The translations under genes were made by a program, and so were the position numbers. A DNA stretch of 64,000 nucleotides, taken from positions 1 through 64,000 of the forward strand of contig NZ_LYXZ01000018.1 in the NCBI RefSeq assembly GCF_001676615.1. The letters are read 5' to 3'. Numbering within the stretch: position 1 is the first letter of the stretch; every line of letters starts with the position of its first letter. This document shows positions 1 through 64,000 of this stretch, in pieces. The stretch is from Labrys sp. WJW (GTDB taxonomy: Bacteria; Pseudomonadota; Alphaproteobacteria; Rhizobiales; Labraceae). The notes below the pieces were generated by a model, which saw only the letters and a list, made by a program, of their open reading frames with translations, did not search any database and was not told the DNA's origin.

Positions 1-227
1 GAGATCAGGGCGGGGCGCCCGCCGGTGAAAGCAATCACGCAGGCAATCACCACGGAAGCGTAGAGGCCGACCTTGGGGTCGACGCCCGCGATCACCGAAA
101 AGCCGATGGCCTCGGGGATCAGGGCGAGGGCGACGACGATGCCGGAAAGCACGTCGCCGCGCGGATTGGAAAACCATTCCCGGGAATAGGCAGACAATCT
201 GTTCATGAGAAAATTCGCAAGGGACAT
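1..227 (-). CDS. SulP-family anion permease, N-terminal part (cut by window edge)
   Basis: Only the first 75 or so residues are in the window; the gene runs off the left edge. The frame reads [20 protein letters not shown] followed by [15 protein letters not shown], which is the conserved first transmembrane region of SulP sulfate/anion permeases (inner-membrane transporters, usually over 480 residues with a C-terminal STAS domain). Two in-frame ATG codons (227 and 206) are possible; neither has a clear Shine-Dalgarno, so the start is uncertain. It is divergent in content from the downstream nucleobase genes and reads away from the window. Substrate (sulfate, bicarbonate or other) cannot be judged from this fragment. 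Confidence 0.8.
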
Positions 228-441
228 GCGGCCATACCCGATGAAGCGGGTTGGATGATGCTGTCACGACATTTGCGTTATCCGGCGGATCGGCGGCCGG
301 AAGAGCCACCCGGAATTTCACCGGGTCCTTCTGAATGGCCTCCTTCTAGCGGCAAGGCGCAGGCCGAGGCAAGGCGAAAGGCCGCATCGGGGCAATTTTG
401 TTGCGGCCGGCAGCAAATCGAGGGCGGCCGCGTTTTCGCGC

Positions 442-1386
442 TCAGCGCTCCTCCTTGCGGAAGGGCTTGAGCAGGGCCGCCGGTGCCACCGCGTTGCGCG
501 ACATCATCGCCATGGCCGCGATGGTGAGCAGGAAGGGCAGCATCAGGAAGATCTGATAGGGGATGTGTCCCAGGCCCACCGCCTGCAGGCGCAGCTGCAG
601 CGCGTCGACGCAGGCAAAGAGCAGGGCGGCGCCGGTGGCGCGCAGGGGATCCCAGCGCCCGAACACCACCAAAGCGATGCAGATCCAGCCGCGTCCCGAG
701 ATCACGCCGAAGGTGAAGGCGTTGAACTGGGCCATGGTGAGGAAGGCGCCTCCGAGACCCATCAGGACGCCGCCCAGGATGACGGCCTCGAAGCGGCGGG
801 CGGTGACGCTGATGCCGGCTGAGTCGGCGGCGCGCGGATTCTCGCCGACCATGCGCAGGCCCAGGCCCCAGGGCGTGCGATAGATCAGGAAAGCGGTCAG
901 GGCAACGCCGATCAGCGCGAGATAGACCAGGGCGTATTGCTGGAACAGGATCGGCCCCAGGATCGGGATCTCGGCAAGGCCGGGGATTGGCACCGGCTGG
1001 AAGGCGGCGATGGTCGGCGGCGAGGCCTGCTGGCCGAACACCAGGCGATAGAAGAAATAGGCAAGGCCGGAGGCGAACAAGGTGATGCCGATGCCGGAGA
1101 CATGCTGGCTGAGGCCGAGCGCCACCGTCAGCACGGCATGCAGCGCCCCGAGCAGGGCTCCGGTCGCGATGGCGGCTGCAACGCCGAGCCAGGGGCTGCC
1201 GGTAAAGTAGGCGGCAGTGAAGCCGGTCATGGCCGAGAGCAGCATGATGCCCTCGATGCCGAGATTGAGCACGCCCGCACGTTCGGAGATCAGTTCGCCG
1301 AGGGTGGCGAAGATCAGCGGGGTGGCGATGCGCAGGGTTGCCGCGAAGAAGCCGACCTGGAAGATCTGTTCGAGGACCAGGTTCAT
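442..1386 (-). CDS. BMP-type nucleoside/purine ABC importer, permease 2 (first system)
   Basis: A 314-residue inner-membrane permease of the branched-chain/ribose-type permease family. The N-terminal block ATPLIFATLGELISERAGVL then NLGIEGIMLL is diagnostic for the YufQ/NupQ-like permeases of BMP-family nucleoside importers. It is the last gene of a minus-strand operon: its ATG overlaps the stop of the other permease by four bases (ATGA), implying translational coupling. With the partner permease, the duplicated ATPase and the PnrA-like binding protein it forms a complete importer for purine nucleosides or bases. Exact substrate is inferred from the family and from the adjacent deaminase. Confidence 0.92.
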   Translation of the reverse strand: MNLVLEQIFQVGFFAATLRIATPLIFATLGELISERAGVLNLGIEGIMLLSAMTGFTAAYFTGSPWLGVAAAIATGALLGALHAVLTVALGLSQHVSGIGITLFASGLAYFFYRLVFGQQASPPTIAAFQPVPIPGLAEIPILGPILFQQYALVYLALIGVALTAFLIYRTPWGLGLRMVGENPRAADSAGISVTARRFEAVILGGVLMGLGGAFLTMAQFNAFTFGVISGRGWICIALVVFGRWDPLRATGAALLFACVDALQLRLQAVGLGHIPYQIFLMLPFLLTIAAMAMMSRNAVAPAALLKPFRKEER

Positions 1387-2438
1387 GCCGCAGCCCTCTG
1401 ATAGCGCAGGCGATAGGAGGTGAACAGGAGCGCGACCAGCATGGTGAGCAGCGAGGTGCCCTGGATGACGTCGGCCAGGAAGACCGGCACGCCGGTGGCG
1501 CGCGACATCGCTTCCGCGCCGGTCATCGCCGCGGCGAAGAACAGGGCAGCCGGCACCACGCCGAGCGGGTTGAGCCGTGCCAGCATGGCGATCACGATGC
1601 CGCTATAGCCATAGCCCGGCGACAGATCCCCCATCACCTGGAAATGCACGCCGCCGACCTCGCCGACGCCGGCCAGGCCTGCTAGCCCGCCGGACAGCAA
1701 GGCGGTGGCGACCAGGATGGCATTGACCTTGATGCCGCCATAGGCGGCCGCCTCGGCATTCTCGCCGGTGACGCGGATGGCAAAGCCCAGCGTGGTGCGC
1801 GTGATCAGGAACCAGACGGCGGGGGCGGCCAGAAAGGCGGCCAGGACGCCCAGATGCAGCCGCGTGCCCTCGAAAAAAACCGGGAAATTGGCGCTGTCCT
1901 CGATCGGCGGCGAGATCGGATAGCCCGAGAGCGAATCCTTCCAAGGGCCTTCGATGAGGGCGAGCACGCCGAGCAGGATCACCGAATTGAGGAGAAGCGA
2001 GGAGACGACGTCGTCGACCTTGAGCTTCACCCTGAGAAGGGCCGGGATCAGCGCGGCAATGCCGCCGGCCAGCGCCCCTGCCAGCGCCATGGCGACATAG
2101 GCGAGCGGTCCGGGCATCGGAAAGGCGCCGACGAAGCAACTCGCCACCGCGCCGGCCATCAACTGGCCCTCGGCACCGATGTTCCAGAACTTGGCGCGGA
2201 AGGCGACAGCGACGGCGAGGCCGGTGAAGATCATCGGCGCGGCCTTCACCAGCGTCTCGGTGAAGGCATAGAAATCACCGAAGGCGCCCTTCAGCATCAG
2301 GCCATAGGCCTCGAACACATTGGCGCCTGCGAGCACGATCAGGCCGCTGCACAGGACGAGTGTGACCACCACGGCCAGCACGGGCAAGGTGAGATTCAGC
2401 CAGACGGGGGTGGATTGGCGGGGTTCCAGCCTCAACAT
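1383..2438 (-). CDS. BMP-type nucleoside/purine ABC importer, permease 1 (first system)
   Basis: A 351-residue permease of the YufP/NupP type, with the conserved block VAFRAKFWNIGAEGQLMAGA around residues 80-100 and about ten hydrophobic segments. It pairs with the second permease to form the membrane channel. Its ATG overlaps the ATPase stop by one base (TGATG) and its own stop overlaps the next start, so the permeases and ATPase are tightly coupled. Function follows from family and operon; the transported nucleobase or nucleoside is not determined by sequence. Confidence 0.92.
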   Translation of the reverse strand: MLRLEPRQSTPVWLNLTLPVLAVVVTLVLCSGLIVLAGANVFEAYGLMLKGAFGDFYAFTETLVKAAPMIFTGLAVAVAFRAKFWNIGAEGQLMAGAVASCFVGAFPMPGPLAYVAMALAGALAGGIAALIPALLRVKLKVDDVVSSLLLNSVILLGVLALIEGPWKDSLSGYPISPPIEDSANFPVFFEGTRLHLGVLAAFLAAPAVWFLITRTTLGFAIRVTGENAEAAAYGGIKVNAILVATALLSGGLAGLAGVGEVGGVHFQVMGDLSPGYGYSGIVIAMLARLNPLGVVPAALFFAAAMTGAEAMSRATGVPVFLADVIQGTSLLTMLVALLFTSYRLRYQRAAA

Positions 2439-3943
2439 CAGTGCTTGGCTCCGGTCATCAACAGGCCGAGTTTCTCGATCGTGGCTTCGCCGGCCGGCAG
2501 GATGCCGGCAACGCGCCCCTCATAGAGCACGGCGATGCGGTCGGAGAGGGTGAGCAATTCTTCCAGGTCCTCGCTGATCACGATCAGGCCACGGCGGCGG
2601 GCGCGCAGGTCGAGGAAGCGCTCATGCACGAAGCGGGCGGCGCCGACATCGAGGCCGCGGGTGGGCTGGGCCACGATCAGCACCTTCGGGTCGAAGGCAA
2701 GTTCCCGCGCCAGCAGGGCCTTCTGCATGTTGCCGCCGGACAGCGAGCCCGCCCGCGCCATGGGCCCGGGGCAGCGTATGTCGAAGGCCCGGATCTGCTC
2801 CTCGGCGAAGGCCTGGATGGCGCCCGGCTTGAGCAGGCCGCGAGCCGAGAAGGCAGCAGTGCCGACGCGCGGCAGCACCATCGAGTCGGCCAGCGGCAGG
2901 GCGGTGACCATGCCCTGCGTCATGCGATCCTCGGGGATGCGGCCGAGCCCCATCTCCTGCACGCGGCGCGGGCCATAGGGCACAACCTCGGCGCCGACGA
3001 TCTTCAGTGTTCCGGCCGAAGGAGCGAGCATGCCGGCGACCACGTCCGCCAAAGCACGCTGGCCATTGCCGGTCACACCGGCAATGCCGAGGATCTCGCC
3101 CTCACGCACGGAAAGGGAAATACCGGCGAGCCGCATGCCGCCATGCCGGTCGGTCGAGACGTCATCGAGCGACAGGACCACGGCGCCGGGCTCGGAGGCG
3201 GGACGCTGTGGCGGCACGATTTCCTGGCCGCACATCAGCCGCGCCATCTCGGCCGAGGAGGTCCCGGCAGGTTCGGCGATCGAGCCGACGACGCGGCCAT
3301 GGCGCAGCACCACGCAGCGATCGGTGATGGCGCGCACCTCGGTGAGCTTGTGCGAGATGAAGATGATGCCGAGCCCGTCGGCCGTCATGGCACGCAGCGC
3401 CTTGAACAGCCCTTCCGCCTCTTCGGGGGCGAGGACGGCGGTGGGTTCGTCGAGGATGAGGAGCCGCGCGCCGCGGAACAGGGCCTTGATCACTTCCAGC
3501 CGCTGCTGCTCGCCGACGGCGAGCGAGGACACCGGCCTGTCGGGATCGAGGCGGAGATTGAACTTGGCGGCGATCTCGCCGAGGCGGGCGAGGGCGCCGG
3601 CCCGGTCGAGGCGCCCGCCGCGGCCGGGCAGGCCGACCAGCAGGTTTTCGAGCACGCTCAGGCGCGGGGCGAGATGGAAGTGCTGGTGCACCATGCCGAT
3701 GCCGGCTGCGAGCGCGTCAGCGGAGCTCTGGATGCGCCGTGCCTGCCCGTCGATCAGGATCTCGCCCTCGTCCGCCGCATAGGCGCCGAACAGGACGTTC
3801 ATCAGCGTGGTCTTGCCGGCCCCATTTTCGCCGAGCAGGCCGACGATCTCGCCCGGACGCACCAGCAGATCCACATCCGCGTTGGCCTGGACGGCGCCGA
3901 AGCGCTTGGAGATGCCGCGCATCTCGACGAGGGGAGGAGGCAT
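2438..3943 (-). CDS. BMP-type nucleoside/purine ABC importer, duplicated ATPase (first system)
   Basis: A 501-residue ATPase with two nucleotide-binding domains, as in YufO/NupO and ribose-type importers. The first domain has a full Walker A (GENGAGKTT near residue 38) and Walker B (LLILDEPTAVL). The second has GIAGVTGNGQRAL in place of Walker A, an intact signature (SLSGGNMQK) and VAQPTRGLDVGA instead of DEPTRG, so catalysis is probably carried mainly by one site, as is common in this family. It lies between the binding-protein gene and the permeases, separated from the former by 122 bp holding a very strong hairpin. Confidence 0.93.
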   Translation of the reverse strand: MPPPLVEMRGISKRFGAVQANADVDLLVRPGEIVGLLGENGAGKTTLMNVLFGAYAADEGEILIDGQARRIQSSADALAAGIGMVHQHFHLAPRLSVLENLLVGLPGRGGRLDRAGALARLGEIAAKFNLRLDPDRPVSSLAVGEQQRLEVIKALFRGARLLILDEPTAVLAPEEAEGLFKALRAMTADGLGIIFISHKLTEVRAITDRCVVLRHGRVVGSIAEPAGTSSAEMARLMCGQEIVPPQRPASEPGAVVLSLDDVSTDRHGGMRLAGISLSVREGEILGIAGVTGNGQRALADVVAGMLAPSAGTLKIVGAEVVPYGPRRVQEMGLGRIPEDRMTQGMVTALPLADSMVLPRVGTAAFSARGLLKPGAIQAFAEEQIRAFDIRCPGPMARAGSLSGGNMQKALLARELAFDPKVLIVAQPTRGLDVGAARFVHERFLDLRARRRGLIVISEDLEELLTLSDRIAVLYEGRVAGILPAGEATIEKLGLLMTGAKH

Positions 3944-3978
3944 GATGAAGATCGCGTTGCGGTTGATGCGCAGGAAAC

Positions 3979-4047
3979 GCCGCGGCTGGGACCGCGGACG
4001 TCAACGACATGCTTGCATGTCGTGATGTCCGCGGTCCCAGCCGCGGC
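3979..4047. repeat. Nested perfect inverted repeat between ATPase and binding-protein genes
   Basis: A 21-bp perfect outer stem (3979-3999 with 4027-4047) encloses a second perfect 9-bp stem (4004-4012 with 4015-4023, core ACGACATGC/GCATGTCGT). The inner part matches the palindromes at 24965-25060 and 37513-37613, so it belongs to the same dispersed family. In the minus-strand transcript it lies downstream of the binding-protein gene and upstream of the ATPase, where it could shield the 3' end of the binding-protein message and so raise its level relative to the membrane components. That role is inference. Confidence 0.75.
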
Positions 4048-4065
4048 GCCTCTTGTGGATAGGCC

Positions 4066-5100
4066 TCAGTCCGAGACCGGCGTGTTCTCGTCGACGTCGA
4101 CACGGAAGGTGCCGGCGAGGATGTCAGCCTTCTTCTTCTCGACCAGATCCTTCACCTCGGCCGGCAGCAGCTTGTCGAACTTGTGATAGGGGGCGAGCGA
4201 GGAGCCGCCCTTGGCCATGCGCGAGAAGTCGCCGTAATCCTGGGCGGTGAACACCCCGGCGCGCACCATCTTGATGGCCTGCTGCACGGTCGGGTACATG
4301 TCCCAGACCGGGCCGGTGATCACGGTGTCCGGCCCCTGGTCCGATTGATCGGACATGTTGGAGATCGCGTAGATCTTCTTTTCCTTGGCCGCGTCGATCA
4401 CGCCGAAGCGCTCGGCATAGATGACGTCGACGCCGCCGTCGATCTGGGCGATCGCGGCCTCCTTGGCCTTGGGCGGATCGAAGAAGGAGCCGATGAAGGT
4501 GACCTTCTTCTTCACCTGCGGATTGGCTTCCTTGGCGCCGGCAAAGAAGGCGTTCACCAGGCGGTTCACCTCGGGAATGCCCATGGCGGCCACGGCGCCG
4601 ACGGTGTTGGACTTGGTCATCTTGCCGGCGATCAGGCCCGACAGGTAGGCCGGCTCATGGATCCAGTTGTCGAACACACCGAAATTGGGCTCGGCCGGGC
4701 CGGCACCGGAGCCGAACAGGAAGGCGGTCTTGGGGAACTGCTTGGCGGTGCGGCGGGATTCGCGCTCGGCGGCGAAGGCATCGCCCATCACCAGCTCATA
4801 GCCGCCCTGGGCATATTCGCGCATGACGCGACCGAAATCGGCAGCCTGGACCTTCTCGGAGAACTTGTAGTCGATGCCGAGTTCCTTCGCCGCCTTGGTG
4901 AGGGCGACATGGATCTGCTTGTCCCAGGGCTCCTCGATCGGGGTAGCGAAGATCGCGGCAACCTTGAGCTTCTTGTCGGAGGCGGCGAAAGCCGGCAGTG
5001 GTAGCCCGGCCGCGACCAGGCCGGCAGCGCCCAGCCCGATGAAATGGCGGCGCGACAGGCCTGTTTCCCCTTGAAGCAGGCTGCGATCTCTACGCGACAT
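4066..5100 (-). CDS. BMP/PnrA-family purine nucleoside-type binding protein (first system)
   Basis: A 344-residue periplasmic binding protein of the BMP/PnrA (Med/TmpC) family; VAAIFATPIEEPWDKQIHVA and the following sequence match that family. I place the start at 5100 because it follows GAGGGG with 7-bp spacing; a longer frame reaches 5175 but lacks a ribosome site. The N-terminus is a twin-arginine signal (SRRHFIGLGAAG), then an Ala-rich core ending AFAAS, so export is probably by Tat rather than as the lipoprotein seen in Gram-positive relatives. It is the first transporter gene downstream of the cytosine-deaminase-type gene, in the same orientation. Confidence 0.9.
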   Translation of the reverse strand: MSRRDRSLLQGETGLSRRHFIGLGAAGLVAAGLPLPAFAASDKKLKVAAIFATPIEEPWDKQIHVALTKAAKELGIDYKFSEKVQAADFGRVMREYAQGGYELVMGDAFAAERESRRTAKQFPKTAFLFGSGAGPAEPNFGVFDNWIHEPAYLSGLIAGKMTKSNTVGAVAAMGIPEVNRLVNAFFAGAKEANPQVKKKVTFIGSFFDPPKAKEAAIAQIDGGVDVIYAERFGVIDAAKEKKIYAISNMSDQSDQGPDTVITGPVWDMYPTVQQAIKMVRAGVFTAQDYGDFSRMAKGGSSLAPYHKFDKLLPAEVKDLVEKKKADILAGTFRVDVDENTPVSD

Positions 5101-5272
5101 GTCATTCCCCTCTTTTGTCGGATAAAGTTTAAAACGGTTCGAAATACGGGATGGAACGTCTGGTTTGCCAAGCACTTGACGGCTCTTGCCGGAGCAATGT
5201 GCCCTGTGGCGCGACGCCTGTCCAGATGGTCAAATCAGGTTGGGCACCGGTCTGAAGACCGGCACACCACTC
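5101..5272. other. Gap before the binding-protein gene; small hairpin, possible promoter
   Basis: 172 bp between the deaminase stop and the binding-protein start. It contains the hairpin ACCGGTCTGAAGACCGG near 5246-5262 and an AT-richer stretch next to the binding-protein ribosome site. No gene or recognisable riboswitch is visible. Confidence 0.4.
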
Positions 5273-6568
5273 TTACCCCGCCGCCTTGGGCGCATAGCTC
5301 GCCGGATCGAGGCTGGCGGGTCGACCGGGCAGGTCGAGCGTGCTGCGCCGGGCCGGTGTCTGCGCAATCACCTTGCCACGGCGCACGACGGCGAGGCGGG
5401 TAGGGCGCATGCGCACGGCCTCGATCGTATCGGCCGCCTGCAGGATGACGAAATCGGCGTGGCAGCCCTTGGCAAGGCCATAGTCTTCCAGCCCCATCAC
5501 GGCGGCCGGCACCGAGGTCACCGCTTCGAAGGCCCAGCGTATCGCCTCGCGGCTGGTCATCGGCACGGCATGCACGGCCATATGCGCGACATCCAGCATG
5601 TCGGCGCCACCGAGCCCGTACCAGGGATCCATCACGCAATCCTGGCCGAGCGCCACGGGAATGCCGAGCGCGCGCATCTCGGGGATGCGCATCAGGCCGC
5701 GACGCTTGGGATAGCTGTCGTGGCGGCCCTGCAGGGTGATGTTGATCAGCGGATTGGCGATCGCGAAGATGCCCGCCTCCAGGATCAGCGGCAGCAGCTT
5801 GGAGACATAATAGGAATCCATCGAGTGCATGGAGGTGAGATGCGAGCCGGCCGCCCGCCGGCCCAGGCCGAGGCGATGGGCCTCCGCCGCCAGCGTCTCG
5901 ATATGGCGCGAATGGGGATCGTCGCTCTCGTCGCAATGCAAATCGATCATCAGGCCGCGCTTGGCGGCGATGGCGCACAGCGCTTTCACCGAGGCGGTGC
6001 CGTCTTCCATCGTGCGTTCGAAATGGGGAATGCCGCCGACCACGTCGACACCCATGTCGAGCGCCCGCTCGAGATTCCCGGCGGCGGTGGGCGAACGGTA
6101 ATAGCCGTCCTGCGGGAAGGCGACGAGTTGCAGGTCGAGATAGGGTTTCACCCGGGCCTTGACCTCGAGCAGGGCTTCCACCGCGAGCAGGCGGTCGTCG
6201 CAGATGTCGACATGGCTGCGCACGGCCAGCAGACCCTGGCTGACGGCGAGGTCGCAATAGCGCAGCGCCCGTTCGATCACCGCCTCATGGGTCAGCATGG
6301 GCTTGAGCTCGCCCCACAGCGCAATCCCTTCCAAAAGCGTGCCCGACTGGTTGAGCCTGGGAAGGCCCAGCGACAGCGTGGCGTCCATGTGGAAGTGGCA
6401 GTCGACGAAGGGCGGCGCCACCAGATGTCCGCCGGCATCGATGCGCTGGGCGGCCTCGGCCGCAATGCCCGGCTCGATGGCGGTGATGCGTCCGCCCGTT
6501 ACAGCGATGTCCTGGCCGGTGCGTCCGTCGGGCAGGGTGGCGTTGGTGACGATGAGGTCGAGCGACAT
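5273..6568 (-). CDS. codA: Cytosine deaminase-type amidohydrolase
   Basis: A 431-residue metal-dependent amidohydrolase. It shows the HxH metal site in VDCHFHMDATLS, a second His region in LHCDESDD, SHLTSMHSM, and the active-site Asp block LGQDCVMDPWYGLGGADMLD, which is the hallmark of cytosine deaminase/isoguanine deaminase-type CodA proteins. It would hydrolytically deaminate a pyrimidine or oxidised/modified purine base in the cytosol. It sits between two BMP-type importers and reads into the first, suggesting that an imported nucleobase is its substrate. CodA relatives act on cytosine, isoguanine, 5-methylcytosine and creatinine, so the exact substrate is open. Confidence 0.85.
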   Translation of the reverse strand: MSLDLIVTNATLPDGRTGQDIAVTGGRITAIEPGIAAEAAQRIDAGGHLVAPPFVDCHFHMDATLSLGLPRLNQSGTLLEGIALWGELKPMLTHEAVIERALRYCDLAVSQGLLAVRSHVDICDDRLLAVEALLEVKARVKPYLDLQLVAFPQDGYYRSPTAAGNLERALDMGVDVVGGIPHFERTMEDGTASVKALCAIAAKRGLMIDLHCDESDDPHSRHIETLAAEAHRLGLGRRAAGSHLTSMHSMDSYYVSKLLPLILEAGIFAIANPLINITLQGRHDSYPKRRGLMRIPEMRALGIPVALGQDCVMDPWYGLGGADMLDVAHMAVHAVPMTSREAIRWAFEAVTSVPAAVMGLEDYGLAKGCHADFVILQAADTIEAVRMRPTRLAVVRRGKVIAQTPARRSTLDLPGRPASLDPASYAPKAAG

Positions 6569-6840
6569 CGAGGCGGTTCCGTTGAAAATCGTTCAGGAAG
6601 GAAGGGCGATTGTCATCATGGGCGGTTTGACGGATTCGGCCAATGGCGCAAGCGATCTTGCCCTCAATGCAGTCCACCGAAGGGTAGGTGCTCCGATTTG
6701 TCATAGCCGGGCTTGACCCGGCTATCCAGAAGCCACACGTGCAAACCGGCAGGAAGAGCTGGATTGCCGGGACAAGCCCTGCAATGACAAAGGTCGCGTA
6801 AAATCGAAGAAGCTTAAGTGAAGCGCCCGGCGCCCGGCCC
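6569..6840. other. Gap between codA-like gene and second importer
   Basis: 272 bp without a gene. About a third is the palindromic repeat at 6699-6790. The rest should hold the promoter of the codA-importer operon; I see no convincing operator. Confidence 0.4.
6699..6790. repeat. Palindromic intergenic repeat (TGTCAT...ATGACA type)
   Basis: The ends read TTGTCATAGCCGGGCTTGAC and the inverted GGATTGCCGGGACAAGC with ATGACAAAGG. The same element occurs at 58676-58770, and shorter relatives at 16187-16266, 42509-42645 and 63856-63986. It lies downstream of the second importer's last permease and upstream of the codA-like gene. This is a REP-like dispersed element, possibly a terminator/mRNA-stabilising stem. 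Confidence 0.7.
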
Positions 6841-7761
6841 TCACCCCGCCGGCCTGAACGGCTTGGCCAGCGAGGCCGGGAAGTGCAGGGCCAGGATCTG
6901 ACGGTTGCGTGAGATCAACACCAGCACCACGATGGTGGCGAGATAGGGCAGGGCCGAAAGCAACTCTGAGGGCACGGCAAGGCCGAGCGCCTGGCCCTGC
7001 AATTGCAGGATGGTCATGCCGCCGAACAGCCACGCGCCGAGCAGGACGCGCAGCGGCCGCCAGGTGGCGAACACCACCAAAGCCAGCGAGATCCAGCCCT
7101 TGCCGGCCGTCATGTTCTCGACCCAGAGCGGCGTGTAGGCGACCGAGAGATAGGCACCGGCAAGGCCCGCCATCAAGCCGCCGAACAGCACGGCCATGTA
7201 GCGGATACGCACGACGGGATAGCCGATCGCATGCGAGGTCTCCGGCGACTCGCCCATGGTGCGCAGGACCAGGCCGGCCTTGGTGCGATAGAGGAACCAG
7301 CTGATCGCCGCGAACAGCACGAAGGCGAAATAGACCATCGCGTCGAAGCGGAAGAACATCGGCCCGATCACCGGAAGCTGGGAAAGCATGGGGATGTCGA
7401 GCGGCTTCAGGGCCTCGATCGGGGCGCTGCCGAAATTGCGTCCGACAAAGGCGGAGACGCCCGAGCCGAAAATGGCAAGCGCCAGGCCGGCGGCATATTG
7501 GTTGGTGAGGAAGGTGAGAGCGAGCACGCCGAACAGCAGCGAGGCCGCGGCGCCGGCCAGCGCGCCGATCAGGATGGCGACGGGCATGGGCATACCAGCC
7601 ATCACCGCCCAGAAGGCGAAGGCGGCGCCCATCAGCATCATGCCCTCGATGCCCAGATTGAGGACGCCGGATTTCTCCACCACCAATTCGCCGAGGGCGG
7701 CATAGATCAGCGGCGTGGCGGCGATGATGGTGCCGGTGAAGATCGCGATGGTGAGGTCCAT
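6841..7761 (-). CDS. BMP-type nucleoside/purine ABC importer, permease 2 (second system)
   Basis: A 306-residue permease with ATPLIYAALGELVVEKSGVL and NLGIEGMMLMG near the N-terminus, paralogous to the permease at 442-1386. The ATG at 7761 overlaps the stop of the upstream permease by one base (TGATG). A longer in-frame opening runs to 8643, but that part is antisense-type noise over the other permease. Membrane partner of the second PnrA-like system; the substrate is likely a purine or related nucleobase/nucleoside. Confidence 0.92.
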   Translation of the reverse strand: MDLTIAIFTGTIIAATPLIYAALGELVVEKSGVLNLGIEGMMLMGAAFAFWAVMAGMPMPVAILIGALAGAAASLLFGVLALTFLTNQYAAGLALAIFGSGVSAFVGRNFGSAPIEALKPLDIPMLSQLPVIGPMFFRFDAMVYFAFVLFAAISWFLYRTKAGLVLRTMGESPETSHAIGYPVVRIRYMAVLFGGLMAGLAGAYLSVAYTPLWVENMTAGKGWISLALVVFATWRPLRVLLGAWLFGGMTILQLQGQALGLAVPSELLSALPYLATIVVLVLISRNRQILALHFPASLAKPFRPAG

Positions 7762-8846
7762 CAGGCATGCTCCCGCACGGGGCTGAACCGGTAGAAGATG
7801 AAGAAATCCGCAGCGAGCAGGAAGAACAGCAGGATGCCCTGGAAGATGCGGGTGAGGGAGGAGGACAGGCCGATGGTGAGCTGCACGCTTTCGCCGCCGA
7901 GGAAGAGCAGCGACATCAACAACCCGCCGAGCACGATGCCGAAGGCGTTGAGCCGGCCGATGAAGGCGACGATGATCGCAGCAAAGCCGTAGCCGGGCGA
8001 GATCTGTGGAGATAGTTGCCCGAGCGGTCCGGACAGTTCGGCCATGCCGGAAATGCCCGCGGCCGCGCCGCCGGCGAGCAGGCCCGTCCACACCGCCGCG
8101 GATTCGCGGAAGCCGGCATAGCGGGCGGCAAGCGGGGCCGCGCCGCTGACCGACATCTTGTAGCCAAGGAAGCTGCGGTCCGTGAACAGCCACATCGCCA
8201 CCACACCGATCACGGTGAGGATCACAGAGGTGTTGAGGCGATAGGCATCGTCGAAGACGGGAAACATCGCGGCCGGGGGCAGCAGCGCCGTCTGCGGATA
8301 GTTGAAACCGGCGGGATCGCGCCAGGGGCCATGCACCAGCCAGGACAGCAGCAGGCCGGCGATATAGGTGAGCATCAACGTGACCAGGATCTCGTTGGTG
8401 TTCATCCGCGCCCTGAGGAAGGCGGGAATTGCGGCCCAGGCCATGCCCGCCAGCGCGCCCGCCAGGATCATCAGCGGCAGCAGCAGCCGGCTTTCCGGAT
8501 CGGGATAGAACAGGCCGACGCCGCAGGCGGCGATCGCCCCGATGATCAATTGGCCCTCCGCGCCGATGTTCCAGACATTGGCGCGGAAGCCGACGGCGAG
8601 GCCGCAGGCGATCAGGATCAAGGGTGAGGCTTTCAGCAGCCATTCCGAGACGCCGTTCATCGAGTTCAGCGGCGCGATGAAGAAGGCCTGCAGGGTCTGG
8701 AGCGGATCCTGGCCCAGCGCTGCGAACAGAATGGAGCCGACCAGCAAAGTGAGCAGGACCGCGACCACGGGCGCGGCGAGGCGCATGGCGGCGGATGGTT
8801 CGGGTCTTTGTTCGATCTTAAAGCGCAACGGAACTGCTCCCACCAT
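7761..8846 (-). CDS. BMP-type nucleoside/purine ABC importer, permease 1 (second system)
   Basis: A permease of about 361 residues with the NupP-type block LAVGFRANVWNIGAEGQLII. The start is ambiguous: ATG 8846, an upstream GTG at 8861 and a TTG at 8828 preceded by GGGAG are all in frame, and all overlap the end of the ATPase gene, so the genes are translationally coupled. The family usually begins just before the RxExRPEPS segment seen here, which favours a start close to 8846-8828. It forms the channel with the following permease. Confidence 0.9.
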   Translation of the reverse strand: MVGAVPLRFKIEQRPEPSAAMRLAAPVVAVLLTLLVGSILFAALGQDPLQTLQAFFIAPLNSMNGVSEWLLKASPLILIACGLAVGFRANVWNIGAEGQLIIGAIAACGVGLFYPDPESRLLLPLMILAGALAGMAWAAIPAFLRARMNTNEILVTLMLTYIAGLLLSWLVHGPWRDPAGFNYPQTALLPPAAMFPVFDDAYRLNTSVILTVIGVVAMWLFTDRSFLGYKMSVSGAAPLAARYAGFRESAAVWTGLLAGGAAAGISGMAELSGPLGQLSPQISPGYGFAAIIVAFIGRLNAFGIVLGGLLMSLLFLGGESVQLTIGLSSSLTRIFQGILLFFLLAADFFIFYRFSPVREHA

Positions 8847-10350
8847 TCTGGCCCTGGCCACCGATCCTGGTCATGAGCAGGCCGACCTCCTCGCGATTGG
8901 TTTGGCTCCGGACGAGGGGAGGCGAGACGCGCCCCTGGCAGATCACCAGCAGCCGGTCGCAGATCTCGAAGAGCTCGTCGAGTTCCTCGGAAATCACCAG
9001 CACGGCCGCGCCCGCACGGCTGAGATCGATCAGCGTCTGGTGGATGAAGGCGGCCGCGCCGACATCGACCCCCCAGGTCGGCTGGGAAACCAGGAACAGG
9101 TTCGGCGCCAGCGCGATTTCCCGCCCCACGATGAATTTCTGCAGATTGCCGCCGGAAAGGCTGCGCGCGCTGGCGCGCGGGCCGTTCGCCTTCACCTTGA
9201 ATGTCTCGATGACGCTGCCGGCAAAGCCCATCGCCCGCTTGCGGTCGACCAGGCCATGGCGCACTAGGTCCTTGCCATGGGCCGTGAGCACGGCGTTCTC
9301 CCACAGCGCATGCGGCGGCACGGCGCCACGGCCGAGTCTCTCCTCCGGCACGAAGGCGAAACCGCGCCGGCGCCTGGCGGCGGCATCGAACCGACCGACG
9401 GCCTGTCCGCCGAAACGGATGGCCTCATGATCGGCGACAGCCCGCTCGCCGCTGAGGGCGGCGATCAGCTCGGCCTGGCCATTGCCCGAGACGCCGGCGA
9501 GGCCGACGATCTCGCCACCATGCACCTCGAAGCCGACATCGTGCAGGGCGACACTCCCCTTGTCGGATGGCACCGACAGGCCGCGTACCTGGAGGACCGG
9601 CCCGGCGCTGCGTGTCGAGGGCGTGACCTTCATTTCCGGCAGGGTCGAGCCGACCATCAGACGGGCCAGTTCCACCGATGTGCTCTGCTTGGGCTTGGCG
9701 GTGCCGGTCACCCGGCCATTGCGCAGTACGGTGGCGGAGTCGCAAAGCGCCTGCACTTCGTCGAGCTTGTGGCTGATATAGAGGATGCTGCAGCCTTCGG
9801 CGGCGAGCTGGCGCAGCGTCTCGAACAGTTTCACCACCGCCTGCGGCGTGAGCACCGAGGTCGGCTCGTCCAGGATCAGGATCTTGGGCGTGCGCAGCAG
9901 GCAGCGCACGATTTCGACGCGCTGGCGTTCGCCGACGGAGAGGTCGTGGACCCGCCGCCGGGGATCGATCGGCATGCCGTAGCGTTCCGACAGCGCCGTG
10001 ATCTGTCCGGCCAGTTCTTCCAGCCGGAAAGGGCCGGGGGCGCTGAGGGCGATGTTCTCGACGACGGTGACGGACTCGAACAGGGCGAAATGCTGGTAGA
10101 CCATCTCGATGCCGAGGGCGCGCGAACTGGCCGGGTCATGCGCATCGATCGGCCTGCCGTCGCAAAGGATCTCGCCGGAATCGGCCCGGGCCGCGCCATA
10201 GATGATCTTCATCAGCGTCGATTTGCCGGCGCCGTTCTCCCCCAGCACCGCATGGATTTCCCCGGGCATGATCGAGAGCGAGATGCCGTCATTGGCAACG
10301 ACGCCGGGATAGCTCTTGGTGATGTTGCGCAGTTCGAGGCGCGGGGGCAT
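8818..10350 (-). CDS. BMP-type nucleoside/purine ABC importer, duplicated ATPase (second system)
   Basis: A 510-residue ATPase with two nucleotide-binding domains. The first has GENGAGKSTLMK and LILDEPTSVL with signature LSVGERQRVEI; the second has GLAGVSGNGQAEL, SLSGGNLQK and SQPTWGVDVGA, i.e. a degenerate second site as in the paralogue at 2438-3943. Start 10350 is chosen because it follows AGGA with 6-bp spacing and begins exactly at the first domain; the frame extends upstream to 10401 without a ribosome site. Energises the second importer. Confidence 0.92.
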   Translation of the reverse strand: MPPRLELRNITKSYPGVVANDGISLSIMPGEIHAVLGENGAGKSTLMKIIYGAARADSGEILCDGRPIDAHDPASSRALGIEMVYQHFALFESVTVVENIALSAPGPFRLEELAGQITALSERYGMPIDPRRRVHDLSVGERQRVEIVRCLLRTPKILILDEPTSVLTPQAVVKLFETLRQLAAEGCSILYISHKLDEVQALCDSATVLRNGRVTGTAKPKQSTSVELARLMVGSTLPEMKVTPSTRSAGPVLQVRGLSVPSDKGSVALHDVGFEVHGGEIVGLAGVSGNGQAELIAALSGERAVADHEAIRFGGQAVGRFDAAARRRRGFAFVPEERLGRGAVPPHALWENAVLTAHGKDLVRHGLVDRKRAMGFAGSVIETFKVKANGPRASARSLSGGNLQKFIVGREIALAPNLFLVSQPTWGVDVGAAAFIHQTLIDLSRAGAAVLVISEELDELFEICDRLLVICQGRVSPPLVRSQTNREEVGLLMTRIGGQGQNGGSSSVAL

Positions 10351-10443
10351 GGCCGGTCCTGAATTGGCTGGACGTGATGGGGTGGGCGCGCAAGGGCCCA
10401 CCGGAGAGTTGGCCCCTCCGGTGGGAATCTTGCCGATGAAGCG

Positions 10444-11538
10444 TCAGCCGAGCTTGCCGATCATGCCCTTGACGAACCAGTTCATGCCGCGGATGTCGGC
10501 ATCCGTGGCCACCGCGCCGGCCGCGACCTTGACGGTGCCTGCCTGGTCCTTGAGTTCGCCCGCATAGGGGTGGACCTTGCCCGAGCCGATGTCGGCCTCC
10601 AGTTGCTTGAGCTTGGTGACCACGTCCGAAGGGATGGCTTCGTTGTAAGGCGCCATCTTGACCACGCCGCCGGCGAGGCCATCCCAGCGTGCCTCTGGCT
10701 TCCAATTGCCATCGGCCACGCCTTTTGCCGCGCGCACATAGTCGCTCGACCAGTCTATCGTGAAGGCGGTGAGCTGCTTGCCGGCGCCGAACTTCGACAT
10801 GTCGCTGGCATAGCCGATCGACCAGGCGCCGCCTTCGCCGGCGACCTGCACGCCGGTCGCGGTATCGGTCATCGAGCAGATCACGTCGCAGCCTTGCGAC
10901 AGCAGGGTCTTGGCGGCCTCCTTCTCCTTGCCGGGGTCGAACCAGGAATTGAGGAAGATCGCGTTGCAGGTGATCTCCGGCTTCACGCTCTGGGCGCCGA
11001 GCAGCAGCGCATTGGCGGGGCCGACGATATCGGGGATCGGGAAGCCGCCGATGAAGCCGATCTTGCCGGATTTGCTCATATAGGCTCCGGCGGCGCCGGC
11101 GACGAAGGTGCCCTCGTAATATTTGGCTTCGAAGGTGCCGAGATTGGCCAGGTGCACGATGCCGGAGCAATGCTCGAAGGCGATCTTGGGGAAGCGCGGC
11201 GCCACCTTCTGCAGCGGCGTGCCATGCGAGAAGCTGGTGCCGAAGATCAGCTTGTTGCCGGACGAAGCAAGCTCGCGGAAGACGCGTTCGGCGTCCTGCG
11301 GCATGAAGATGTTGTCGATGACGGTGATCGCGACCTTGTCGCCGAATTCCTTCTTGATCGCTTCGACGCCGAGGCTGTGCTGCTTGGTCCAGCCGATATC
11401 GGCGATGGGCGAAACGTAGACGACGCCGATCTTGAGCGGCTCATCCGCATAGGCGCGGCTCGCGAAGCTCCCGGCTCCCAGGGCAGCGCCGGCCATGCCG
11501 GAATATTGCAGGAATTTGCGCCTCGTCAGGTCGATCAT
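10444..11538 (-). CDS. BMP/PnrA-family binding protein (second system)
   Basis: A 364-residue binding protein. The N-terminal TRRKFLQYSGMAGAALGAG is a twin-arginine signal, followed by IGVVYVSPIADIGWTKQH, typical of the PnrA/BMP family. It is the first gene of the second importer operon and lies just downstream of the GntR regulator, in the same direction. It shares family and layout with the first system but is clearly different in sequence, so the two importers probably have distinct substrate preferences. Which purines or nucleosides are bound cannot be told from sequence alone. Confidence 0.9.
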   Translation of the reverse strand: MIDLTRRKFLQYSGMAGAALGAGSFASRAYADEPLKIGVVYVSPIADIGWTKQHSLGVEAIKKEFGDKVAITVIDNIFMPQDAERVFRELASSGNKLIFGTSFSHGTPLQKVAPRFPKIAFEHCSGIVHLANLGTFEAKYYEGTFVAGAAGAYMSKSGKIGFIGGFPIPDIVGPANALLLGAQSVKPEITCNAIFLNSWFDPGKEKEAAKTLLSQGCDVICSMTDTATGVQVAGEGGAWSIGYASDMSKFGAGKQLTAFTIDWSSDYVRAAKGVADGNWKPEARWDGLAGGVVKMAPYNEAIPSDVVTKLKQLEADIGSGKVHPYAGELKDQAGTVKVAAGAVATDADIRGMNWFVKGMIGKLG

Positions 11539-11600
11539 GATGGCAGTCCTCTGTTGGCTCGGTGAATGCCCGGCTTGTCGCCGAGTCTGTATGGAAGTGT

Positions 11601-12371
11601 CTATTTCGAAGTGTGGCTATGGCGATGCTTTGCCGCCTCACCATTGCTTTTCTGGGCGGTTTCTCGACGGGTCCGCAAAGTTTCGCTGGCTTCCGGCTCC
11701 AGATAAGGCTCAAGGGCTTCGCGGGGCGACAGTTCCGGGAAGACCTGCCTATCCATGATATAGCCGCGCACCACGCTGCGATGATGGGTGTCGATCAGCT
11801 CCATCGCCTGTTTGAGGCGCCCCTTCTCGAGCAGGTCGATCACCCGCGAATGATCGTCGATCAGGTTGCAATAGTCGAAATCGGCGGTGACCAGCGAGCG
11901 CAGCAGCGTGGTCCGGCGGACGAGCTGGGCATGGATGTCCTGCATCACCTTGTTGCGGCTCAAACGGACGAAGATCGTGTGGAATTCCTGGCCGAGGACA
12001 TCGGCCAGGGCATCGTTGCCGGCGGCGATGGCCTGGCGCTGGCGTTCGACATGCTGGCGCAATTCGGCCCAGCCGGCCGGACCGAGCCTGTCGCTGAGCT
12101 GCGCCGCCACGCCCTGTTCGACCAAGGTCAGCGCGTCGTAGATCTCCAGCGCTTCCTGCATGCCGGGGCGGGCGACGAAGGCGCCGCGATTGCGCTCGAT
12201 CTGGGCGAGGCCGTCATCGGCGAGCCGGATCAAGGCCTGGCGCACCACGATGCGGCTGACGTCGAAGATCTCGGCGAGCTCCCGTTCGCCGAGCTTGCAG
12301 CCCGGCACCAGCCGGTGCTCGATGATGGCCCGGGTCAGGATGTCGGCTATTGCCTGCGAGCGGCTGCTCAT
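11601..12371 (-). CDS. GntR/FadR-family transcriptional regulator
   Basis: A 256-residue regulator with an N-terminal winged helix (GCKLGERELAEIFDVSRIVV, then RQALIRLADDGL) and a C-terminal FCD-type helical domain containing spaced metal-binding-type residues (FHTIFVRL, DDHSRVIDLLEKG, HHRSVV). Start 12371 is preceded by GGGAGG with good spacing; a longer frame to 12398 exists. It is divergent from the Rieske-less oxygenase operon and upstream of the second importer, so it is the natural candidate to control both in response to a purine-derived ligand. Target and ligand are inference. Confidence 0.9.
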   Translation of the reverse strand: MSSRSQAIADILTRAIIEHRLVPGCKLGERELAEIFDVSRIVVRQALIRLADDGLAQIERNRGAFVARPGMQEALEIYDALTLVEQGVAAQLSDRLGPAGWAELRQHVERQRQAIAAGNDALADVLGQEFHTIFVRLSRNKVMQDIHAQLVRRTTLLRSLVTADFDYCNLIDDHSRVIDLLEKGRLKQAMELIDTHHRSVVRGYIMDRQVFPELSPREALEPYLEPEASETLRTRRETAQKSNGEAAKHRHSHTSK

Positions 12372-12566
12372 GCCCAATACCTCCCGCGCCGGCAGCACGG
12401 CATGTCCGAACTGCCTGCACCATATCGGTATTCAATCCTCTCTCCCTGTCAATCAAGAATCATTCTTTGTCGTGCAATTTTTAATTGATTGATATCCAAT
12501 CCTGTGGTTCCAATGCCCGTAACGGAGCTAGGTTCATGGGGAAGAGCTAGCCGAGGGGAGGGTGCG
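12372..12566. promoter_or_regulatory. Divergent promoter region between gntR-type gene and oxygenase operon
   Basis: 195 bp, AT-rich relative to the flanks. It contains the inverted repeat GATTG-ATATC-CAATC at 12487-12501, which is a plausible operator for the divergent GntR regulator. The plus-strand operon's first gene has a strong ribosome site (GAGGGGAGGG) just before 12567. Promoter boxes are not clear enough to call. Confidence 0.5.
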
Positions 12567-13433
12567 ATGAGCCAAGCAACCCTTTGTAGCGACCAAGTTC
12601 TTCTGAACGACTGGCATGTGATTGCCGACCTGGCGAACCTGATACCCGGCAAGCCCTTCCAAACCCGCCTGCTCGGCGTGGCGCTGGATATTCGCAGGGA
12701 CGACAGCGCCGATTGGCGGGTTGTCCGTCAGGGCGATGGGCGCGCTGTTGTCTCGACCAGCCGCTACGGTTTTCTGTGGGCCTGCCTGGGCGTGGCGGAG
12801 CGCGACATCCCCCTCGTGCCCGAAGCCGTGGAGGAGGATCGCTATCTGGTGACCGGTGGCTCGATCGCCGTCCGTGCCTCCGGGTTGCGGGCCGTCGAGA
12901 ATTTCCTCGACCTGGGCCATCTTCCCTTCGTGCATTCGGGCACCCTGGGAGAGGAACCTCATACCGAAGTAGCGCCCTATAACGTGCGGGTGACCGAGGC
13001 CGACGAGATCCTGGCGACCGAATGCAAGTTCTTCCAGCCCTTTGCCTCGCCCTCGGCGGAAGGAGGCTTCTTGGTCGACTATGTCTACAAGGTGATCCGG
13101 CCCTATACGGTGGCGCTCTACAAGAGCAATTCCGTGCACAAGGAGCGCTCCGACGTGATCGTGCTGTTCGTCCAGCCGGTGGACGAGGAGAATTGCGTGG
13201 CCCACCCCCTGCTTTGCTATGTGAAGGACGGTACAGGCGAGGCTGCCATCCGCGGTTTCATGCAGTTGATCTTCGCCCAGGACAAGCCGATCCTGGAGAA
13301 CCAGCTGCCCAAGCGCCTGCCGCTCGATCCGCGCGCCGAGACGCCGATCCGGGCCGACGCCGTCTCCGTCCATTACCGGCGCTGGCTCAGGGACCATGCG
13401 GTCTCCTACGGCGCCATACCGGCGCGGCTTTGA
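12567..13433 (+). CDS. Rieske-less non-heme iron oxygenase subunit (NdmC-like), first copy
   Basis: A 288-residue protein of the VanA/NdmA Rieske oxygenase family with the Rieske cluster loops missing. The N-terminus keeps the start of the Rieske fold (LLNDWHVIADLANLIPGKPF) but jumps straight to the segment that normally follows it (YGFLWACLG); no CxH or CxxH cluster motif is present. The catalytic domain is intact: NFLDLGHLPFVH gives His118 and His123, and FAQDKPILENQ gives Asp239, a 2-His-1-carboxylate iron site. This is the architecture of NdmC, the caffeine-pathway N7-demethylase subunit. It needs an external Rieske donor, which the third gene supplies. Start 12567 follows GAGGGGAGGG. I infer oxidative N-demethylation of a methylated nucleobase; the substrate is unknown. 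Confidence 0.85.
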   Translation: MSQATLCSDQVLLNDWHVIADLANLIPGKPFQTRLLGVALDIRRDDSADWRVVRQGDGRAVVSTSRYGFLWACLGVAERDIPLVPEAVEEDRYLVTGGSIAVRASGLRAVENFLDLGHLPFVHSGTLGEEPHTEVAPYNVRVTEADEILATECKFFQPFASPSAEGGFLVDYVYKVIRPYTVALYKSNSVHKERSDVIVLFVQPVDEENCVAHPLLCYVKDGTGEAAIRGFMQLIFAQDKPILENQLPKRLPLDPRAETPIRADAVSVHYRRWLRDHAVSYGAIPARL

Positions 13434-13463
13434 AGTCTGCGCCGACGCAAATCAAGAGGAACA

Positions 13464-14372
13464 ATGATGATCGAGACACGCTGCAAGGATCCGGTGACTC
13501 TCAATCTCTGGCATCCGCTCGCGGCCATGGCCGAGACGGCCGCCGGCAAGGTCGCCGAGACGGTGCTGCTGGAGGAAAGGCTTGGCTATGCGATCGATGA
13601 GCGCGGCAATGCGGCCGTCTGGTTGAAGCGACCGGGGCTTGCCGCGAGCGATCCGGTCGATGTCGAAGCCCTGGGAGACACACTGCCGGTCAAGCTAGCC
13701 TATGGCTATGTCTGGACCTCGCTCGGCACGCCGCCTGCGGAGCTCTTCCCCATTCCGGAATTCGCCGAACCCGATCGCCGCCGCTTGAATGCCGCCAGTA
13801 TCGGCGTGAATGTCTCGGCGCCGCGTGCCATCGAGAACTTCCTCGACATGGGCCATTTTCCCTATGTTCACACCGACATCCTCGGCGCCGAGCCGCATAC
13901 CGAGGTGAAGGAATATGACGTCGAGATCTCTGTTGACCGCGACGAGATCCTGGCGACGCGCTGCCGCTTCTTTCAGCCCATGGCCTCGACTGTCTCCACC
14001 GGGGGGGCCGATGTCGACTATGTCTACCGCGTTCCCCATCCCTTCTGCTCGGTGCTCTACAAATCGAGCCCGGCCGACGAGAGCCGGCGCGACGTCATCG
14101 CCGTCTTCCTGCAGCCGGTCGACCAGGAGCATGTCCGCGCCCACATGATGCTGTGCGTCCTCGACGAGGAGAACGAGGACAAGGTGATCAAGCGCTTCCA
14201 GCAGACCATTTTCGGGCAGGACAAGCCGATCCTCGAAAACCAGTTCCCCAAGCGTCTGCCACTCGATCCCAGGGCCGAGACGCCGATCCGCGCCGACAAG
14301 TCGGCGATCGCCTATCGCCGCTGGCTCAGCCAGAAGGGTGTGACCTATGGCGTCATCCCGGCCGCGACCTGA
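13464..14372 (+). CDS. Rieske-less non-heme iron oxygenase subunit (NdmC-like), second copy
   Basis: A 302-residue paralogue of the preceding protein, also lacking Rieske CxH/CxxH motifs while keeping the iron site: NFLDMGHFPYVH (His131, His136) and FGQDKPILENQ (Asp253). The two copies are almost identical in the C-terminal block LPLDPRAETPIRAD and diverge in the substrate-facing middle, suggesting a heteromeric enzyme or two substrate specificities sharing one reductase. The gene starts 30 bp after the first, behind AGAGGAACA; the first codons are ATGATG, so the start could be 13467. Function inferred from the NdmC family and operon. Confidence 0.85.
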   Translation: MMIETRCKDPVTLNLWHPLAAMAETAAGKVAETVLLEERLGYAIDERGNAAVWLKRPGLAASDPVDVEALGDTLPVKLAYGYVWTSLGTPPAELFPIPEFAEPDRRRLNAASIGVNVSAPRAIENFLDMGHFPYVHTDILGAEPHTEVKEYDVEISVDRDEILATRCRFFQPMASTVSTGGADVDYVYRVPHPFCSVLYKSSPADESRRDVIAVFLQPVDQEHVRAHMMLCVLDEENEDKVIKRFQQTIFGQDKPILENQFPKRLPLDPRAETPIRADKSAIAYRRWLSQKGVTYGVIPAAT

Positions 14373-14398
14373 CAAAGACCCGATTTTCGGAGACCACT

Positions 14399-16165
14399 AT
14401 GCTCGAGACCGCCAAGACCCGCTGGCATCCCATTGCCGCGTCGCATGACCTGCCGTTCCGCCATGTCTTCCATGGCCAGTTGCTCGGCCGCGAATTCGCC
14501 GTCTGGCGCGCCGATGACGGCTACGTCAACATCTGGGAGAACCGCTGCCTGCATCGTGGCGTGCGCCTGTCGATCGGCATCAATGATGGGCGCGAGCTCA
14601 AATGCCAATACCATGGCTGGCGCTATTCCAACCGCACCGCGGGCTGCACCTATATCCCGGCCCATCCGGCCGATGCCCCGGCGCGCACCATCACCAACCG
14701 GACCTTCGCCTCGGTGGAGCGCTACGGCCTGATCTGGTCGGCCGAGGAGCCGATCGGCGAGGTGCCGGAGATAACGGGTCTTTCGGAAGGCAATCTCCTG
14801 GCCCTGCGCGGCATCCCGGTGAATGCGCCGCCCGAATTGGTGGCGGAGGGGCTGAAAGCCTATCGTTTCCAGCCAAGCGATGCCTTGGCGGGCTCGTCTG
14901 CCGAGGCGGTGGTCGAGGCTGCCAACGGCTTGAGCGTCGCGCTGCGCTCGAAGGAAGGCGAGCACTCGACCCTGGCGGTCTTCTTCGTGCAGCCGGTCGA
15001 TTCCAACCGCTCCGTCATCCGCGGCGTGCTCGACGTCATTCCTGAAGGCGCCGCCCGGCCGGCGGTGCTGCGCCATCACAACGAGCTCCTGTCGAAATTG
15101 CGTGACAGGCTGGAACGCGAGGCGGCTGACCGGCCGACGCCCGCGCTCCTGGAGGCAGTGATCGAGCGGGTCTCGCCCGAGCTTGCCGAAATGCCTGAAC
15201 TCACCGCGCATGGCCGCAAGGCCACTATTCGCGTCGAGGTGGCGCGCAAATGGCCGGCGGCCGACGGCATTGCCGGGTTCGAACTGCGCCCGGTGAAAGG
15301 CCTGCTGCCGACCTTCCAGCCCGGCGCCCATATCGACGTGCATCTGCCCAATGGCCTGATCCGCCAATATTCGATCACCAACGGTCCGGGCGAGGCCGAC
15401 CGCTATGTCATCGGCGTCAAGCTGGAGCGCGACTCCAAGGGGGGCTCGTCCTGCCTGCACGAGACGGTGCGCGAAGGAGACGTGCTGGCGATCTCCGATC
15501 CGCGCAACAATTTCCCCCTGCGCCGGGATGCCTCGAAGACCCTCTTCATCGCTGGCGGCATCGGCGTGACCCCGATGCTGGCCATGGCCCAGGCGCTGCA
15601 TCACCAGGGGCTGGCGCATGAGTTTCACTATTTCGCGCAGAACGAGGGCCAGCTTGCCTTCCGCGATAGGCTGGATCTTCTGAAGGCGACGCTGGTGCCG
15701 CATCTCGGGCTCGGCCCGGAAGCGACGGCGGCGAAGCTGCGCGAAATTCTTGGTTCCTATGACGGCGACACGCATCTCTATCTCTGCGGCCCCGGGCCGA
15801 TGCTGGAGGCGACGCGGGCCATCGCCGCCGAGCTCGGCTGGCCGGAAGAGGCAGTGCATTTCGAGTATTTCAAGAACACCAAGGAGATCGACGACTCGTC
15901 CAGCTTCGAGATCGCCCTGGCGCGCTCGAACATGACGCTGACAGTGCCGGCAGGCCGCACCATCCTGGAAGTCATGCGCGAGGCCGGCATCGACATGCCT
16001 TCGTCCTGCGAGCAGGGGGCCTGCGGTACCTGCCTGTGCTCGGTCATCGAGGGTGAACCCGATCACCAGGACGTCTATCTCACCGAAGCCGAGAAGAAAT
16101 CGGGCACCAAGATCATGACCTGCGTGTCGCGTGCCAAATCCGCCCGCCTCATTCTCGATCTCTAG
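14399..16165 (+). CDS. Fused Rieske ferredoxin-flavin reductase-plant ferredoxin (NdmD-like)
   Basis: A 588-residue electron-transfer protein. Order of parts: a Rieske [2Fe-2S] domain (Cys50/His52 in NRCLHRGV and Cys69/His72 in KCQYHGW); a middle segment (about 115-245) resembling an oxygenase C-terminal domain (VFFVQPVDSNRS) but without the iron ligands; a flavin domain (RQYSITNGPG near 322); an NAD(P)-binding domain (AGGIGVTPM near 385, YLCGPGPML); and a plant-type [2Fe-2S] domain with Cys537, Cys542, Cys545 and Cys575. An extra N-terminal Rieske on a vanillate-demethylase-type reductase is the defining feature of NdmD. Here it supplies the cluster missing from both upstream oxygenase subunits. 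Start 14399 follows GGAG; 27 bp from the previous stop. Confidence 0.9.
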   Translation: MLETAKTRWHPIAASHDLPFRHVFHGQLLGREFAVWRADDGYVNIWENRCLHRGVRLSIGINDGRELKCQYHGWRYSNRTAGCTYIPAHPADAPARTITNRTFASVERYGLIWSAEEPIGEVPEITGLSEGNLLALRGIPVNAPPELVAEGLKAYRFQPSDALAGSSAEAVVEAANGLSVALRSKEGEHSTLAVFFVQPVDSNRSVIRGVLDVIPEGAARPAVLRHHNELLSKLRDRLEREAADRPTPALLEAVIERVSPELAEMPELTAHGRKATIRVEVARKWPAADGIAGFELRPVKGLLPTFQPGAHIDVHLPNGLIRQYSITNGPGEADRYVIGVKLERDSKGGSSCLHETVREGDVLAISDPRNNFPLRRDASKTLFIAGGIGVTPMLAMAQALHHQGLAHEFHYFAQNEGQLAFRDRLDLLKATLVPHLGLGPEATAAKLREILGSYDGDTHLYLCGPGPMLEATRAIAAELGWPEEAVHFEYFKNTKEIDDSSSFEIALARSNMTLTVPAGRTILEVMREAGIDMPSSCEQGACGTCLCSVIEGEPDHQDVYLTEAEKKSGTKIMTCVSRAKSARLILDL

Positions 16166-16186
16166 CGCAACGATAATTTTTGTAGC

Positions 16187-16266
16187 CGTCATTGCGAGCG
16201 TAGCGAAGCAATCCAGTCTCTCGAGTGCGGCTAAGCCTGGATTGCTTCGCTCCGCTCGCAATGACG
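16187..16266. repeat. Palindromic intergenic repeat (GTCATTGCGAGCG type)
   Basis: Near-perfect inverted repeat: CGTCATTGCGAGCGTAGCG at the left is mirrored by CGCTCCGCTCGCAATGACG at the right, with AAGCAATCCAG/CTGGATTGCTT inside. It occupies the gap between the reductase gene and the GST-like gene, inside the probable operon, and may act as an RNA stem between cistrons. Confidence 0.75.
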
Positions 16267-16303
16267 AAACACCACTCTTCCTGCAAGACTGCAATTCTGG
16301 GAT

Positions 16304-16957
16304 ATGACCGTGATCAAGCTCTACGACTACGAACTCTCCGGCAATTGCTACAAGCTGCGCCTGCTGATGGGCATTCTCGGCATGGCCTATGAAACCGTGC
16401 CGGTCGATTTCTATCCCGGCCGCGAGCACAAGTCTGACTGGTTCCTCAGGATCAATCCGCTCGGCCAGTTGCCGGTGATCGAGGATGACGGGCTGGTGCT
16501 GCGCGATGCCCAGGCCATCCTCGTCTATCTCGCCGCCAAATATGATGCCGGGGGTGGCTGGTATCCGCAGGGCAATCCCGCTTTGCTCGGTGAGATCAGC
16601 CAATGGCTGGCCTTCGCCGACGGCATCACCGCCACGGCCTCGGCGGCGCGGCTGCATGACGGCCTGTTCTACGAACTCGACGTCGAGGCGGCGCGATCGG
16701 GCGCCCATCGCCTGTTCCGTATCCTCGACGAGCATCTGTGGTTCGGCGAGCAGGAAAAGCGCGACTGGCTCTGCAGCGCGCCCCAGCCGACCATCGCCGA
16801 CATTGCTTGTTTTCCCTATGTGATGTTGTCGGAGGAGGGTGGCATTCCCCGCCAGGACTATCCGGCGATCCGCCGCTGGTCCGACAGGGTCAAGCGTATC
16901 AAGGGCTTTTCGGTGATGTCTGGCGTCTTCCCCGCTGGCCCGGCGAAAGCGGCGTGA
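16304..16957 (+). CDS. Glutathione S-transferase-like protein (NdmE-like)
   Basis: A 217-residue GST-fold protein: thioredoxin-like N-domain (IKLYDYELSGNCYKLRLLMG, INPLGQLPVIEDDG, LRDAQAILVYLA) and a helical C-domain. In the caffeine N7-demethylase complex a GST-like protein, NdmE, is required as a structural partner of NdmC and NdmD; the position of this gene directly after an NdmD-like gene argues for the same role. A conventional glutathione transferase cannot be excluded. It is the last gene of the operon and its stop codon lies in a strong terminator hairpin. Start ATG 16304 has only a weak ribosome site. Confidence 0.8.
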   Translation: MTVIKLYDYELSGNCYKLRLLMGILGMAYETVPVDFYPGREHKSDWFLRINPLGQLPVIEDDGLVLRDAQAILVYLAAKYDAGGGWYPQGNPALLGEISQWLAFADGITATASAARLHDGLFYELDVEAARSGAHRLFRILDEHLWFGEQEKRDWLCSAPQPTIADIACFPYVMLSEEGGIPRQDYPAIRRWSDRVKRIKGFSVMSGVFPAGPAKAA

Positions 16958-16980
16958 CCGGCACGCCGCTTTCGGTTTTC
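16946..16980. terminator. Intrinsic terminator of the oxygenase operon
   Basis: Perfect 11-bp stem AAAGCGGCGTG / CACGCCGCTTT with a 5-base loop, followed by CGGTTTTC. It overlaps the stop codon of the GST-like gene and, being symmetrical with an A-run on the other side, can also serve the convergent adenine deaminase gene that ends at 16982. Confidence 0.8.
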
Positions 16981-16981
16981 T

Positions 16982-18772
16982 TCAGCCCGCCACCAGCACC
17001 GAGGTCTCGGCGAAGCGGGTGACGTCGATCAGGCCCTTGTCGGAGATGCGCAGCTCCGGGATGACCACCAGCGCCAGCAGCGAATGCTGCATATAGGCGT
17101 TGTTGAGCGTGCAGCCGCATTCGCGCATCGCCTCGACCAGCCGGCTCGCCTTCCCGGCCACGATCTCGGCCCGCTCGTCAGACATCAGGCCGGCCACCGG
17201 CAATTCGACCAGGGCGAGCTCCCGACCCTCGCTGATCATCACGATGCCGCCGCCGACCTCACCCAGCCGGTTGGCGGCCAGCGCCATGTCGCGCTTGTTG
17301 GTGCCCACCACGATCATGTGGTGGCTGTCATGCGCCACGGTCGAGGCCATGGCGCAATCCTTGGTATAGCCGAAGCCGGACACGAAGGCGTTGACCACCT
17401 CGCCGGTGGCGCGGTGGCGCTCGACCAGGGCGATCTGGCAGACATCGTTGGCCCTGTCCATGCCGACGATGCCGTCCTCGACCGGCAGCTTCCTTTCCAG
17501 CGCCTTGGTGGGGGCCTGGTTCTCGACCACGCCGATCACCCGGGCCGTGATCTCGGAGGCGCCGGGTGCGGCGATGTCGAAATCCGGGGCCTCCAGGCGC
17601 TTGCCGAGCCGCACCGTGTTGCAGGCACTGTCCGGATAGGCATAACGGGGGATTTCCGCCGTCAGAGCGCCATGCTCGGCCAGCAATTCGCCGCGGGCGA
17701 ACACCATCTCGACCGGCAGCGCCGCGAGGTCCGAACTGATGATCAGGTCGGCGCGGCGGCCCGGCGCGATCGAGCCGAGCTCCCGTTCCAGGCCGAAATG
17801 CTGCGCGGTGTTGAGCGTCGCCATCTGGATGGCGGTGACAGGCTTCAGGCCCTGGGCGATGGCATGGCGCACCACCCGGTTCATGTGGCCGTCATTGACC
17901 AGCGTGCCGGAATGGCTGTCGTCGGTGCACAGGATGAAGTTGCGCGGATCGAGGCCGCATTCGGTGATGGCCTTGACCTGGGCGGCGACGTCGTACCAGG
18001 CCGAGCCGAGGCGCAGCATGGCGCGCATGCCCTGGCGCACGCGGGCGATGGCGTCGTCCAGCGTGGTGCCCTCGTGATCATCCGCCGGGCCGCCGGCCGC
18101 ATAGGCGTGGAAGGCGCGGCCGAGATCGGGGGAGGCGTAGTGGCCGCCGACGGTGAGACGGGCCGCCTGGGTGGCAGCGATCTCCGCCAGCATCTTGGCA
18201 TCGTTCGAGGCGACGCCCGGGAAGTTCATCATCTCGCCGAGCCCGATGATATTGGGCCAGGACAGGGCCTGCCTGACATCTTCCGCGCTGAGTTCGGCGC
18301 CGGCGCGTTCCAGCCCTGGTGCGCTCGGCACGCAGCTCGGCACCTGCACCAGGATGTTGATCGGCAGGCTTTGCGCCTCGTCGTTCATCAGCTTGACGCC
18401 GGGCAGGCCGAGCACATTGGCGATCTCGTGCGGATCGATGAACATGGTTGTGGTGCCATGCGGGATGACGGCGCGCGCGAACTCGGTCACCGTGACCAGG
18501 CCGCTTTCGACATGCATGTGGCCGTCGCACAGGCCCGGCACGAGATAGCGGCCGGCGGCGTCGACGACCCTGGTCTCCGGGCCGATGGCGTGGCCGGCAT
18601 CGGGGCCGACATAGGCAAAGCGCCCGGCCGAAACGGCGATGTCGGTTCCCGGCACGATCTCGCCGGAATAGACGTTCACCCAGCGCCCGTTGCGGATGAC
18701 CAGATCGGCCGGCGTGCGGCCCATGGCGACGTCGACAAGCCGGGGCGCGATTTCAGACCAGGGCTTCAGCAT
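16982..18772 (-). CDS. ade: Adenine deaminase (canonical type)
   Basis: A 596-residue amidohydrolase of the AdeC family converting adenine to hypoxanthine and ammonia. The metal/active-site blocks are canonical: CDGHMHVESG, HGTTTMFIDPHEIANVLG, GLGEMMNFPGV, CTDDSHSGTLVNDGHM, and the C-terminal AdeC domain with STVAHDSHHMIVVG. Start 18772 is preceded by AAAGGA with 9-bp spacing; a TTG at 18790 is also in frame. It lies 66 bp downstream of the NCS2 permease gene on the same strand, consistent with uptake and deamination of adenine in one unit. Confidence 0.92.
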   Translation of the reverse strand: MLKPWSEIAPRLVDVAMGRTPADLVIRNGRWVNVYSGEIVPGTDIAVSAGRFAYVGPDAGHAIGPETRVVDAAGRYLVPGLCDGHMHVESGLVTVTEFARAVIPHGTTTMFIDPHEIANVLGLPGVKLMNDEAQSLPINILVQVPSCVPSAPGLERAGAELSAEDVRQALSWPNIIGLGEMMNFPGVASNDAKMLAEIAATQAARLTVGGHYASPDLGRAFHAYAAGGPADDHEGTTLDDAIARVRQGMRAMLRLGSAWYDVAAQVKAITECGLDPRNFILCTDDSHSGTLVNDGHMNRVVRHAIAQGLKPVTAIQMATLNTAQHFGLERELGSIAPGRRADLIISSDLAALPVEMVFARGELLAEHGALTAEIPRYAYPDSACNTVRLGKRLEAPDFDIAAPGASEITARVIGVVENQAPTKALERKLPVEDGIVGMDRANDVCQIALVERHRATGEVVNAFVSGFGYTKDCAMASTVAHDSHHMIVVGTNKRDMALAANRLGEVGGGIVMISEGRELALVELPVAGLMSDERAEIVAGKASRLVEAMRECGCTLNNAYMQHSLLALVVIPELRISDKGLIDVTRFAETSVLVAG

Positions 18773-18838
18773 GTCCTGCTGTCCTTTCAATTCGGAGAAG
18801 TGACGGGCGGGCGTCGAGGCGCCCGCCCGCGCGGATCG

Positions 18839-20242
18839 TCAGGCCTGCACCTGCAAGACCAGCATGGCCGCGAGCACCGCCACGAACCACATCACCGGCC
18901 TCACTTCGCCTGGCTTGCCGGCGAGAAGCTTGAGCAGCACATAGGCGATGACCGCGAGCGACAGACCGAGCGTGATCGAGAAGGTGAGGGGAATCAGCAC
19001 GATGGCGAGGAAGGCCGGGATGGCGTCCTCCATGCTCGACCAACGGATGCGGCCCATCGGCTCGGACATGAACAGGCCGGTGAGGATCAGCACCGGCGCC
19101 GTGGCGATGGCCGGGACCAGGGAAAGCAGCGGCGACAGGAACAGGAAGGGCAGGAAGAGCAGGCCCGAGACCAGCGCGACCAGGCCGGTGCGGCCGCCCT
19201 GGGCGATGCCGGCGCCCGATTCCAGATAGACCGTGGCCGGGCTGGTGCCGAGCGGCGCCGAGATCAACGCGGCGACGGCGTCGACATGCATCGACTGCTT
19301 GACGTTGCGCGGCATGCCGTTCTCGTCCTTGAGGTCGGCAGCTTCGGCCAGGCCGAGGAAGGTCGACAGCGCCTCGACGAAATTCGTGAACAGGAACACG
19401 AAGATGAAGGGCGCATAGGCAAATTGCAGGGCGCCGAGCAGATCGATCTTGCCGACGAAGCTGAAATCGGGGGCGGCGGTCAGCCCGCTCCAGTTGACCA
19501 GCGTGTGCAGGTCGGGCGTGCCGGCATTGAAGGCGGCGCCATCGCCCCACCAGCGCCCGATCGGGATGGCGAGAAGGGTGGTGGTGATCATGCCGAGCAT
19601 CATGGCGCCGGGCAGCCGGCGCACCACCAGCGCGACCGTGACGATGAAGCCGGCGATGAAGGTGAGCGTCACGGGCGAGAAATGCGTGAGCCCGACGATG
19701 GTATCGGCATTGGAGACGATGAACTTGGCGTTGACCAGGCCGATCAGCGCGATGAACAGGCCGATGCCGCAGGCAATGCCATAGCGAAGGTCTGTCGGTA
19801 TCGCCTCGATCACCGCCGTGCGCAGGTCGAGGAGCGCCATGATGGTGAAGAGCACGCCTGCCCAGAGGACGCAGCCGAGCGCGATCTCCAGCGGCACCTT
19901 GGCGCCGAGCACCATCGTATAGGTGAAGAGGGCGTTGATGCCCATGCCGGGCGCCACCAGGATCGGGCTGCGGGCATAGAGCCCCATGGCGCAGCTGCCG
20001 ATGAAGCTGACCAGCACGGTGGCGGTGACGCCGGCCGAGAACGGGATGCCGGCCGGCAGCAGGATCGCGGGATTGACGACGATGACATAGGATGCCGCCA
20101 GGAAGGTCGTCAGCCCGGCCAGGATCTCGGTGCGAACCGTCGATCCGAAGTGCGATATCTGGAAGTAGCGGTCGAGTGCGGCGGCGAGCCAGGATTGGCC
20201 CTCGCCCGTTCCCCTTGCCTCGACATCGGTTTGATAGCCCAT
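18839..20242 (-). CDS. NCS2-family purine base permease (AzgA/GhxP-like)
   Basis: A 467-residue inner-membrane proton symporter of the AzgA-like NCS2 subgroup (adenine, guanine, hypoxanthine). Diagnostic pieces are EILAGLTTFLAASYVIVVNP near the N-terminus, APGMGINALFTYT, and ESGAGIAQGGRTGL in the middle, all hallmarks of the AdeP/GhxP/PbuG group. It lies between the two adenine-deaminase-family genes, all on the minus strand with short gaps (49 and 66 bp), so the three are probably co-transcribed from the promoter upstream of 22088. Confidence 0.92.
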   Translation of the reverse strand: MGYQTDVEARGTGEGQSWLAAALDRYFQISHFGSTVRTEILAGLTTFLAASYVIVVNPAILLPAGIPFSAGVTATVLVSFIGSCAMGLYARSPILVAPGMGINALFTYTMVLGAKVPLEIALGCVLWAGVLFTIMALLDLRTAVIEAIPTDLRYGIACGIGLFIALIGLVNAKFIVSNADTIVGLTHFSPVTLTFIAGFIVTVALVVRRLPGAMMLGMITTTLLAIPIGRWWGDGAAFNAGTPDLHTLVNWSGLTAAPDFSFVGKIDLLGALQFAYAPFIFVFLFTNFVEALSTFLGLAEAADLKDENGMPRNVKQSMHVDAVAALISAPLGTSPATVYLESGAGIAQGGRTGLVALVSGLLFLPFLFLSPLLSLVPAIATAPVLILTGLFMSEPMGRIRWSSMEDAIPAFLAIVLIPLTFSITLGLSLAVIAYVLLKLLAGKPGEVRPVMWFVAVLAAMLVLQVQA

Positions 20243-20291
20243 TTCTCCTCCCCTCAGAATTATTGTCGTTATGGAGCCGGGCAGAGGCTGT

Positions 20292-22088
20292 CTATGCCGC
20301 TGCCCCGATGTCGTTACCCGCTGCTTGGATCAGTGGCGAGATCACCTTCAAATTCACGCAGTCGACCACGCCCAGATCGGTGATCGCATAATCGGGAATC
20401 GCGGTGATCTGCAGCACGAACATGTACATGAACGGCCAGGGCAGGTCGCAGCCGAGGCTCCGTACCGCGTCGTCGAGCCGCAGTTCCTTCTCGGCCATCG
20501 CCGCGGGGTCGATATCGGCGACGATGCCGCCGACCGGCAGATGGAGGAATTCGAGCACCTTGCCGTCGCGCACCACCACCTGGCCGCCCTGGTTGGCGAT
20601 GAGATGGTTGATGGCAACGGCCATGTCCTCGACATTGGTGCCGATGCAGATGATGTTGTTGTCATCGGGCGCGGTAGAACTGGCCATGGCGCCCGCCTTC
20701 AGGCCGAAGCCGGAGGTGAAGGCGACGGGGCGGTTGCGCGTCTTGCCGTAGCGCTCGACCACGGTGATGTACTGCACGTTCTGGCCGATATCCGCCTGGA
20801 TGCGGCCCTCCTTCACTGGCAGCGACACGTCGCGCCGCGTGCGCACGAAGATCTTCTCGGGCGTCACCGCGATCGCCAGGACGTCGGCGCTGTCGCCGGA
20901 GCCGCTGAAGGGCACCGCAATCTCCTCGGGTTTGATCGGCTCGAGCTTGATCGAGTGCAGCAGAGCCTCGCTGCGCGGCGGCGGCGCGAGCTCCACGGCC
21001 ATGCTGCCGTCGCGCGCCGCCAGGGCGCCCTTGGCGATCACCGCCTCGATCTTGAAGTCGCGCAGGTCGTTGACCAGCAGGATGTCGGCTGCCCGGCCCG
21101 GCGAGAGCGAGCCGACCTTGTCGTCGATCCTCAGGGCATCGGCCCCGTTGATCGTCGCCATCTGGATCGCCGCCATCGGGGAGATACCCATGGCGATCGC
21201 CATGCGCACCATGTTGTCGAGATGGCCGCGCGCCAGGATGTCGCTGGCGACGACGTCGTCGGTGCAGAAGCTGATGCGGCGCAGCGCCTTCACGCCCATT
21301 TCGGTGACGATGCGCAGATTGTCGGACAGGAAGTGCGAGATCGAGGATTCGCGCACCACCACATGCATGCCGGCGCGCAGTTTCTCCAGCATCTCCTCGG
21401 GCGTGTAGCTCTCATGGTCGGCGCGTACGCGGGCCTGCTGGTAGGCGTCGAGCCGGGCGCCGCGCGTCATCGGGCAGCAGCCGAGCAAGGGCAGGCGGCT
21501 GGCCTCGGCGATCTCGATCGCCTTGAGCACGTCGGCATCCTCTTCCTGGATGAACTCGCGCACCGTCTCCCAGATGCCGACGCATTCCGGCCAGTGATGG
21601 GTGGCGAGGTGATCCTGCGGGCCGAAATAATGGCCGACGGTGGAGCGGGGCATGGTGTAGGGCGTCTTGCAGGGTGCGCCCCAGAACACTTTCAGCGGTG
21701 TCTGTCGTGCCTCGTCGAGGAATTCGCGGGCCGCGGCCGGGCCGCCCACCACGATGATCTGGTCGAGGCCCGTGACGATCGAGGTGGTGCCGAGCGGCAC
21801 CACGGCCTTCGCGAAGCTGGTGATCGAGAGCTTGGAGCATTCGACATGCAGATGGCCGTCGATCATGCCCGGGCAGAGATATTTGCCGCTGGCATCGATG
21901 ATCTCGGTCTCCGGTCCGACATGGTCGGCGATGTCGCCGACGGCGATGATGCGGTCGCCGAGAATGGCGATGTCGGCCTGGTAGATCTCCTCCGACACCA
22001 CATTGACCAGCCGGCCGCCGCGAACCGCCAGGCTCGCCTTGGCACCGTGCCCCGACGCGGCGCGAATGAACTCCCGTATATCCGTCAC
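20292..22088 (-). CDS. Divergent adenine-deaminase-family amidohydrolase
   Basis: A 598-residue AdeC-family protein that differs at key places from the canonical copy at 16982. It keeps MIDGHLHVECSK, FCTDDVVASDILARGHLDNM and the C-terminal domain (STAPDDNNIICIGT), but the DPHEIANVLG block is replaced by GLDQIIVVGG and the GEMMNFPGV block by a VREFIQEEDAD segment. Substrate may thus be a modified adenine or another aminopurine; N6-methyladenine deaminases are known in this family. Start is a GTG at 22088 with CAGGGAGG 6 bp upstream; the open frame reaches 22130 through a non-coding-looking stretch. First gene of the deaminase-permease-deaminase unit. Confidence 0.85.
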   Translation of the reverse strand: MTDIREFIRAASGHGAKASLAVRGGRLVNVVSEEIYQADIAILGDRIIAVGDIADHVGPETEIIDASGKYLCPGMIDGHLHVECSKLSITSFAKAVVPLGTTSIVTGLDQIIVVGGPAAAREFLDEARQTPLKVFWGAPCKTPYTMPRSTVGHYFGPQDHLATHHWPECVGIWETVREFIQEEDADVLKAIEIAEASRLPLLGCCPMTRGARLDAYQQARVRADHESYTPEEMLEKLRAGMHVVVRESSISHFLSDNLRIVTEMGVKALRRISFCTDDVVASDILARGHLDNMVRMAIAMGISPMAAIQMATINGADALRIDDKVGSLSPGRAADILLVNDLRDFKIEAVIAKGALAARDGSMAVELAPPPRSEALLHSIKLEPIKPEEIAVPFSGSGDSADVLAIAVTPEKIFVRTRRDVSLPVKEGRIQADIGQNVQYITVVERYGKTRNRPVAFTSGFGLKAGAMASSTAPDDNNIICIGTNVEDMAVAINHLIANQGGQVVVRDGKVLEFLHLPVGGIVADIDPAAMAEKELRLDDAVRSLGCDLPWPFMYMFVLQITAIPDYAITDLGVVDCVNLKVISPLIQAAGNDIGAAA

Positions 22089-22204
22089 TGAAACCTCCCT
22101 GGATTGGGAGGGAGTATTCCGGCAGAGCATCGTTTACACAACTGGCCGAATTGGGCTATCCGATGAACTGATCGTCCAATTCTTTGAACGAAATTGAGGC
22201 CGGC
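22089..22204. promoter_or_regulatory. Divergent promoter between adenine-deaminase unit and lysR
   Basis: 116 bp between two divergent genes, a standard arrangement for LysR autoregulation and activation of the target. It contains CAATT-N10-AATTG (in CCAATTCTTTGAACGAAATT, near 22177), which fits a LysR-type T-N11-A box. Position supports a regulatory role; the exact site is tentative. Confidence 0.45.
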
Positions 22205-23143
22205 ATGGATCTTTCCATCATCGATTGCTTCGTGAAAGTCGCGGATGCCCGCTCGATCTCGGCCGCCGCCCGGCTGCACCGCTTGCCGAAATCGACGCTC
22301 AGCCACCGCATCCGCCAGCTCGAGGACGAGTTCGGGGTCGAACTCTTCGTGCGCGAGGGCCATCACCTCCATGTCACCGATGCCGGCTCTGAATTGCTGC
22401 GCCATGCCCGGCGCATCCAGGCGAGCTGCGAGGATGCGGCGACGGCGATGGCGGAGATGCGCCACGAGGTGGCCGGCACGCTGCGGGTCGGTTCCACCGG
22501 CGAATTCGGCACGACCATCACCTCCGAGCTGCTCTTCGCCTTCCGCCAGAACTATCCGCAGGTGGTGCTCGACGTGGTGTTCCTCACCTCGCGCCAGCCC
22601 TTCTCGGATGTCACCGAACTCGCCCTCGACGGCATCTTCCATTGGGGCGAGCCGTCTGAGATCGACTATGTCAGCCGCCGCCTGGCGACGGCCTCCTACG
22701 GGCTCTATGCCAGCCCCACCTATCTCGACCGCCACGGCCTGCCTGAAACGACCGACGATCTCGCCCGCCATCGCGGCCTGATCTTCCGCCAGCCCACCCG
22801 CCCGCAATCCTGGTATCTCGCCGATGCGCAGGGCACCGAGACCGACATCCTGCCGCCGGTGAGCTGCATGACCAACGACTACTGGACCCTCAAATATTTC
22901 GCGGTGGCCGGCGAGGGCATCGCCTATCTGCCCGGTTTCTTCGTCGAGACCGAATGCGAGCACGGCCTGCTCGCGCCTGTCTTGCCGCAATGGCGTTCGC
23001 CGGAGACGGCGATCAACCTGATCTACTCCCGGCGCCGCCACGTCTCGCGCCGTTTCCGGGCCTTCGCCGATTTCTGCGCCGATTTCTATCGCGACCGTGA
23101 AAAGGGAAGGGTTCCCCGCTACTATGTCGAGCGGGTTGGCTGA
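22205..23143 (+). CDS. LysR-family transcriptional regulator
   Basis: A 312-residue LysR protein. N-terminal helix-turn-helix: DARSISAAARLHRLPKSTLS, then HRIRQLEDEFGVELFVREG; residues 90-300 form the periplasmic-binding-like effector domain. Start 22205 (MDLSIID) follows GAGG with 6-bp spacing. It is divergent from the AdeC2-permease-AdeC1 unit, which it probably regulates, with a purine or purine breakdown product as inducer (inference). It reads towards dusA with a 115-bp gap holding a GCCTCGG/CCGAGGC hairpin at 23190-23214. Confidence 0.92.
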   Translation: MDLSIIDCFVKVADARSISAAARLHRLPKSTLSHRIRQLEDEFGVELFVREGHHLHVTDAGSELLRHARRIQASCEDAATAMAEMRHEVAGTLRVGSTGEFGTTITSELLFAFRQNYPQVVLDVVFLTSRQPFSDVTELALDGIFHWGEPSEIDYVSRRLATASYGLYASPTYLDRHGLPETTDDLARHRGLIFRQPTRPQSWYLADAQGTETDILPPVSCMTNDYWTLKYFAVAGEGIAYLPGFFVETECEHGLLAPVLPQWRSPETAINLIYSRRRHVSRRFRAFADFCADFYRDREKGRVPRYYVERVG

Positions 23144-23258
23144 TCCCGGGGCGATCAACTCTTTGAAAAGACAGGAAAATGCTGTAAGAGCCTCGGGCGC
23201 TCGGTGGCCGAGGCCCTCCTGATGGGCGCTGCGAGCGCAAAAGAGCAACGAAAGCAGC

Positions 23259-24245
23259 ATGTTGGACAGAGACTTTTCCATCGCCCCGATGATGGACTGG
23301 ACGGATCGTCATTGCCGGTTCTTCCATCGCATCCTCTCGGCGAAGGCCTTGCTTTATAGCGAGATGGTGACCACCGGTGCCGTTATTCACGGCGACCGGC
23401 AGCGTCTGCTCGGCTTTTCGGGCGAGGAACATCCCATCGCCGTGCAGCTCGGCGGTTCCAATCCGAAGGACCTGGCCACCTCGGCCCGTATCTGCGCCGA
23501 TTTCGGCTATGACGAGATCAATCTCAATGTCGGCTGCCCGTCCGACCGCGTGCAGGAAGGGCGGTTCGGCGCCTGCCTGATGGCGGAGCCAGAATTGGTG
23601 GGTGAATGCGTTGCCGCCATGAAGGCCGCCGTCGACCTGCCCGTCACCGTCAAATGCCGCATCGGCATCGACGAGCAGGACCCCGAGGCTGCACTCGATC
23701 GTATCACCGCCACCGTCCGGGCCGCCGGCGTCGACGCCCTGATCGTGCATGCGCGGAAGGCCTGGCTGAAGGGCCTGAGCCCCAAGGAGAACCGCGACGT
23801 GCCGCCGCTCGACTATGGCCGCGTCTACAGGCTGAAGAAAGCCAACCCTGACCTCAACATCTCCATCAATGGCGGCATCAAGGCCGTCGAGGAGTGGGGC
23901 ACGCATCGAGCCTGTCTCGATGGCGTCATGGTCGGGCGCGAGGCCTATCAGAATCCCGAGATCCTGCTGGCTGTCGATCCCACCCTGTTCGGCGTGGCGG
24001 CGCCGGTTGCCGACGGCTTCGAAGCCATCGAGGCGATGGCGCCCTATATCGAGGCGCAGCTGGCGCAGGGCGTTCGGTTGAGTTCGATCACCCGTCATAT
24101 GATCGGCCTCTTCCCGGGCCGGCCGGGCGCGCGGCTCTACCGGCGCCATCTCGCCACCGAGGCGGTCAAACCCGGGGCCGGGCTCGAGGTGCTGTTCGAG
24201 GCAGCCGCGCATGTCCGCCGCGCCATCGAGGCCAAGGCCGCCTGA
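23259..24245 (+). CDS. dusA: tRNA-dihydrouridine(20/20a) synthase
   Basis: A 328-residue FMN enzyme reducing uridine to dihydrouridine in the tRNA D-loop. DusA signatures are present: SIAPMMDWTDRHCRFFHR, VQLGGSNP, NLNVGCPSDRVQEGRFGACL with the catalytic Cys106, and ISINGGIK, GVMVGREAYQNP. Length and motif order match DusA rather than DusB/C. Housekeeping gene, not part of the purine island. Ribosome site is weak. Confidence 0.95.
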   Translation: MLDRDFSIAPMMDWTDRHCRFFHRILSAKALLYSEMVTTGAVIHGDRQRLLGFSGEEHPIAVQLGGSNPKDLATSARICADFGYDEINLNVGCPSDRVQEGRFGACLMAEPELVGECVAAMKAAVDLPVTVKCRIGIDEQDPEAALDRITATVRAAGVDALIVHARKAWLKGLSPKENRDVPPLDYGRVYRLKKANPDLNISINGGIKAVEEWGTHRACLDGVMVGREAYQNPEILLAVDPTLFGVAAPVADGFEAIEAMAPYIEAQLAQGVRLSSITRHMIGLFPGRPGARLYRRHLATEAVKPGAGLEVLFEAAAHVRRAIEAKAA

Positions 24246-24353
24246 TCGCCGATCGCACGCCGCTCCCGCCAAAGTGAATCGCCTCGTCCCGCCGGAGCGC
24301 TATGCTGCCTCATCGGGGACGCAGTTGCGTCGCGGGGGCGCGGAGTTTGCATC

Positions 24354-24956
24354 ATGACGAAACCCTATCGGCTTGCCGGCCTGCTGGCGCTTGCCTTCAT
24401 CCTGCCGGCCCAGGCGCAGGAGACCCCGCGCAAGATCTTCCGCGGCACGATCGAAGCGATGGACAGCAAGGGGCTCAGCCTCAAGACCAAGGACGGCCAG
24501 AGCGTCTCGATCCATCTCACGCCTGACTGGAAGGCCCGGCTGGTGGCGCCGATCGGCGTGGAGGCCATCCATGCCGGCAGCTTCATCGGCACGGCGCAGA
24601 TCCCCCAGGCGGACGGCTCCGGAAAATCGCTGGAGGTCCATGTCTTTCCGCCCGGCGTCAAGAGCGGCGAGGGCGAGCGGGACTGGGATTCCCAGCCGGG
24701 CGCCCGCATGACCAACGGCACGGTGGGGGGCGAGGTCGTCTCGACGGACAAGGGCAGGGAGGTCACGCTCAGCTTTCCCGGCGGCAGCCGCAAGATCGTG
24801 ATCCCGCCGCAGGTTCCCGTGGTGCAGTTCAATGCGGCCGAGCGGACGATCATCAAGCCTGGGATTGCCGTTTTCGTGGTGGCCCAGCCCGACGGCAAGG
24901 ACTGGCGGACCAACAGCGTGGCCACCGGCCAGAACGGCGCCGCGCCGCCGATGTGA
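24354..24956 (+). CDS. Secreted protein of unknown function
   Basis: A 200-residue protein with a Sec signal peptide (LAGLLALAFILPAQAQ, cleavage after AQA) and a predicted all-beta mature part: a short OB-like segment FRGTIEAMDSKGLSLKTKDG suggests a DUF5666-like periplasmic domain, followed by a second beta-rich half with VTLSFPGGSRKIVIPPQVPV. No catalytic motif is visible. Start follows GGAG with 8-bp spacing. Monocistronic; followed by a palindromic repeat. Function unknown. Confidence 0.8.
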   Translation: MTKPYRLAGLLALAFILPAQAQETPRKIFRGTIEAMDSKGLSLKTKDGQSVSIHLTPDWKARLVAPIGVEAIHAGSFIGTAQIPQADGSGKSLEVHVFPPGVKSGEGERDWDSQPGARMTNGTVGGEVVSTDKGREVTLSFPGGSRKIVIPPQVPVVQFNAAERTIIKPGIAVFVVAQPDGKDWRTNSVATGQNGAAPPM

Positions 24957-24964
24957 CGACAGTA

Positions 24965-25060
24965 GGAGCGCGGACATCGCGACATGCTGCATGTCGCGAT
25001 GTCCCCTCTGCTTACCAACCGACAATGTCTTTACAAGAGCGGACAAGATGTCCGCGCTCC
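24965..25060. repeat. Palindromic repeat with 14-bp perfect terminal inverted repeats
   Basis: Ends are GGAGCGCGGACATC (24965-24978) and its exact complement (25047-25060); the left half also contains a perfect hairpin ACATCGCGACATGC / GCATGTCGCGATGT. The same terminal 14-mer bounds the element at 37513-37613, and the inner hairpin matches 4004-4023. It lies between two convergent genes, with its right end 12 bp from the MBL gene stop codon. Confidence 0.8.
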
Positions 25061-25072
25061 AGGGAGGAGCCG

Positions 25073-25831
25073 CTAAACGTCGATCACCATGCCGTCCTCG
25101 GCAAGGTCGAACAGGGTGCGGTCGACCTTGTCGCGATAGGCCAGCATGGTCGGGCCCATATGGGTGAGCACCACGCGTTTGGCGTTGAAATCGCCGCGGC
25201 GGGCCAGCAGGCGATTATAGTCGAGATGGGGCGGGGTCTCCTCGATGGCGAAGCATTCGAGGAAGAGCAGGTCCGCGCCGTCGGCGATCTGAGGCAAGAC
25301 CTCGGTCCATTCGGTATCGCCGGAATGGACGAAGACCTTGCCGTCGCCTTCCAGCCGGACGGCTGTGGCCGGCGCGCCGCAGGGATGCACCACCTCGACG
25401 GTACGGATCGTGAAGCCCTGGGCTTCGCGCTGCGTGCCCGGCGCCATTTCCTCCACGCTCCAGGCAAAGCTCCAGGGCGTCTCCATGGTAGCGCCGGCAA
25501 ACAGCGCCTCGATGGTGGTGGACAGGCGCTCGATCGTGCCGGGGGGGCCGATGATGCGCAGCGAACGGGTGCGCTTGCGGACCCATTGGGCATCGAGCAA
25601 CAGGAAGGGAATGCCGCCGAAATGATCGCCATGCAGATGGGTCAGCATGATCAGGTCGATCTGGTCGGGATCGATGCCCATGGCGCTGAGCGCCGTCATC
25701 GTGGTCGCGCCGCAATCGAGCAGGCAGATGGTACGACCCTCCTGCGCATCCTCGATCTCGACCAGGCTGGCGGTGTTGAACCGTCCGCCCGATCCGAAGG
25801 CATCGCCACAGCCGACCACCGTCACGCGCAT
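25073..25831 (-). CDS. MBL-fold metallohydrolase
   Basis: A 252-residue metallo-beta-lactamase-fold hydrolase with the zinc motif THLHGDHFGG (His65, His67, Asp69, His70), a later VFVHSGDTEW giving the third His/Asp ligands, and LTHMGPTM near the C-terminus. The pattern resembles the ribonuclease-Z/arylsulfatase-like subgroup (AtsA-type) without the tRNase exosite. Probably a cytosolic phosphodiesterase or ester hydrolase; substrate not predictable. Single gene, upstream gap of 350 bp. Confidence 0.85.
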   Translation of the reverse strand: MRVTVVGCGDAFGSGGRFNTASLVEIEDAQEGRTICLLDCGATTMTALSAMGIDPDQIDLIMLTHLHGDHFGGIPFLLLDAQWVRKRTRSLRIIGPPGTIERLSTTIEALFAGATMETPWSFAWSVEEMAPGTQREAQGFTIRTVEVVHPCGAPATAVRLEGDGKVFVHSGDTEWTEVLPQIADGADLLFLECFAIEETPPHLDYNRLLARRGDFNAKRVVLTHMGPTMLAYRDKVDRTLFDLAEDGMVIDV

Positions 25832-26182
25832 GGCAGGACCTCCTGCCGCCGGGGCGCCGCGAATTGGAGGGAGCGGAAAAGGATCTGCCTCATGCCGAAG
25901 TCTGTTCTATTTCGATAACAAGCCTGGCCGATCGGCGAGGCTTCAACCGGGTGATGCGCGTCAAGTCATCCACCGGTATGAACCGAAAAGTCCTGGAACT
26001 TCAACTTAAAGAAAGCAGGCAAAACCGGCGAGAATGAGCCGGGGGCGGCCAGCCCACGAAATGCCGAAACTGTCTGTGCGAAAACGCACAAAGCGAATGG
26101 CCTGAAACGCCGCAGGCACTTGAGATCCTACGGATTCCTTTCGGTCGAATCTTGTGGTTCGGCCGGGGCGAATCCGTCTGGG
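25832..26182. other. 351-bp gap without a gene
   Basis: Between the divergent MBL gene upstream region and the porin-like gene's 3' end. It contains a small hairpin TGTGCGAAAACGCACA near 26075-26090 and a longer imperfect stem ACGGATTC...GAATCCGT at about 26128-26175, the latter placed like a terminator for the minus-strand porin-like gene. No credible ORF or RNA gene was found. Confidence 0.5.
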
Positions 26183-26482
26183 TCAGAACTTGCGGGCAGT
26201 CGGCTCGACCACGATGCGGAAGGGGCCGAGATCACTGTTGCCGCGCGCATCGACATGGCCCTTGACGGTGGAACCGAAGCCGCTCTGCTGGCCGAGGCCG
26301 CTCTGCTTCCTGAACCCGTAATCGGCACGGAACTCGCCGCCCACCCTGATGCACATGCCGGTATCGGCCGAATAGGCGAAGCCCTCGCCATATTGGCTGC
26401 AGCGGGGATCGGTCTTCTCGCCGGCAAAGCCAGGCGCCGTAAAGGCAAGCACGGCGATGGCAGCACTGATCGTCCTGAACAT
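26183..26482 (-). CDS. Miniature porin-like (Porin_2-type) secreted protein
   Basis: A 99-residue protein with signal peptide (TISAAIAVLAFTAPGFAG). The mature part CSQYGEGFAYSADTGMCIRV then GGEFRADYGF matches the N-terminal constriction region of rhizobial Porin_2 outer-membrane porins (C..YG.GF.Y..GT..C...GG..R), and KGHVDARGNSDLGPFRIVVE matches the following first strands, but the protein stops after about a quarter of a normal porin. It has a good ribosome site (AGGAG, 7 bp). Either a truncated porin relic that is still translated or a genuine small periplasmic/outer-membrane protein. Confidence 0.7.
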   Translation of the reverse strand: MFRTISAAIAVLAFTAPGFAGEKTDPRCSQYGEGFAYSADTGMCIRVGGEFRADYGFRKQSGLGQQSGFGSTVKGHVDARGNSDLGPFRIVVEPTARKF

Positions 26483-26496
26483 GAATAGGCTCCTAA

Positions 26497-26597
26497 AGCG
26501 CCTTGCGATTGGGCGGATCGCCCGGAAATCGTAAGGACGCGTCGAAACAAAAGTTAGAGCAAAGCAGGCATTCTTGCCGAAACATACCCGACTCTAG
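26497..26597. repeat. Dispersed ~100-bp repeat, degenerate copy
   Basis: AAAGCGCCTTGCGATTGGGC at the left and AAAGTTAGAGCAAAGCAGGC further right align with the better copies at 31367, 40585 and 55302. Lies upstream of the porin-like gene. Confidence 0.55.
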
Positions 26598-26663
26598 CAG
26601 CGAGTCAGGCCTAGCGCCCGATCGTGACCACTTCGCGGCAAAGCTTTTCCGGCTCGAACACGA

Positions 26664-26684
26664 GATGTAACGGTTTGTTACATC
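26664..26684. promoter_or_regulatory. Perfect palindrome near the cobT 3' end
   Basis: GATGTAAC-GGTTT-GTTACATC, an 8-bp perfect inverted repeat with a 5-base spacer, in a 241-bp gap between the porin-like gene and the 3' end of cobT. No T-run follows on either strand, so it looks more like an operator (for the porin-like gene) than a terminator. Function unproven. Confidence 0.35.
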
Positions 26685-26723
26685 CAGTCGTCGTGCCGCC
26701 CCGCTTGTACCATCGAGCGCAGC

Positions 26724-27749
26724 TCATGCCTTGTCGGTGACACCCGCCTGCGCGAAGGTCGCCATGCCGGTATGGCAGGCAAGAGCAGCCTTGATGAGGG
26801 ATACCGCCAGGGCCGCGCCGGATGCTTCGCCGAGTCGCATGTCGAGATCAAGCAGCGGCTTCTTGCCCAGGCGAACCAGTACATCGCCATGAGCGCCCTC
26901 GGCGGAGACGTGCCCGGCGATGCAATGGTCCAGCAAGGCGGGATCCATGGCGTGGAGAATGGCCGCGGCGGCGCAGACGACATAACCGTCCAGCACCACG
27001 GGCACGCGCTGGCTGCGGGCCGCCAGGATGGCGCCGGCCATCGCCGCGATTTCACGGCCGCCCAGGCGCCGCAGCACTTCGAGGGGGTCCTTGAGATGGC
27101 TGCGGTGGAATTCGACCGCGGCCGAGACAGCCGCGATCTTGCGGGCGAGGCCGGCATCGTCGACACCCGTGCCGCGACCGACCCAATGAGCGGCTTCTCC
27201 GCCATAGAGGGCGTGATAGATGGCGGCGGCGATGGTGGTGTTGCCAATGCCCATCTCACCCAGCACCAGCAGGTCAATGCCGCCGGAGACCGCCTCCATG
27301 CCGAAGGCCATGGTGGCCGCGCAGGCCTTCTCGTCGAGCGCTGCCTCGCAGGTGATGTCACCGGTGGGGATGTCCAGGGCGAGGTCGAAAACCTTGAGGC
27401 CGATGTCGAAGGTCGAGCAGATCTGGTTGATTGCGGCGCCCCCGGCCGCGAAATTCTCCAGCATCTGGCGTGTGACTTCCTGCGGATAGGGCGAAACGCC
27501 CCGGGCGACCACGCCGTGATTGCCGGCGAAGATCGCCACCAGGGGGCGCGAGACGGTGGGGGAGGGCGTGGCCTGAACGGCAGCGAGCCATTCGACGATG
27601 GTCTCCAGCCGGCCGAGGCTGCCCGGCGGCTTGGTCAGTTGACCGTCACGCTGCTTCACACCCGCCACGGCGTTGGCGTCGAGGGCGGGCATGCTGCGGG
27701 CGAGCTCGCGGATGTCGTCGAAGGGCAGGGCGGTGCCGGCAAAAGCCAT
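26724..27749 (-). CDS. cobT: Nicotinate-nucleotide-dimethylbenzimidazole phosphoribosyltransferase
   Basis: A 341-residue enzyme transferring phosphoribose from nicotinate mononucleotide to 5,6-dimethylbenzimidazole, giving alpha-ribazole phosphate for the lower ligand of cobalamin. Family motifs: KQRDGQLTKPPGSLGRLE, AIFAGNHGVVARGVSPYP, LLVLGEMGIGNTTIAAAIYH, HWVGRGTGVDDAGL and the C-terminal GEASGAALAVSLI. The start is at 27749; the open frame continues far upstream antisense to cobS but without coding character. Divergent from cobS, 171 bp apart, so both steps of nucleotide-loop assembly share one control region. Confidence 0.95.
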   Translation of the reverse strand: MAFAGTALPFDDIRELARSMPALDANAVAGVKQRDGQLTKPPGSLGRLETIVEWLAAVQATPSPTVSRPLVAIFAGNHGVVARGVSPYPQEVTRQMLENFAAGGAAINQICSTFDIGLKVFDLALDIPTGDITCEAALDEKACAATMAFGMEAVSGGIDLLVLGEMGIGNTTIAAAIYHALYGGEAAHWVGRGTGVDDAGLARKIAAVSAAVEFHRSHLKDPLEVLRRLGGREIAAMAGAILAARSQRVPVVLDGYVVCAAAAILHAMDPALLDHCIAGHVSAEGAHGDVLVRLGKKPLLDLDMRLGEASGAALAVSLIKAALACHTGMATFAQAGVTDKA

Positions 27750-27920
27750 TGGGATGTTTCCAATGTGGGAGAGATGATTTGCCGCGCTTATAGACCGATG
27801 ACCGCGCGGCGGAAAGGTCGCGTGACGACGGTTGATGCCCCGGTCTCGACACGGGGGAGGAAGCAGGAGCCGGGCTGTGCGAGCCCGTCGCACCGTTGAT
27901 TTGATGGGTGCCAGCATGGC
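27750..27920. promoter_or_regulatory. Shared cobT/cobS upstream region
   Basis: 171 bp between divergent cobalamin genes. No cobalamin riboswitch core (GCCACTG box) is evident. It should contain both promoters; none is sharp enough to place. Confidence 0.35.
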
Positions 27921-28742
27921 ATGCAGGTTGTCGTCATGATGCATTCCTCCTTTCTCGCCAGCGTTCCGCAGGCTCTGCGCTTCTGGTCGCGTTTGCCGTT
28001 GCCCGTCCTGTCCTTCGAGGCCGATCCGCATGGCCGGCCCGACATGGAGCGGCTGGCGCCGGTGACGCCGCTGGCCGGGGCCGTGCTCGGCCTGGCGGCC
28101 GCCATCGCACTGGTTATCGCCCATCTCGTCGGCTTGCCTGCAACGGTTGCCGCCATCTTCGCGGTCGCTGCCCTGGCGGTGATGACCGGTGCCATGCATG
28201 AGGATGGGCTTGCCGATGTCGTCGATGGTTTCGGCGGTGGCGGCACGCTCGAGCGCAAGCTGGAGATCATGCGTGATTCGCGCATCGGTGCGTATGGAGC
28301 GACCGCCCTGATGCTGGCTCTCGCCGCCCGGGTGTCGCTGCTTGCTGCGTTGCTGACGGCGACCGGCGATATCTGGCGCACCAGCCTGGTTCTGGCGGCT
28401 GCCGTCGGCACTTCCCGCATCCTGGGGCTGTTGCCGCTGGTTTTGCTGGGGCCGGCGCGCCCGGATGGTGCCGGCGCTTCGGCAGGCCGGTTGACCGGCC
28501 ATGCCTGGCGCTCCGGCGCCGTCCCCGCCATGGTCGCAACGGCTTTGCTGGCCTGGGCCGGAACCGGCCATTTCATGTCGGTTCTCGCACCCCTGGCGGG
28601 GCTTGCGGCGGCCTATGCTGTCACGCGGCTGGCTGAACGGCAGATTGGCGGGCAGACCGGCGATGTCTGCGGTGCTGCCGTGATGCTCGCCGAAATGGCA
28701 ATCCTGGCAGGCGCTCTGGCGCCTCTGGGCTGGCATGTCTAA
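27921..28742 (+). CDS. cobS: Adenosylcobinamide-GDP ribazoletransferase (cobalamin synthase)
   Basis: A 273-residue integral membrane enzyme joining adenosylcobinamide-GDP and alpha-ribazole at the last step of cobalamin assembly. Diagnostic motif GAMHEDGLADVVDGFGGG, followed by ERKLEIMRDSRIGAYGA (Mg-binding Asp-rich region), and a C-terminal QIGGQTGDVCGA. About seven hydrophobic segments. Start is uncertain among 27921, 27936 and 27939; the last two are consecutive ATGs behind GCAGG. Works with the divergent cobT product. Confidence 0.93.
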   Translation: MQVVVMMHSSFLASVPQALRFWSRLPLPVLSFEADPHGRPDMERLAPVTPLAGAVLGLAAAIALVIAHLVGLPATVAAIFAVAALAVMTGAMHEDGLADVVDGFGGGGTLERKLEIMRDSRIGAYGATALMLALAARVSLLAALLTATGDIWRTSLVLAAAVGTSRILGLLPLVLLGPARPDGAGASAGRLTGHAWRSGAVPAMVATALLAWAGTGHFMSVLAPLAGLAAAYAVTRLAERQIGGQTGDVCGAAVMLAEMAILAGALAPLGWHV

Positions 28743-28777
28743 ATTATTGATACCTCGCTAGCCGGATTGTGAACGCC

Positions 28778-29026
28778 ATGCAGATCACCTCCACACCTTG
28801 CGTCGCCATTTGCCGCATCGATGCGGCGAGCGGCTTCTGCATCGGTTGCGGACGCACCAGCCTGGAAATCGGCCGCTGGGTGGAGATGAGCGAGGAGGAC
28901 CGCCTGGCGCTGATGGCGAGATTGCCGGATCGCTTTGCGCAAACGCCCGCCTTGCAAGCCGCCCGCGATGCTTTCGACGCCATGATGGCGGCGCGGCGGC
29001 GGACCGGGCGGCGCAATCGCGTATGA
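28778..29026 (+). CDS. DUF1289 family protein
   Basis: An 82-residue Cys-rich protein with the DUF1289 signature [11 protein letters not shown]...[16 protein letters not shown], containing four conserved cysteines in CxxxC and CxxC pairs, suggesting a metal or Fe-S site. It follows cobS by 35 bp, an association I believe is common in Rhizobiales. An in-frame GTG at 28769 is an alternative start, but ATG 28778 begins where the family usually does. Molecular role unknown. Confidence 0.85.
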
Positions 29027-29108
29027 ATGCCACATTTGAATGGCTGAACTCCCTGTGGGCGGTTGCACCAAATCGCCGGCCACTTTGGGGAAGCATCGAG
29101 GAGATGGC

Positions 29109-29894
29109 ATGATTCGGATCGGCGCTCTCATCTTGGCTGCAGCTTTCGCCGCCTTCACCGGCGGTACGGCCTCGGCAAGGGAGTGGAAATCCATCCGCAT
29201 CGCCACCGAGGGCGGCTATCCGCCCTTCAACCAGCTCGATGCCAAGGATGAGCCCATCGGTTTCGATGTCGATATCGCCAAGGCGCTCTGCCGGAAAATG
29301 GATGCGGCCTGCAGTTTCGAAGTCCTCGATTGGGATGCCCTGATTCCGTCCTTGAACGCCGGCAAGGTCGACGCCATCGTCTCCTCCATGTCGATCACGC
29401 CGGAGCGGCGGCGCCAGGTCGCTTTCACCAATCGCTATTACGATCGACCGACGAGCTTCGTGGCGCGCAAGGACAGCAAGATCGCCGCCTGGGACGCGGC
29501 GGGGCTGAAGGACAGGGTGGTCGGCGTCGTCGCCAACACGGTGCAGGCTTCCTTCCTGCAGGCGGAGATCCAGGCAGGAGGCGCCCAGATCAAGCTTTAT
29601 GGCAACCAAAGCGAGGCCAATGCCGATCTTGTGACCGGGCGCCTCGATGCCGTGCTTGCCGACAAGCTGATGCTGGCCGGCTGGCTGGGCAAGCCCGAAA
29701 GCACCTGCTGTGAACTGAAGGCCGATGTCGACCTGGCGAAATATGCCAGGTTCTTCGGGGAGGGCGAGGGGATCGCCCTGCGCAAGAGCGATGTGGATCT
29801 TGCCGAAAAATTCAACAAGGCGATTGCCGATATCGTCGCCGATGGCACCTACAAGACGATCAACGACAAATATTTCCCCTTCTCGATCTATTGA
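29109..29894 (+). CDS. Polar amino-acid-type ABC transporter binding protein
   Basis: A 261-residue periplasmic binding protein of the HisJ/ArgT family (SBP_bac_3). Signal peptide IGALILAAAFAAFTGGTASA, then IRIATEGGYPPFNQLDAKDE, IGFDVDIAKALCRKM and DWDALIPSLNAGKVDAIVSS, all typical of lysine/arginine/ornithine or octopine-type binding proteins. Start 29109 follows GGAG with 6-bp spacing. No permease or ATPase lies next to it, so it is an orphan that must use membrane components encoded elsewhere or act as a sensor. Confidence 0.9.
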   Translation: MIRIGALILAAAFAAFTGGTASAREWKSIRIATEGGYPPFNQLDAKDEPIGFDVDIAKALCRKMDAACSFEVLDWDALIPSLNAGKVDAIVSSMSITPERRRQVAFTNRYYDRPTSFVARKDSKIAAWDAAGLKDRVVGVVANTVQASFLQAEIQAGGAQIKLYGNQSEANADLVTGRLDAVLADKLMLAGWLGKPESTCCELKADVDLAKYARFFGEGEGIALRKSDVDLAEKFNKAIADIVADGTYKTINDKYFPFSIY

Positions 29895-29910
29895 GCCCAG
29901 CAGTTGCTCG

Positions 29911-30033
29911 AGCGTTTTGCGATTTGGTGGAAACACCAAGAATCGCAAGGACGCCTTAGCCAATCCTTTGGATTAGCCTGGGAACACGGAGCCGGAACAA
30001 ATAAGCGTTCACGCTTGCACGTACTTTGCTCTA
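29911..30033. repeat. Dispersed ~100-bp repeat
   Basis: Begins AGCGTTTTGCGATTTGGTGG and ends ACGTACTTTGCTCTAG, with the inner palindromes GGTGGAAACACC and AGCGTTCACGCT. Same family as 31367-31470, 40585-40685 and 55302-55404; this copy carries about 20 bp extra in the middle. Lies between the binding-protein gene and the dehydrogenase gene. Confidence 0.75.
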
Positions 30034-30061
30034 GAAGCGCTGGGATAAAGGAGTTCTTGCG

Positions 30062-30937
30062 ATGAAAGTGGCGTTTCTCGGTCTCGGCGTGATGGGCTTT
30101 CCGATGGCGGGCCATCTGACCGTAAAGGGCGGCCATCAGGTCACCGTCTACAATCGTACGCCCGCCAAGGCGCAGGCCTGGGTAGAGAAATACGGCAACG
30201 CCTCTGCGCCGACCCCGGCCGAGGCAGCCAAGGATGCCGACATCGTCTTTGCCTGCGTGGGCAATGACGATGATTTGCGCTCGGTGACGACTGGGCCGCA
30301 AGGCGCCTTTTCCGGCATGAAGAAGGGCGCCATCTTCGTCGACCACACCACAGCTTCCGCCGAGGTCGCGCGCGAACTCTATGAAGCGGCCGGCAAGCTT
30401 GGCCTCGGCTTCGTCGACGCTCCGGTTTCCGGCGGGCAGGCCGGCGCCGAGAACGGTGCGCTCGGGGTGATGTGCGGCGGCGATGCCGACGTCTATGCCC
30501 GGGCCGAGCCGGTGATCGCCCATTATGCCAAGGCTTGCCAGCTCATGGGTCCTTCAGGCGCCGGTCAGCTGACCAAGATGGTCAATCAGATCTGCATCGC
30601 CGGGCTGGTGCAGGGCCTGTCCGAGGGCGTCCATTTCGCCAACAAGGCCGGCCTCGACCTCGAAAAGGTGATCGGCGTGATCTCGAAGGGCGCCGCGCAA
30701 TCCTGGCAGATGGAAAATCGCTGGAAGCCGATGCAGGAAGGCAAGTTCGATTTCGGTTTCGCGGTCGACTGGATGCGCAAGGATCTGGGCATCTGCCTCG
30801 AAACCGCCCGGGCGAACGGCGCCCAATTGCCGGTGACGGCCCTGGTCGACCAGTTCTATGCCGAGGTCCAGGCCATGGGCGGCCGGCGCTGGGATACCTG
30901 CAGCCTCGTCGCTCGGCTCGAAAAGCCGCGCAGTTGA
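30062..30937 (+). CDS. 3-hydroxyisobutyrate dehydrogenase-family NAD(P) oxidoreductase
   Basis: A 291-residue beta-hydroxyacid dehydrogenase. N-terminal Rossmann motif FLGLGVMGFPMAGHL, substrate-site motif FVDAPVSGGQAGAENGALGV, and GAGQLTKMVNQ with the catalytic Lys. This covers 3-hydroxyisobutyrate, tartronate semialdehyde and succinic semialdehyde reductases; sequence alone does not choose. Start follows AAGGAG. Followed at 27 bp by a small unknown gene, probably in one operon. Confidence 0.92.
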   Translation: MKVAFLGLGVMGFPMAGHLTVKGGHQVTVYNRTPAKAQAWVEKYGNASAPTPAEAAKDADIVFACVGNDDDLRSVTTGPQGAFSGMKKGAIFVDHTTASAEVARELYEAAGKLGLGFVDAPVSGGQAGAENGALGVMCGGDADVYARAEPVIAHYAKACQLMGPSGAGQLTKMVNQICIAGLVQGLSEGVHFANKAGLDLEKVIGVISKGAAQSWQMENRWKPMQEGKFDFGFAVDWMRKDLGICLETARANGAQLPVTALVDQFYAEVQAMGGRRWDTCSLVARLEKPRS

Positions 30938-30964
30938 TCGGGCGAGGATAGGAAAGCCGCACGC

Positions 30965-31300
30965 ATGAAGACCCTTGAGGATATGGGCTCGCCGCCGGGT
31001 TTCGATGGCGAGCCGGACTACAATGCCGAGACAGACGAGGAAGAGGGCAAGCTCTATGAAAGCCTGATGCTGGCCACGGCATCCGGGCTCGACGAAGCTG
31101 TCGCCAGCCTTGTCGCCTTCCTGCAACGCCATGTCGGTGCCGAATTGGAGACGACTTCCGAGGATGTCGCCGGTGTGCGCAGCTGGGTGGGGAGAGCCCA
31201 GACGGCAGCACAGTCGGTGGATGCGCAATTGACCGACTTCGGAGACTATCGCGGCGGCTATCTGCGCCTCGTCTCCGATTTGGATGGCTCGCGATCTTGA
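30965..31300 (+). CDS. Small acidic protein of unknown function
   Basis: A 111-residue acidic protein without signal or membrane segment: an acidic N-terminus (NAETDEEEGKLYESLM) and a mostly helical remainder (VASLVAFLQRHVGAEL). Not recognised. It starts 27 bp after the dehydrogenase with a purine-rich leader (AGGATAGGAAAG), so it is probably co-transcribed. Coding character is supported by codon bias and by filling the gap neatly. Confidence 0.6.
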   Translation: MKTLEDMGSPPGFDGEPDYNAETDEEEGKLYESLMLATASGLDEAVASLVAFLQRHVGAELETTSEDVAGVRSWVGRAQTAAQSVDAQLTDFGDYRGGYLRLVSDLDGSRS

Positions 31301-31366
31301 CCGGGAGAAGCGACGCCTGACAGGAGGTTTCGCCACCGAGGATTGTTCGCCCGTCGGCATTTTGCT

Positions 31367-31470
31367 AGAGCGTTTTGCGATTAGGCGGAATCATCTCGAA
31401 TCGCAAAGACGCGTCGAACCAAAGAGCGAGAGCAAAGCAGCGTTTCCGTCTAAACGCGCTTTGCTCTAGA
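31367..31470. repeat. Dispersed ~100-bp repeat
   Basis: AGAGCGTTTTGCGATTAGGC ... AATCGCAAAGACGCGTCGAA ... ACGCGCTTTGCTCTAGA. Full-length copy in plus orientation, ending 34 bp before the phenicol-exporter leader ORF. Confidence 0.8.
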
Positions 31471-31503
31471 GGCCTTGTTTCATCCGTTTCACGGGAGCCG
31501 GAC

Positions 31504-31533
31504 ATGAGAGGCCTCAAATCGTCGGACCGCTAG
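31504..31533 (+). CDS. Nine-codon leader peptide upstream of the phenicol exporter
   Basis: ATG AGA GGC CTC AAA TCG... encodes MRGLKSSDR and stops with TAG. It is preceded by CGGGAGCCGGAC, a good ribosome site. As I recall it, the cmlA attenuator of class 1 integrons also has a nine-residue leader (xSTSKNADK); here Lys5, Asp8 and a basic residue 9 fall in the same places. The stop codon abuts a strong hairpin, and leader codons TCG GAC (31522-31527) can pair with GTCCGA at 31569-31574. This is the layout of translational attenuation by drug-stalled ribosomes. The call rests on position, length and similarity. Confidence 0.65.
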   Translation: MRGLKSSDR

Positions 31534-31563
31534 GCCGCAACGACATGTCGATGTTGTTGCGGC
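31534..31563 (+). promoter_or_regulatory. Attenuator-type hairpin after the leader ORF
   Basis: GCCGCAACGACAT - GTCG - ATGTTGTTGCGGC: 13 pairs (one G-U) with a 4-base loop, starting right after the leader stop codon. No T-run follows, so it is not a terminator. An outer stem TCGGAC/GTCCGA (31522-31527 with 31569-31574) would extend it into the leader, so that a stalled ribosome would disrupt it. Confidence 0.65.
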
Positions 31564-31642
31564 GTTCTGTCCGATCCCATCCGGTTTCGCACTGAAGAGG
31601 CAGACCGCCGCCGAATGTTTTCATTTGAGCGGATGTTTCGTC

Positions 31643-32863
31643 ATGCCTGCCAAAAACCCCGTCTGGGGCCATGCTTTGCCGTCGGCCCTGTTGCTGATGG
31701 CCCCCTTCGATATCCTCGCCTCCCTGGCCATGGATATCTATCTGCCCATCGTGCCCATCATGCCGGCGACGCTGGAAACCAGCGTCGCGGTGATCCAACT
31801 GACCCTCAGCCTCTATATGGTGATGCTGGGGGCCGGGCAGATCGTCTTCGGGCCGCTGTCCGACCGCACAGGCCGCCGGCCGGTGCTGATCGGCGGTGCC
31901 GCCCTGTTCCTGCTTGCGTCTCTGGGACTTGCGGCGAGTTCCAACGCCGCTGTCTTCGTGGCCCTGCGCTTCCTGCAGGCGGCCGGCGCCTCCGCCTGCC
32001 TGGTGGCGACCTTCGCCACGGTCCGGGACGTCTACGCCGAACGTCCCGAAGGCGCCGTCATCTACAGCCTGTTCAGCGCCATGCTCGCTTTCGTGCCGGC
32101 CTTGGGGCCGATTGCCGGGGCACTCATCGCCGATCGATTCGGCTGGCGGGCAATCTTCCTCACGCTGGGACTGTTGATGGCCGCCGCGTTCGCCCAAGCG
32201 GCATGGCGCTGGCCCGAGACCCGGCGAGAAGCGGTCGAGGTCGCTCGGCGTCCGGCCACTACGGTTCTCTCCAGCTATGCCTTCTGGACCTATACGGCGG
32301 CCTTCGGCACGGCGATGGGGAGCTTCTTCGTCTTCTTCTCCACCGCGCCGCGGGTGCTGATCGACAGGGCCGGCTATTCGCCCCTGGCCTTCAGCCTTGC
32401 CTTCGCCACGGCGGCCGTCGCCATGATGGTCGCAACCCGTTTCGTGCCAGGCCGTGTCGAGAGCTGGGGACGCCTGGGCTGCCTCAGGCGGGCCATGGCG
32501 ACGATCCTGGCGGGCGCCGGCCTGCTTGCCTTGGGCGAGATGGTGGAAGCGGCATCCTGGTGGAGCTTTCTCGCGCCGATGTGGGTGATCGCCGTCGGCA
32601 TCGTCCTCGCCGGCGGTGTCGCTGCCAATGGTGCGCTCCAGGGCTTCGATGACATCGCCGGTGCGGCTGTTGCGCTCTATTTCTGCGTGCAGAGCCTGAT
32701 GGTCAGTGTGGGCGGCACCTTGGTCGTCCTGGTTCTGCCGGGGGATACCGCCTGGCCGCTGGTGGCCTATGCCGCCGGCATGGCGAGCCTGGTTCTTCTG
32801 CTTGCCGGAGCAAGGCGGGAAGGGCTGTCGAGGATCGACGTCGAGAATTCCTCTGCGGGCTGA
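31643..32863 (+). CDS. CmlA/FloR-type phenicol exporter (MFS, Bcr/CflA group)
   Basis: A 406-residue drug:proton antiporter with about 12 membrane segments. The N-terminal region PSALLLMAPFDILASLAMDI then YLPIVPIMP, QLTLSLYMVMLGAGQIVFGP, LSDRTGRRPVLIGG, TFATVRDVYAERPEG and the later FFVFFSTAPRVLI and FDDIAGAAVALYFCVQSL match the FloR/CmlA chloramphenicol-florfenicol exporters much more closely than general Bcr/CflA proteins. Start ATG 31643 has a poor ribosome site; an in-frame TTG at 31625 exists. The 110 bp before it hold a cmlA-like leader and hairpin. Nothing around suggests an integron or transposon, so it looks like a resident gene. Substrate specificity is inferred. Confidence 0.88.
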   Translation: MPAKNPVWGHALPSALLLMAPFDILASLAMDIYLPIVPIMPATLETSVAVIQLTLSLYMVMLGAGQIVFGPLSDRTGRRPVLIGGAALFLLASLGLAASSNAAVFVALRFLQAAGASACLVATFATVRDVYAERPEGAVIYSLFSAMLAFVPALGPIAGALIADRFGWRAIFLTLGLLMAAAFAQAAWRWPETRREAVEVARRPATTVLSSYAFWTYTAAFGTAMGSFFVFFSTAPRVLIDRAGYSPLAFSLAFATAAVAMMVATRFVPGRVESWGRLGCLRRAMATILAGAGLLALGEMVEAASWWSFLAPMWVIAVGIVLAGGVAANGALQGFDDIAGAAVALYFCVQSLMVSVGGTLVVLVLPGDTAWPLVAYAAGMASLVLLLAGARREGLSRIDVENSSAG

Positions 32864-32920
32864 AGCATTTTGCTCCGGCCCGTCTTGTTCTCGTCACAAA
32901 GGCTTCCTATATAGCCTTCC

Positions 32921-33087
32921 AAGGGTGATCCGGCGGACGCGTCGGGTGCCTGATCGAAAGGTAGCCCTACCACGGATGTACTGGGGGGTGGGCCGATTGA
33001 AATGAAAGGGCCGGCGTTTCGCCTTCGGGTTTGATCCTGGCCTTTGTCGCAAGGCAACCCCGTCAGCAATGGCGGGGTTTCGTTTTT
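32921..33087 (+). ncRNA. Candidate structured small RNA with own promoter and terminator
   Basis: A promoter-like pair CTTGTT (32884-32889) - 18 bp - TATATA (32908-32913) lies 58 bp after the exporter stop and predicts transcription from about 32921. The segment ends in an intrinsic terminator (33056-33087: AACCCCGTC / GGCGGGGTT, loop AGCAAT, then TTTCGTTTTT). Inside, CCCTACC pairs with GGTGGG (one bulge), GGCG-TTT-CGCC and GCCTT-TGTCGC-AAGGC form hairpins. There is no good ORF. Length (about 167 nt) is in the range of 6S RNA and other trans-acting RNAs, but I do not recognise the family. Alternatively this is only the 3' UTR and terminator of the exporter gene. Confidence 0.5.
33056..33087 (+). 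terminator. Intrinsic terminator
   Basis: Nine-pair stem AACCCCGTC/GGCGGGGTT with loop AGCAAT followed by TTTCGTTTTT. It ends the candidate RNA and, by read-through, the exporter transcript. Confidence 0.8.
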
Positions 33088-33097
33088 CTGGCGTCTT

Positions 33098-33210
33098 AGA
33101 GCGTTTTTCCAGAAGAGTTGATAGACTTTTCGAACAAGAAAACGCGTCAAAACAAGAAGCTAGAGAAAGATGCAATTCGAGGTGACCCCGTCGAACCGCA
33201 AAACGCTATA
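33098..33210. repeat. Dispersed ~100-bp repeat, divergent copy
   Basis: Starts AGAGCGTTTTTCCAGAAGAG and ends GAACCGCAAAACGCT. Both ends carry the family's AGCGTTTT/AAAACGCT terminal sequence; the middle is degenerate. Sits directly behind the terminator. Confidence 0.55.
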
Positions 33211-33230
33211 ATCTTCGAGCGCCGAAGCGC

Positions 33231-33443
33231 TCACTCCTTGCGAATGAGGAAGAACCAGGCGAGATAGCCGCCGACCGCCAGGGCAATCAGCAGCATCACG
33301 GTCTGCTTGGTATCGGCGCTCAAGGCCGCGTCGCGTTGCGCCTGGGCGTAGCGGCTCGCCATTTCCGGGTTACTGCTGACATAGATGGCGGCAATGCCAA
33401 GTATGGCGACCAGTACCAGCAAGGTCCAGCGTGAACGAAACAA
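33231..33443 (-). CDS. Small membrane protein of unknown function
   Basis: A 70-residue protein with two predicted membrane helices (TLLVLVAILGIAAIYVSS and QTVMLLIALAVGGYLAWFFL) joined by a hydrophilic AQAQRDAALSADT loop, and a charged IRKE tail. Probable TTG start at 33443, preceded by GAGG with 7-bp spacing. Monocistronic. Function unknown. Confidence 0.65.
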   Translation of the reverse strand: MFRSRWTLLVLVAILGIAAIYVSSNPEMASRYAQAQRDAALSADTKQTVMLLIALAVGGYLAWFFLIRKE

Positions 33444-33535
33444 ATCAAATCCTCAACTTCAGCCTGGCTGCATTCTCGGCCGGAATGCCGGCGATTTCAC
33501 GTTAAGAAAGCGCAATTCTGGAACACAGTGTGCTC

Positions 33536-33606
33536 ATGCATGAACTTCTTTGCTCGAGTTCCTTGTTTCGACACGTCCTTGCGCTTCCGCTAAATCCCAG
33601 AAAGCT
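33536..33606. repeat. Dispersed ~100-bp repeat, partial inverted copy
   Basis: TTGCTCGAGTTCCTTGTTTC and GACACGTCCTTGCG match the inverted form of the family (compare 55320-55375). Lies just beyond the 3' end of the enoyl-CoA hydratase gene. Confidence 0.45.
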
Positions 33607-33609
33607 CCG

Positions 33610-34395
33610 TCAGCGCCCCTGGAACAGCGGCGCCCGCTTGGCCAGGAAGGCGGCGACGCCTTCGGCAAAATCGTGCGAGGCGCCCGCCTTGCGCTGCAGC
33701 GCCGCTTCCAGGGCCAATTGGGCATCGAGATCGTTGTCGGCGCTGGCCAGTACCGCTTCGCGGATCATGCGGAAAGCCAGGGCCGGGCCCAGGGCGAGCT
33801 TGGCAGCAAAGGCCGCGACGTCGTCGCGGAAGCTGGCATCCTCATAGAGCTTGTAGACGAGGCCCATGCGCAAGGCTTCCTCCGCCGGCACCGCCTCGGC
33901 GGTCAGCATGAGGGCGAGCGCGCGCTTGGGGCCGATCAGGCGCGGCAGCAGCCAGGTGCCGCCGGCATCCGGGATCAGGGCGATCTTGGCGAAGGCTTCC
34001 TGCAGGGTCGCCGATCGCGACGCCAGCACGATATCGCAGGCCAGGGCGATGTTCATGGACGCACCGACGGCCGGCCCGTTGAGTGCCGCGATGGTCGGCT
34101 TTGGAGAGCTGACGATCTGCTTGATCAGGGGATTGTAGTCCCGTTCCAGGGCGGGGCCGAGGTCGATGTCACCCCGGCTGTCGCGCGGCAGGTCCTCGGT
34201 GAGGTCCTGGCCCGAGGAGAAGGCGCGCCCCTCACCGGTGAGCACGATCACCTTGACCTCGTCATCGGCAATTGCCGCTGAAAGCGCTGTTCGGAGTTCG
34301 GCGTGGAGGTTTGCCGTAAAGGCATTGAGCTTCGTGGGGCGGTTCAGCCTCAGAGTGCGTACCGAACCCACATTCTCCACCACCAACTCGCTCAT
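33610..34395 (-). CDS. Enoyl-CoA hydratase/isomerase family protein
   Basis: A 261-residue crotonase-fold enzyme. Oxyanion-hole blocks GRAFSSGQDLTEDLP and ALNGPAVGASMNIALACD are present, and the GQDL form resembles PaaG-type (ring-epoxide isomerase) members, although the usual catalytic acids cannot be assigned safely. Start 34395. Last gene of a minus-strand set with the EamA transporters (14-bp gap to the next). Acts on a CoA thioester in fatty-acid or aromatic-acid breakdown. Confidence 0.88.
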   Translation of the reverse strand: MSELVVENVGSVRTLRLNRPTKLNAFTANLHAELRTALSAAIADDEVKVIVLTGEGRAFSSGQDLTEDLPRDSRGDIDLGPALERDYNPLIKQIVSSPKPTIAALNGPAVGASMNIALACDIVLASRSATLQEAFAKIALIPDAGGTWLLPRLIGPKRALALMLTAEAVPAEEALRMGLVYKLYEDASFRDDVAAFAAKLALGPALAFRMIREAVLASADNDLDAQLALEAALQRKAGASHDFAEGVAAFLAKRAPLFQGR

Positions 34396-34409
34396 GCCGT
34401 ACTCCCCGC

Positions 34410-35339
34410 TCAGACACCCTTTTCCAGCGCCGCCTCGATGGCCCGCCGGCGCCGCATTTCGCGTCCGGCAGCATAGAGGCCGCTGAGGATGATCAATATC
34501 ATGCCGGCACCCGCCCACACATCGGGTAAATCGCCGAAGACCGCAAGCCCGGCCAGGACCGAAAGCGCGATGGCCGAATAGCGGAACGGGCTGACGACCG
34601 AGACATCGGTGCCGCGATAGGCGGCGATGACCAGGGCATGCCCGCCGACAAGACTCAGGCCGCCCAGCATCAGGAGCGAAAGGTCGGCAAGGAGGAGCGG
34701 CTGCCATTCGGATACGGCCGAGCCGGCAAAACCGGCCAGGGAGACGATGGTCGTGGTGCCGAGCGTCACCAGCAGGGTCGGCACGCTGGCGCCGATGCGG
34801 TGGGTGACGAGATCCCGCAGCGCCGCCAGCACGGCGCAGGCCAGGGTGGCCAGGACATAGATATTGAGGCCTTCCGTGCTCGGGCGAGCCACCAGGATCA
34901 CGCCGGCAAAACAGACGAACACGGCTACCCATCGCCTGGCGTCGACCTTTTCCTTGAGCAACAGCGCCGACAAGGCCAGCAGCAGGATCGGCGCGATCTG
35001 GCCGATGGCGGTGGCGATGCCGAGCGGCACATGGCTGAGGCCGAGAATGGAGGCGAAGGCGACCACGCTCTCCATGCCGCCGCGAGCGGCGACCCGCCAT
35101 TGCCAGATCACGCGGAAATGGCGCTGAAGGCCAGTGGCCAGGATGAGGGTGAGCACGAAGGCCGTCGCAAAGACGCCGCGAATGGCGATCACCTCGCTGA
35201 CGGGCATGCGGGCGGTGGCGAGCTTGGCGACGGAATCGTTCACCACGAAGCAGGCCATCGCAGCGATCATCAATATGATGCCGCGCTGATTGGCCCGTTG
35301 GCGGCCGAGATCGGCCTGGGTAAATGCAACCGTGGTCAT
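34410..35339 (-). CDS. EamA/DMT-family transporter, copy 1
   Basis: A 309-residue inner-membrane transporter with ten predicted helices in two EamA repeats (IILMIAAMACFVVNDSVAKL at the start; SPFRYSAIALSVLAGLAVFG in the second repeat). The ATG at 35339 overlaps the stop of the upstream paralogue by one base. Probably a metabolite exporter of the RhaT/YddG group; substrate unknown. The two copies are adjacent and similar in layout, so a heterodimer is possible. Confidence 0.88.
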   Translation of the reverse strand: MTTVAFTQADLGRQRANQRGIILMIAAMACFVVNDSVAKLATARMPVSEVIAIRGVFATAFVLTLILATGLQRHFRVIWQWRVAARGGMESVVAFASILGLSHVPLGIATAIGQIAPILLLALSALLLKEKVDARRWVAVFVCFAGVILVARPSTEGLNIYVLATLACAVLAALRDLVTHRIGASVPTLLVTLGTTTIVSLAGFAGSAVSEWQPLLLADLSLLMLGGLSLVGGHALVIAAYRGTDVSVVSPFRYSAIALSVLAGLAVFGDLPDVWAGAGMILIILSGLYAAGREMRRRRAIEAALEKGV

Positions 35340-36223
35340 CAGGCGATGGCTTCCTGCGTATGCCTCGATCTGACGAAGAGCAGGGCTAGCCCGCTTGCCA
35401 CGATCATCACCATGCCGGTTATGGCGAGCCCGTTCGGCACCTCGCCCCAGACCAGGAAGCCGCCGATCACCGCCCAGACGGTGAAGCTGTAGTAATAGGG
35501 CGCCACGATCCCGGCCGGCGCCCTGCGGTAGCTCAGGAAGATCGCCATCTGGCCGAGCGTGACGATGAAGCCGGAAGCGGCCATGGTCACCCATTGATCG
35601 AGCGAGGGCGGCATCCAGCTCTCATGGATCAGGGTGGCACAGCCGGTGGCGAGCGTCAGCACTACGGTCGTGGTGGTGAGGACGACGAAAGTGGGAATGG
35701 TGGAGGGCGTACCGCGAGTGAGCAGGTCTCGCGTTGCCACCATCATGGCGGTCACAAAGGCGTAGAGCGCCGCGGGTGACAGGCCTGCGCCGCCGGGCTG
35801 TGCCACCAGCAGGGCTCCGAGAAAGCCGGTGCAGACCAGAGCGAGGCGGACCGCGCCGATCCGCTCACGGAAGATCACGGCCATGGCGACGATGACCAGC
35901 AGCGGTGCGGTCTGGCCGATGGCGATCGCATCGGCGATCGGCATGGCGGACAGGGCCGCCATGTAGAAGAAGGTGGCTGCCGCCTCGAGCATCGCGCGCA
36001 AGATGGCACGCCAATGCAGGGCGCCACCGAGCTGGCGCATCTGCCCGGTCGCGACTAGCAGGAGGCTGCAGGACACCAGCCCGAAGAAACCGCGCATGAA
36101 CAGGACCTGGAAGGGCTGCAAACCCTGCGCCGTGAGCTTCATCAGGCTGTCGCTGACGACAAACAACCCTGTCGCGAGAACCATCGCGACGATTCCGGAC
36201 CAATGCGATTGTGCGGGCGGCAT
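35339..36223 (-). CDS. EamA/DMT-family transporter, copy 2
   Basis: A transporter of about 294 residues related to the next gene: GIVAMVLATGLFVVSDSLMK and IADAIAIGQTAPLLVIVAMA in the first repeat, GIVAPYYYSFTVWAVIGGFL in the second. Start is uncertain: ATG 36223 lacks a ribosome site and an in-frame TTG lies at 36265. Translationally coupled to copy 1 by a one-base overlap. Confidence 0.87.
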   Translation of the reverse strand: MPPAQSHWSGIVAMVLATGLFVVSDSLMKLTAQGLQPFQVLFMRGFFGLVSCSLLLVATGQMRQLGGALHWRAILRAMLEAAATFFYMAALSAMPIADAIAIGQTAPLLVIVAMAVIFRERIGAVRLALVCTGFLGALLVAQPGGAGLSPAALYAFVTAMMVATRDLLTRGTPSTIPTFVVLTTTTVVLTLATGCATLIHESWMPPSLDQWVTMAASGFIVTLGQMAIFLSYRRAPAGIVAPYYYSFTVWAVIGGFLVWGEVPNGLAITGMVMIVASGLALLFVRSRHTQEAIA

Positions 36224-36335
36224 GGAGGCGCAATCAAAAGATCGCCGCCGGCAGGCAGCGGGCAATCAGGAGGTAAGAGAATAATACTTACCTATACTTT
36301 GTCTGAGGATTTGGCAAAGACAAACCGAGGGAATC

Positions 36336-37466
36336 TCAAGAAAAGCGCCCGAGGCTGAACATGCCAAGGTCGAGACGGCTGCTGCCCGTGGTGGCGAGCT
36401 CGGCGAGGGCCTCGCCGACGGCGCTGGCGAATTTGTAGCCATGGCCCGAACAGGGCGAGGCGACGATGACCTGCTCGTGGCCGGGCAGGGTATCGATGAT
36501 GAAATGCTCGTCGGGCGTCATCGTATACATGCAGGCCTTGAGGCCGAGCAGGTCGCCATTGGCGCCCGGAATGTGCTTGGCGAGGCAGGCTCGCAATTGC
36601 TCGCGATGCCGGGGCGAAGGCTCCCGGTTGGGCGTGTCGGGGTCGTAGGCTTCGCCGCCATAATGCGGGGAGCCGAGCTTGAATCCCGGATGCTGCCAGA
36701 GCGGGAAGCCGTAGAAATGCCCCTCGTCGGCTTCGAGCGTGAAAACCGGGAAATGGGAGAGGTCGAAGAGGGAGGGCCGGGCAGGGGCGAACCAGCCGAG
36801 TGTCTGCAGCACCACCTCGGTCGAGCGCTTGAGCGCGGGCACGAGTTCCCCGATCCAGGCACCGGGCGACAGGATGAGCCTGCCGGCTTCGTAGCTGCCC
36901 TGGTCGGTCGTCACGCGCACCCCGCCATCCGCTGTCGGCTCCCAGCCCAGCATGGCTTCGCAGCCGTGAATCTCGGCGCCGTGATGCAGGGCGAGTGCCG
37001 TATGGGCGAGGATGGCCCGCTCGGAAGCCACGAAGCCCGACTGGGGCTGGTAGAGGCCGATATGATTGCGGTCGAGCGTGAAGGGATAGCGTGCCTCGAT
37101 GGCGTCGCGATCGAGCAATTCGTGCTCCAGGCCATGGGCCTGGCTGGCCTCGAGTGCCTTCTCGACGATGCCGCTGCCCTCATGGGCGATGTCGAGCGCG
37201 CCGACCTCGAAGAATAGCGGCTCGCCGGTGAGCTTGCCGGTCTCGATCCACAACTCCCGGGCCCGCTGCACCAGGGGCACATAGGCTTCGCCCTCGAAAT
37301 AAGCGAGGCGCAGGATGCGAGTCAGGCCATGCGAGGAACCCATCGCATGGCCGATTTCGAATTTCTCGAGGCCGAATACACGCACGCCCCGCTTGGCGAG
37401 CTGATAGCAGGTGGCCGATCCCATGCCGCCGACACCGGCGACGATTACATCAAAGGTCTTGGACAT
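36336..37466 (-). CDS. solA: N-methyl amino-acid oxidase (SolA/monomeric sarcosine oxidase type)
   Basis: A 376-residue FAD enzyme. N-terminal dinucleotide motif VIVAGVGGMGSATCYQLAKR; IGHAMGSSHGLTRILRLAYF is the MSOX/MTOX flavin- and substrate-site block; LKACMYTMTPDEHFIIDTLP contains the cysteine that carries covalent FAD in this family; SGHGYKFASAVGEALAELA closes the C-terminus. It oxidatively demethylates a secondary N-methyl amino acid (sarcosine, N-methyltryptophan) giving formaldehyde and hydrogen peroxide. Start 37466 preferred over 37478. Monocistronic. Confidence 0.9.
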   Translation of the reverse strand: MSKTFDVIVAGVGGMGSATCYQLAKRGVRVFGLEKFEIGHAMGSSHGLTRILRLAYFEGEAYVPLVQRARELWIETGKLTGEPLFFEVGALDIAHEGSGIVEKALEASQAHGLEHELLDRDAIEARYPFTLDRNHIGLYQPQSGFVASERAILAHTALALHHGAEIHGCEAMLGWEPTADGGVRVTTDQGSYEAGRLILSPGAWIGELVPALKRSTEVVLQTLGWFAPARPSLFDLSHFPVFTLEADEGHFYGFPLWQHPGFKLGSPHYGGEAYDPDTPNREPSPRHREQLRACLAKHIPGANGDLLGLKACMYTMTPDEHFIIDTLPGHEQVIVASPCSGHGYKFASAVGEALAELATTGSSRLDLGMFSLGRFS

Positions 37467-37512
37467 TATGGGAGACAAGTGGAAGGCAAACCGGCCGAGT
37501 CTTCAACCCCTG

Positions 37513-37613
37513 GGAGCGCGGACATCCTGTCCGCCCTTCCTCGCCTGCGGGCGTAGCGTTTCCAAGAGCGGACATCGCGACATGTCTTCATGTCGCTGAG
37601 ATGTCCGCGCTCC
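37513..37613. repeat. Palindromic repeat with 14-bp perfect terminal inverted repeats
   Basis: Ends GGAGCGCGGACATC (37513-37526) and its complement (37600-37613), the same 14-mer as at 24965-25060; the inner part differs and contains GACATCGCGACATG / CATGTCGCTGAGATGTC. Its right end is two bases from the moaA stop codon. Confidence 0.8.
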
Positions 37614-37614
37614 A

Positions 37615-38646
37615 TCATCCCCCCGTCACGCTCATATGCCTGCTGACGGCGGGCTGCCTGGTACGCCGGTCGATGACGAAGTCATGTCCCTTGGGCTTGC
37701 GGGTGATGGCGCGATCGATGGCGGCGTTGAGGAGATCGTTGGCCTCGGAAGCACGCAGGGGCGCGCGCAGATCGGCGGCATCTTCCTGACCCAGGCACAT
37801 GTAGAGCGTGCCGGTACAGGTGACACGCACCCGGTTGCAGCTTTCGCAGAAATTATGGGTCATCGGCGTGATGAAGCCGAGGCGGCCGCCGGTCTCGCGA
37901 ACGCGCACATATCGGGCCGGGCCGCCCGTATTATAGGGAATGTCATCCAGCGTGTAGGTGTCGAGCAGCTGGGCGCGCAGCACCGAAAGCGGCAGATATT
38001 GGTCAACCCGATGCCCGGTGACGTCGCCCATCGGCATCACTTCGATGAAGGTGAGATCCATGCCGCGGCCATGGGCCCATTCGATCAAGCCGACCGCTTC
38101 GTCCTCGGTCATGCCCTTGATCGCGACGGCATTGATCTTCACCGCAAGGCCCGCTGCCTGGGCCTTGTCGATGCCATCCATGACCTTGGCGAAATCGCCC
38201 CAACGGGTGATCGCCTTGAAGGCGGTCGGATCCAGCGTATCGAGCGAGACGTTGATGCGCTTGACGCCGCAATCCTTGAGTTCGGCGGCGTAGCGGGCAA
38301 GTTGCGAGCCGTTGGTGGTCACGGTGAGCTCATCGAGCCGGCCACTGTCGAGATGGCGCGAGATCGAGCGGAACAGAGTCATGATATCGCGCCGCACCAG
38401 CGGCTCGCCGCCGGTGAAGCGCAGCTTGCGAACACCCTTGGCGATGAAGGCGCTGCACAGCCTGTCGAGCTCCTCGAGGGTGAGCAGGTCCTTCTTGGGC
38501 AGGAAGGTCATGTCCTCGGACATGCAATAGACGCAGCGAAAGTCGCAGCGGTCCGTTACGGAAACACGCAGGTAATTGATCGCGCGCCCGAAAGGGTCGA
38601 TCATTGGCGGCATGTCCGCCATGGCATGATCATCCAGCACGTTCAT
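37615..38646 (-). CDS. moaA: GTP 3',8-cyclase (molybdenum cofactor step 1)
   Basis: A 343-residue radical-SAM enzyme. SAM cluster motif [10 protein letters not shown] (Cys34, Cys38, Cys41), SAM-binding FTGGEP, and the second cluster [13 protein letters not shown] near the C-terminus, ending in the Gly-Gly required for activity. It converts GTP to the cyclopyranopterin precursor with MoaC. I place the start at 38646; the open frame reaches 38757, but that 111-bp extension is a degenerate copy of the dispersed repeat and not MoaA-like. No other moa gene lies nearby. Confidence 0.94.
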
Positions 38647-38656
38647 ACTCCCGGAA

Positions 38657-38758
38657 GCAAGGCGCTCTTGAATGAAAGCCTCCCGCTCCAACTCCCTGTT
38701 TCGATGCGTCTTGCGACGGTTGGCAAGGCACCGGATCGAAAAACGCTTCAGGGGCATG
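38657..38758. repeat. Dispersed ~100-bp repeat overlapping the moaA upstream frame
   Basis: Inverted, degenerate copy: CTCCAACTCCCTGTTTCGATG, GCGTCTTGCGACGG and ATCGAAAAACGCTTCA match the family. It keeps the moaA frame open upstream of the true start. Confidence 0.55.
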
Positions 38759-38936
38759 TCCCCTTTGGTATTCTTCTAAGCCGACGACGGCACAAACACC
38801 AATGATAGTCTAGGCAAACTGCCATTATGTCGCAGAGTCTGAGCCGAATGCTCAAACAGCATCGGTTTGAGTTTGCGGCTTGCGCAGCATCCACCTTCTC
38901 CTTATGTGGCGATCAGAACAGAAAAGGGAAGATGCC

Positions 38937-39320
38937 GTGAGCGGAGACGTCGCGAAGGCCTGGCCGACCGAATTGCGCCTATCCAAGGACAAGAAGACCC
39001 TGACCGTGAGTTTCGACGACGGCCAGTCCCATATGTTCAGCGCCGAGATGCTGCGCGTGATGTCGCCGAGTGCCGAGGTGCAGGGCCACAGTGCCGCCGA
39101 GCGCAAGACGGTGGGCGGCAAGATCAATGTGGCCATCCTGGCCCTCGATCCGGTCGGCAACTATGCCGTGCGCATTTCCTTCGACGACATGCACAATACC
39201 GGGCTCTACACCTGGACCTACCTGGCGGAGCTCGGCCGAGAGAAGGAGAGCCGCTGGGCCTCCTATCTCGCCGACCTCAAGGAGAAGGGCCTGTCACGCG
39301 AAAGGCCGGGGCAGCGCTGA
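38937..39320 (+). CDS. DUF971 family protein (GBBH-like N-terminal domain)
   Basis: A 127-residue protein with the DUF971 pattern WPTELRLSKDKKTLTVSFDD, AEMLRVMSPSAEVQGH, VAILALDPVGNYAVRISFDD, HNTGLYTWTYL. The same domain forms the N-terminal part of gamma-butyrobetaine hydroxylases and occurs alone next to Mrp/ApbC-type proteins. Start is a GTG at 38937 behind AGGGAAG; the frame extends to 38880 without a ribosome site. Divergent from moaA. Role unknown, possibly Fe-S related. Confidence 0.85.
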   Translation: MSGDVAKAWPTELRLSKDKKTLTVSFDDGQSHMFSAEMLRVMSPSAEVQGHSAAERKTVGGKINVAILALDPVGNYAVRISFDDMHNTGLYTWTYLAELGREKESRWASYLADLKEKGLSRERPGQR

Positions 39321-39341
39321 GTGTTTTCCGCCTTGACGCTA

Positions 39342-39377
39342 TCCCTCACCCTCACCCGAGTCGGGGAGGGTGAGGGA
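39342..39377. terminator. Hairpin between convergent genes
   Basis: Perfect 12-bp stem TCCCTCACCCTC / GAGGGTGAGGGA around ACCCGAGTCGGG, placed between the 3' ends of the DUF971 and patatin genes. No T-run, so it may act as a bidirectional barrier or be a short repeat. Confidence 0.55.
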
Positions 39378-39398
39378 GCGATTGCTACTTCGCTCGCC

Positions 39399-40562
39399 TC
39401 AGGTAGGGTCCTCGCGATGCAGATCGTGGATGGCCATGCCGCCTTCCGCATCCGTGGGAGGCAGCAGCCATTGGCGATGGCGCAATGTGCGCTGGGTGTC
39501 CTCCAGCCCCATCTCCCAATGCTCGCGCATCGAGGTGCCTGAGAATTCATAGTCCTTGGCGTGTCCCTCGTAATTCTTGTGCTGGTAGATCAGGTGCACG
39601 ATGTTGACGAGGCCGAGCTTGGCATGGCTGTCGATGAGCGCCTGTTCGTCCCGCGTCAGCAGGTCCTTGGGCACGCGCTTCAGCGCATCGATCAGATGGG
39701 TCTTGATGCCGTGGATACGCCGGAAATTGTCGGTGTTCTGGCGTGTCCGGCTCGAATACATGATGTCCTTGTGGCGCGAGAGCACGTCCGGCATGCTGCG
39801 GGGCAGGGTGCCGCGGGCGCTGAAGAGATCGACCTGGAAGACCAGCGAGCTGCGCTCCTCCTCCTGGTCGAGCAGATATTGCAGCGGCGTGTTGGAGACG
39901 ATGCCGCCGTCCCAGTAATATTCCCCCTCGATGCGGATGGCAGGAAAGGCGGGCGGCAGGGCGCCCGAGGCCATGATGTGCTCGGGGCCGATGCGGATCT
40001 CGTCCGTGTCGAAATAGACGAAATTGCCGGTGCGCACATTGACGGCGCCGACGCTGAGGCGCTTGCGGCCATCGTTGAGGATGTCGAAATCGATCACCTC
40101 TTCCAGCGTCCGCTTCAGGTCCGAGGTGTCGTAGAAGCTGGTGGCCCCTTCAGCGCCCGGAAGCTCTAGCCAGGGATTGGGCAGGCGCGGCTTGAAGAAG
40201 CCGGGCTGGCCCTGCGACATGGTGATCCAGGAACTGGTGCGGTTGCGGATGTCGCGGAACAGATCGCCTTCCGGCGTATAGGCCCAGATCTTGCGGCCCG
40301 AGATCGTCTGCCAGAACTGCTCGAGCCGCTGCAGTCGGTGGCGCGGTTCGTTGCCGGCAATGATCGAGGCGTTGATGGCGCCGATGGACACACCCGAAAG
40401 CCAATTCGGTTCGCAGCCGGCATTGGCTAGCGCCTCATAGACCCCGGCCTGGTAGGCACCGAGCGCACCGCCGCCCTGGAACACCAGGGCGATGCGATCA
40501 TATTGCGCCGAGATCTCCTCGATGGTGGCGCGCGCGGCCTTGTCTCTATTGCGTTCGAGCAC
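39399..40562 (-). CDS. Patatin-like phospholipase (DUF3734-type)
   Basis: A 387-residue acyl hydrolase. Oxyanion loop GGGALGAYQAGVYEAL, nucleophile GVSIG and catalytic Asp in DGGIVSNTPL make a complete Ser-Asp dyad; the C-terminal half (FQVDLFSARGTLP, ending in VHLIYQHKNYEGHAKDYEFS) matches DUF3734 patatin proteins, which are linked to polyhydroxyalkanoate or lipid metabolism in alphaproteobacteria. Start is a GTG at 40562 following GGAG with 8-bp spacing; the upstream frame to 40622 is repeat-derived. Confidence 0.9.
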   Translation of the reverse strand: MLERNRDKAARATIEEISAQYDRIALVFQGGGALGAYQAGVYEALANAGCEPNWLSGVSIGAINASIIAGNEPRHRLQRLEQFWQTISGRKIWAYTPEGDLFRDIRNRTSSWITMSQGQPGFFKPRLPNPWLELPGAEGATSFYDTSDLKRTLEEVIDFDILNDGRKRLSVGAVNVRTGNFVYFDTDEIRIGPEHIMASGALPPAFPAIRIEGEYYWDGGIVSNTPLQYLLDQEEERSSLVFQVDLFSARGTLPRSMPDVLSRHKDIMYSSRTRQNTDNFRRIHGIKTHLIDALKRVPKDLLTRDEQALIDSHAKLGLVNIVHLIYQHKNYEGHAKDYEFSGTSMREHWEMGLEDTQRTLRHRQWLLPPTDAEGGMAIHDLHREDPT

Positions 40563-40584
40563 GATGGAAACTCCGATCAGGCAT

Positions 40585-40685
40585 AGCGTTTTGCGATTTG
40601 GTGGAATCACCAAGAATCGCAAAGACGCGTTGAACCAAAGACTTAGAGTAAAAAAGCGTTCACGCTTGAACGCGCTTTGCTCTAG
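40585..40685. repeat. Dispersed ~100-bp repeat (best-conserved copy)
   Basis: AGCGTTTTGCGATTTGGTGG - AATCACCAAGAATCGCAAAG - ACGCGTTGAACCAAAGACTT - ... AAGCGTTCACGCTTGAACGC - GCTTTGCTCTAG. Internal palindromes TTTGCGATT...AATCGCAAA and AGCGTTCACGCT are intact. It fills the gap between patatin and acetoacetate decarboxylase genes and overlaps the upstream frame of the former. Confidence 0.85.
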
Positions 40686-40691
40686 GCTGGA

Positions 40692-41435
40692 TCAGCGGGC
40701 GGCGAGATAGTCGTGCACCACCTCGCCGAGCCCGAGCGTGAGGTCGGCGACGAAATGCACGGCCGAGACGACTTCCAGCACCGGCAGGCGGCTGACATCG
40801 GCCATGACGTGGGCGTGCAGCTCCAGCGCGGCGGGGGCCGTCCAGGCTTCCTTGAGCGTCACGTCGGTGAGGTGATAGCGAACGAGTTCGCAGATCCGTG
40901 GCGATCCGTCGACATGCGGGATGATCTTGACGAGGAAGTTGGGCGCTCCGAGCGAGTCCAGCACGGCCTGCCGATCGGCGGGGCGATGCTTGTAGCCCAT
41001 GGTGCCGGTGGCGCACAGCACGCTGCCGTAATGGAGCGTCCCGACGATGACCTCGCCCTCATGCACGATCTTGGGTGTCGCCAGCTTCTTGGGAAAGCCC
41101 CACAATTCGCGCCCGCCGGCGATGGGAGCGTCGTCGTCCAGATACATCGAATGGACATAGGCGCCGTGCTGACCCTTGAACCGCACAGGAATGACCTGTC
41201 CGGTCTCGGTATAGTCGCCGAAGCCGGTCGAGTCGGGCATGCGGATGAATTCGTATTTCACCAGCGGCTCGTCGATCTCGAGCGGGGCGGGCACCACAGC
41301 TTCCAACGCCTCGCGCGTCGTGCGGTAGGTGATGATGATGTATTCGCGGTCGAAGAAACGGTAGGGGCCGGGCGGGAAGGAGGGGTTGGTCAGCGGCATC
41401 GCATAGGCGCGCTTGACGACTTCGGCTTGATCCAC
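40692..41435 (-). CDS. adc: Acetoacetate decarboxylase family protein
   Basis: A 247-residue protein. The Schiff-base lysine region is intact: [15 protein letters not shown] with Lys116/Lys117, plus [12 protein letters not shown] and the C-terminal [20 protein letters not shown]. It would convert acetoacetate to acetone and CO2. Divergent from a 3-hydroxybutyrate dehydrogenase-like gene 273 bp away, pairing two enzymes that share acetoacetate. Confidence 0.9.
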
Positions 41436-41506
41436 GGGATGTCCTTCATGAAAAGCGGGGAGGATCTCGGCCTATGTTGCATGGCAGCATGACAGGTCCA
41501 TGTCCG

Positions 41507-41610
41507 CTGGAGCAAAGCGCGTTCATGCCTGAACGCCTGCTCGCTCCCACTCATCGTCCCCGAGCGTCTTTGCGATTCTGGGTGATCCCGTCTCGTTGCA
41601 AGGCGCTCTG
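41507..41610. repeat. Dispersed ~100-bp repeat, inverted copy
   Basis: Begins GGAGCAAAGCGCGTTCATGC and ends TGCAAGGCGCTCTG, with CGTCTTTGCGATTCTGGGTG inside. Lies in the divergent region between the acetoacetate decarboxylase and 3-hydroxybutyrate dehydrogenase genes. Confidence 0.7.
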
Positions 41611-41708
41611 GGAGCCGAGGGCCGGTGTAATAAAGGCGACATCTGGCCATGCCAGCTTCCGGGCCGGCGGTCCTGTCCGCCGCACCTTCCCACCTCCTGC
41701 CTGACGAG

Positions 41709-42503
41709 ATGAACATGGCCCAACTCTCCTCCCGCAATGCCCTGGTCACCGGCTCGACCAGCGGCATCGGCCTCGCCGTTGCCCGAGCCCTGGCGGCCGA
41801 AGGGGCCAACGTCACCATCAACGGTTTCGGCGACGCCGATGCCATCGAGCGCGAGCGGGCCGGCATCGAAAAGGATTTTGGCGTGAAGTGCCGCTACAGC
41901 GGCGCGAACATGATGGTTGGGGCCGAAATCACCGCCATGATCCACGAGGCCGAGGAGGCTTTCGGCAGCCTCGACATCCTGGTCAACAATGCGGGCATCC
42001 AGCATGTCGCCCCGATCGACGAGTTTCCCGACGACAAGTGGGAAGCGATCACCCGCATCAACCTGATCGCCTCCTTCTATGCCATCAAGGCAGCGATTCC
42101 CGGCATGAAGCAGCGCAAATGGGGCCGCATCATCAATACGTCATCGGCCCATGCGCTCGTGGCTTCGCCGTTCAAATCCGCCTATGTCGCCGCCAAGCAT
42201 GGCGTGACCGGCCTGATCAAGACGGTGGCCCTCGAAGTCGCCGAGCACGGCATCACAGCCAATGCCATCGCCCCCGGCTATGTCTGGACACCGCTGGTGG
42301 AAAAGCAGATTCCCGATACGATGAAGGCGCGCGGGCTGACCGAGGAGCAGGTCAAGCATGACGTCCTGCTCGCAGCGCAGCCGACCAAGGAATTCGTCAC
42401 GGTCGACGAAATCGCGGCCGTCGCGCTTTTCCTGTGCAGCGATGCCGCCAGGCAGATCACCGGTACCACCCTGCCGGTCGACGGGGGCTGGACGGCGCAG
42501 TAG
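41709..42503 (+). CDS. bdhA: 3-hydroxybutyrate dehydrogenase-type SDR
   Basis: A 264-residue classical short-chain dehydrogenase. Cofactor motif TGSTSGIGLAVARAL, NNAGIQHVAPIDEFP, catalytic SSAHALVASPFKSAYVAAKH (Ser-Tyr-Lys) and the C-terminal VDGGWTAQ. HALVASPFKSAYVAAKHG and the QHVAPIDEFP block are typical of D-3-hydroxybutyrate dehydrogenase, interconverting 3-hydroxybutyrate and acetoacetate. Start among 41709 and 41715 is uncertain (no clear ribosome site). Context with acetoacetate decarboxylase supports ketone-body metabolism. Confidence 0.88.
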   Translation: MNMAQLSSRNALVTGSTSGIGLAVARALAAEGANVTINGFGDADAIERERAGIEKDFGVKCRYSGANMMVGAEITAMIHEAEEAFGSLDILVNNAGIQHVAPIDEFPDDKWEAITRINLIASFYAIKAAIPGMKQRKWGRIINTSSAHALVASPFKSAYVAAKHGVTGLIKTVALEVAEHGITANAIAPGYVWTPLVEKQIPDTMKARGLTEEQVKHDVLLAAQPTKEFVTVDEIAAVALFLCSDAARQITGTTLPVDGGWTAQ

Positions 42504-42508
42504 CCCAG

Positions 42509-42645
42509 GGTCATCCCGGACGCGATGCGGCACGTAGTGACGCTTCGCAGAGCCGGGACCGCAGGAGGAGAGAGACGCTCTATTCGGAGCACGGTCCCGC
42601 GTCTGCGACGCAGCATTACATGCTGCATCGCGCGCGGGATGACGA
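42509..42645. repeat. Palindromic intergenic repeat (GTCATCCCGG type)
   Basis: GGTCATCCCGGACGCGATGC is mirrored by GCATCGCGCGCGGGATGAC, and GCCGGGACCGCAGG by CACGGTCCCGCG, giving a long interrupted stem between two convergent genes. Related at its ends to the element at 63856-63986. Confidence 0.65.
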
Positions 42646-42651
42646 CGATTG

Positions 42652-43236
42652 TCAGCCGCGGATGATCACCACCCTGGTGCCGACCTTCACCCGCTCGTAG
42701 AGGTCGGTGACGTCGTCATTGGTCATGCGGATGCAGCCCGACGACACGGCCTGGCCGATGGTCTGCGGCTCGTTCGAGCCATGGATGCGGTAGAGCGAGG
42801 ATCCCAGATACATCGCCCGGGCGCCCAGCGGGTTCTGGATGCCGCCGGCCATATAGGCGGGCAGGTCCGGCCGGCGCTTGCGCATCTGCGGCGGCGGCGT
42901 CCAGCCAGGCCATTCGGCCTTGCGCGAGATGCGGTGCACGCCGCCCCATTCGAAGCCCTTACGGCCAACGCCGACGCCGTAGCGCATGGCCGTGCCGTCT
43001 TCGAGAACAAGATAGAGCCGCCGTTCCGGCGAATTGACCACGATGGTGCCGGGCTTCTCGCGGCCGCTATAGCTCACTACCTCGCGCGGGATCGGCGAGA
43101 CGGCGGCGACGGCGCCTGCATTGGCAGGTTCGCGCGGGCTGCCGAACAATTTCTCGAAGATACTGGCTGCGTTGGCCGAGCTTGAGGCGATGCTCAAGCT
43201 CGACACCAAGACCAGGCCTGTCAAAAGACGACGCAT
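42652..43236 (-). CDS. L,D-transpeptidase (YkuD domain)
   Basis: A 194-residue exported enzyme with signal peptide (LLTGLVLVSSLSIASSSANA) and a YkuD catalytic domain: RIHGSNEP (His152) and SSGCIRM (Cys168 nucleophile). It forms 3-3 peptidoglycan cross-links or anchors proteins to peptidoglycan in the periplasm. Start 43236; the frame extends to 43332 without signal-like sequence. Monocistronic. Confidence 0.92.
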   Translation of the reverse strand: MRRLLTGLVLVSSLSIASSSANAASIFEKLFGSPREPANAGAVAAVSPIPREVVSYSGREKPGTIVVNSPERRLYLVLEDGTAMRYGVGVGRKGFEWGGVHRISRKAEWPGWTPPPQMRKRRPDLPAYMAGGIQNPLGARAMYLGSSLYRIHGSNEPQTIGQAVSSGCIRMTNDDVTDLYERVKVGTRVVIIRG

Positions 43237-43418
43237 GATGAAGCCCCGAATGGTTTGATCGAAATTCTTCGATCTCACTTGAATGAACAGAGCCCCGATC
43301 TTCGGATTCTTCAACTGGTGGACGACTGTCAACCGCTAGTCTTCACGCAAAAATCAAGGCCTGTGTCCTCTCAACAACACTTGGCCGAAACATGCTGTGC
43401 GTATCGGCACAAGATCTC

Positions 43419-44162
43419 TCAAGCATTGGTGCCGCCATCGATGGTATAGGCGCCACCCGTGGCATATTGCGCCTCCGGACTTGCCAGCCAGGCGACCAGG
43501 CCAGCGATCTGCCCGGGCTCGCCATATCTGGGGATCGCCATCGCGGCCCGTGCCTGGTCGGCGCGTTCGGTGGTGGCGGGGTTCATGTCGGTATCTGTCG
43601 GGCCGGGATGAACGATGTTGACGGTGATGCCGCGCGGGCCGAGGTCCCGGGCCATGGCTTGGCTGAGGCCGGTCAGGGCCGCCTTGCTCATGACATAGAG
43701 ACCGATGCCGGCGCGCCCGACGCGGCCGACCAGGTTGGAGCCGATGGAGATGATGCGCCCGCCTTCTGCCATATGAGTGGCGGCGGCCTGGGAGGCGACG
43801 AAGGCACCGCGCAGATTGGCGGCTATGATGTGGTCGAAATCTTCGAGGGTGACTTGTTCCACGGTGCCGCCAGTGAAAATGCCGGCATTGTTGACCAGGA
43901 TGTCGAGGCGGCCGAACGCGGTGGCTGCCTGGTCAACGGCGCTACGGACGGCGCCGGCGTCGGCGCTGTCGGCCTTGATCGCCAGCGCACGCTGGCCAGT
44001 GGCCCGGATCTGCTCGGCCACGGCGTCGGCGCTGTCGGCCCGGCTCGCATAGGTGATCGCGACATCGGCGCCCGCTTCCGCCAGCTGCAGGGCGATGGCT
44101 GCGCCGATCCCGCGGCTTCCTCCAGTCACGATGGCTGCCTTGCCCGACAGGGTCTTGATCAT
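43419..44162 (-). CDS. Short-chain dehydrogenase/reductase (FabG-like)
   Basis: A 247-residue classical SDR: VTGGSRGIGAAIALQLAEAG, LVNNAGIFTGG, catalytic Ser in SIGSNLVGRVG with YVMSKAAL (Tyr-Lys), VHPGPTDTDMNP. Substrate unknown. Divergent from a small ArsR-type regulator 79 bp away, so it is the likely regulated target. Confidence 0.9.
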   Translation of the reverse strand: MIKTLSGKAAIVTGGSRGIGAAIALQLAEAGADVAITYASRADSADAVAEQIRATGQRALAIKADSADAGAVRSAVDQAATAFGRLDILVNNAGIFTGGTVEQVTLEDFDHIIAANLRGAFVASQAAATHMAEGGRIISIGSNLVGRVGRAGIGLYVMSKAALTGLSQAMARDLGPRGITVNIVHPGPTDTDMNPATTERADQARAAMAIPRYGEPGQIAGLVAWLASPEAQYATGGAYTIDGGTNA

Positions 44163-44241
44163 GAGGATCTCCTTGGTAAGATGTTCACCTTACCTAGCAG
44201 ATCGCATAGGTACGATGCAAGGCTTACCTTGGAGGTTGCTC
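44163..44241. promoter_or_regulatory. Divergent operator region of the SDR/ArsR-type pair
   Basis: Contains two inverted repeats: GGTAAG (44175-44180) with CTTACC (44189-44194), and AGGTA (44208-44212) with TACCT (44225-44229). These GGTA/TACC half-sites in a 79-bp divergent gap fit a winged-helix dimer such as the adjacent regulator. Confidence 0.6.
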
Positions 44242-44568
44242 ATGGCCGATCGCGAAGGCCATCCCGAGCCGGAAGAAATGCAGTTCGGCAAATTGCTGGC
44301 GGCGCTGGCCGATCCGCTGCGCCGCCGCGTGATCGCCGAACTGGTCCAGGCACCCGACGGCACGGCGCGGCACTGCGCCTCCTTCGGCTTCGAGGTCAGC
44401 AAGGCGACGCTGACCCATCATTTCCGCGTGCTGCGCGAGGCGGGCCTGATCTGGCATTTCGATCGCGGCAACAGCCGGGCTGCCAGCTTGCGCCGCCAGG
44501 ACATCGAGACGCGCTTTCCTGGCTTGCTGGCTCTGGTTGCGGCAGAGGAAGCTTTGGCCAGATCTTGA
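44242..44568 (+). CDS. ArsR-type winged-helix regulator
   Basis: A 108-residue regulator of the ArsR/HTH_5 kind: LLAALADPLRRRVIAELVQA, FEVSKATLTHHFRVLREAGL (recognition helix), then a wing with WHFDRGNSRAASLRR. No metal-binding ELCVCDL motif, so it belongs to a non-metal subgroup that often senses electrophiles or metabolites. Strong ribosome site (GGAGG, 6 bp). Probably represses the divergent SDR gene and itself. Confidence 0.88.
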   Translation: MADREGHPEPEEMQFGKLLAALADPLRRRVIAELVQAPDGTARHCASFGFEVSKATLTHHFRVLREAGLIWHFDRGNSRAASLRRQDIETRFPGLLALVAAEEALARS

Positions 44569-44648
44569 CGTAGACTGGCAGTCGCGACAGTTCCCTGCAG
44601 CGGCAGGCATGGCCTATCAGGATCGCATCCAAGCAAGAGGAGACGATC

Positions 44649-45050
44649 ATGAGCCTGGTCAGCGCCATCCCAGCGGCCCCATCCCACCTTGCCATCGCCC
44701 ATTTTGAGCGCCGGCTGTCGGTCGAGACCGATTGTTCGGACGTGGCCCAGGCGCTTGCCTCCGGAGAGCAGGATTTCGTACTGCTGCATGTCGTCGGTTC
44801 GTCGGAGACCTTCCGCCGCCGGCATGTTCCGGGTGCCCTTCATCTGCCGCATCGCGAAATCGATGCCGGGCGCATGGCGCAGTGGCCTGACGATACCCTT
44901 TTCGTGGTCTATTGCGCCGGCCCGCACTGCAACGGGGCCGACCAGGCGGCCCTCAAGCTTGCCCGGCTCGGCCGTCCGGTGAAGGTCATGATCGGCGGCC
45001 TGACGGGCTGGGCCGACGAAGGCCTGGCCTTTGCTAGCGATGGCGCTTGA
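44649..45050 (+). CDS. Rhodanese-like domain protein
   Basis: A 133-residue single-domain rhodanese with the active-site loop VYCAGPHCNGAD (Cys89, second Cys at 93) and the CH2A-like region RRRHVPGALHLPH. Probable cytosolic sulfur or phosphate-mimic transfer protein; partner unknown. Ribosome site AGAGGAGA. It follows the regulator by 80 bp and may be independent. Confidence 0.88.
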   Translation: MSLVSAIPAAPSHLAIAHFERRLSVETDCSDVAQALASGEQDFVLLHVVGSSETFRRRHVPGALHLPHREIDAGRMAQWPDDTLFVVYCAGPHCNGADQAALKLARLGRPVKVMIGGLTGWADEGLAFASDGA

Positions 45051-45137
45051 GCTTGGGGGTCTTCGGGCTCGTCCTAAGGCCCACCGCCTCGATGTCCTTC
45101 GAACGAACCGAGAAAAGGCCGGGATAGAGCATCGTGA

Positions 45138-45262
45138 CCCCTCATCCGCCTGCCGGCACCTTCTCCCGCAGGGGGAGAAGGAGGCTTTTTCTGACTGCGC
45201 AGAGCAAGCCTATCGCCTTCTCCCCTTGCGGGAGAAGGTGGCGCGAAGCGCCGGATGAGGGG
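45138..45262. repeat. Palindromic intergenic repeat (CCCCTCATCCG type)
   Basis: CCCCTCATCCGCCTGCCGG is mirrored by CGAAGCGCCGGATGAGGGG, and CACCTTCTCCCGCAGGG by CCCTTGCGGGAGAAGGTG. This REP-like sequence lies between the convergent rhodanese and XRE genes in a 263-bp gap that holds nothing else I can name. Confidence 0.8.
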
Positions 45263-45313
45263 TTGCACAGCTCCATCTGGACTTCACACCACAACATCTT
45301 GACCAGGGTGCCT

Positions 45314-46084
45314 CTACGGCCCTGCCTTGAACAGGGCGAACTCCTCCGCCGTCACGCGGTCGAGATGCTCGCGATAGGCATTATAGTGGCGGTGCAACGG
45401 GCCGATCCGGCCGAAGGAGAGGTCCGCCTCGCGGCCGGGAGGAATGGGCACCAGGGCGATGGCCGCCGAGACCGGCGTGAGCTGCGTGCCGCGGCCGGCG
45501 CGCAGCGACGTCAGGATACCGTACATCTCGCCGGTATTCATCGGGCGACCGACCACCGCCACCCGGTATTGCCCGCTGATCGACGTCACCAGATAGACAT
45601 GGCCGGACTGGTTCGGCACAGAGACCTCACCCTGCTGGTTGAATCCGGTGTCGAGGCGCTCGGCCTCGCGGAAGATCAGGCGGGAGGCGCTGTCGCTCCA
45701 GGTGATCTCGGTGCGATAGGCAAACACCGCCCCGGCCTCGCCGAAGGAGGGGCGCAGCGTGAGGTAATTGCCGGTGAGCCAGGATACGGCCGCCTTGGTG
45801 TAGGAACCCAGATGTTCCGGCGCCGTGCCGCCACCCTGGAGGGCAGCCGGGGCGGAAGCGTGATCGGCATGACGCAGGCCGGCGCCGAGGGCTTCCTCCA
45901 ATCGAATGACGGTGGCGAGCGTGAAGGGACGCCGCCCGGAAAGGGCCTTTTCCAAGGTCGACAGGCTGATCTTGGCCTTTTCGGCGAGGGTCTGGCGCGA
46001 AATGCGCCGACGTGCCAGGGCCTCGCGCACCGCGAGCGTGATCTGGTGGGCTTGTTCGCTGGAAAACTCGCTGTCCGACGTCAC
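45314..46084 (-). CDS. XRE-family regulator with unknown C-terminal domain
   Basis: A 256-residue protein: N-terminal XRE helix-turn-helix (RISRQTLAEKAKISLSTLEK then ALSGRRPFTLATVIRLEEAL) and a C-terminal part (about 85-256) with YTKAAVSWLTGNYLTLRPSF and GQYRVAVVGRPMNTGEMYG, probably a ligand-sensing beta domain. GTG 46084 follows TAGGA at 8 bp and is preferred over the longer frame to 46126. Divergent from the sortase target gene, but a regulatory link is only positional. Confidence 0.82.
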   Translation of the reverse strand: MTSDSEFSSEQAHQITLAVREALARRRISRQTLAEKAKISLSTLEKALSGRRPFTLATVIRLEEALGAGLRHADHASAPAALQGGGTAPEHLGSYTKAAVSWLTGNYLTLRPSFGEAGAVFAYRTEITWSDSASRLIFREAERLDTGFNQQGEVSVPNQSGHVYLVTSISGQYRVAVVGRPMNTGEMYGILTSLRAGRGTQLTPVSAAIALVPIPPGREADLSFGRIGPLHRHYNAYREHLDRVTAEEFALFKAGP

Positions 46085-46290
46085 GAAACCGGTCCTATAG
46101 CGCCGCCGACATGGCTCTGCGCACAATCACGTACAAAACCGGACATTGCCGCAGGAGTCCACAGCCGGCAAGGCGATTTGTGACGGTTTATGCCTAACAA
46201 ACGCAGTTAATGAAGCTCGTACGCACAGTCCTCGCGGGAGCAGAACGGAACCAGGCCACACGAGGCCGGATAGCGTTCAACGAGGACGAC

Positions 46291-48552
46291 ATGCACATGA
46301 ACCAAGCGGTTGCCGGCCGCCAAACCGGCAGACGACGGCACCCTCATTCCGGCATCGGTCGCGCCGCGCTGATTGCGTTGGCCGAACGTTTCCTCATGGC
46401 GGTGCTGGTCCTTGTAACCTTCCTCATCTTCGTGGTGGGTGCGTATGCCGCTCCGCGCATCACCGTCGACGACGTCAAGGCGGGGTCCCTGCTGATGCGC
46501 ACGGACGATCCCGGCTCCTATGTCGAAGCCGTGAGGACGGCCACCGACGTCCAGCTCAGCGTCAGTGGCCCTACCATTCGCGCCACGCTGACCCAGATGT
46601 TCCACAACCCGAGTAAATCCTGGGTCGAGGGCATCTATGTCTTCCCGCTGCCCGACGGCGCCGCAGTCGACACCATGAAGATGGTGATCGGCCAGCGCGT
46701 CGTTGTGGCTGATATCAAGGAAAAGCAGCAGGCCAAGCTGGTCTATGAGCGTGCCAAGGCCGAGGGCAAGAAGGCGGCGCTGGTCGAGCAGCAGCGGCCG
46801 AATATGTTCATGAACTCGATCGCCAATATCGGCCCCGGCGACACGGTGGTCATCCAGATCGAATATCAGGAGCCGGTGCGCCAGGCCGACAATACATTCT
46901 CTCTCAGGGTGCCTTTGGTGGTGGCGCCACGCTTCTCGCCGAGCGAAATCGGCGCCGGCTCGGCCCAGACCGTGACCTTCCAGGACAAGTCGGGCTGGGG
47001 CGCTGTCGCGCCGGCTCCGAAGTCAAGTGAGGTGCCGCAGGCGCCCGTCCTCGATCCGCGCGAGAACGCGCCTGTCAATCCCGTGCAGATCCGCATCGAT
47101 CTCGACGCTGGCTTTGCGCTGGGCGAGGTGAAGAGCGCCTTTCATCCCGTCAAGATCATCGACAAGGGCCCCCAAGCCCGCCATATCGAGCTGGCCTCGG
47201 GGCCGGTGCCGGCTGACCGCGATTTCGAATTGACCTGGCAGGCCCAACCTAGCCAGACGCCGAGCGTCGGCCTGTTCCGCGAGAAGGTCGGCAGCGACGA
47301 CTATCTGATCGCCTATGTCACGCCGCCCAGCCTCAAGAGTGCGCAGGCCGACCAGCGTCCGCGCGACGTCACCTTCGTGATCGACAATTCCGGCTCGATG
47401 GGTGGCACCTCCATCGAGCAGGCCCGGGCCAGCCTCGCCTATGCGCTGGGCCGCCTGACGCCATCGGATCGCTTCAACGTCATCCGTTTCGACGACACCT
47501 TCACCAACCTGTTCGGCGGCACGCTGGCGGCCACGCCCGAGAACATTGCGCGGGCCCAGGATTATGTCTCGCGGCTCCAGGCCAATGGCGGCACCATGAT
47601 GGTCGCGCCCATGCTGGAGGCCCTCAAGGACGACCATACCGACGAAAAGGGCTTTCTGCGCCAGGTGGTATTCATCACCGATGGCGGCATCGACAACGAG
47701 CAGGAGTTGTTCGACGCCATTGCCTCGCATCGCGGTCGCTCCCGTGTCTTCATGGTCGGCATCGGCTCGGCGCCGAATTCCTACCTGATGACCCGTGCGG
47801 CCGAGCTCGGCGGCGGCGCCTTCATGCAGATCGGCTCCGTCGACCAGGTGCAGGAGCGCATGACGCAACTGGTCGACAAGCTGGAGAGCCCGGCGATGAC
47901 CAATGTCGACGTGGCCATCTCGTCTGGCTCCGCTGACGTGACGCCGCGCATCCTGCCCGACCTCTATCATGGCGAGACCCTGGTGCTGGCGGCCAAGGTC
48001 AAGCATCTCACCGGTGAGGTTGAGGTGCGCGGCCTCATCGACGGCAAGGGCTGGTCCGTCTCGCTGCCGGTTGCCGGCGCGGCCGAGGGAGCCGGCATCT
48101 CCAAATTGTGGGCACGCCGCAAGATCGACGATACCGAAGTGGCGCAGACGCTGCGCCAGATCAGCCGCGAGGATGCCGACAAGCGCATTCTGGGTCTCGC
48201 CCTCGACCATCACCTCGTTACCCGCCTCACCAGCCTGGTGGCCGTCGACAAGACGCCGATCCGCCCCCGCGGCGTGCGCCTGTCCCGCTCCGACGTGCCG
48301 CTGAACCTGCCGGCCGGCTGGGATTTCGACAAGGTGTTCGGCACCAAGGGCGAGACGGTCTCCGATCGCGAGCAGCGCCAGGCCTTGCTCGATCTCGATG
48401 GCAGGAAGGTGCAGACCATCGACGCCTCGCGGGCGATCAGTCTGCCGCAAACCGCCACCGACGCAGAGCTGCGCCTGATCATCGGCGGCCTCCTGCTTGC
48501 CGGCGGCCTCACCTTCGGCCTCCTGACCCGCCGGCGCAGGGCATTCGCATGA
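46291..48552 (+). CDS. Sortase target protein with VIT and vWA domains
   Basis: A 753-residue surface protein of the marine proteobacterial sortase-target type. After a long signal/anchor (FLMAVLVLVTFLIFVVGAYA) comes a VIT domain (LTQMFHNPSKSWVEGIYVFP; AKLVYERAKAEGKKAALVEQ), then a vWA domain with the metal site VIDNSGSMGG (Asp365), and a C-terminal sorting signal: LPQTA at 718-722, hydrophobic helix LIIGGLLLAGGLTFGLL, and Arg-rich tail. The LPxTA signal fits class GN sortases; the gene overlaps the sortase start by ATGA. Start 46291 follows GAGG; 46297 or 46210 are alternatives. Confidence 0.92.
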   Translation: MHMNQAVAGRQTGRRRHPHSGIGRAALIALAERFLMAVLVLVTFLIFVVGAYAAPRITVDDVKAGSLLMRTDDPGSYVEAVRTATDVQLSVSGPTIRATLTQMFHNPSKSWVEGIYVFPLPDGAAVDTMKMVIGQRVVVADIKEKQQAKLVYERAKAEGKKAALVEQQRPNMFMNSIANIGPGDTVVIQIEYQEPVRQADNTFSLRVPLVVAPRFSPSEIGAGSAQTVTFQDKSGWGAVAPAPKSSEVPQAPVLDPRENAPVNPVQIRIDLDAGFALGEVKSAFHPVKIIDKGPQARHIELASGPVPADRDFELTWQAQPSQTPSVGLFREKVGSDDYLIAYVTPPSLKSAQADQRPRDVTFVIDNSGSMGGTSIEQARASLAYALGRLTPSDRFNVIRFDDTFTNLFGGTLAATPENIARAQDYVSRLQANGGTMMVAPMLEALKDDHTDEKGFLRQVVFITDGGIDNEQELFDAIASHRGRSRVFMVGIGSAPNSYLMTRAAELGGGAFMQIGSVDQVQERMTQLVDKLESPAMTNVDVAISSGSADVTPRILPDLYHGETLVLAAKVKHLTGEVEVRGLIDGKGWSVSLPVAGAAEGAGISKLWARRKIDDTEVAQTLRQISREDADKRILGLALDHHLVTRLTSLVAVDKTPIRPRGVRLSRSDVPLNLPAGWDFDKVFGTKGETVSDREQRQALLDLDGRKVQTIDASRAISLPQTATDAELRLIIGGLLLAGGLTFGLLTRRRRAFA

Positions 48553-49190
48553 TTGCGCTCAAACTCCAAAGGCTCCCGCCCGCAGCGGCGGGAGCTTCCT
48601 TGTTTGCCAGGACCCGGTTGCTGGTCATGGGCGGGCTGGTCTGCGCCGGCCTGGTCCTGGCCGGGCAGGGGATGTGGATCCACGCCAAGGCCTTCCTCGC
48701 CCAGATCCTGCTCGACAGGGCCTTCGACCAGTCGGTGGCCAGCGGCGCCATCGTCAAGCCCTGGTCCTGGCTGGATACCTATCCCGCCGCCCGCATCGAG
48801 GTGCCCCGCCTCGGCAGGAGCGCGGTGGCGCTGGAGGGGGCGAGCGGGCAGGCCCTGGCGTTCGGGCCGGCTCACGTGGCCGGCACGCCGGCCGCCGGGG
48901 AGGCGGGGACAGCCGTCTACGCCGCCCATCGCGATACCCATTTCGCCTTTCTCGGCGAGATGCGGCTCGGCGACGAGATCAAGGTCATCCGGCGCGATGG
49001 CGTCGCCGTTCGCTATCGTGTGACCGGGCAGGATATCCGCCGTTGGGACAGCTCCGGCATCGACCCCGCCGCGCCCGGGCGCCATCTCGTGCTGGCGACC
49101 TGCTGGCCGTTCAACGCCGTCACCAGCGGCCCCCTGCGCTACCTCGTTCACGCCGAGATGGTACAGGAAGGCATGAGGAAGATCGATTGA
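48549..49190 (+). CDS. Class GN sortase
   Basis: A 213-residue membrane-anchored transpeptidase with an N-terminal helix (LLVMGGLVCAGLVLAGQGMW) and the sortase catalytic triad: His127 in AAHRDTHF, Cys185 in LATCWPF and Arg197 in GPLRYLVHA. It cleaves the LPxTA signal of its dedicated partner upstream and attaches it to an unknown acceptor at the Gram-negative envelope. The start overlaps the target gene's stop by four bases, so the two are translationally coupled. Confidence 0.93.
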   Translation: MIALKLQRLPPAAAGASLFARTRLLVMGGLVCAGLVLAGQGMWIHAKAFLAQILLDRAFDQSVASGAIVKPWSWLDTYPAARIEVPRLGRSAVALEGASGQALAFGPAHVAGTPAAGEAGTAVYAAHRDTHFAFLGEMRLGDEIKVIRRDGVAVRYRVTGQDIRRWDSSGIDPAAPGRHLVLATCWPFNAVTSGPLRYLVHAEMVQEGMRKID

Positions 49191-49244
49191 AGCGACGCTC
49201 GCCATGATCTAGTTTGCTCACAAAACGTCCGATGGGAGCGAACC

Positions 49245-50027
49245 TTGAGCGAACTGAACCGTCAGAACCGGATCATCGAGGTTCTGGGCAAGCGTCCCTT
49301 CCTCACGGTGCGCGACCTGCAGGGACAACTGGGCGTGTCGGCTGCCACCATTCGCCGGGATATCGACAAGCTCGACCAGTCCGGCAAGGCCCAGAAGGTC
49401 TATGGCGGCATCGCGGCGCTCGACGGGTCGGCCGCGCCCGGCCGTCATGCGGCCAAGCCCTATGACGAAAATCGTGATCTTGCCGTGGAAGCCAAGCAGG
49501 CGATCGCGGAGGAAGCGGCGACGCTGGTGCGCGATGGCGATTCCGTCATCATCCATGGCGGTTCCACCTGCTTCTATCTCGGCGCGAAACTCGCGCATCG
49601 CAATGTGCGCCTCTATACCAATTCCATGCCCCTGATCGCCTTTCTCAGCGACCGCGGCAGCTGCAGCCTGACGGTCGCGGGCGGCGAATTGCACCGCGAG
49701 CCCGGCATTATCCACCCCACCGCTCCGGCGCCGCCGTTCTATGCATCGAAGTTCTTTCTCGGTGCCCAGGGCATTGGACGGGATGGGCTATTGGAATCGC
49801 ATCCCCTGCTGGTGCGCACCATCATCGATCTCAGCGCCAATGCCGATCAGGTCGTCGTGCTGGCGGACAGCCGGAAATTTGCCATCCGTGCGCGTAGCGT
49901 CGCCCTGCCGCTCTCCAGGGTGGGCGTGCTGATCACCGATGACGGCTTGTCGGATCGGGATGCCAAGATGCTCGAGAATGCCGGCATCACGATCCGGATC
50001 GTCTCTCTCTTGCCCGAGACGGTTTGA
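49245..50027 (+). CDS. DeoR-family transcriptional regulator
   Basis: A 260-residue DeoR regulator: helix-turn-helix QNRIIEVLGKRPFLTVRDLQ, SAATIRRDIDKLDQSGKAQK with VYGGI, and a sugar-phosphate-sensing domain (VIIHGGSTCFYLGAKLAHRN; IDLSANADQVVVLADSRKF). Start is a TTG at 49245 with GGGAG 6 bp upstream. It precedes and reads towards a ribose/AI-2-type importer and likely controls it in response to a phosphorylated sugar. It lies 54 bp after the sortase gene but has no obvious link to it. Confidence 0.9.
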   Translation: MSELNRQNRIIEVLGKRPFLTVRDLQGQLGVSAATIRRDIDKLDQSGKAQKVYGGIAALDGSAAPGRHAAKPYDENRDLAVEAKQAIAEEAATLVRDGDSVIIHGGSTCFYLGAKLAHRNVRLYTNSMPLIAFLSDRGSCSLTVAGGELHREPGIIHPTAPAPPFYASKFFLGAQGIGRDGLLESHPLLVRTIIDLSANADQVVVLADSRKFAIRARSVALPLSRVGVLITDDGLSDRDAKMLENAGITIRIVSLLPETV

Positions 50028-50416
50028 CGGCGTTGTGCTCCCGCTCGTCATGAGTGAATTCAATCGATCTGGCGCTCAGACTATTGCGTGCGCCGGAATC
50101 AACACGCAAGCCGAATGACCTGTCAATCTACCCTTTCTCATTGAAATACATGAGTAAAAAGAAAATTTTTTCGGAATCGAAGGTCTCGTGAAGATGATGA
50201 TTCTAGATCATTCGTGAGTTAATTATTTCACATGATGCTTTATCCCGCTTGCTGAAAGACGATTTTTGATCTAGTTGGGCGATATGTCTTACAAAAAAGC
50301 GTGAGGAAAGGCGCGGACATGGGGGAGACGTGGGTCGGCCGGATGACGATCGTCGCCGGGCAAGCCTTTCGGTCACGCCTGGGTCGTCCCATGGCGGCGG
50401 TCACTCGGAGGGCGCC
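50028..50416. promoter_or_regulatory. 389-bp AT-rich upstream region of the sugar importer
   Basis: Markedly AT-richer than the surroundings at about 50120-50300. It contains the inverted repeat GTGA-N10-TCAC (50214-50231) around TTAATTATT, a plausible operator for the DeoR regulator, and CTCAT-TGAAATAC-ATGAG followed by an A/T run near 50138-50172 that could terminate the deoR transcript. No ORF of note. Confidence 0.45.
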
Positions 50417-51925
50417 ATGACGGCCGTCGTCAGCCTCCGCGACATCTCCAAATCCTTTTCCGGCGTGAAGGTGCTGCGCGACGTCAATTTCGACGTGCGC
50501 CCCGGTGAAGTCCACGCTTTGCTTGGCGAGAACGGCGCTGGCAAGTCGACGCTGATCAAGGTGATCGCCGGTGTGCATCAGCCGGATACCGGCACGCTGA
50601 CGGTCGGCGGCGAGACCGTCCGCTTCACCTCGCCACGGCATGCGCGCCGCCACGGCATCGCCACCGTCTATCAGGAATTGCTGCTGTTTCCCGAACTCAC
50701 GGTGGCGGAGAACATCTTCCTGGGCAATGCTCCCCGTCAGAAGTGGGGCGGGCTCGACTGGAGCGCGATGCGCCTGAGGGCACGCCAGCTCCTGGATTCC
50801 CTGGACAGCCACGACCTCGACGTCGATGCCAAGGTCGGCACGCTTTCCGTCGCCAATCGCCAGCGGGTCGAGATCGCCAAGGCGCTGTCGCAGGATGCCC
50901 GCCTGTTGATCATGGACGAGCCGACGGCCGCGCTGGTCGAGGCCGATGTGCGCCGCCTGATGAGCGTGGTCAAGAAACTGCGCGAGCGAGGCGTCGCCAT
51001 CATCTACGTCTCCCACCGCATGCCCGAGATCTTCGAATTGGCGGATCGGGTCACTGTGCTGCGCGACGGCAGCTATATCGGTACGCGCGATATCGGCGAG
51101 GTGACCGAGGGCTTGCTTGTCTCGATGATGGTCGGCCGTTCGATCGAGCAGCTTTTCCCCAAGGTGGAAGCGCCGCTCGGCGAGGTCGCACTCGAACTGC
51201 GCGATGTCAGCTACGGGCGCAAGGTGCAGAACGTCTCGCTAAGCCTGAGGGCGGGCGAGATCCTGGGCCTTGCCGGCCTGATCGGCTCGGGGCGCACGGA
51301 ATTGGCGCTGACCGTGTTCGGCATCACCCCGGCCAGCACGGGCGAGATCTTGGTCAATGGCCGCAAGGTGACCATCGACGGTCCGCGCAAGGCGCGCGAT
51401 CTCGGCATCGCCTATGTGCCGGAGGATCGCGGCTCCCAGGGGCTGGTGCGGCCGATGACCATCCGCGAGAACGTCTCGATGGCGGTGCTCGACAAGATGT
51501 CGAACGGCTTCGCCATTCGCTTCGGCGACGAGATCCGCCGTTCGGTCGAGGCGATCAAGCGCCTGGGCATCCGCACCCGCGGTCCCGAGCAGATCGTCGG
51601 TCAGCTCTCCGGCGGCAACCAGCAGAAGGTCGTGCTCGCCAAGTGGCTGGAGGCCAATCCGCGCATCCTGATCATGGACGAGCCGACCCGTGGCATCGAT
51701 GTCGGCGCCAAGGCTGAGATCTACGCGCTGATGGGACGGCTGGTGCAACAGGGTGTCGCCATCCTGATGATATCGAGCGAATTGCCGGAGGTGCTCGGCA
51801 TGAGCGATCGCGTCCTCGTCATCAATGGCGGGCGCATCGTCGCCGAATTCGATCGCTCCCAGGCGACGCCGGATGCCGTCGGTGCCGCCATGACCAATGC
51901 CCAACCCCTGCAGGGAGCCGCCTGA
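50417..51925 (+). CDS. Sugar ABC importer, duplicated ATPase (RbsA/LsrA type)
   Basis: A 502-residue ATPase with two domains: LLGENGAGKSTLIKVIAG and LLIMDEPTAAL in the first; GLAGLIGSGRTELALTVFG, QLSGGNQQKVVLAKWL and LIMDEPTRGIDVGAKAE in the second. This is the CUT2 (ribose/rhamnose/AI-2) type. Start 50417 follows GGAGG; a longer frame to 50330 has no ribosome site. Overlaps the next permease by one base. Confidence 0.94.
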   Translation: MTAVVSLRDISKSFSGVKVLRDVNFDVRPGEVHALLGENGAGKSTLIKVIAGVHQPDTGTLTVGGETVRFTSPRHARRHGIATVYQELLLFPELTVAENIFLGNAPRQKWGGLDWSAMRLRARQLLDSLDSHDLDVDAKVGTLSVANRQRVEIAKALSQDARLLIMDEPTAALVEADVRRLMSVVKKLRERGVAIIYVSHRMPEIFELADRVTVLRDGSYIGTRDIGEVTEGLLVSMMVGRSIEQLFPKVEAPLGEVALELRDVSYGRKVQNVSLSLRAGEILGLAGLIGSGRTELALTVFGITPASTGEILVNGRKVTIDGPRKARDLGIAYVPEDRGSQGLVRPMTIRENVSMAVLDKMSNGFAIRFGDEIRRSVEAIKRLGIRTRGPEQIVGQLSGGNQQKVVLAKWLEANPRILIMDEPTRGIDVGAKAEIYALMGRLVQQGVAILMISSELPEVLGMSDRVLVINGGRIVAEFDRSQATPDAVGAAMTNAQPLQGAA

Positions 51926-52920
51926 TGGGCGAGACTGCATCCTCTTCCACCCTCATGCCCTCGCGCGGTCCCCTGGCACGCCTGTTCGGCGGGCTCGGCC
52001 AGGAGATGGTGGTGCTCGGCGCGCTCGTCGTGCTGATCGCCGCTATCGGCCTCTACAATCCGCGCTTTCTCGGCGCCAGCAACCTGAACGCCATCTTCGC
52101 CGGCAATGCCTATATCGCGGTTGCCGCCATCGGCATGGCGATGGTGATCATCTCCGGCCATATCGACGTCTCCATCGGCTCGCTGATCGGTGTTCTCGCC
52201 ACCATTGCCGGCACGCTGGCGACCAAGGGCTATCCGGTCTGGATCGCCTGGTTGGTGCCGGTGCTGGTGGGCATCGCCATCAACGCCTTCGTCGGTGTGC
52301 TGGTCGCCTATGCCAGCATCCCCTCCATCGTGGTCACGCTCGGCATGCTTTCCATCCTCAAGGGCGGTCTGATCCTGGCGACCAGCGGCAACTGGATCAA
52401 CAACCTGCCACCCGACTTCATGATCGCGCAGATGAACTGGTTCGGCGTGCGCTCGCCCATCGTCATCATGGTGGTGTTGACGGCGGCCGTCGCCTTCTGG
52501 ATGCGCTATTCGGCCTTCGGGCGCTCGATCTATGCGGTCGGCGGCAATCCCGAAGCCGCCCGCGCCGCAGGCATTCCGGCCAAGCCCGTGACCGTTGCCG
52601 TCTTCGCCATTCACGGCTTCTTCGCGGGGCTCGCGGCGCTGCTCTTCGCCACGCAGTTGCAGGTGATCCAGTCGACCGTACCCCCCGGCCTCGAACTCAC
52701 CGTCATCACCGCTGCCGTGATCGGCGGCGTCTCCATCCTCGGCGGCACCGGCACGGTGATCGGCTCCACCCTGGCGGCCATGCTGTTCGCCACCATCACC
52801 TCGGCTTTGACCTTCATGCCCTATTCCAATGTGCTGGTGTTCTGGAAACAGGCGATCGTCGGCGTGCTCATCCTTGTCACCGTGCTGGCGGACATGGTCC
52901 GCCGCCACCGCATGGTCTGA
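51925..52920 (+). CDS. Sugar ABC importer, permease 1 (RbsC type)
   Basis: A 331-residue CUT2 permease with the characteristic AYIAVAAIGMAMVIISGHID and VSIGSLIGVLA block and GGNPEAARAAGIPAKPVTV in the second half. One-base overlap with the ATPase (TGATG). Forms a heteromeric channel with the following permease. Confidence 0.93.
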   Translation: MGETASSSTLMPSRGPLARLFGGLGQEMVVLGALVVLIAAIGLYNPRFLGASNLNAIFAGNAYIAVAAIGMAMVIISGHIDVSIGSLIGVLATIAGTLATKGYPVWIAWLVPVLVGIAINAFVGVLVAYASIPSIVVTLGMLSILKGGLILATSGNWINNLPPDFMIAQMNWFGVRSPIVIMVVLTAAVAFWMRYSAFGRSIYAVGGNPEAARAAGIPAKPVTVAVFAIHGFFAGLAALLFATQLQVIQSTVPPGLELTVITAAVIGGVSILGGTGTVIGSTLAAMLFATITSALTFMPYSNVLVFWKQAIVGVLILVTVLADMVRRHRMV

Positions 52921-52929
52921 GGGGGCACG

Positions 52930-53898
52930 ATGAACTGGCGCTCCCTTCTGCTTCGCCACGAGGCCATCCTGGCTCTGCTGCTGGTGGTCGTGCTCATCTT
53001 CCTGGCGCAATCGTCCGACAGGTTCCTCACCGTCGACAACCTCCTCAACCAGGCCCGGCTGATGACGGAGATCGGCTTGATCGCCCTGGCGATGACCTTC
53101 GTCATCGTCACCGGCGGCATCGATCTCTCCGTCGGCTCGATCGTCGGCGTGGTCGCCATCGTGCTCGGCGTGCTCTGGCAGAATCTCGGCCTGCCGCTGC
53201 CGGTCGCCATCGTGCTGGCGCTAGTGCTCGGCACCCTGTGCGGGGTCGTCAACGGCCTGATCATCACCCGCTTCAAGGTGCCGCCTCTGATCGCCACCCT
53301 GGCCACGCTCGCCCTCTATCGCGGCCTGGCGGAGGGCATCAGCCAGGCCCGGTCCGTGCGGGGCTATCCCGACTGGTTTCTGGTGCTGGGGCAGGGGCAG
53401 GCGCTCGACGTGCCGGTGCAGGTCTGGCTGCTCTTGCTGGCGGCGATCGTTGCGGCCTGCGTGCTCGGCCTGACGGTGTTCGGTCGCACGACCTATGCCA
53501 TCGGCTCCAACGAGGTCGCCGCGCGCTTCTCGGGCATCGCGGTCGACCGCACCAAGATCCTGATCTACGGCGCTTCGGGCCTGTGCGCTTCGCTGGCCGG
53601 CGTGATCTTCGTCTCCCGGGTGACGACCACGCGTTCCGACATGGGATCGGGCTGGGAACTCGATGCCATCACGGCGGTGGTACTCGGCGGCACCAGCATC
53701 TTCGGCGGGCGCGGCACCGTCATCGGCACGGTACTCGGCCTCGCCTTGATGCAGGCTCTGAAGAACGGCCTGCTGTTGCAGGGCTACAAGGGCGACAGCA
53801 CCATCATCCTGATCGGCACGGCCCTGATCCTCACCGTGCTGCTCAGCAACCTGGTTCCCTTGCTGAGCCGCATCGCCGGTCGCAAGCGGCCGGCATGA
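52930..53898 (+). CDS. Sugar ABC importer, permease 2 (RbsC type)
   Basis: A 322-residue CUT2 permease: LIALAMTFVIVTGGIDLSVG then SIVGVVAIVLGVLW, IGSNEVAARFSGIAVDRTK and ITAVVLGGTSIFGGRGTV. Two distinct permeases are typical of AI-2 (LsrC/LsrD) and rhamnose importers rather than ribose importers with one. Starts 9 bp after the previous stop. Confidence 0.93.
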   Translation: MNWRSLLLRHEAILALLLVVVLIFLAQSSDRFLTVDNLLNQARLMTEIGLIALAMTFVIVTGGIDLSVGSIVGVVAIVLGVLWQNLGLPLPVAIVLALVLGTLCGVVNGLIITRFKVPPLIATLATLALYRGLAEGISQARSVRGYPDWFLVLGQGQALDVPVQVWLLLLAAIVAACVLGLTVFGRTTYAIGSNEVAARFSGIAVDRTKILIYGASGLCASLAGVIFVSRVTTTRSDMGSGWELDAITAVVLGGTSIFGGRGTVIGTVLGLALMQALKNGLLLQGYKGDSTIILIGTALILTVLLSNLVPLLSRIAGRKRPA

Positions 53899-54058
53899 CG
53901 AAGATCTTCCGGGCGGGGCCTGTCCTCCCGCCTGAAAGGATATTCTGGCGTAAGGCGTTCAATATCAACGATCTGGCCCTCGTTCCGGAATCGGATTCTC
54001 CGGCGGCGGGGACGGCAATGGCAGCCGGTGCAAGACCGGCGAACTGTGGAGGAAGACC
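53899..54058 (+). other. Structured gap before the binding-protein gene
   Basis: 160 bp inside the importer operon with stable pairing potential. The segment GCCGGTGCAAGACCGGCG-AACTGT at about 54031-54054 superficially matches part of the cobalamin riboswitch core (GGTGNNANNCC ... ACTGT) but the upstream GGGAA and the classic B12 box are not evident. More likely an intercistronic stem that adjusts binding-protein expression. Ends in the ribosome site GGAGGAAG. Confidence 0.35.
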
Positions 54059-55162
54059 ATGATCCGTATATCCCTGGCTCTCGCCTTGAGCGTGTCCCTG
54101 GTGGGCCTGGCGCATGCCGCCTCGGCCTGGACCGGCGGCGATGACCTGCCCACCAATCCGCTCGCCTGCGATGCCACGCCGGCCAGCGCGACGAGCAAGC
54201 CCTATGACGGCGGCGCCGTCACCGGCGCGCCCGACCGCAAGGGCAAGCCGATCAAGGTGGTGGACGTGCCCAAGCTCATCGGCATCGGCTATTTCAACGC
54301 CACCTCCAAGGGCATCGCCGACGCGGCCAAGGAGCTCGGCAATGTCGATGCCAAGACCGACGGGCCGACCAAGGCCAATATCGATGAACAGATCACCTTC
54401 ATCGACAATTACATCACCTCCGGCGTCGACGGCATCCTCTACGCCGCCAACGACCCGGTCGCGATCGCGCCCGTGCTGAAGAAGGCGCTGTCCAAGGGTA
54501 TCAATGTCGTCGGCTACGACGCGAATTCCACGCCGGATTCCCGCCAGTGGTTCGTCAACCAGGCCGAGTTCAACGGCATCGCCAAGGCCATGGTCGACAA
54601 CATGGTCAAGGAGAGCGGCGAGGATGCGGGCGTTGCCATCGTCACCTCGACCTTCACCACGCCCAACCAGGCCCGCTGGATCGCCGAGATGGCAGCCTAT
54701 GCCGCCAAGTGCCATCCCAAGCTGAAGCTCCTGGAGACGGTGGAGGCGCAGGAGGACAATGCGCTCTCCTTCTCGCAGGCGACCACGCTGATCAACAAAT
54801 ACGGCTCCGATCTCAAGGGCATCTTCGGCATGACCAGCGTCGCCACGCCGGCTTCGGCCGAGGCGGTGACCCAGGCCGGCCAATGCGGCAAGGTGGCGGT
54901 GATCGGGCTGGCCACGCCCAACGCCATGAAGCCCTATGTCGCCAAGGATTGCGTGAAGTCCGTGGTGCTGTGGAACCCGGTCGATCTCGGCTATGCCGCC
55001 ATGCAGGTCCTGCGCGCCACGGCCGATGGTTCGCTCAAGCCCGGCGACACCAAGGTCAAGGCCGGCAAGCTCGGCGAGCTCAACGTGATCAACGGCTCCG
55101 AAGTGCTCCTCGGCTCGCCCTTCGTGTTCACGAAGGAGAATATCGAGAAGTTCGATTTCTAA
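54059..55162 (+). CDS. Sugar-type periplasmic binding protein (RhaS/LsrB-like)
   Basis: A 367-residue binding protein with signal peptide (LALALSVSLVGLAHAASA). The region VPKLIGIGYFNATSKGIADA, then DNYITSGVDGILYAANDPVA, VVGYDANSTPDSRQWFVNQA and the C-terminal LGSPFVFTKENIEKFDF match the rhamnose/AI-2 (LsrB) subfamily of ribose-type binding proteins. Four cysteines in the mature part are unusual for the family. Substrate could be a methylpentose or a related compound. A terminator follows at 55230. Confidence 0.9.
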   Translation: MIRISLALALSVSLVGLAHAASAWTGGDDLPTNPLACDATPASATSKPYDGGAVTGAPDRKGKPIKVVDVPKLIGIGYFNATSKGIADAAKELGNVDAKTDGPTKANIDEQITFIDNYITSGVDGILYAANDPVAIAPVLKKALSKGINVVGYDANSTPDSRQWFVNQAEFNGIAKAMVDNMVKESGEDAGVAIVTSTFTTPNQARWIAEMAAYAAKCHPKLKLLETVEAQEDNALSFSQATTLINKYGSDLKGIFGMTSVATPASAEAVTQAGQCGKVAVIGLATPNAMKPYVAKDCVKSVVLWNPVDLGYAAMQVLRATADGSLKPGDTKVKAGKLGELNVINGSEVLLGSPFVFTKENIEKFDF

Positions 55163-55229
55163 CGAAAGATCAAGGCTGTAGGCGTCCTTCCCGAATCGGA
55201 TTGTCGCCCAGTGCTCAAACCAGCAGAAG

Positions 55230-55256
55230 GCCGGGAGAGATCCCGGCTTTTCCTTT
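55230..55256 (+). terminator. Intrinsic terminator of the sugar importer operon
   Basis: GCCGGGA-GAGA-TCCCGGC (seven perfect pairs, tetraloop) followed by TTTTCCTTT, 68 bp after the binding-protein stop codon. Confidence 0.88.
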
Positions 55257-55301
55257 GACGTCGACCCGGAATCGGTGTGGAGAAACCAGTATCCCGCTAC
55301 C

Positions 55302-55404
55302 TGGAGCAAAGCGCGTTGAGACGGAGGCGCTTGTTTGCTCTAGCTCTTTGGTCCGACGCGTCTTTGCGATTCTTGGCGTAACCGCCAAATCGCAAAACGC
55401 TCTG
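55302..55404. repeat. Dispersed ~100-bp repeat, inverted copy
   Basis: TGGAGCAAAGCGCGTTGAGA ... GCGTCTTTGCGATTCTTGGC ... CCAAATCGCAAAACGCTCTG: complete copy in reverse orientation, between the importer terminator and the glycoside operon promoter. Confidence 0.8.
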
Positions 55405-55445
55405 GTTGGATGCCCCTTGACAGGGGGCAAATTGCACGGGAATAT

Positions 55446-55461
55446 CGTTTGTACACAAACG
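55446..55461. promoter_or_regulatory. Perfect 16-bp palindromic operator
   Basis: CGTTTGT-AC-ACAAACG, a perfect inverted repeat 31 bp before the ADP-ribosylglycohydrolase start. Position and symmetry fit a dimeric repressor site (GntR or LacI/DeoR class) controlling the operon to 63844. No obvious dedicated regulator is in the operon. Confidence 0.65.
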
Positions 55462-55491
55462 AATTTTCGGCGCTTTCTCGAAAGGGCAGCC

Positions 55492-56538
55492 ATGGCTATT
55501 TCCGCTCAAAGCCGTGCTCGGGGGGCGCTTGTCGGCCTGGCGATTGGCGATGCCTTGGGCATGCCCACGCAATATATGCCGCGGGCCCTCGTCTCGGCGC
55601 GCTACGGCATTCTCGAACGCTTCGAACCGGCGCCCGACGACAACCCGATCAGCCGCGGCATGCCGGCCGGCCGGGTGACCGATGATACCGACCAGGCCGT
55701 CATCCTCGGCGAGCTCCTGGTCGAGGGCAGGGGCTATGTCGATCCCCGGCGTTTCGCCGACGAACTCCTGGCTTGGGAAACACGCATGATCGCGGCGGGC
55801 TCGGCCGATCTCCTCGGCCCCTCCACCCGCAAGGCGCTGACGCTGATCGCCGAGGGCATGCCGACCGACGAGACCGGGCGCACCGGCGCCACCAACGGCG
55901 CGGCCATGCGCGTTGCCCCGGTCGGCATCGTCTTCCAGGCGCGTCCCGTCGAGGCGCTGGTCGATGCCGTCTTCCAGTCCGGCCATGTCACCCACAACAC
56001 CACCATTGGCCTTGCCGGCGCATCGGCCGTCGCCGCTGCCGTGAGTGCCGCGGTCGACGGAGCCAATATCGACGAAGCGCTGCAGGCGGCCGTCGAGGGC
56101 GCGGTGCAGGGGGCGAAGCGCGGCTTCTATTTCGCCGGCGGTGATATCGCCGCGCGGATCCGCTGGGCTATCGGGCTGGTACGGGGCAAAAGCGAGGCCG
56201 AGGCCCTCGATCTCATCTACGACATCGTCGGAACCGGCGTCGCCACGCAGGAGGCCGTGCCCGCCGCGATGGCCATCATCTCGCTGGCGCCCGACGATCC
56301 CTGGCGCATCTGCCGCCTGTCGGCGAGCCTGGGGGGCGATTGTGATACCGTTGCCGCCATTGCCGGCGCGGTGGCGGGTGCCTGCCATGGCGTCGAAGCT
56401 TTTCCCGCGCCGGTGATCGCAGCCCTCGAGGCCGCCAATCCGGGCCTCGATCTTATCGGCCTGGCTGATCGCCTGCTGGCGCTGCGGGGCAGGGCGTCGA
56501 TCCTGCCTCCCGCCGCGAAGGGAACTTCCTCGGCATGA
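55492..56538 (+). CDS. ADP-ribosylglycohydrolase family protein
   Basis: A 348-residue (di)nuclear Mg/Mn hydrolase of the ARH/DraG fold: GLAIGDALGMPTQ, VTDDTDQAVILGELL and LGGDCDTVAAIAGAVAGA provide the metal-binding Asp/Thr residues. Family members remove ADP-ribose from proteins, but those beside PfkB kinases and sugar importers act on small N- or O-glycosides. Start follows AAAGGG at 6 bp. First gene of an operon ending with a GH63-like glycosidase; the next gene overlaps by ATGA. Confidence 0.9.
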   Translation: MAISAQSRARGALVGLAIGDALGMPTQYMPRALVSARYGILERFEPAPDDNPISRGMPAGRVTDDTDQAVILGELLVEGRGYVDPRRFADELLAWETRMIAAGSADLLGPSTRKALTLIAEGMPTDETGRTGATNGAAMRVAPVGIVFQARPVEALVDAVFQSGHVTHNTTIGLAGASAVAAAVSAAVDGANIDEALQAAVEGAVQGAKRGFYFAGGDIAARIRWAIGLVRGKSEAEALDLIYDIVGTGVATQEAVPAAMAIISLAPDDPWRICRLSASLGGDCDTVAAIAGAVAGACHGVEAFPAPVIAALEAANPGLDLIGLADRLLALRGRASILPPAAKGTSSA

Positions 56539-57506
56539 GCAAGAGGCCGCCTCCCACCCGGCTCCTGTCCGTCGGCAGCGTCCTGGCCGATGTCCGCCTC
56601 GACGTGCCCTGTCTGCCGCAGCGCGGCGGCGACGTACTGGGGTCCGAGGCGACGATCAGTGCGGGAGGCGGCTTCAACATTCTCACGGCGGCTGCCCGCA
56701 ACGGCCTCAAGGCCGCCTTTGCCGGCCAGCACGGCAAGGGGCCTTATGGCGAGCGTATCCGCGCCGAACTGGCGGCCGAAGGCATCGAAGCGCTGATGCC
56801 GGCGAGCACGGACGGCGACAGCGGCTTTTGTATCGTGATGGTCGAGCCGGACGGCGAGCGCACCTTCGTCACCAGCCCGGGCGTCGAGGCGCGGCCGGGG
56901 CAAGAACCGCTCTCCGCCCTGCAACTGGGGCCGGCGGATGCGCTGTTCGCCTCGGGCTATGACCTTTGCTACCCGCAGCTTGGTCCAGCGATTGCCGCTT
57001 GGATCACCGGCCTGCCGGCGAGCGTCACCGTGATGATCGATCCCGGTCCCCTGGTCGCCGATATCCCAGCCGACATCATGGCCGCGGTGCTGGAACGGGC
57101 CGACATCTTGACCCTGAACCGGCGCGAGGCCGGCCTGCTCACCGGAGCCGACGACAGGACGGAGGCGGCGAGGCGGGTGCGCGATCGCCTGTCGCCGGGC
57201 GCACTGGCGATCCTGAGGGATGGCCCCGCCGGGTGTTTCCTGCTCGGCGGCGACATCGGGGAGACCGGCCTGCAGGTTCCGGCGCCTCCCGTGCGCATGG
57301 TCGACGCCACCGGAGCGGGAGATGCCCATACGGGCGTGTTCCTGGCCGCGCTCGCCGCCGGTTATCCCGCGGCCGAGGCTGCGAAGCGGGCCAACGCCGC
57401 CGCCGCCCTTGCCGTCACCCGCAAGGGACCGGCGACCGCGCCCGGCACGGAGGAACTCAACGCCTTCCTTGCTGATCAGGAGGCCGGCAGGACAACAAAA
57501 GGATAG
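56535..57506 (+). CDS. PfkB-family carbohydrate kinase
   Basis: A 323-residue ribokinase-fold kinase: SVGSVLADVRLDVPCLPQRG at the start, GGGFNILTAAARNG (first PfkB signature region) and DATGAGDAHTGVFLAALAAG (second signature with catalytic Asp). Substrate unassigned: ribose, pseudouridine, 2-keto sugar acids and glycerate are all possible in this family. Overlaps the upstream hydrolase gene by four bases, so their products probably act in sequence: glycoside cleavage then phosphorylation of the released sugar. Confidence 0.9.
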   Translation: MSKRPPPTRLLSVGSVLADVRLDVPCLPQRGGDVLGSEATISAGGGFNILTAAARNGLKAAFAGQHGKGPYGERIRAELAAEGIEALMPASTDGDSGFCIVMVEPDGERTFVTSPGVEARPGQEPLSALQLGPADALFASGYDLCYPQLGPAIAAWITGLPASVTVMIDPGPLVADIPADIMAAVLERADILTLNRREAGLLTGADDRTEAARRVRDRLSPGALAILRDGPAGCFLLGGDIGETGLQVPAPPVRMVDATGAGDAHTGVFLAALAAGYPAAEAAKRANAAAALAVTRKGPATAPGTEELNAFLADQEAGRTTKG

Positions 57507-57592
57507 GGTGGAGGCTCAAAAGGCACGAACGCCCAGCCAATGATAAGAAAATCGAGAGCAGAATGTCGCCATCGACGAAGGGAATTGGAAAG

Positions 57593-58657
57593 ATGACATA
57601 TCGGATCACGCGCCGCCATTTCACCGCCTTGGGAGCCGCGGCCGTCGCCGGGCTGTGGGCACGCCCGGGCTCTGCCCAGGCCAAGGAAATCACCGTGCTC
57701 AACTGGAAGGGCTACGGCACCGACGAGGCCTTCGCGCTCAAGGCCTTCGCCGAGCAGACCGGCATCACGGTCAAGCACGACTATTTCAACTCCGAACCGG
57801 AGATGCTGACCAAGCTGCGCACCAATCCGGGTGCCTATGACGTGGTGCTGATCAACAGCGCCCGCACCCAGCAGGCCCAGGCCGAGGGCCTGATCGACCC
57901 GGTCGACCTTGCCACCATCGCCAATGCCAAGGATCTGGCTCCGGCCCTGAAGGACCACGCCAACCTCAAGGCCGACGGCAAGACCTATGGCCTTGCGTGG
58001 CTCTGGGGCATGAATTCCCTCGCCGTGCGCCAGGGCATCAGCGCCGACAGCTGGACGATTTTCTCCGACCCCAAATATGCGGGCAAGCTGGCCCTGTTCG
58101 ACGACGCCGTGACCTCTGTCGGTATTGGCGCTTTGCTCACGGGCCAGGATGCCAACGATCCCAAGGACCTCGCCAAGATCACCGAGGTGCTGAAGGCGAT
58201 GAAGCCGAACGTCAAGCTGATGTGGTCGAGCGAAGACGAATGGAACAAGGCGTTTGCCGCCAATTCCTTCGACATCTCCGTCTACTGGTCGGGCGCGGCG
58301 GTGCGCTCCATCCGCCAGCACAAGCTGCCGGTGGAGTTCATCGTGCCCAAGGAAGGCGCCATCGGCTGGCTCGACAGCCTGGCGGTGCCGACCTCCAGCA
58401 CCAAGAAGGAGGATGCGCTCAAATTCCTCAACTACATGATCGATCCCACCTTCTACCTCACCTGGGCCAAGGAGGCAGGCGCCCCGGCCTCCGCCAATGA
58501 GGGAGCGATGAACAAGCTGCCGGCCGACGATCTCAACCGGCAGATCCACAAGGCCGACTACCTGCCGAAGCTGACCTTCATGGCCGCCTTGCCGGATGAT
58601 CGCCGCCAGTCCTTCAACGATCTGTGGGAAGAAGTGAAGGCCTTCTACGCCAAGTGA
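57593..58657 (+). CDS. PotD-type ABC transporter binding protein
   Basis: A 354-residue binding protein with twin-arginine signal (RITRRHFTALGAAAVAG, ending GSAQA) and the SBP_bac_8 (spermidine/putrescine-type) core: ITVLNWKGYGTDEAFALKAF, PGAYDVVLINSA, KTYGLAWLWGMNSLAV. The polyamine-binding acidic pocket cannot be verified. Start 57593 is preferred for the compact Tat signal; ATG 57563 is in frame. The linked glycosidase and kinase argue for a sugar-containing substrate rather than polyamines. Confidence 0.88.
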   Translation: MTYRITRRHFTALGAAAVAGLWARPGSAQAKEITVLNWKGYGTDEAFALKAFAEQTGITVKHDYFNSEPEMLTKLRTNPGAYDVVLINSARTQQAQAEGLIDPVDLATIANAKDLAPALKDHANLKADGKTYGLAWLWGMNSLAVRQGISADSWTIFSDPKYAGKLALFDDAVTSVGIGALLTGQDANDPKDLAKITEVLKAMKPNVKLMWSSEDEWNKAFAANSFDISVYWSGAAVRSIRQHKLPVEFIVPKEGAIGWLDSLAVPTSSTKKEDALKFLNYMIDPTFYLTWAKEAGAPASANEGAMNKLPADDLNRQIHKADYLPKLTFMAALPDDRRQSFNDLWEEVKAFYAK

Positions 58658-58675
58658 GGTTGGTAACGCCGAGCT

Positions 58676-58770
58676 TTGTCATGCCCGGGCTTGACCCGGG
58701 CATCCAGCTCTTCGGTCCTTCCACCCTGGGAAGGCAGGCTGGATTGCCGGGTCAAGCCCGGCAATGACAA
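58676..58770. repeat. Palindromic intergenic repeat (TGTCAT...ATGACA type)
   Basis: TTTGTCATGCCCGGGCTTGA with CCCGGGCATCCAG at the left, GGATTGCCGGGTCAAGCCCG and GGCAATGACAAGG at the right; near-identical ends to 6699-6790. It separates the binding-protein gene from the permease genes within the operon. Confidence 0.8.
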
Positions 58771-58871
58771 GGGTCGTGCTGAAACAAGCATCAATCTGCT
58801 CGCGATCCCGGATCTGCGCCACGGCACTGCGTGCTGTAGCGCGTCCTGGATGACCGAAAGGGAAAGCACAG

Positions 58872-59774
58872 GTGGAGATCGTGTCGAAAGCCGATGGCGG
58901 CAAGTCAGGCCCCCGCAGGCGCCTGGGGCAAGGCTGGACCACGGCGGCCTTGTTGACGCCGGCCTATGGCTGGCTGCTGCTGGCCGTCTTCCTGCCGCTC
59001 TGCGCCATGCTGTTCTTCAGCTTCCTGAAGAGCTCGCCGGTTCCGGGGCGGGCTCTGGTCTACACCGTCGACAACTACCTCGCCTTCATCAAGCGGCCCT
59101 ATCTGTTCAACGTCGCCTGGACCTCGATCCAGATCGGGCTGTGGACCACGGGCCTGTGCGCGCTGATCGGCCTTCCCGCCGCGCTCGCTTTGGCGCGGGC
59201 GACGGCCGGGCGCTCCAGGCACATCCTGTTTCTCCTCATCATCCTGCCGTTCTGGACCAACGGGCTGGTGCGCGTGTTCTCCTGGACCATGGTGCTGAGG
59301 GAAGGGGGCATTCTCGACTATGCCCTGCACTGGCTCGTGCCGGCGGCGCCCTCGGTGTCGCTGCTCTACAGCTTTCCGGCCATCATCATCGGCTTGGTCC
59401 ATGCCTATCTGCCCTATATGATCCTGACCTGCTACCTCTCAGCCACGGCGATCGAGGACTCGACCATCGAGGCCGCCCGCAGTCTCGGCGCCCGCACCCC
59501 GGTGGTGTTCTGGAAGATCCTGCTGCCGCTCTGCATGCCCGGCCTGATTTCCGGATCGATCCTGATCTTCGTGCCGGTGATCGGCAGCTTCATGGAGCCT
59601 CGTATCCTGGGGGGGCGCATCGGCGTCACCATGGGCACCGTGATCGAGGACCAGTTCACCGCGGCTTTCAACTGGCCGCTGGGCGCGGCCCTCTCCTTCA
59701 CCATGCTGGCGGTGGTGCTACTGATCTTCGCCGTCTCCTCGCGCGTGCTGTCCGGCCGCGCTGCGACACCGTAG
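58872..59774 (+). CDS. PotB-type ABC transporter permease
   Basis: A 300-residue permease of the binding-protein-dependent (BPD_transp_1) type: LLTPAYGWLLLAVFLPLCAM first helix, EAARSLGARTPVVFWKILLP (EAA loop that docks the ATPase). GTG 58872 and an in-frame GTG at 58881 are both possible starts; the upstream AGGTGGAG could serve the second. Pairs with the next permease. Confidence 0.9.
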   Translation: MEIVSKADGGKSGPRRRLGQGWTTAALLTPAYGWLLLAVFLPLCAMLFFSFLKSSPVPGRALVYTVDNYLAFIKRPYLFNVAWTSIQIGLWTTGLCALIGLPAALALARATAGRSRHILFLLIILPFWTNGLVRVFSWTMVLREGGILDYALHWLVPAAPSVSLLYSFPAIIIGLVHAYLPYMILTCYLSATAIEDSTIEAARSLGARTPVVFWKILLPLCMPGLISGSILIFVPVIGSFMEPRILGGRIGVTMGTVIEDQFTAAFNWPLGAALSFTMLAVVLLIFAVSSRVLSGRAATP

Positions 59775-59783
59775 GAGGGGATC

Positions 59784-60563
59784 ATGATCGCACTCGGGCG
59801 CACCTTCCTCGCCGCCACCCTGGTCTTCCTCTATCTGCCCATCGCGGTGATGGTGGCGATGGCTTTCAACGCGTCACCCCTCTACACCCTGCCGATCGAA
59901 CCGACCTTCCACTGGTTCGGCGTCCTCGCGGAGAACGGGCCTCTGCTGTCGGCCACCTACAACAGCCTGATGATCGCCCTGGCGACCTCGATCATCGCGA
60001 CATCAGTGGGTACGCTGGCCTCGCTCGCCCTCAACCGCCGCACCTTCCGGGGACAATCGCTGCTCAAGGTGCTGCTGCTGCCGCCGATCGCCATTCCCTG
60101 GCTGATCACCGGCACGGCCATGCTGGTGTTCTTCTTCTGGACGGGCATCGGGCGCGGCCTGCATGCCATGCTGATCGGCCATGTCGCCCTGGCCATCCCC
60201 TATGTCGTCCTGATCGTCGGCACCGGCATGCAGACATTGCGGGCCGATCTCGAGGAGGCGGCGATGAGCCTGGGATCGACGCCGATCCACGCCTTCTTTG
60301 CGGTGACGCTGCCTTTGCTGGCGCCGAGCATCATCGCGGCGCTGCTCTTTGCCTTCGCGGTTTCGCTCGACCAGTTCGTGGTCTCCTACTTCCTGGCGAC
60401 GCCGGGCGTCTCCACCCTGCCGGTCGAGATCTACACCTCGATCCGCAAGGGCTTCACGCCGGAGATCAATGCGATCTCCGCCATCTTCCTCGGCGTCTCG
60501 GCCGTTCTCGTGCTGATCTTCGCCCAATTGTCCAATCTGGGAGGCAGTCGTGATCGGCGTTGA
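59784..60563 (+). CDS. PotC-type ABC transporter permease
   Basis: A 259-residue partner permease: TFLAATLVFLYLPIAVMVAM, EEAAMSLGSTPIHAFFAVTL (EAA loop) and FAFAVSLDQFVVSYFLATPG, as in PotC. Starts 9 bp after PotB-type gene with a GGAGG-like ribosome site; overlaps the ATPase gene by 14 bp. Confidence 0.92.
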   Translation: MIALGRTFLAATLVFLYLPIAVMVAMAFNASPLYTLPIEPTFHWFGVLAENGPLLSATYNSLMIALATSIIATSVGTLASLALNRRTFRGQSLLKVLLLPPIAIPWLITGTAMLVFFFWTGIGRGLHAMLIGHVALAIPYVVLIVGTGMQTLRADLEEAAMSLGSTPIHAFFAVTLPLLAPSIIAALLFAFAVSLDQFVVSYFLATPGVSTLPVEIYTSIRKGFTPEINAISAIFLGVSAVLVLIFAQLSNLGGSRDRR

Positions 60564-61605
60564 AGTCGCTTCGATCAGCAAGGGCTACGGATCCTTGCGG
60601 GTGCTCGACAAGGTGAGCACCGCCTTCAAGGCGGGCGAGTTCACCAGCCTGCTCGGCCCTTCGGGCTCCGGCAAGACCACGTTGCTGCGCATCATCGGCG
60701 GTTTCGTCGATCCGGACGAGGGACGCATCCTGTTCGGGGGAGAGGACGTCACCGGGGTTGCGCTGTGGCAGCGCAAGGTCGGCATGGTGTTCCAGTCCTA
60801 TGCGCTGTTTCCACATATGAGCGTGTTCGACAACGTCATCTTCGGGCTCAACCGCCAGGGCATCCGGGGCGAGGCCGCGCGCAAGGAAGTGGCGCGGGTG
60901 CTGGAGATGGTTCATCTCACCGGCTTCGAGCAGCGCAAGCCAAAGCAGCTTTCGGGCGGCCAGCAGCAGCGCGTGGCACTCGCCCGTGCCATCGTCACAA
61001 AGCCCAGGGTTCTCCTGCTGGACGAGCCCCTGTCCGCGCTCGACCGGCGCCTGCGCCAGGACATGCAGATCGAACTGCGCCGCATCCAGCGCGAGAGCGG
61101 GCTCACCACCATCTTCGTCACCCATGACCAGGAGGAGGCGCTGACACTATCGGACACGGTCGCCATCCTCGACGGTGGGCGCATCGTGCAGGAGGGCGCG
61201 CCGCTCGACATCTATGAGCGCCCGCGCACCCGTTTTGCCGCCTCCTTCCTGGGAGACGCCAATTTCTTCGAGGGCACGGTAACGGGCGCGGGGATCGAGA
61301 TCGGGGGCGGCGTCATCCGCACCGCCGATGGGCTTCGCAGCCCCGGCGGCAAGGTCACGGCGGCGGTGCGGCCCGAGAAAATGCGGCTTCTGGCACCGGG
61401 AGAAAGCCCCGGGGACGACAATGTCTTCGCCACGAGGATACGCGAGATCATCTATGCCGGCGCAGTCTCGACCTTCATCGCCGAAGGGCCCGGAGGCGGC
61501 GACATCAAGGTGCTGTCGCAGAACCGGGAGATCTCGTCGGCCACGCCCGGGCAGGCCGTCACGCTGGCCTGGTCGCCCGCCAACACCGTCCTGTTGCAGG
61601 CCTGA
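60550..61605 (+). CDS. PotA-type ABC transporter ATPase
   Basis: A 351-residue ATPase: Walker A LLGPSGSGKTTLLRIIGG, signature LSGGQQQRVALARA, Walker B RVLLLDEPLSALDRRL, switch VTHDQEEAL, and a C-terminal TOBE domain (FEGTVTGAGIEIGGGVI; VRPEKMRLL). GTG start at 60550 behind GGGAGGCAGTC. Energises the PotB/PotC-type channel. Directly followed (1 bp) by the glycosidase. Confidence 0.94.
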   Translation: MIGVEVASISKGYGSLRVLDKVSTAFKAGEFTSLLGPSGSGKTTLLRIIGGFVDPDEGRILFGGEDVTGVALWQRKVGMVFQSYALFPHMSVFDNVIFGLNRQGIRGEAARKEVARVLEMVHLTGFEQRKPKQLSGGQQQRVALARAIVTKPRVLLLDEPLSALDRRLRQDMQIELRRIQRESGLTTIFVTHDQEEALTLSDTVAILDGGRIVQEGAPLDIYERPRTRFAASFLGDANFFEGTVTGAGIEIGGGVIRTADGLRSPGGKVTAAVRPEKMRLLAPGESPGDDNVFATRIREIIYAGAVSTFIAEGPGGGDIKVLSQNREISSATPGQAVTLAWSPANTVLLQA

Positions 61606-61606
61606 T

Positions 61607-63844
61607 ATGCCGGTCAGCGTCAATATTCCGCTCGAAAGCGCTTGGAACAGCTGGTCGTCGCGGCCGGCGGAAATGGTGTTCCTGCCGCTTGGCCTCAGGC
61701 TTACCCCGCTTGCCTTCGCGGCCAGTACCGGCAAGGCCTGCCTGTTCGAGCCGGGCGATGCCGTCACGCTGGGGCGGCACGCCCTCGACGGCTCGCTGGT
61801 GGAGCTTCAGCTTTCCCACGCTGGCACCACCCTCGATTGGCGCTATACCAAGGCCGATCCCTTCAGCCTCATCGGCAGTTGGCAGATGGCCAAGGCCGGC
61901 GAATGGGGTTTGCGTTTCTGGGTCAATCTCTGCCTTTCGGCGGACGGTGGCGAGGAGGTTCGTTTCGAGGAGGCCGACGGAGCTCTGATCATCCGTGTCG
62001 GGCATCGCTTCGCTGTGCTCGCCAGCGAGGAACCCCCCGTGCAGGTGACCGGACATGCCTCGCTCGACGATGCGGTGCAGGATTACGAGACCCACGGCTA
62101 TTTCCATACCGGTTCCCGGGCCGAGGCCGCGCCCGTTCTCGTGCTGCGCTTCAACCTGGAAATGATGCGCGACAATCGCTTTGCGCTCGCGATTGCCGAC
62201 CGGCAGGACCTTGCCGTCGCCCAGGCGCGGGCCCTGCTGGCGCGGCGTGAGACGATGCCGCCCCAACCGGATGGCGAGCCCGCCATTGCCCTGGCGGCGC
62301 TGCGCGACGTCGTCGCCTGGAACACGGTATGGGACGGCATCAACCAGCGGCCTTACACCGCCATCAGCCGCAACTGGGACCTTGGGAAATTCGGCGGCTA
62401 CGGCGTCTGGCTGAACGACCAGTTCTATGCCGCCCTGATGGCCGGCGAGCTCGACGCGGGCCTCGCCCGCGACAATCTTTCCGCCGTGTTTTCGGGGGCG
62501 ACGCCACAGGGCAATCTGCCCTGCCTGCTCACCGCCAGCGATGCCTGGGTCGACCGCAGCCAGAGCCCCATCGGCGGTTTCGTGGTCTGGCAGCTTTATC
62601 TGCGCCATCGCGCCCGCGACCTGATCGAAAATGCCTATGCCGCACTGGCGCGCAACCATGCCTGGTGGTGGCGGGAGCGCGATCCGGGCGGGACGGGGCT
62701 CGCCTCCTTCGGCACTTCCGACGTGGGCGACGGGCTCTACAAGGGCACCCATTTCGGCGCACGCAATGAGTCGGCGATGGACAATTCGCCGGTTCACGAC
62801 GAGGCGCGCTACGACAAGGCCACACGCACGCTCGATCTTTGGGATGTCGGGCTCAACAGCCTGCTGGCGCTCGACGCCGAAATGCTCGCCTTGATGGCGG
62901 CGGAGCTGGGGCGCGAGGAGGAGGCAGCCGCCCATGCCGCCCGAGCCGAAGCCACGAAAGCCCTTATTCGCGAGACTTTATGGGACGGCGAGCGTGGCAT
63001 CTTCGCCAATCGCCGGCGCGGCGGCGGCTTCGTGAAGAGCCTCGCACCGACCAGTTTCTATCCGCTGCTGGCTGGTGCCGCGACGCCCGAGCAGGCCGAC
63101 CGGCTCTGCGAGCATCTCGACGATCCCTCGACCTTCGGCGGCGATCCGGTCATTCCCGGTGTCAGCCGTGCGGATCCCGCCTTCGGCGACAATTCCTATT
63201 GGCGCGGCCGGATCTGGCCACCCTTCAACTATCTCGTCTATCACGGCCTGCGCCGCTACGGACTGGACAAGAGGGCTTTGGTCTTGGCCCAGCGCAGCTT
63301 TGCGCTGTTTCGTTCCGCCTGGGAGAGCCGGCGTATCTGCCCGGAAAACTACAATGCCGAGACGGGCGAACCGCTCGACCAGCCCGACACCGAGCGCTTC
63401 TACAGCTGGGGCGCGCTGATGGCCAAGCTCGGCATTGCTGCCTTGACCGATGTCACGCCCTGGCATGGCTGGGAAATTGCCAATCCGGGTGGGGAGGGCG
63501 AGCTGGGACCCTTCGCAAGCCCGCTGGGGCAGGTTCGCCTCGCCATTTCACAGGGCCGCCTGAGCTTGATCCGGGGCGAGCGCACTTTGCTGGACACCGA
63601 TATCGCCGGCCGGATCTCCCAGCTTTCGATGGCGGACGGCATGCTGTCATTGCGGCTGCCTCCGATCGAGCGAGCATGCTTCCTGCGCTTCCCGCACCTC
63701 CATGCCGGCATGAAGCCCCAGGCGAGCCTCGACGGCGAGGTGGTCGCAACCACGGAGGAGGGCGGTATCCTGGTTCGCCTTCCCGCGAGCGCCAAGGCGG
63801 CCGATTTCGAGCTGCGGTGGCGTGCGCCAATCACCGGCCATTGA
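61607..63844 (+). CDS. GH63/MGH1-like glycoside hydrolase
   Basis: A 745-residue enzyme without a signal peptide, hence cytosolic. A beta-rich N-terminal third is followed by an (alpha/alpha)6 domain: VWDGINQRPYTAISRNWDLG, NESAMDNSPVHDEARYD (putative general acid Asp), NSYWRGRIWPPFNYLVYHGL and CPENYNAETGEPLDQPDTE (putative base Glu), as in GH63 mannosylglycerate/glucosylglycerate hydrolase-like enzymes. The trailing beta segment (LGQVRLAISQGRLSLIRG) is family-typical. Being last in an importer operon, it likely hydrolyses the imported glycoside; PfkB kinase would phosphorylate a product. Confidence 0.85.
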   Translation: MPVSVNIPLESAWNSWSSRPAEMVFLPLGLRLTPLAFAASTGKACLFEPGDAVTLGRHALDGSLVELQLSHAGTTLDWRYTKADPFSLIGSWQMAKAGEWGLRFWVNLCLSADGGEEVRFEEADGALIIRVGHRFAVLASEEPPVQVTGHASLDDAVQDYETHGYFHTGSRAEAAPVLVLRFNLEMMRDNRFALAIADRQDLAVAQARALLARRETMPPQPDGEPAIALAALRDVVAWNTVWDGINQRPYTAISRNWDLGKFGGYGVWLNDQFYAALMAGELDAGLARDNLSAVFSGATPQGNLPCLLTASDAWVDRSQSPIGGFVVWQLYLRHRARDLIENAYAALARNHAWWWRERDPGGTGLASFGTSDVGDGLYKGTHFGARNESAMDNSPVHDEARYDKATRTLDLWDVGLNSLLALDAEMLALMAAELGREEEAAAHAARAEATKALIRETLWDGERGIFANRRRGGGFVKSLAPTSFYPLLAGAATPEQADRLCEHLDDPSTFGGDPVIPGVSRADPAFGDNSYWRGRIWPPFNYLVYHGLRRYGLDKRALVLAQRSFALFRSAWESRRICPENYNAETGEPLDQPDTERFYSWGALMAKLGIAALTDVTPWHGWEIANPGGEGELGPFASPLGQVRLAISQGRLSLIRGERTLLDTDIAGRISQLSMADGMLSLRLPPIERACFLRFPHLHAGMKPQASLDGEVVATTEEGGILVRLPASAKAADFELRWRAPITGH

Positions 63845-63855
63845 AACGAACGGAT

Positions 63856-63986
63856 TGTCATCCCCGGCTGAGCCACTCGCGAGCGTAGCGAAAGAGGGCG
63901 AAGGGAAGGGGATCCAGGGGCTGAGGGGAACAGCTTTTCGCCCCTGGATCCCCTTCCCGGGGTCTCCGACCCCGCCGGGGATGACG
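63856..63986. repeat. Palindromic intergenic repeat with inner GGGGATCCAGGGGC palindrome
   Basis: GTCATCCCCGGCTGAG at the left and CCGCCGGGGATGACGG at the right, with GGAAGGGGATCCAGGGGC mirrored by GCCCCTGGATCCCCTTCC inside. It ends the window and lies directly behind the glycoside operon; it may act as its 3' stem. Confidence 0.75.
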
Positions 63987-64000
63987 GTGCATGTATCTCG

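Follow-up and report, generated by a model that had tools for sequence, protein, structure and literature searches.

A probable split Rieske N-demethylase of Labrys with two Rieske-less catalytic subunits and a putative vestigial alpha subunit fused to its reductase

Introduction

Among the closest known systems to the operon reported here is NdmCDE, the 7-methylxanthine N7-demethylase of Pseudomonas putida CBB5 and of caffeine-type clusters, which combines a Rieske-less catalytic subunit that holds the mononuclear iron, a reductase with an extra N-terminal Rieske domain and a GST-like third protein encoded alongside. By itself, NdmC is insoluble. The published NdmCDE complex has the composition C3D3E3 and acts on 7-methylxanthine (PMC10380055). 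NdmA and NdmB, N1- and N3-demethylases that carry their own Rieske cluster, assemble into an alpha3-alpha'3 heterohexamer, and as few as two active-site changes in NdmA switch its regioselectivity from N1 to N3. In solved Rieske oxygenases, electrons pass from the Rieske cluster of one subunit to the iron of its neighbour, ~12 Å away. SxtT and GxtA are single-chain alpha3 hydroxylases of saxitoxin biosynthesis. Finally, homologues of ndmCDE in Sinorhizobium and Mesorhizobium were reported earlier with no function assigned (PMC4408171).

Here we analyse a 64,000-nucleotide stretch of the genome of the soil bacterium Labrys sp. WJW (hereafter the window), for which a preliminary description, made from the sequence alone, had proposed an NdmC-D-E-like operon in a probable alphaproteobacterium. 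The host is indeed an alphaproteobacterium (Labrys, Hyphomicrobiales) and the layout does occur beyond Pseudomonas, but the layout itself is not new, since the Sinorhizobium and Mesorhizobium homologues had already been reported.

Results

Organisation of the operon

The four forward-strand genes that the preliminary description had assigned to positions 12567-16957 are all present there, as seen from the reading frames and their Pfam domains:

12567..13433, + strand: subunit A (P0001), NdmC-like catalytic subunit, 288 aa; iron domain, Rieske cluster absent
13464..14372, + strand: subunit B (P0002), NdmC-like catalytic subunit, 301 aa from the second ATG at 13467
14399..16165, + strand: NdmD-like protein (D), 588 aa; Rieske domain, putative vestige and reductase module
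16304..16957, + strand: GST-like NdmE homologue (E), 217 aa; Pfam GST_N/GST_C

The gene for B starts with tandem ATGs at 13464 and 13467. As had been proposed, the third gene encodes a reductase with an additional N-terminal Rieske domain (Pfam Rieske, NAD_binding_1 and Fer2 are all matched). An 80-bp REP-like palindrome (window 16187-16266; 33-nt arms, 94% complementary) lies between the genes for D and E, and has relatives at ~40 places in the genome (80 matches, most places being matched on both strands).

As a reference for the caffeine-type cluster we used a P. putida plasmid whose NdmA is 92% identical to the solved CBB5 protein, making it a close relative and not CBB5 itself. Its cluster consists of fghA, a GST gene (taken as ndmE), ndmD, ndmC, a TIM-barrel gene, an NCS2 permease, a second oxygenase (taken as ndmB), ndmA and frmA, the last encoding a class III alcohol dehydrogenase. 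Identities to this CBB5 relative are 43% for A, 47% for B, 36% for D and 64% for E, which bears out both the NdmC-D-E likeness and the GST-like nature of the fourth protein. Shared with caffeine NdmCDE are the three types of component and, in many relatives of the Labrys operon, linked frmA/frmB genes. The Labrys operon differs in having two catalytic paralogues that both lie outside the caffeine NdmC clade, in its linkage to a PnrA-like ABC transporter and in having no NdmA or NdmB beside it. The last point had been made before and holds: no other Rieske gene is near, and the sole further match on the contig is 257 kb away.

Subunits A and B retain the iron site and lack the Rieske cluster

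Both catalytic subunits possess the 2-His-1-carboxylate site proposed for them, made up of H118, H123 and D239 with D115 as bridging residue in A, and of D127/H130/H135/D252 in B (numbered from the ATG at 13467); the residue numbers first given for B were each one too high because they had been counted from the earlier of the tandem ATGs, at 13464. The D-H-H-D site is intact in 128 of 129 relatives, the lone exception being a MAG with a His-to-Arg replacement, and is kept complete in the A and B clades alike. In Pfam searches A matches VanA_C only and B matches VanA_C and KshA_C only, with no Rieske model matched by either, and the C-x-H...C-x2-H motif is absent from all 160 NdmC-like proteins treated as Rieske-less (out of 168 NdmC-like matches collected), the window pair included. 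A hidden Rieske motif in A or B, which the preliminary description had named as one finding that would speak against it, is thereby ruled out.

The predicted structure of A (pLDDT 91.5) aligns with SxtT (Z 33.8, rmsd 1.9, chain range 1-334), the alignment taking in 275 of the 288 residues of A, and with NdmA at Z 26.4. This near-full alignment is consistent with an alpha subunit that has lost the cluster-binding loops and little else. SxtT and GxtA are the best match to the catalytic subunits by structure and by sequence, although their Rieske and iron sites are both complete. By sequence, NdmA and NdmB come next, having the catalytic-domain fold and iron site in common with A and B at ~23% identity in structural alignment. 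With SxtT/GxtA as the nearest solved sequences, a purine substrate is not proven from sequence similarity alone. In a classical alpha subunit, Rieske cluster and iron site reside in one chain; here they are split between D and A/B.

The NdmD-like protein models as a Rieske domain with a vestigial alpha subunit

Residues 1-249 of D comprise the Rieske domain and what models as an iron-less vestige of a catalytic domain, and residues ~271-588 a phthalate-dioxygenase-reductase-type module with flavin, NAD and plant-type [2Fe-2S] parts. The Rieske ligands (C50/H52/C69/H72) are invariant in 62 relatives. In the predicted structure (pLDDT 88.5), residues 1-248 align to GxtA residues 4-291, with SxtT giving a similar result (Z 21.7, rmsd 3.1-3.4, 235-240 residues aligned), so that most of an alpha subunit is covered; SxtT/GxtA are also the best Rieske-oxygenase match for this half of D. 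At the profile level, residues ~159-231 match the NdmC profile with an E-value of 3e-6 and a score of 44.6, compared with at most 20.5 in 60 column-shuffled controls. A first hhalign comparison over the full span of the vestige had been weak (probability 38, P 5.6e-5), the run with shuffled controls being clearer. No conserved histidine pair of the H-x4-H type is left in the segment of D that follows the Rieske domain. The corresponding segment also aligns in NdmD of the caffeine-type cluster, and stand-alone Rieske proteins match the D vestige in profile comparison (E 2.6e-10) and NdmC directly only weakly (E 0.01).

Model and profile both show the vestigial fold, and the N-terminal half of D models as a Rieske-oxygenase alpha subunit whose catalytic domain has lost its iron site. 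Taken together with the alignment of A to SxtT, these alignments suggest that D and A/B complement each other as two halves of a single ancestral alpha subunit. We found no earlier description of a vestigial alpha domain in NdmD in the open-access papers searched.

A and B as ancient paralogues with a different residue at the switch position

In a tree of 61 proteins, separate clades are formed by A (99/100), caffeine NdmC (100/99), the Rhizobium type with a stand-alone Rieske protein (96/87) and, weakly, B (70/73), and neither Labrys subunit falls within the clade of NdmC from caffeine clusters. A 129-protein tree agrees on the A clade. Given these separate clades, A and B are, on phylogenetic grounds, ancient paralogues and neither is orthologous to caffeine NdmC. 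Thus, the earlier assignment of two NdmC-like subunits stands as regards likeness (43% and 47%) but not as regards membership, both being sister clades to caffeine NdmC.

Conservation differs between A and B at nine positions. At one of these, the position of NdmA N282, A has Met232 and B has Gln245, a difference that extends across the clades (Met in 22 of 23 A proteins, Gln in 93% of B). Caffeine NdmC has Gln here, the same as B, and therefore differs from Labrys A. N282 and F286 are altered in the published NdmA QL mutant, whose sequence was compared with that of NdmA. Although it concerns one position, Met in A versus Gln in B favours different specificities over redundancy. A decaying pseudo-subunit, as another explanation for A, is ruled out because its iron site and its clade are conserved.

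Distribution among relatives

We compared 79 named loci, in which the A-B-D-E order plus a PnrA-like ABC transporter was found in at least 10 genera and MAG lineages, the neighbour counts here and below hinging on the length of DNA per locus and on a home-made gene caller. A divergent GntR gene and the PnrA-like transporter accompany A-B-D-E in Labrys, Aminobacter, Mesorhizobium, Nitratireductor, S. meliloti 1021, Primorskyibacter and a Rhodospirillales MAG, and the transporter is arranged in another way in Ensifer, Pararhizobium and Methylopila. For A+B loci with at least 13 kb of DNA, D and E are present in 20 out of 20 and a transporter permease in 18 out of 20; the constant presence of D and E argues that the layout is not due to chance. 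At the S. meliloti 1021 locus on pSymA (L033), A-B-D-E is complete and comes with the same GntR regulator and transporter as in Labrys, at identities of 78% (A), 83% (B), 78% (D) and 87% (GST). A search by presumed locus tags gave nothing usable in terms of functional data on these S. meliloti genes.

Every A adjoins a B in the named loci. A candidate for A without B (L125), which lies near GuaD, is 55% identical to P0001 and has Ala at the switch position, proved to be no clear member of the A clade. B-D-E without A, on the other hand, is found in Devosia, several Sinorhizobium strains (unlike Labrys), Nocardioides, Pseudonocardia, Acidimicrobiia and Granulosicoccus. With B so frequently found without A, A is not needed for a B-D-E system, and the notion that it is always required is ruled out.

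Purine and formaldehyde genes around the operon

On either side of the Labrys operon, the window contains the following features:

5273..6568, − strand: cytosine-deaminase-family amidohydrolase (PRK07572 subfamily, 771 bits)
6841-7761 and 7761-8786, − strand: two ABC permeases of the PnrA/BMP-type system
8818..10350, − strand: ABC transporter ATP-binding protein of the PnrA/BMP-type system
10444..11538, − strand: PnrA/BMP-type ABC substrate-binding protein with Tat signal, a conserved neighbour in relatives
11601..12371, − strand: divergent GntR-family (FCD) regulator
12487..12502, no strand assigned: conserved motif GATTGATATCCAATCC in the divergent GntR/NdmC intergenic region, proposed operator
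16982..18772, − strand: adenine deaminase (TIGR01178, 508 bits, above cut-off)
18839..20242, − strand: NCS2-type nucleobase permease (Xan_ur_permease)
20292..22088, − strand: second adenine-deaminase-family protein (TIGR01178, 368 bits, under cut-off)

A motif around TTGATATCCAA is present in all 18 loci of the divergent GntR/NdmC arrangement, the window included (at most 2 mismatches; loci counted regardless of kinship), and no further operator-like copies occur in the window; we propose GATTGATATCCAATCC as a candidate operator. A second PnrA-like ABC transporter (window 442-5100; substrate-binding protein, ATPase and two permeases) adjoins the cytosine-deaminase-family gene. The adenine deaminase is also linked to the operon in Labrys sp. 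KNU-23, and L. okinawensis lacks the adenine deaminase/permease block at this place. Elsewhere in the Labrys genome there are one xanthine dehydrogenase large subunit above cut-off, away from the operon, and a single frmA above cut-off, on another contig and not in the operon.

In relatives, frmA follows the GST gene in the A-B-D-E operons of Aminobacter and Primorskyibacter (592 and 599 bits, cut-off 544), as does frmB in that of Primorskyibacter (422 bits, cut-off 282). Caffeine clusters carry frmA/frmB too, and frmA is found in 8 of 20 A+B loci, some of which are incomplete. GuaD, XdhABC and a permease adjoin the C-D-E genes of Nocardioides, and several other relatives have a guanine or 8-oxoguanine deaminase above cut-off either next to the locus or no more than a few kb away. 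Overall, 22 of the 64 loci, representing more than one phylum, have a gene for GuaD, 8-oxoguanine, adenosine or adenine deaminase, XDH, CodA or NCS2 as a neighbour, and no recognised purine gene is present within ~10 kb at 18 of the 64, mostly from Devosia. The frmA/frmB genes of relatives, like an adjoining guanine deaminase, xanthine dehydrogenase or purine permease, argue for demethylation of N-methylpurines. BMP-type ABC transporters carry other ligands as well, which counts against a purine reading. A purine setting of the operon is supported, with an ABC transporter, deaminases and a permease flanking it and formaldehyde-detoxification genes in its relatives. No paper dealing jointly with 7-methylguanine, a demethylase and a Rieske protein was found in the open-access papers searched.

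Proposed function and alternatives

We consider it likely, with a probability of roughly 0.7, that the product of the operon is a split Rieske oxygenase demethylating imported N-methylpurines, with A and B sharing D and E; judged from gene content, the function with the best support is N-demethylation of purine bases. We infer the N-demethylation, the purine substrate, the electron path and the division of labour between A and B as follows. Imported purine bases would lose their N-methyl groups by oxidation, and formaldehyde would be formed as a by-product. Electrons from NADH would travel via the flavin and plant-type [2Fe-2S] centre of D to the N-terminal Rieske cluster of the same protein and then cross a subunit interface to reach the mononuclear iron in A or B, with the NdmE-like GST keeping the complex together. 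D would have retained the cluster and a dead catalytic domain, while A and B would still have the iron site, their Rieske domain being devoid of cluster loops. By analogy with NdmA, NdmB and NdmC, which share NdmD, the most likely arrangement is that A and B differ in the base or the N-methyl position they act on, with D and E in common.

That A and B together constitute one obligate heteromeric oxygenase, forming a mixed ring with D and acting on a single substrate, seems somewhat unlikely. The NdmA/NdmB heterohexamer is a precedent for such an arrangement, and the constant adjacency of A to B would fit it, but the B-D-E loci of Devosia, several Sinorhizobium strains, Actinomycetota and Granulosicoccus indicate that B has no need of A, and the iron sites are complete in both copies, as two separate enzymes would require. 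The identical gene set, the strong NdmE similarity (64%) and the Gln shared by B and caffeine NdmC could also be explained by a plain 7-methylxanthine N7-demethylase with the same function as caffeine NdmCDE. We regard this as unlikely, given that the well-supported A clade and B both stand apart from caffeine NdmC, that A has Met at the switch position, that NdmA and NdmB are not nearby and that guanine and adenine deaminases, not caffeine genes, are found beside relatives. A non-purine substrate, i.e. some other small heterocycle or alkaloid that is imported by the ABC transporter and then demethylated or hydroxylated, is in our view quite improbable. It would agree with hydroxylases (SxtT/GxtA), not demethylases, being the nearest solved sequences and with the many loci where purine genes are missing, and the adjoining cytosine-deaminase-family gene could suggest pyrimidines; however, the purine-gene neighbours span more than one phylum, and frmA/frmB point to a methyl group leaving as formaldehyde.

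What is new here are the A/B paralogue branch, the differing switch residue, D as a putative vestigial alpha subunit and the links to purine and formaldehyde genes. The data suggest that the split arose when duplicated alpha subunits lost complementary functions. More tentatively, and at slightly less than even odds, the family may represent a widespread catabolic route for methylated nucleobases that depends on a split oxygenase of complementary, half-dead alpha subunits. If so, two iron-bearing paralogues of differing specificity would be served by one cluster-bearing, iron-less alpha subunit fused to its own reductase, and the bases degraded would include methylguanines and methyladenines released as RNA or DNA is turned over. 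On the present data, the family appears to belong to purine catabolism not just in caffeine degraders but in Alphaproteobacteria, Gammaproteobacteria and Actinomycetota, and what becomes of methylated nucleobases in soil and marine bacteria can thereby be tested directly.

Variant loci

The Rieske protein has a gene of its own in Rhizobium and Komagataeibacter. The variant operon of Rhizobium and Qingshengfaniella (L037:12947-16865, L039:11213-14736, L042:10954-14860) contains a stand-alone Rieske protein with a segment resembling the D vestige, an NdmC-like protein, a GST, an 8-oxoguanine-deaminase-like amidohydrolase and a PnrA-like ABC transporter, with no reductase gene seen within it. A small gene annotated as acylphosphatase lies upstream in R. 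leguminosarum and Qingshengfaniella. A kombucha-derived Komagataeibacter plasmid (L124:17161-23712) has two split-oxygenase sets and a separate PDR/VanB reductase, with an NdmA-like gene nearby; of its two Rieske proteins, the one at 21300-21833 is missing a cluster cysteine, with GVYH in place of CxxH. In the Acidimicrobiia clusters (L101:4615-11183, L107:7928-10849), NdmC-like subunits are mixed with complete Rieske oxygenases, and adenosine-deaminase-family genes are located in or near these clusters. Finally, a third NdmC-like clade with His at the switch position is found in Ensifer and Pararhizobium (L055:655-3870, L056:3018-3959), near genes for a serine hydroxymethyltransferase and a hydroxyacid dehydrogenase. 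Such neighbours may hint that the one-carbon unit takes another route.

Follow-up and report, generated by a model that had tools for sequence, protein, structure and literature searches.

The 64-kb stretch of DNA analysed here, hereafter the window, comes from a Labrys genome of 7.6 Mb and carries on its forward strand an intact gene (31643-32863) for a phenicol exporter of the CmlA/FloR type, 406 aa in length. The protein scores 604 bits on NCBIfam NF033134, the CmlA/FloR equivalog model with a curated cut-off of 450, and shares 61% identity with FloR and 50% with CmlA1. Residues D23 and R109 matter in FloR, and both are identical in the window exporter, as is R283, with phenicol export itself being predicted. 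A terminator-like hairpin (AACCCCGTCAGCAATGGCGGGGTT) with a T-rich tail can be recognised in the sequence after the gene, on the same strand (33057-33089). The neighbouring genes belong to CobS, DUF1289, SBP_bac_3 (solute-binding), NAD_binding_2 (dehydrogenase), ECH (enoyl-CoA hydratase), EamA (two transporters), DAO (oxidoreductase) and a MoaA-like family. The close relatives L. okinawensis RP1T and Labrys sp. KNU-23 show identities of 96% and 87%, and gene order around the locus matches that of both over approximately 8-10 kb on each side. No mobile-element family has been detected among the ten neighbouring genes, nor was an integron-cassette location encountered, and the lack of an integron or transposon claimed in an earlier, sequence-only reading of this DNA is thus borne out in the immediate vicinity. 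A fourth Labrys genome (G003) carries an exporter of 63% identity in a different neighbourhood and a fifth (G004) carries none; across the order, the exporter occurs in 14 of 397 genomes, with a family search over the phylum finding it in 13 of 398 and a class-wide one yielding the window genome only. Considering the collinearity in two relatives on the one hand and this scattered occurrence on the other, the exporter is resident in this Labrys lineage and patchy in the genus and order.

Ahead of the exporter, a leader ORF of nine codons (MRGLKSSDR, 31504-31533, + strand) begins with an ATG at 31504 and ends with a TAG stop at 31531-31533. Its ribosome-binding site, GGGAG (31493-31497, + strand), is recognised from the sequence, with GGGAG or AGGAG at the same place in two close relatives. 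A hairpin of 13 pairs, one of them G-T, lies directly against the stop (31534-31563, + strand; GCCGCAACGACAT / GTCG / ATGTTGTTGCGGC), and the leader codons 7-8 (TCGGAC, 31522-31527) are complementary to GTCCGA at 31569-31574. The leader with its ribosome site, the hairpin against the stop and the complementarity of codons 7-8 had been described in the sequence-only reading and are seen on the sequence as stated there; its placing of a CmlA/FloR-type exporter 110 bp downstream was right as to the type, with the distance between the leader stop and the exporter ATG (31643) being read here as 109 nt. The leader peptide is identical in two other Labrys genomes, with one synonymous DNA difference in each, and the leader differences among the three closest Labrys loci are all synonymous.

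Leaders of this kind have been found well beyond the genus, similar in sequence and position across Proteobacteria, and they are conserved between loci whose exporters share only 50-68% identity. With the strand correctly read, the leader is present at all but four of the 99 homologue loci first examined, some of which are redundant; the loci with leaders include five on the minus strand (L094, L096, L098, L099, and L008). The conservation of the nine-codon ORF in relatives, on which the sequence-only reading had made its case depend, was looked for and found. Among the 99 loci, those without a leader (L080, L081, L082, and L088) are floR copies in Flavobacteriaceae with unrelated DNA upstream, hence attenuator control seems to have been shed when floR moved out of Proteobacteria. 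Examples of leaders comprise MGAEPSSDK in Microvirga, MGTSKSADK and MGALPQSDR in Mesorhizobium, MGSTPSADR in Rhizobium and MGAGKSADK in Azospirillum, as well as MGNSKSADK before plasmid floR and MSTSKNADK before integron cmlA1 (locus L103), and there are many intermediates between the cmlA1 leader and that of the window. In the fourth Labrys genome, the leader MRNDPSADR is followed by a hairpin of altered sequence (GCCGCAGCAAC...GTTGCTGCGGC). Distant members recovered in the phylum search have longer leaders with a similar end, such as MNNGNGPQTVR and MSTLKMHITDR.

The end of the leader follows a strict residue rule. When leader peptides of every length are pooled (41 distinct), only Ala (27), Ser (11) and Thr (3) stand third from the end, and in 35 the next residue is Asp. 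In a set of 44 distinct leader DNAs of nine codons or more, two stop-less leaders included, residue 7 is only Ala (31) or Ser (13), with residue 8 being Asp in 41 and residue 9 Lys or Arg in an equal number. Both tallies are uncorrected for shared descent, but many of the exporters differ by 30-50%. The sequence-only reading had instead stressed a match of Lys5, Asp8 and basic residue 9 to the cmlA leader; this match is present, but it is less telling than residue 7, with roughly one leader in four having Pro at position 5. Chloramphenicol arrest has been reported to be strongest with Ala as the penultimate residue of the nascent chain and weaker with Ser or Thr (PMC8987054). As the third-last residue of the leaders obeys this same nascent-chain rule, we infer a stall at codon 8, which would occupy the P site and put residue 7 in the penultimate position. 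In the window, the end Ser7-Asp8-Arg9 fits a pattern of Ala, Ser or Thr at position -1, Asp in the P site, a basic codon (here Arg9, predicted to occupy the A site) and the stop, with Ser7 being a weaker arrest context than Ala. The rule constitutes natural comparative support for context-specific chloramphenicol arrest. Two kinds of unusual leader may be mentioned in this regard. At three loci of family f239 (L120, L121, and L122), an eleven-codon leader, MNNGNGPQTVR or MSNGNGPQTVR, ends in Thr-Val-Arg and is accompanied by a diverged pair of segments 2 and 3 (described below), offering a useful case for whether Thr at position -1 without Asp still senses phenicols. In L025 (2864-2935) and L035, TAT or TAC has replaced the TAA stop of the leader, whose reading frame consequently runs on through the hairpin; a stall at Asp8 could persist there, and termination would differ.

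The RNA downstream of the leader can be divided into four segments. Segment 1 (31534-31546) is the left arm of the hairpin at the leader stop, and its first 7 nt would be covered by a ribosome that has stopped at codon 8, the edge of which is modelled at 31540. Segment 2 (31551-31571) contains the right arm of this hairpin (31551-31563) and a portion, 31559-31571, which can pair with segment 3 (GGCAGACCGCCGC, 31599-31611) if segment 1 is covered; otherwise, the end of segment 3 pairs with segment 4 in a second hairpin, 3:4 (CCGCCGAATG TTTT CATTTGAGCGG, 31608-31632). This hairpin, which is present in the predicted fold of the window, hides the likely exporter ribosome-binding site, GAGCGG (31627-31632), found 10 nt before the ATG and represented in most homologues by GAGCGG, GAGTGG, GAGAGG or GAGGG. 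All four segments are on the + strand, and neither the second hairpin nor the alternative 2:3 pairing had been noticed in the sequence-only reading. A fold of -72.8 kcal/mol (z = -4.4) is predicted for the 171 nt between 31490 and 31660, and none of 200 shuffles did as well. In an alignment of 43 non-redundant sequences of the element (A2), 99.6% of cells are paired for hairpin 1:2, where two pairs are compensated and several changes involve G-U, and 88% for hairpin 3:4, where four pairs show two-sided change. The observed values of five measures of joint structure were reached by 0-22 of 500 shuffles, with relatedness left uncorrected.

The alternative pairing is conserved as well, its core being paired in 97% of the cells of the same 43 sequences. 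When a stalled ribosome was imitated in the folding model by blocking the nucleotides up to codon 8 + 15, the mean probability of 3:4 across these sequences fell from 0.73 to 0.16, that of 2:3 reached 0.72, and the ribosome site became freer in 34 of the 43. For the window alone, the modelled block brought 2:3 to 0.91 and lowered 3:4 from 0.64 to 0.08, with the exporter ribosome site itself becoming only modestly freer (0.17 to 0.26). The 2:3 switch was not predicted by the model in L029, L040, L043 and L097. Covariation has been less clear. When segments were swapped among the 43 close sequences, native partners paired no better than swapped ones; with 12 representatives, near-duplicates included, 118 of 20000 permutations were as good as the native arrangement, and with a reduced set of nine this rose to 1622 of 20000, which is not significant. 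The best single cases are the divergent L120 and L121 (GCGGTGATC with GATCACCGC) and L123, in which complementarity is kept with both segments drifted. The 2:3 pairing is thus conserved with weak covariation, and the detail of the switch is well motivated rather than proven. Leader and exporter are approximately 130-145 nt apart in most homologues. At L100 and L119 (G107), about 80 nt of extra sequence occurs between segments 2 and 3, with the leader and both hairpins kept.

Taken together, the locus is very probably a chloramphenicol-sensing translational attenuator of the cmlA/floR type which controls a chromosomal phenicol exporter. The comparison shows that the leader, its residue rule and the hairpins are conserved and that the element is linked to the exporter; the stall, the switch and induction are inferred. 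The mechanism follows with high confidence from the homology and the residue rule: the element is homologous to the cmlA attenuator and should work in the same manner. The label of cmlA-like leader and attenuator given in the sequence-only reading is well supported, as the cmlA1 leader is followed by the same GCCGCAGCAAC...GTTGTTGCGGC hairpin and the leaders grade into one another. Without the drug, ribosomes would finish and leave the leader, allowing hairpin 1:2 (31534-31563) to form, and hairpin 3:4 would hide the exporter ribosome site. A ribosome carrying a phenicol would be expected to halt with Asp8 in the P site, since Ser7 stands at position -1 of the nascent chain. It would then cover segment 1 to about 31540, leaving segment 2 to pair with segment 3, and this pairing would release segment 4 together with the exporter ribosome site. 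The absence of a T-run after hairpin 1 led us to reject an intrinsic terminator there, and with it transcription attenuation.

A simpler form of control is conceivable, in which everything depends on the hairpin at the leader stop, which might for instance act on the stability of the mRNA or on termination of the leader, with the exporter ribosome site left unswitched. Such direct attenuation would agree with the weak 2:3 covariation and with reports on floR, where a single inverted repeat has been described that does not overlap the floR ribosome site and where the floR mRNA itself rises with the drug (PMC5890775, PMC8256890). It would leave unexplained, however, why 88% of cells preserve the pairing of a hairpin over the ribosome site, several of its pairs having changed on both sides, why segment 3 remains complementary to a drifted segment 2 in L120, L121 and L123, and why the spacing between leader and exporter is held in most homologues. 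This explanation is accordingly considered unlikely, though it is the strongest of those weighed against translational attenuation with a switched ribosome site.

The region upstream of the leader raises the question of whether the attenuator still works in the window strain. A block conserved in three Labrys genomes contains a possible promoter, TTGTTC ... TGCTAG (31343-31368, + strand), a tentative assignment in view of a sigma-70 consensus scan that returned no match; its second hexamer region reads TGCTAAAC in L. okinawensis and TGATAAAG in Labrys KNU-23. Between this candidate and the leader, in the window strain only, lies an interspersed double-hairpin repeat of about 100 bp (31367-31469, unstranded), inserted at the possible -10 element some 35 nt ahead of the leader, a site that is empty in L. 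okinawensis and Labrys KNU-23. The repeat has at least 40 copies in the window genome, several of them at contig ends, and related pieces occur in the window near 26497, 29910, 33171, 33545, 40585, 41504 and 55301. An insertion at this position could alter expression, and by parting the possible promoter from the leader it might have turned the descendant of a working attenuator into a constitutive relic. Against this, the leader, the hairpins and the exporter are nearly unchanged with respect to relatives, the leader changes are only synonymous and the exporter is intact, which makes such decay rather improbable. The abundance of hairpin-forming interspersed repeats in this genome could also prompt the view that a short ORF happens to lie beside an ordinary hairpin or repeat. 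Of the 29 nine-codon ATG ORFs on both strands of the window, none but MRGLKSSDR ends in [AST]-D-[KR], only it and one other have a stem of at least 11 pairs against the stop, and the two properties never coincided in 40 Markov replicates; the leader hairpin is also distinct from the interspersed repeat. Coincidence has in any case been refuted by the conservation of the leader, in sequence and position, across Proteobacteria, and its probability is negligible.

The specificity of the element has been addressed with a covariance model (R1). Some of the sequences searched had served in building it, so the search is a test of specificity more than of sensitivity. In the window genome, R1 finds the element at this locus only, a second weak match being the same palindromic site on the other strand. 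Applied across the order (394 genomes), it gave 14 strong matches, which fall in 13 genomes that all carry the exporter. A weak match in G087 was rejected, as it is a terminator-like hairpin after a triosephosphate-isomerase-like gene. A search of Rfam with the element returned no family.

Among known systems, the closest is the attenuator of cmlA in class 1 integron cassettes (Tn1696). A nine-residue leader with two alternative stem-loops was described in the cmlA cassette in 1991, and induction by the drug has been reported (Stokes and Hall 1991, as reviewed in PMC8876359). Like the window locus, it has a nine-codon leader ending in [A/S]-D-basic-stop and, abutting this stop, the same GCCGC...GCGGC hairpin, with a CmlA/FloR exporter approximately 100 nt downstream; its two alternative stem-loops have predicted counterparts in the window; the Labrys locus differs in being chromosomal, syntenic and free of a cassette, in its leader MRGLKSSDR with Ser7, and in an exporter that is only 50% identical. 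For floR (ICEApl2 and pAR060302, PMC5890775; floR-T1/T2, PMC8256890), expression rises with phenicols, and a nine-residue leader with one hairpin has been described whose role was called unclear. The question of control was left open in these papers because the hairpin lies away from the ribosome site. The window shares with floR the nine-codon leader (MGNSKSADK in the floR loci read here), the 11-bp hairpin and a homologous exporter (61%), whereas floR is mobile and the window copy is not, and a second hairpin is predicted to cover the ribosome site both in the window and family-wide. Inducible cat attenuators follow a shared logic of drug-stalled leader translation; in cat-86 the leader is MVKTDK, whose C-terminal Thr-Asp-Lys has the same pattern, but the product is an acetyltransferase and there is one hairpin. 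The fexA attenuator of Staphylococcus likewise places a phenicol exporter under a phenicol-responsive leader (PMC5418344), with FexA belonging to a different transporter family (31 bits only). In Myxococcus xanthus cells adapted to chloramphenicol, no gene is raised more strongly than that of the CmlA/FloR exporter MXAN_2566; the exporter is needed for growth in the drug, and its loss leads to chloramphenicol sensitivity (PMC6617876). The homologue in M. xanthus AM003 (L090), a locus not equated here with MXAN_2566, has the leader MGSTVSADE. A literature search, with subscription papers mostly outside its scope, found no paper describing the family-wide element or the second floR hairpin, and the apparent family-wide extent of the attenuator and the predicted second hairpin over the floR ribosome site seem to be new. 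With a second conserved hairpin and a pairing that could link it to the first, the question of floR control becomes testable by paired mutations.

On comparative grounds, the Labrys locus is a genuine member of the cmlA/floR attenuator family, both conserved and chromosomal, and its history can be approached through the exporters. The tree used covers 52 exporters and is unrooted, as the inclusion of a distant outgroup had distorted the root. In it, mobile FloR from a plasmid, Providencia, Myroides and Flavobacterium nests in a clade of strong support (100/100, then 99/96); most of the remaining members of this clade are alphaproteobacterial, and several lie on large contigs or complete chromosomes. 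CmlA stands alone on a long branch and the Labrys copy on a separate side branch, hence neither can be called the ancestor of the other. The suggestion that the locus represents an ancestral, chromosomal form of a mobile element accordingly stands in part: an older chromosomal form is supported for floR by the largely chromosomal alphaproteobacterial forms that surround it in the tree, but the tree does not place cmlA on its long branch and shows the Labrys copy as a side branch of a patchy gene. As the leader occurs on all these branches, it would date back to the FloR-CmlA split or earlier, unless exchanged by recombination. The same element precedes almost every relative of the exporter, cmlA and floR included, so these mobile genes seem to carry along a control that was already common among the chromosomes of Alphaproteobacteria. 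Phenicol resistance that is probably inducible is widespread on environmental chromosomes, which bears on the source of mobile floR. The odds are about even that the attenuator and exporter are a long-established chromosomal module in soil Alphaproteobacteria which natural inhibitors of the ribosomal peptidyl transferase centre keep under selection, with floR and perhaps cmlA having been mobilised with a ready-made sensor rather than gaining control later. Two natural chimeras have also been observed, in Comamonas (L043) and in another genome of the phylum (L114), where the cmlA promoter region and the leader MSTSKNADK precede a floR-type exporter, which suggests that the control element recombines as a module.
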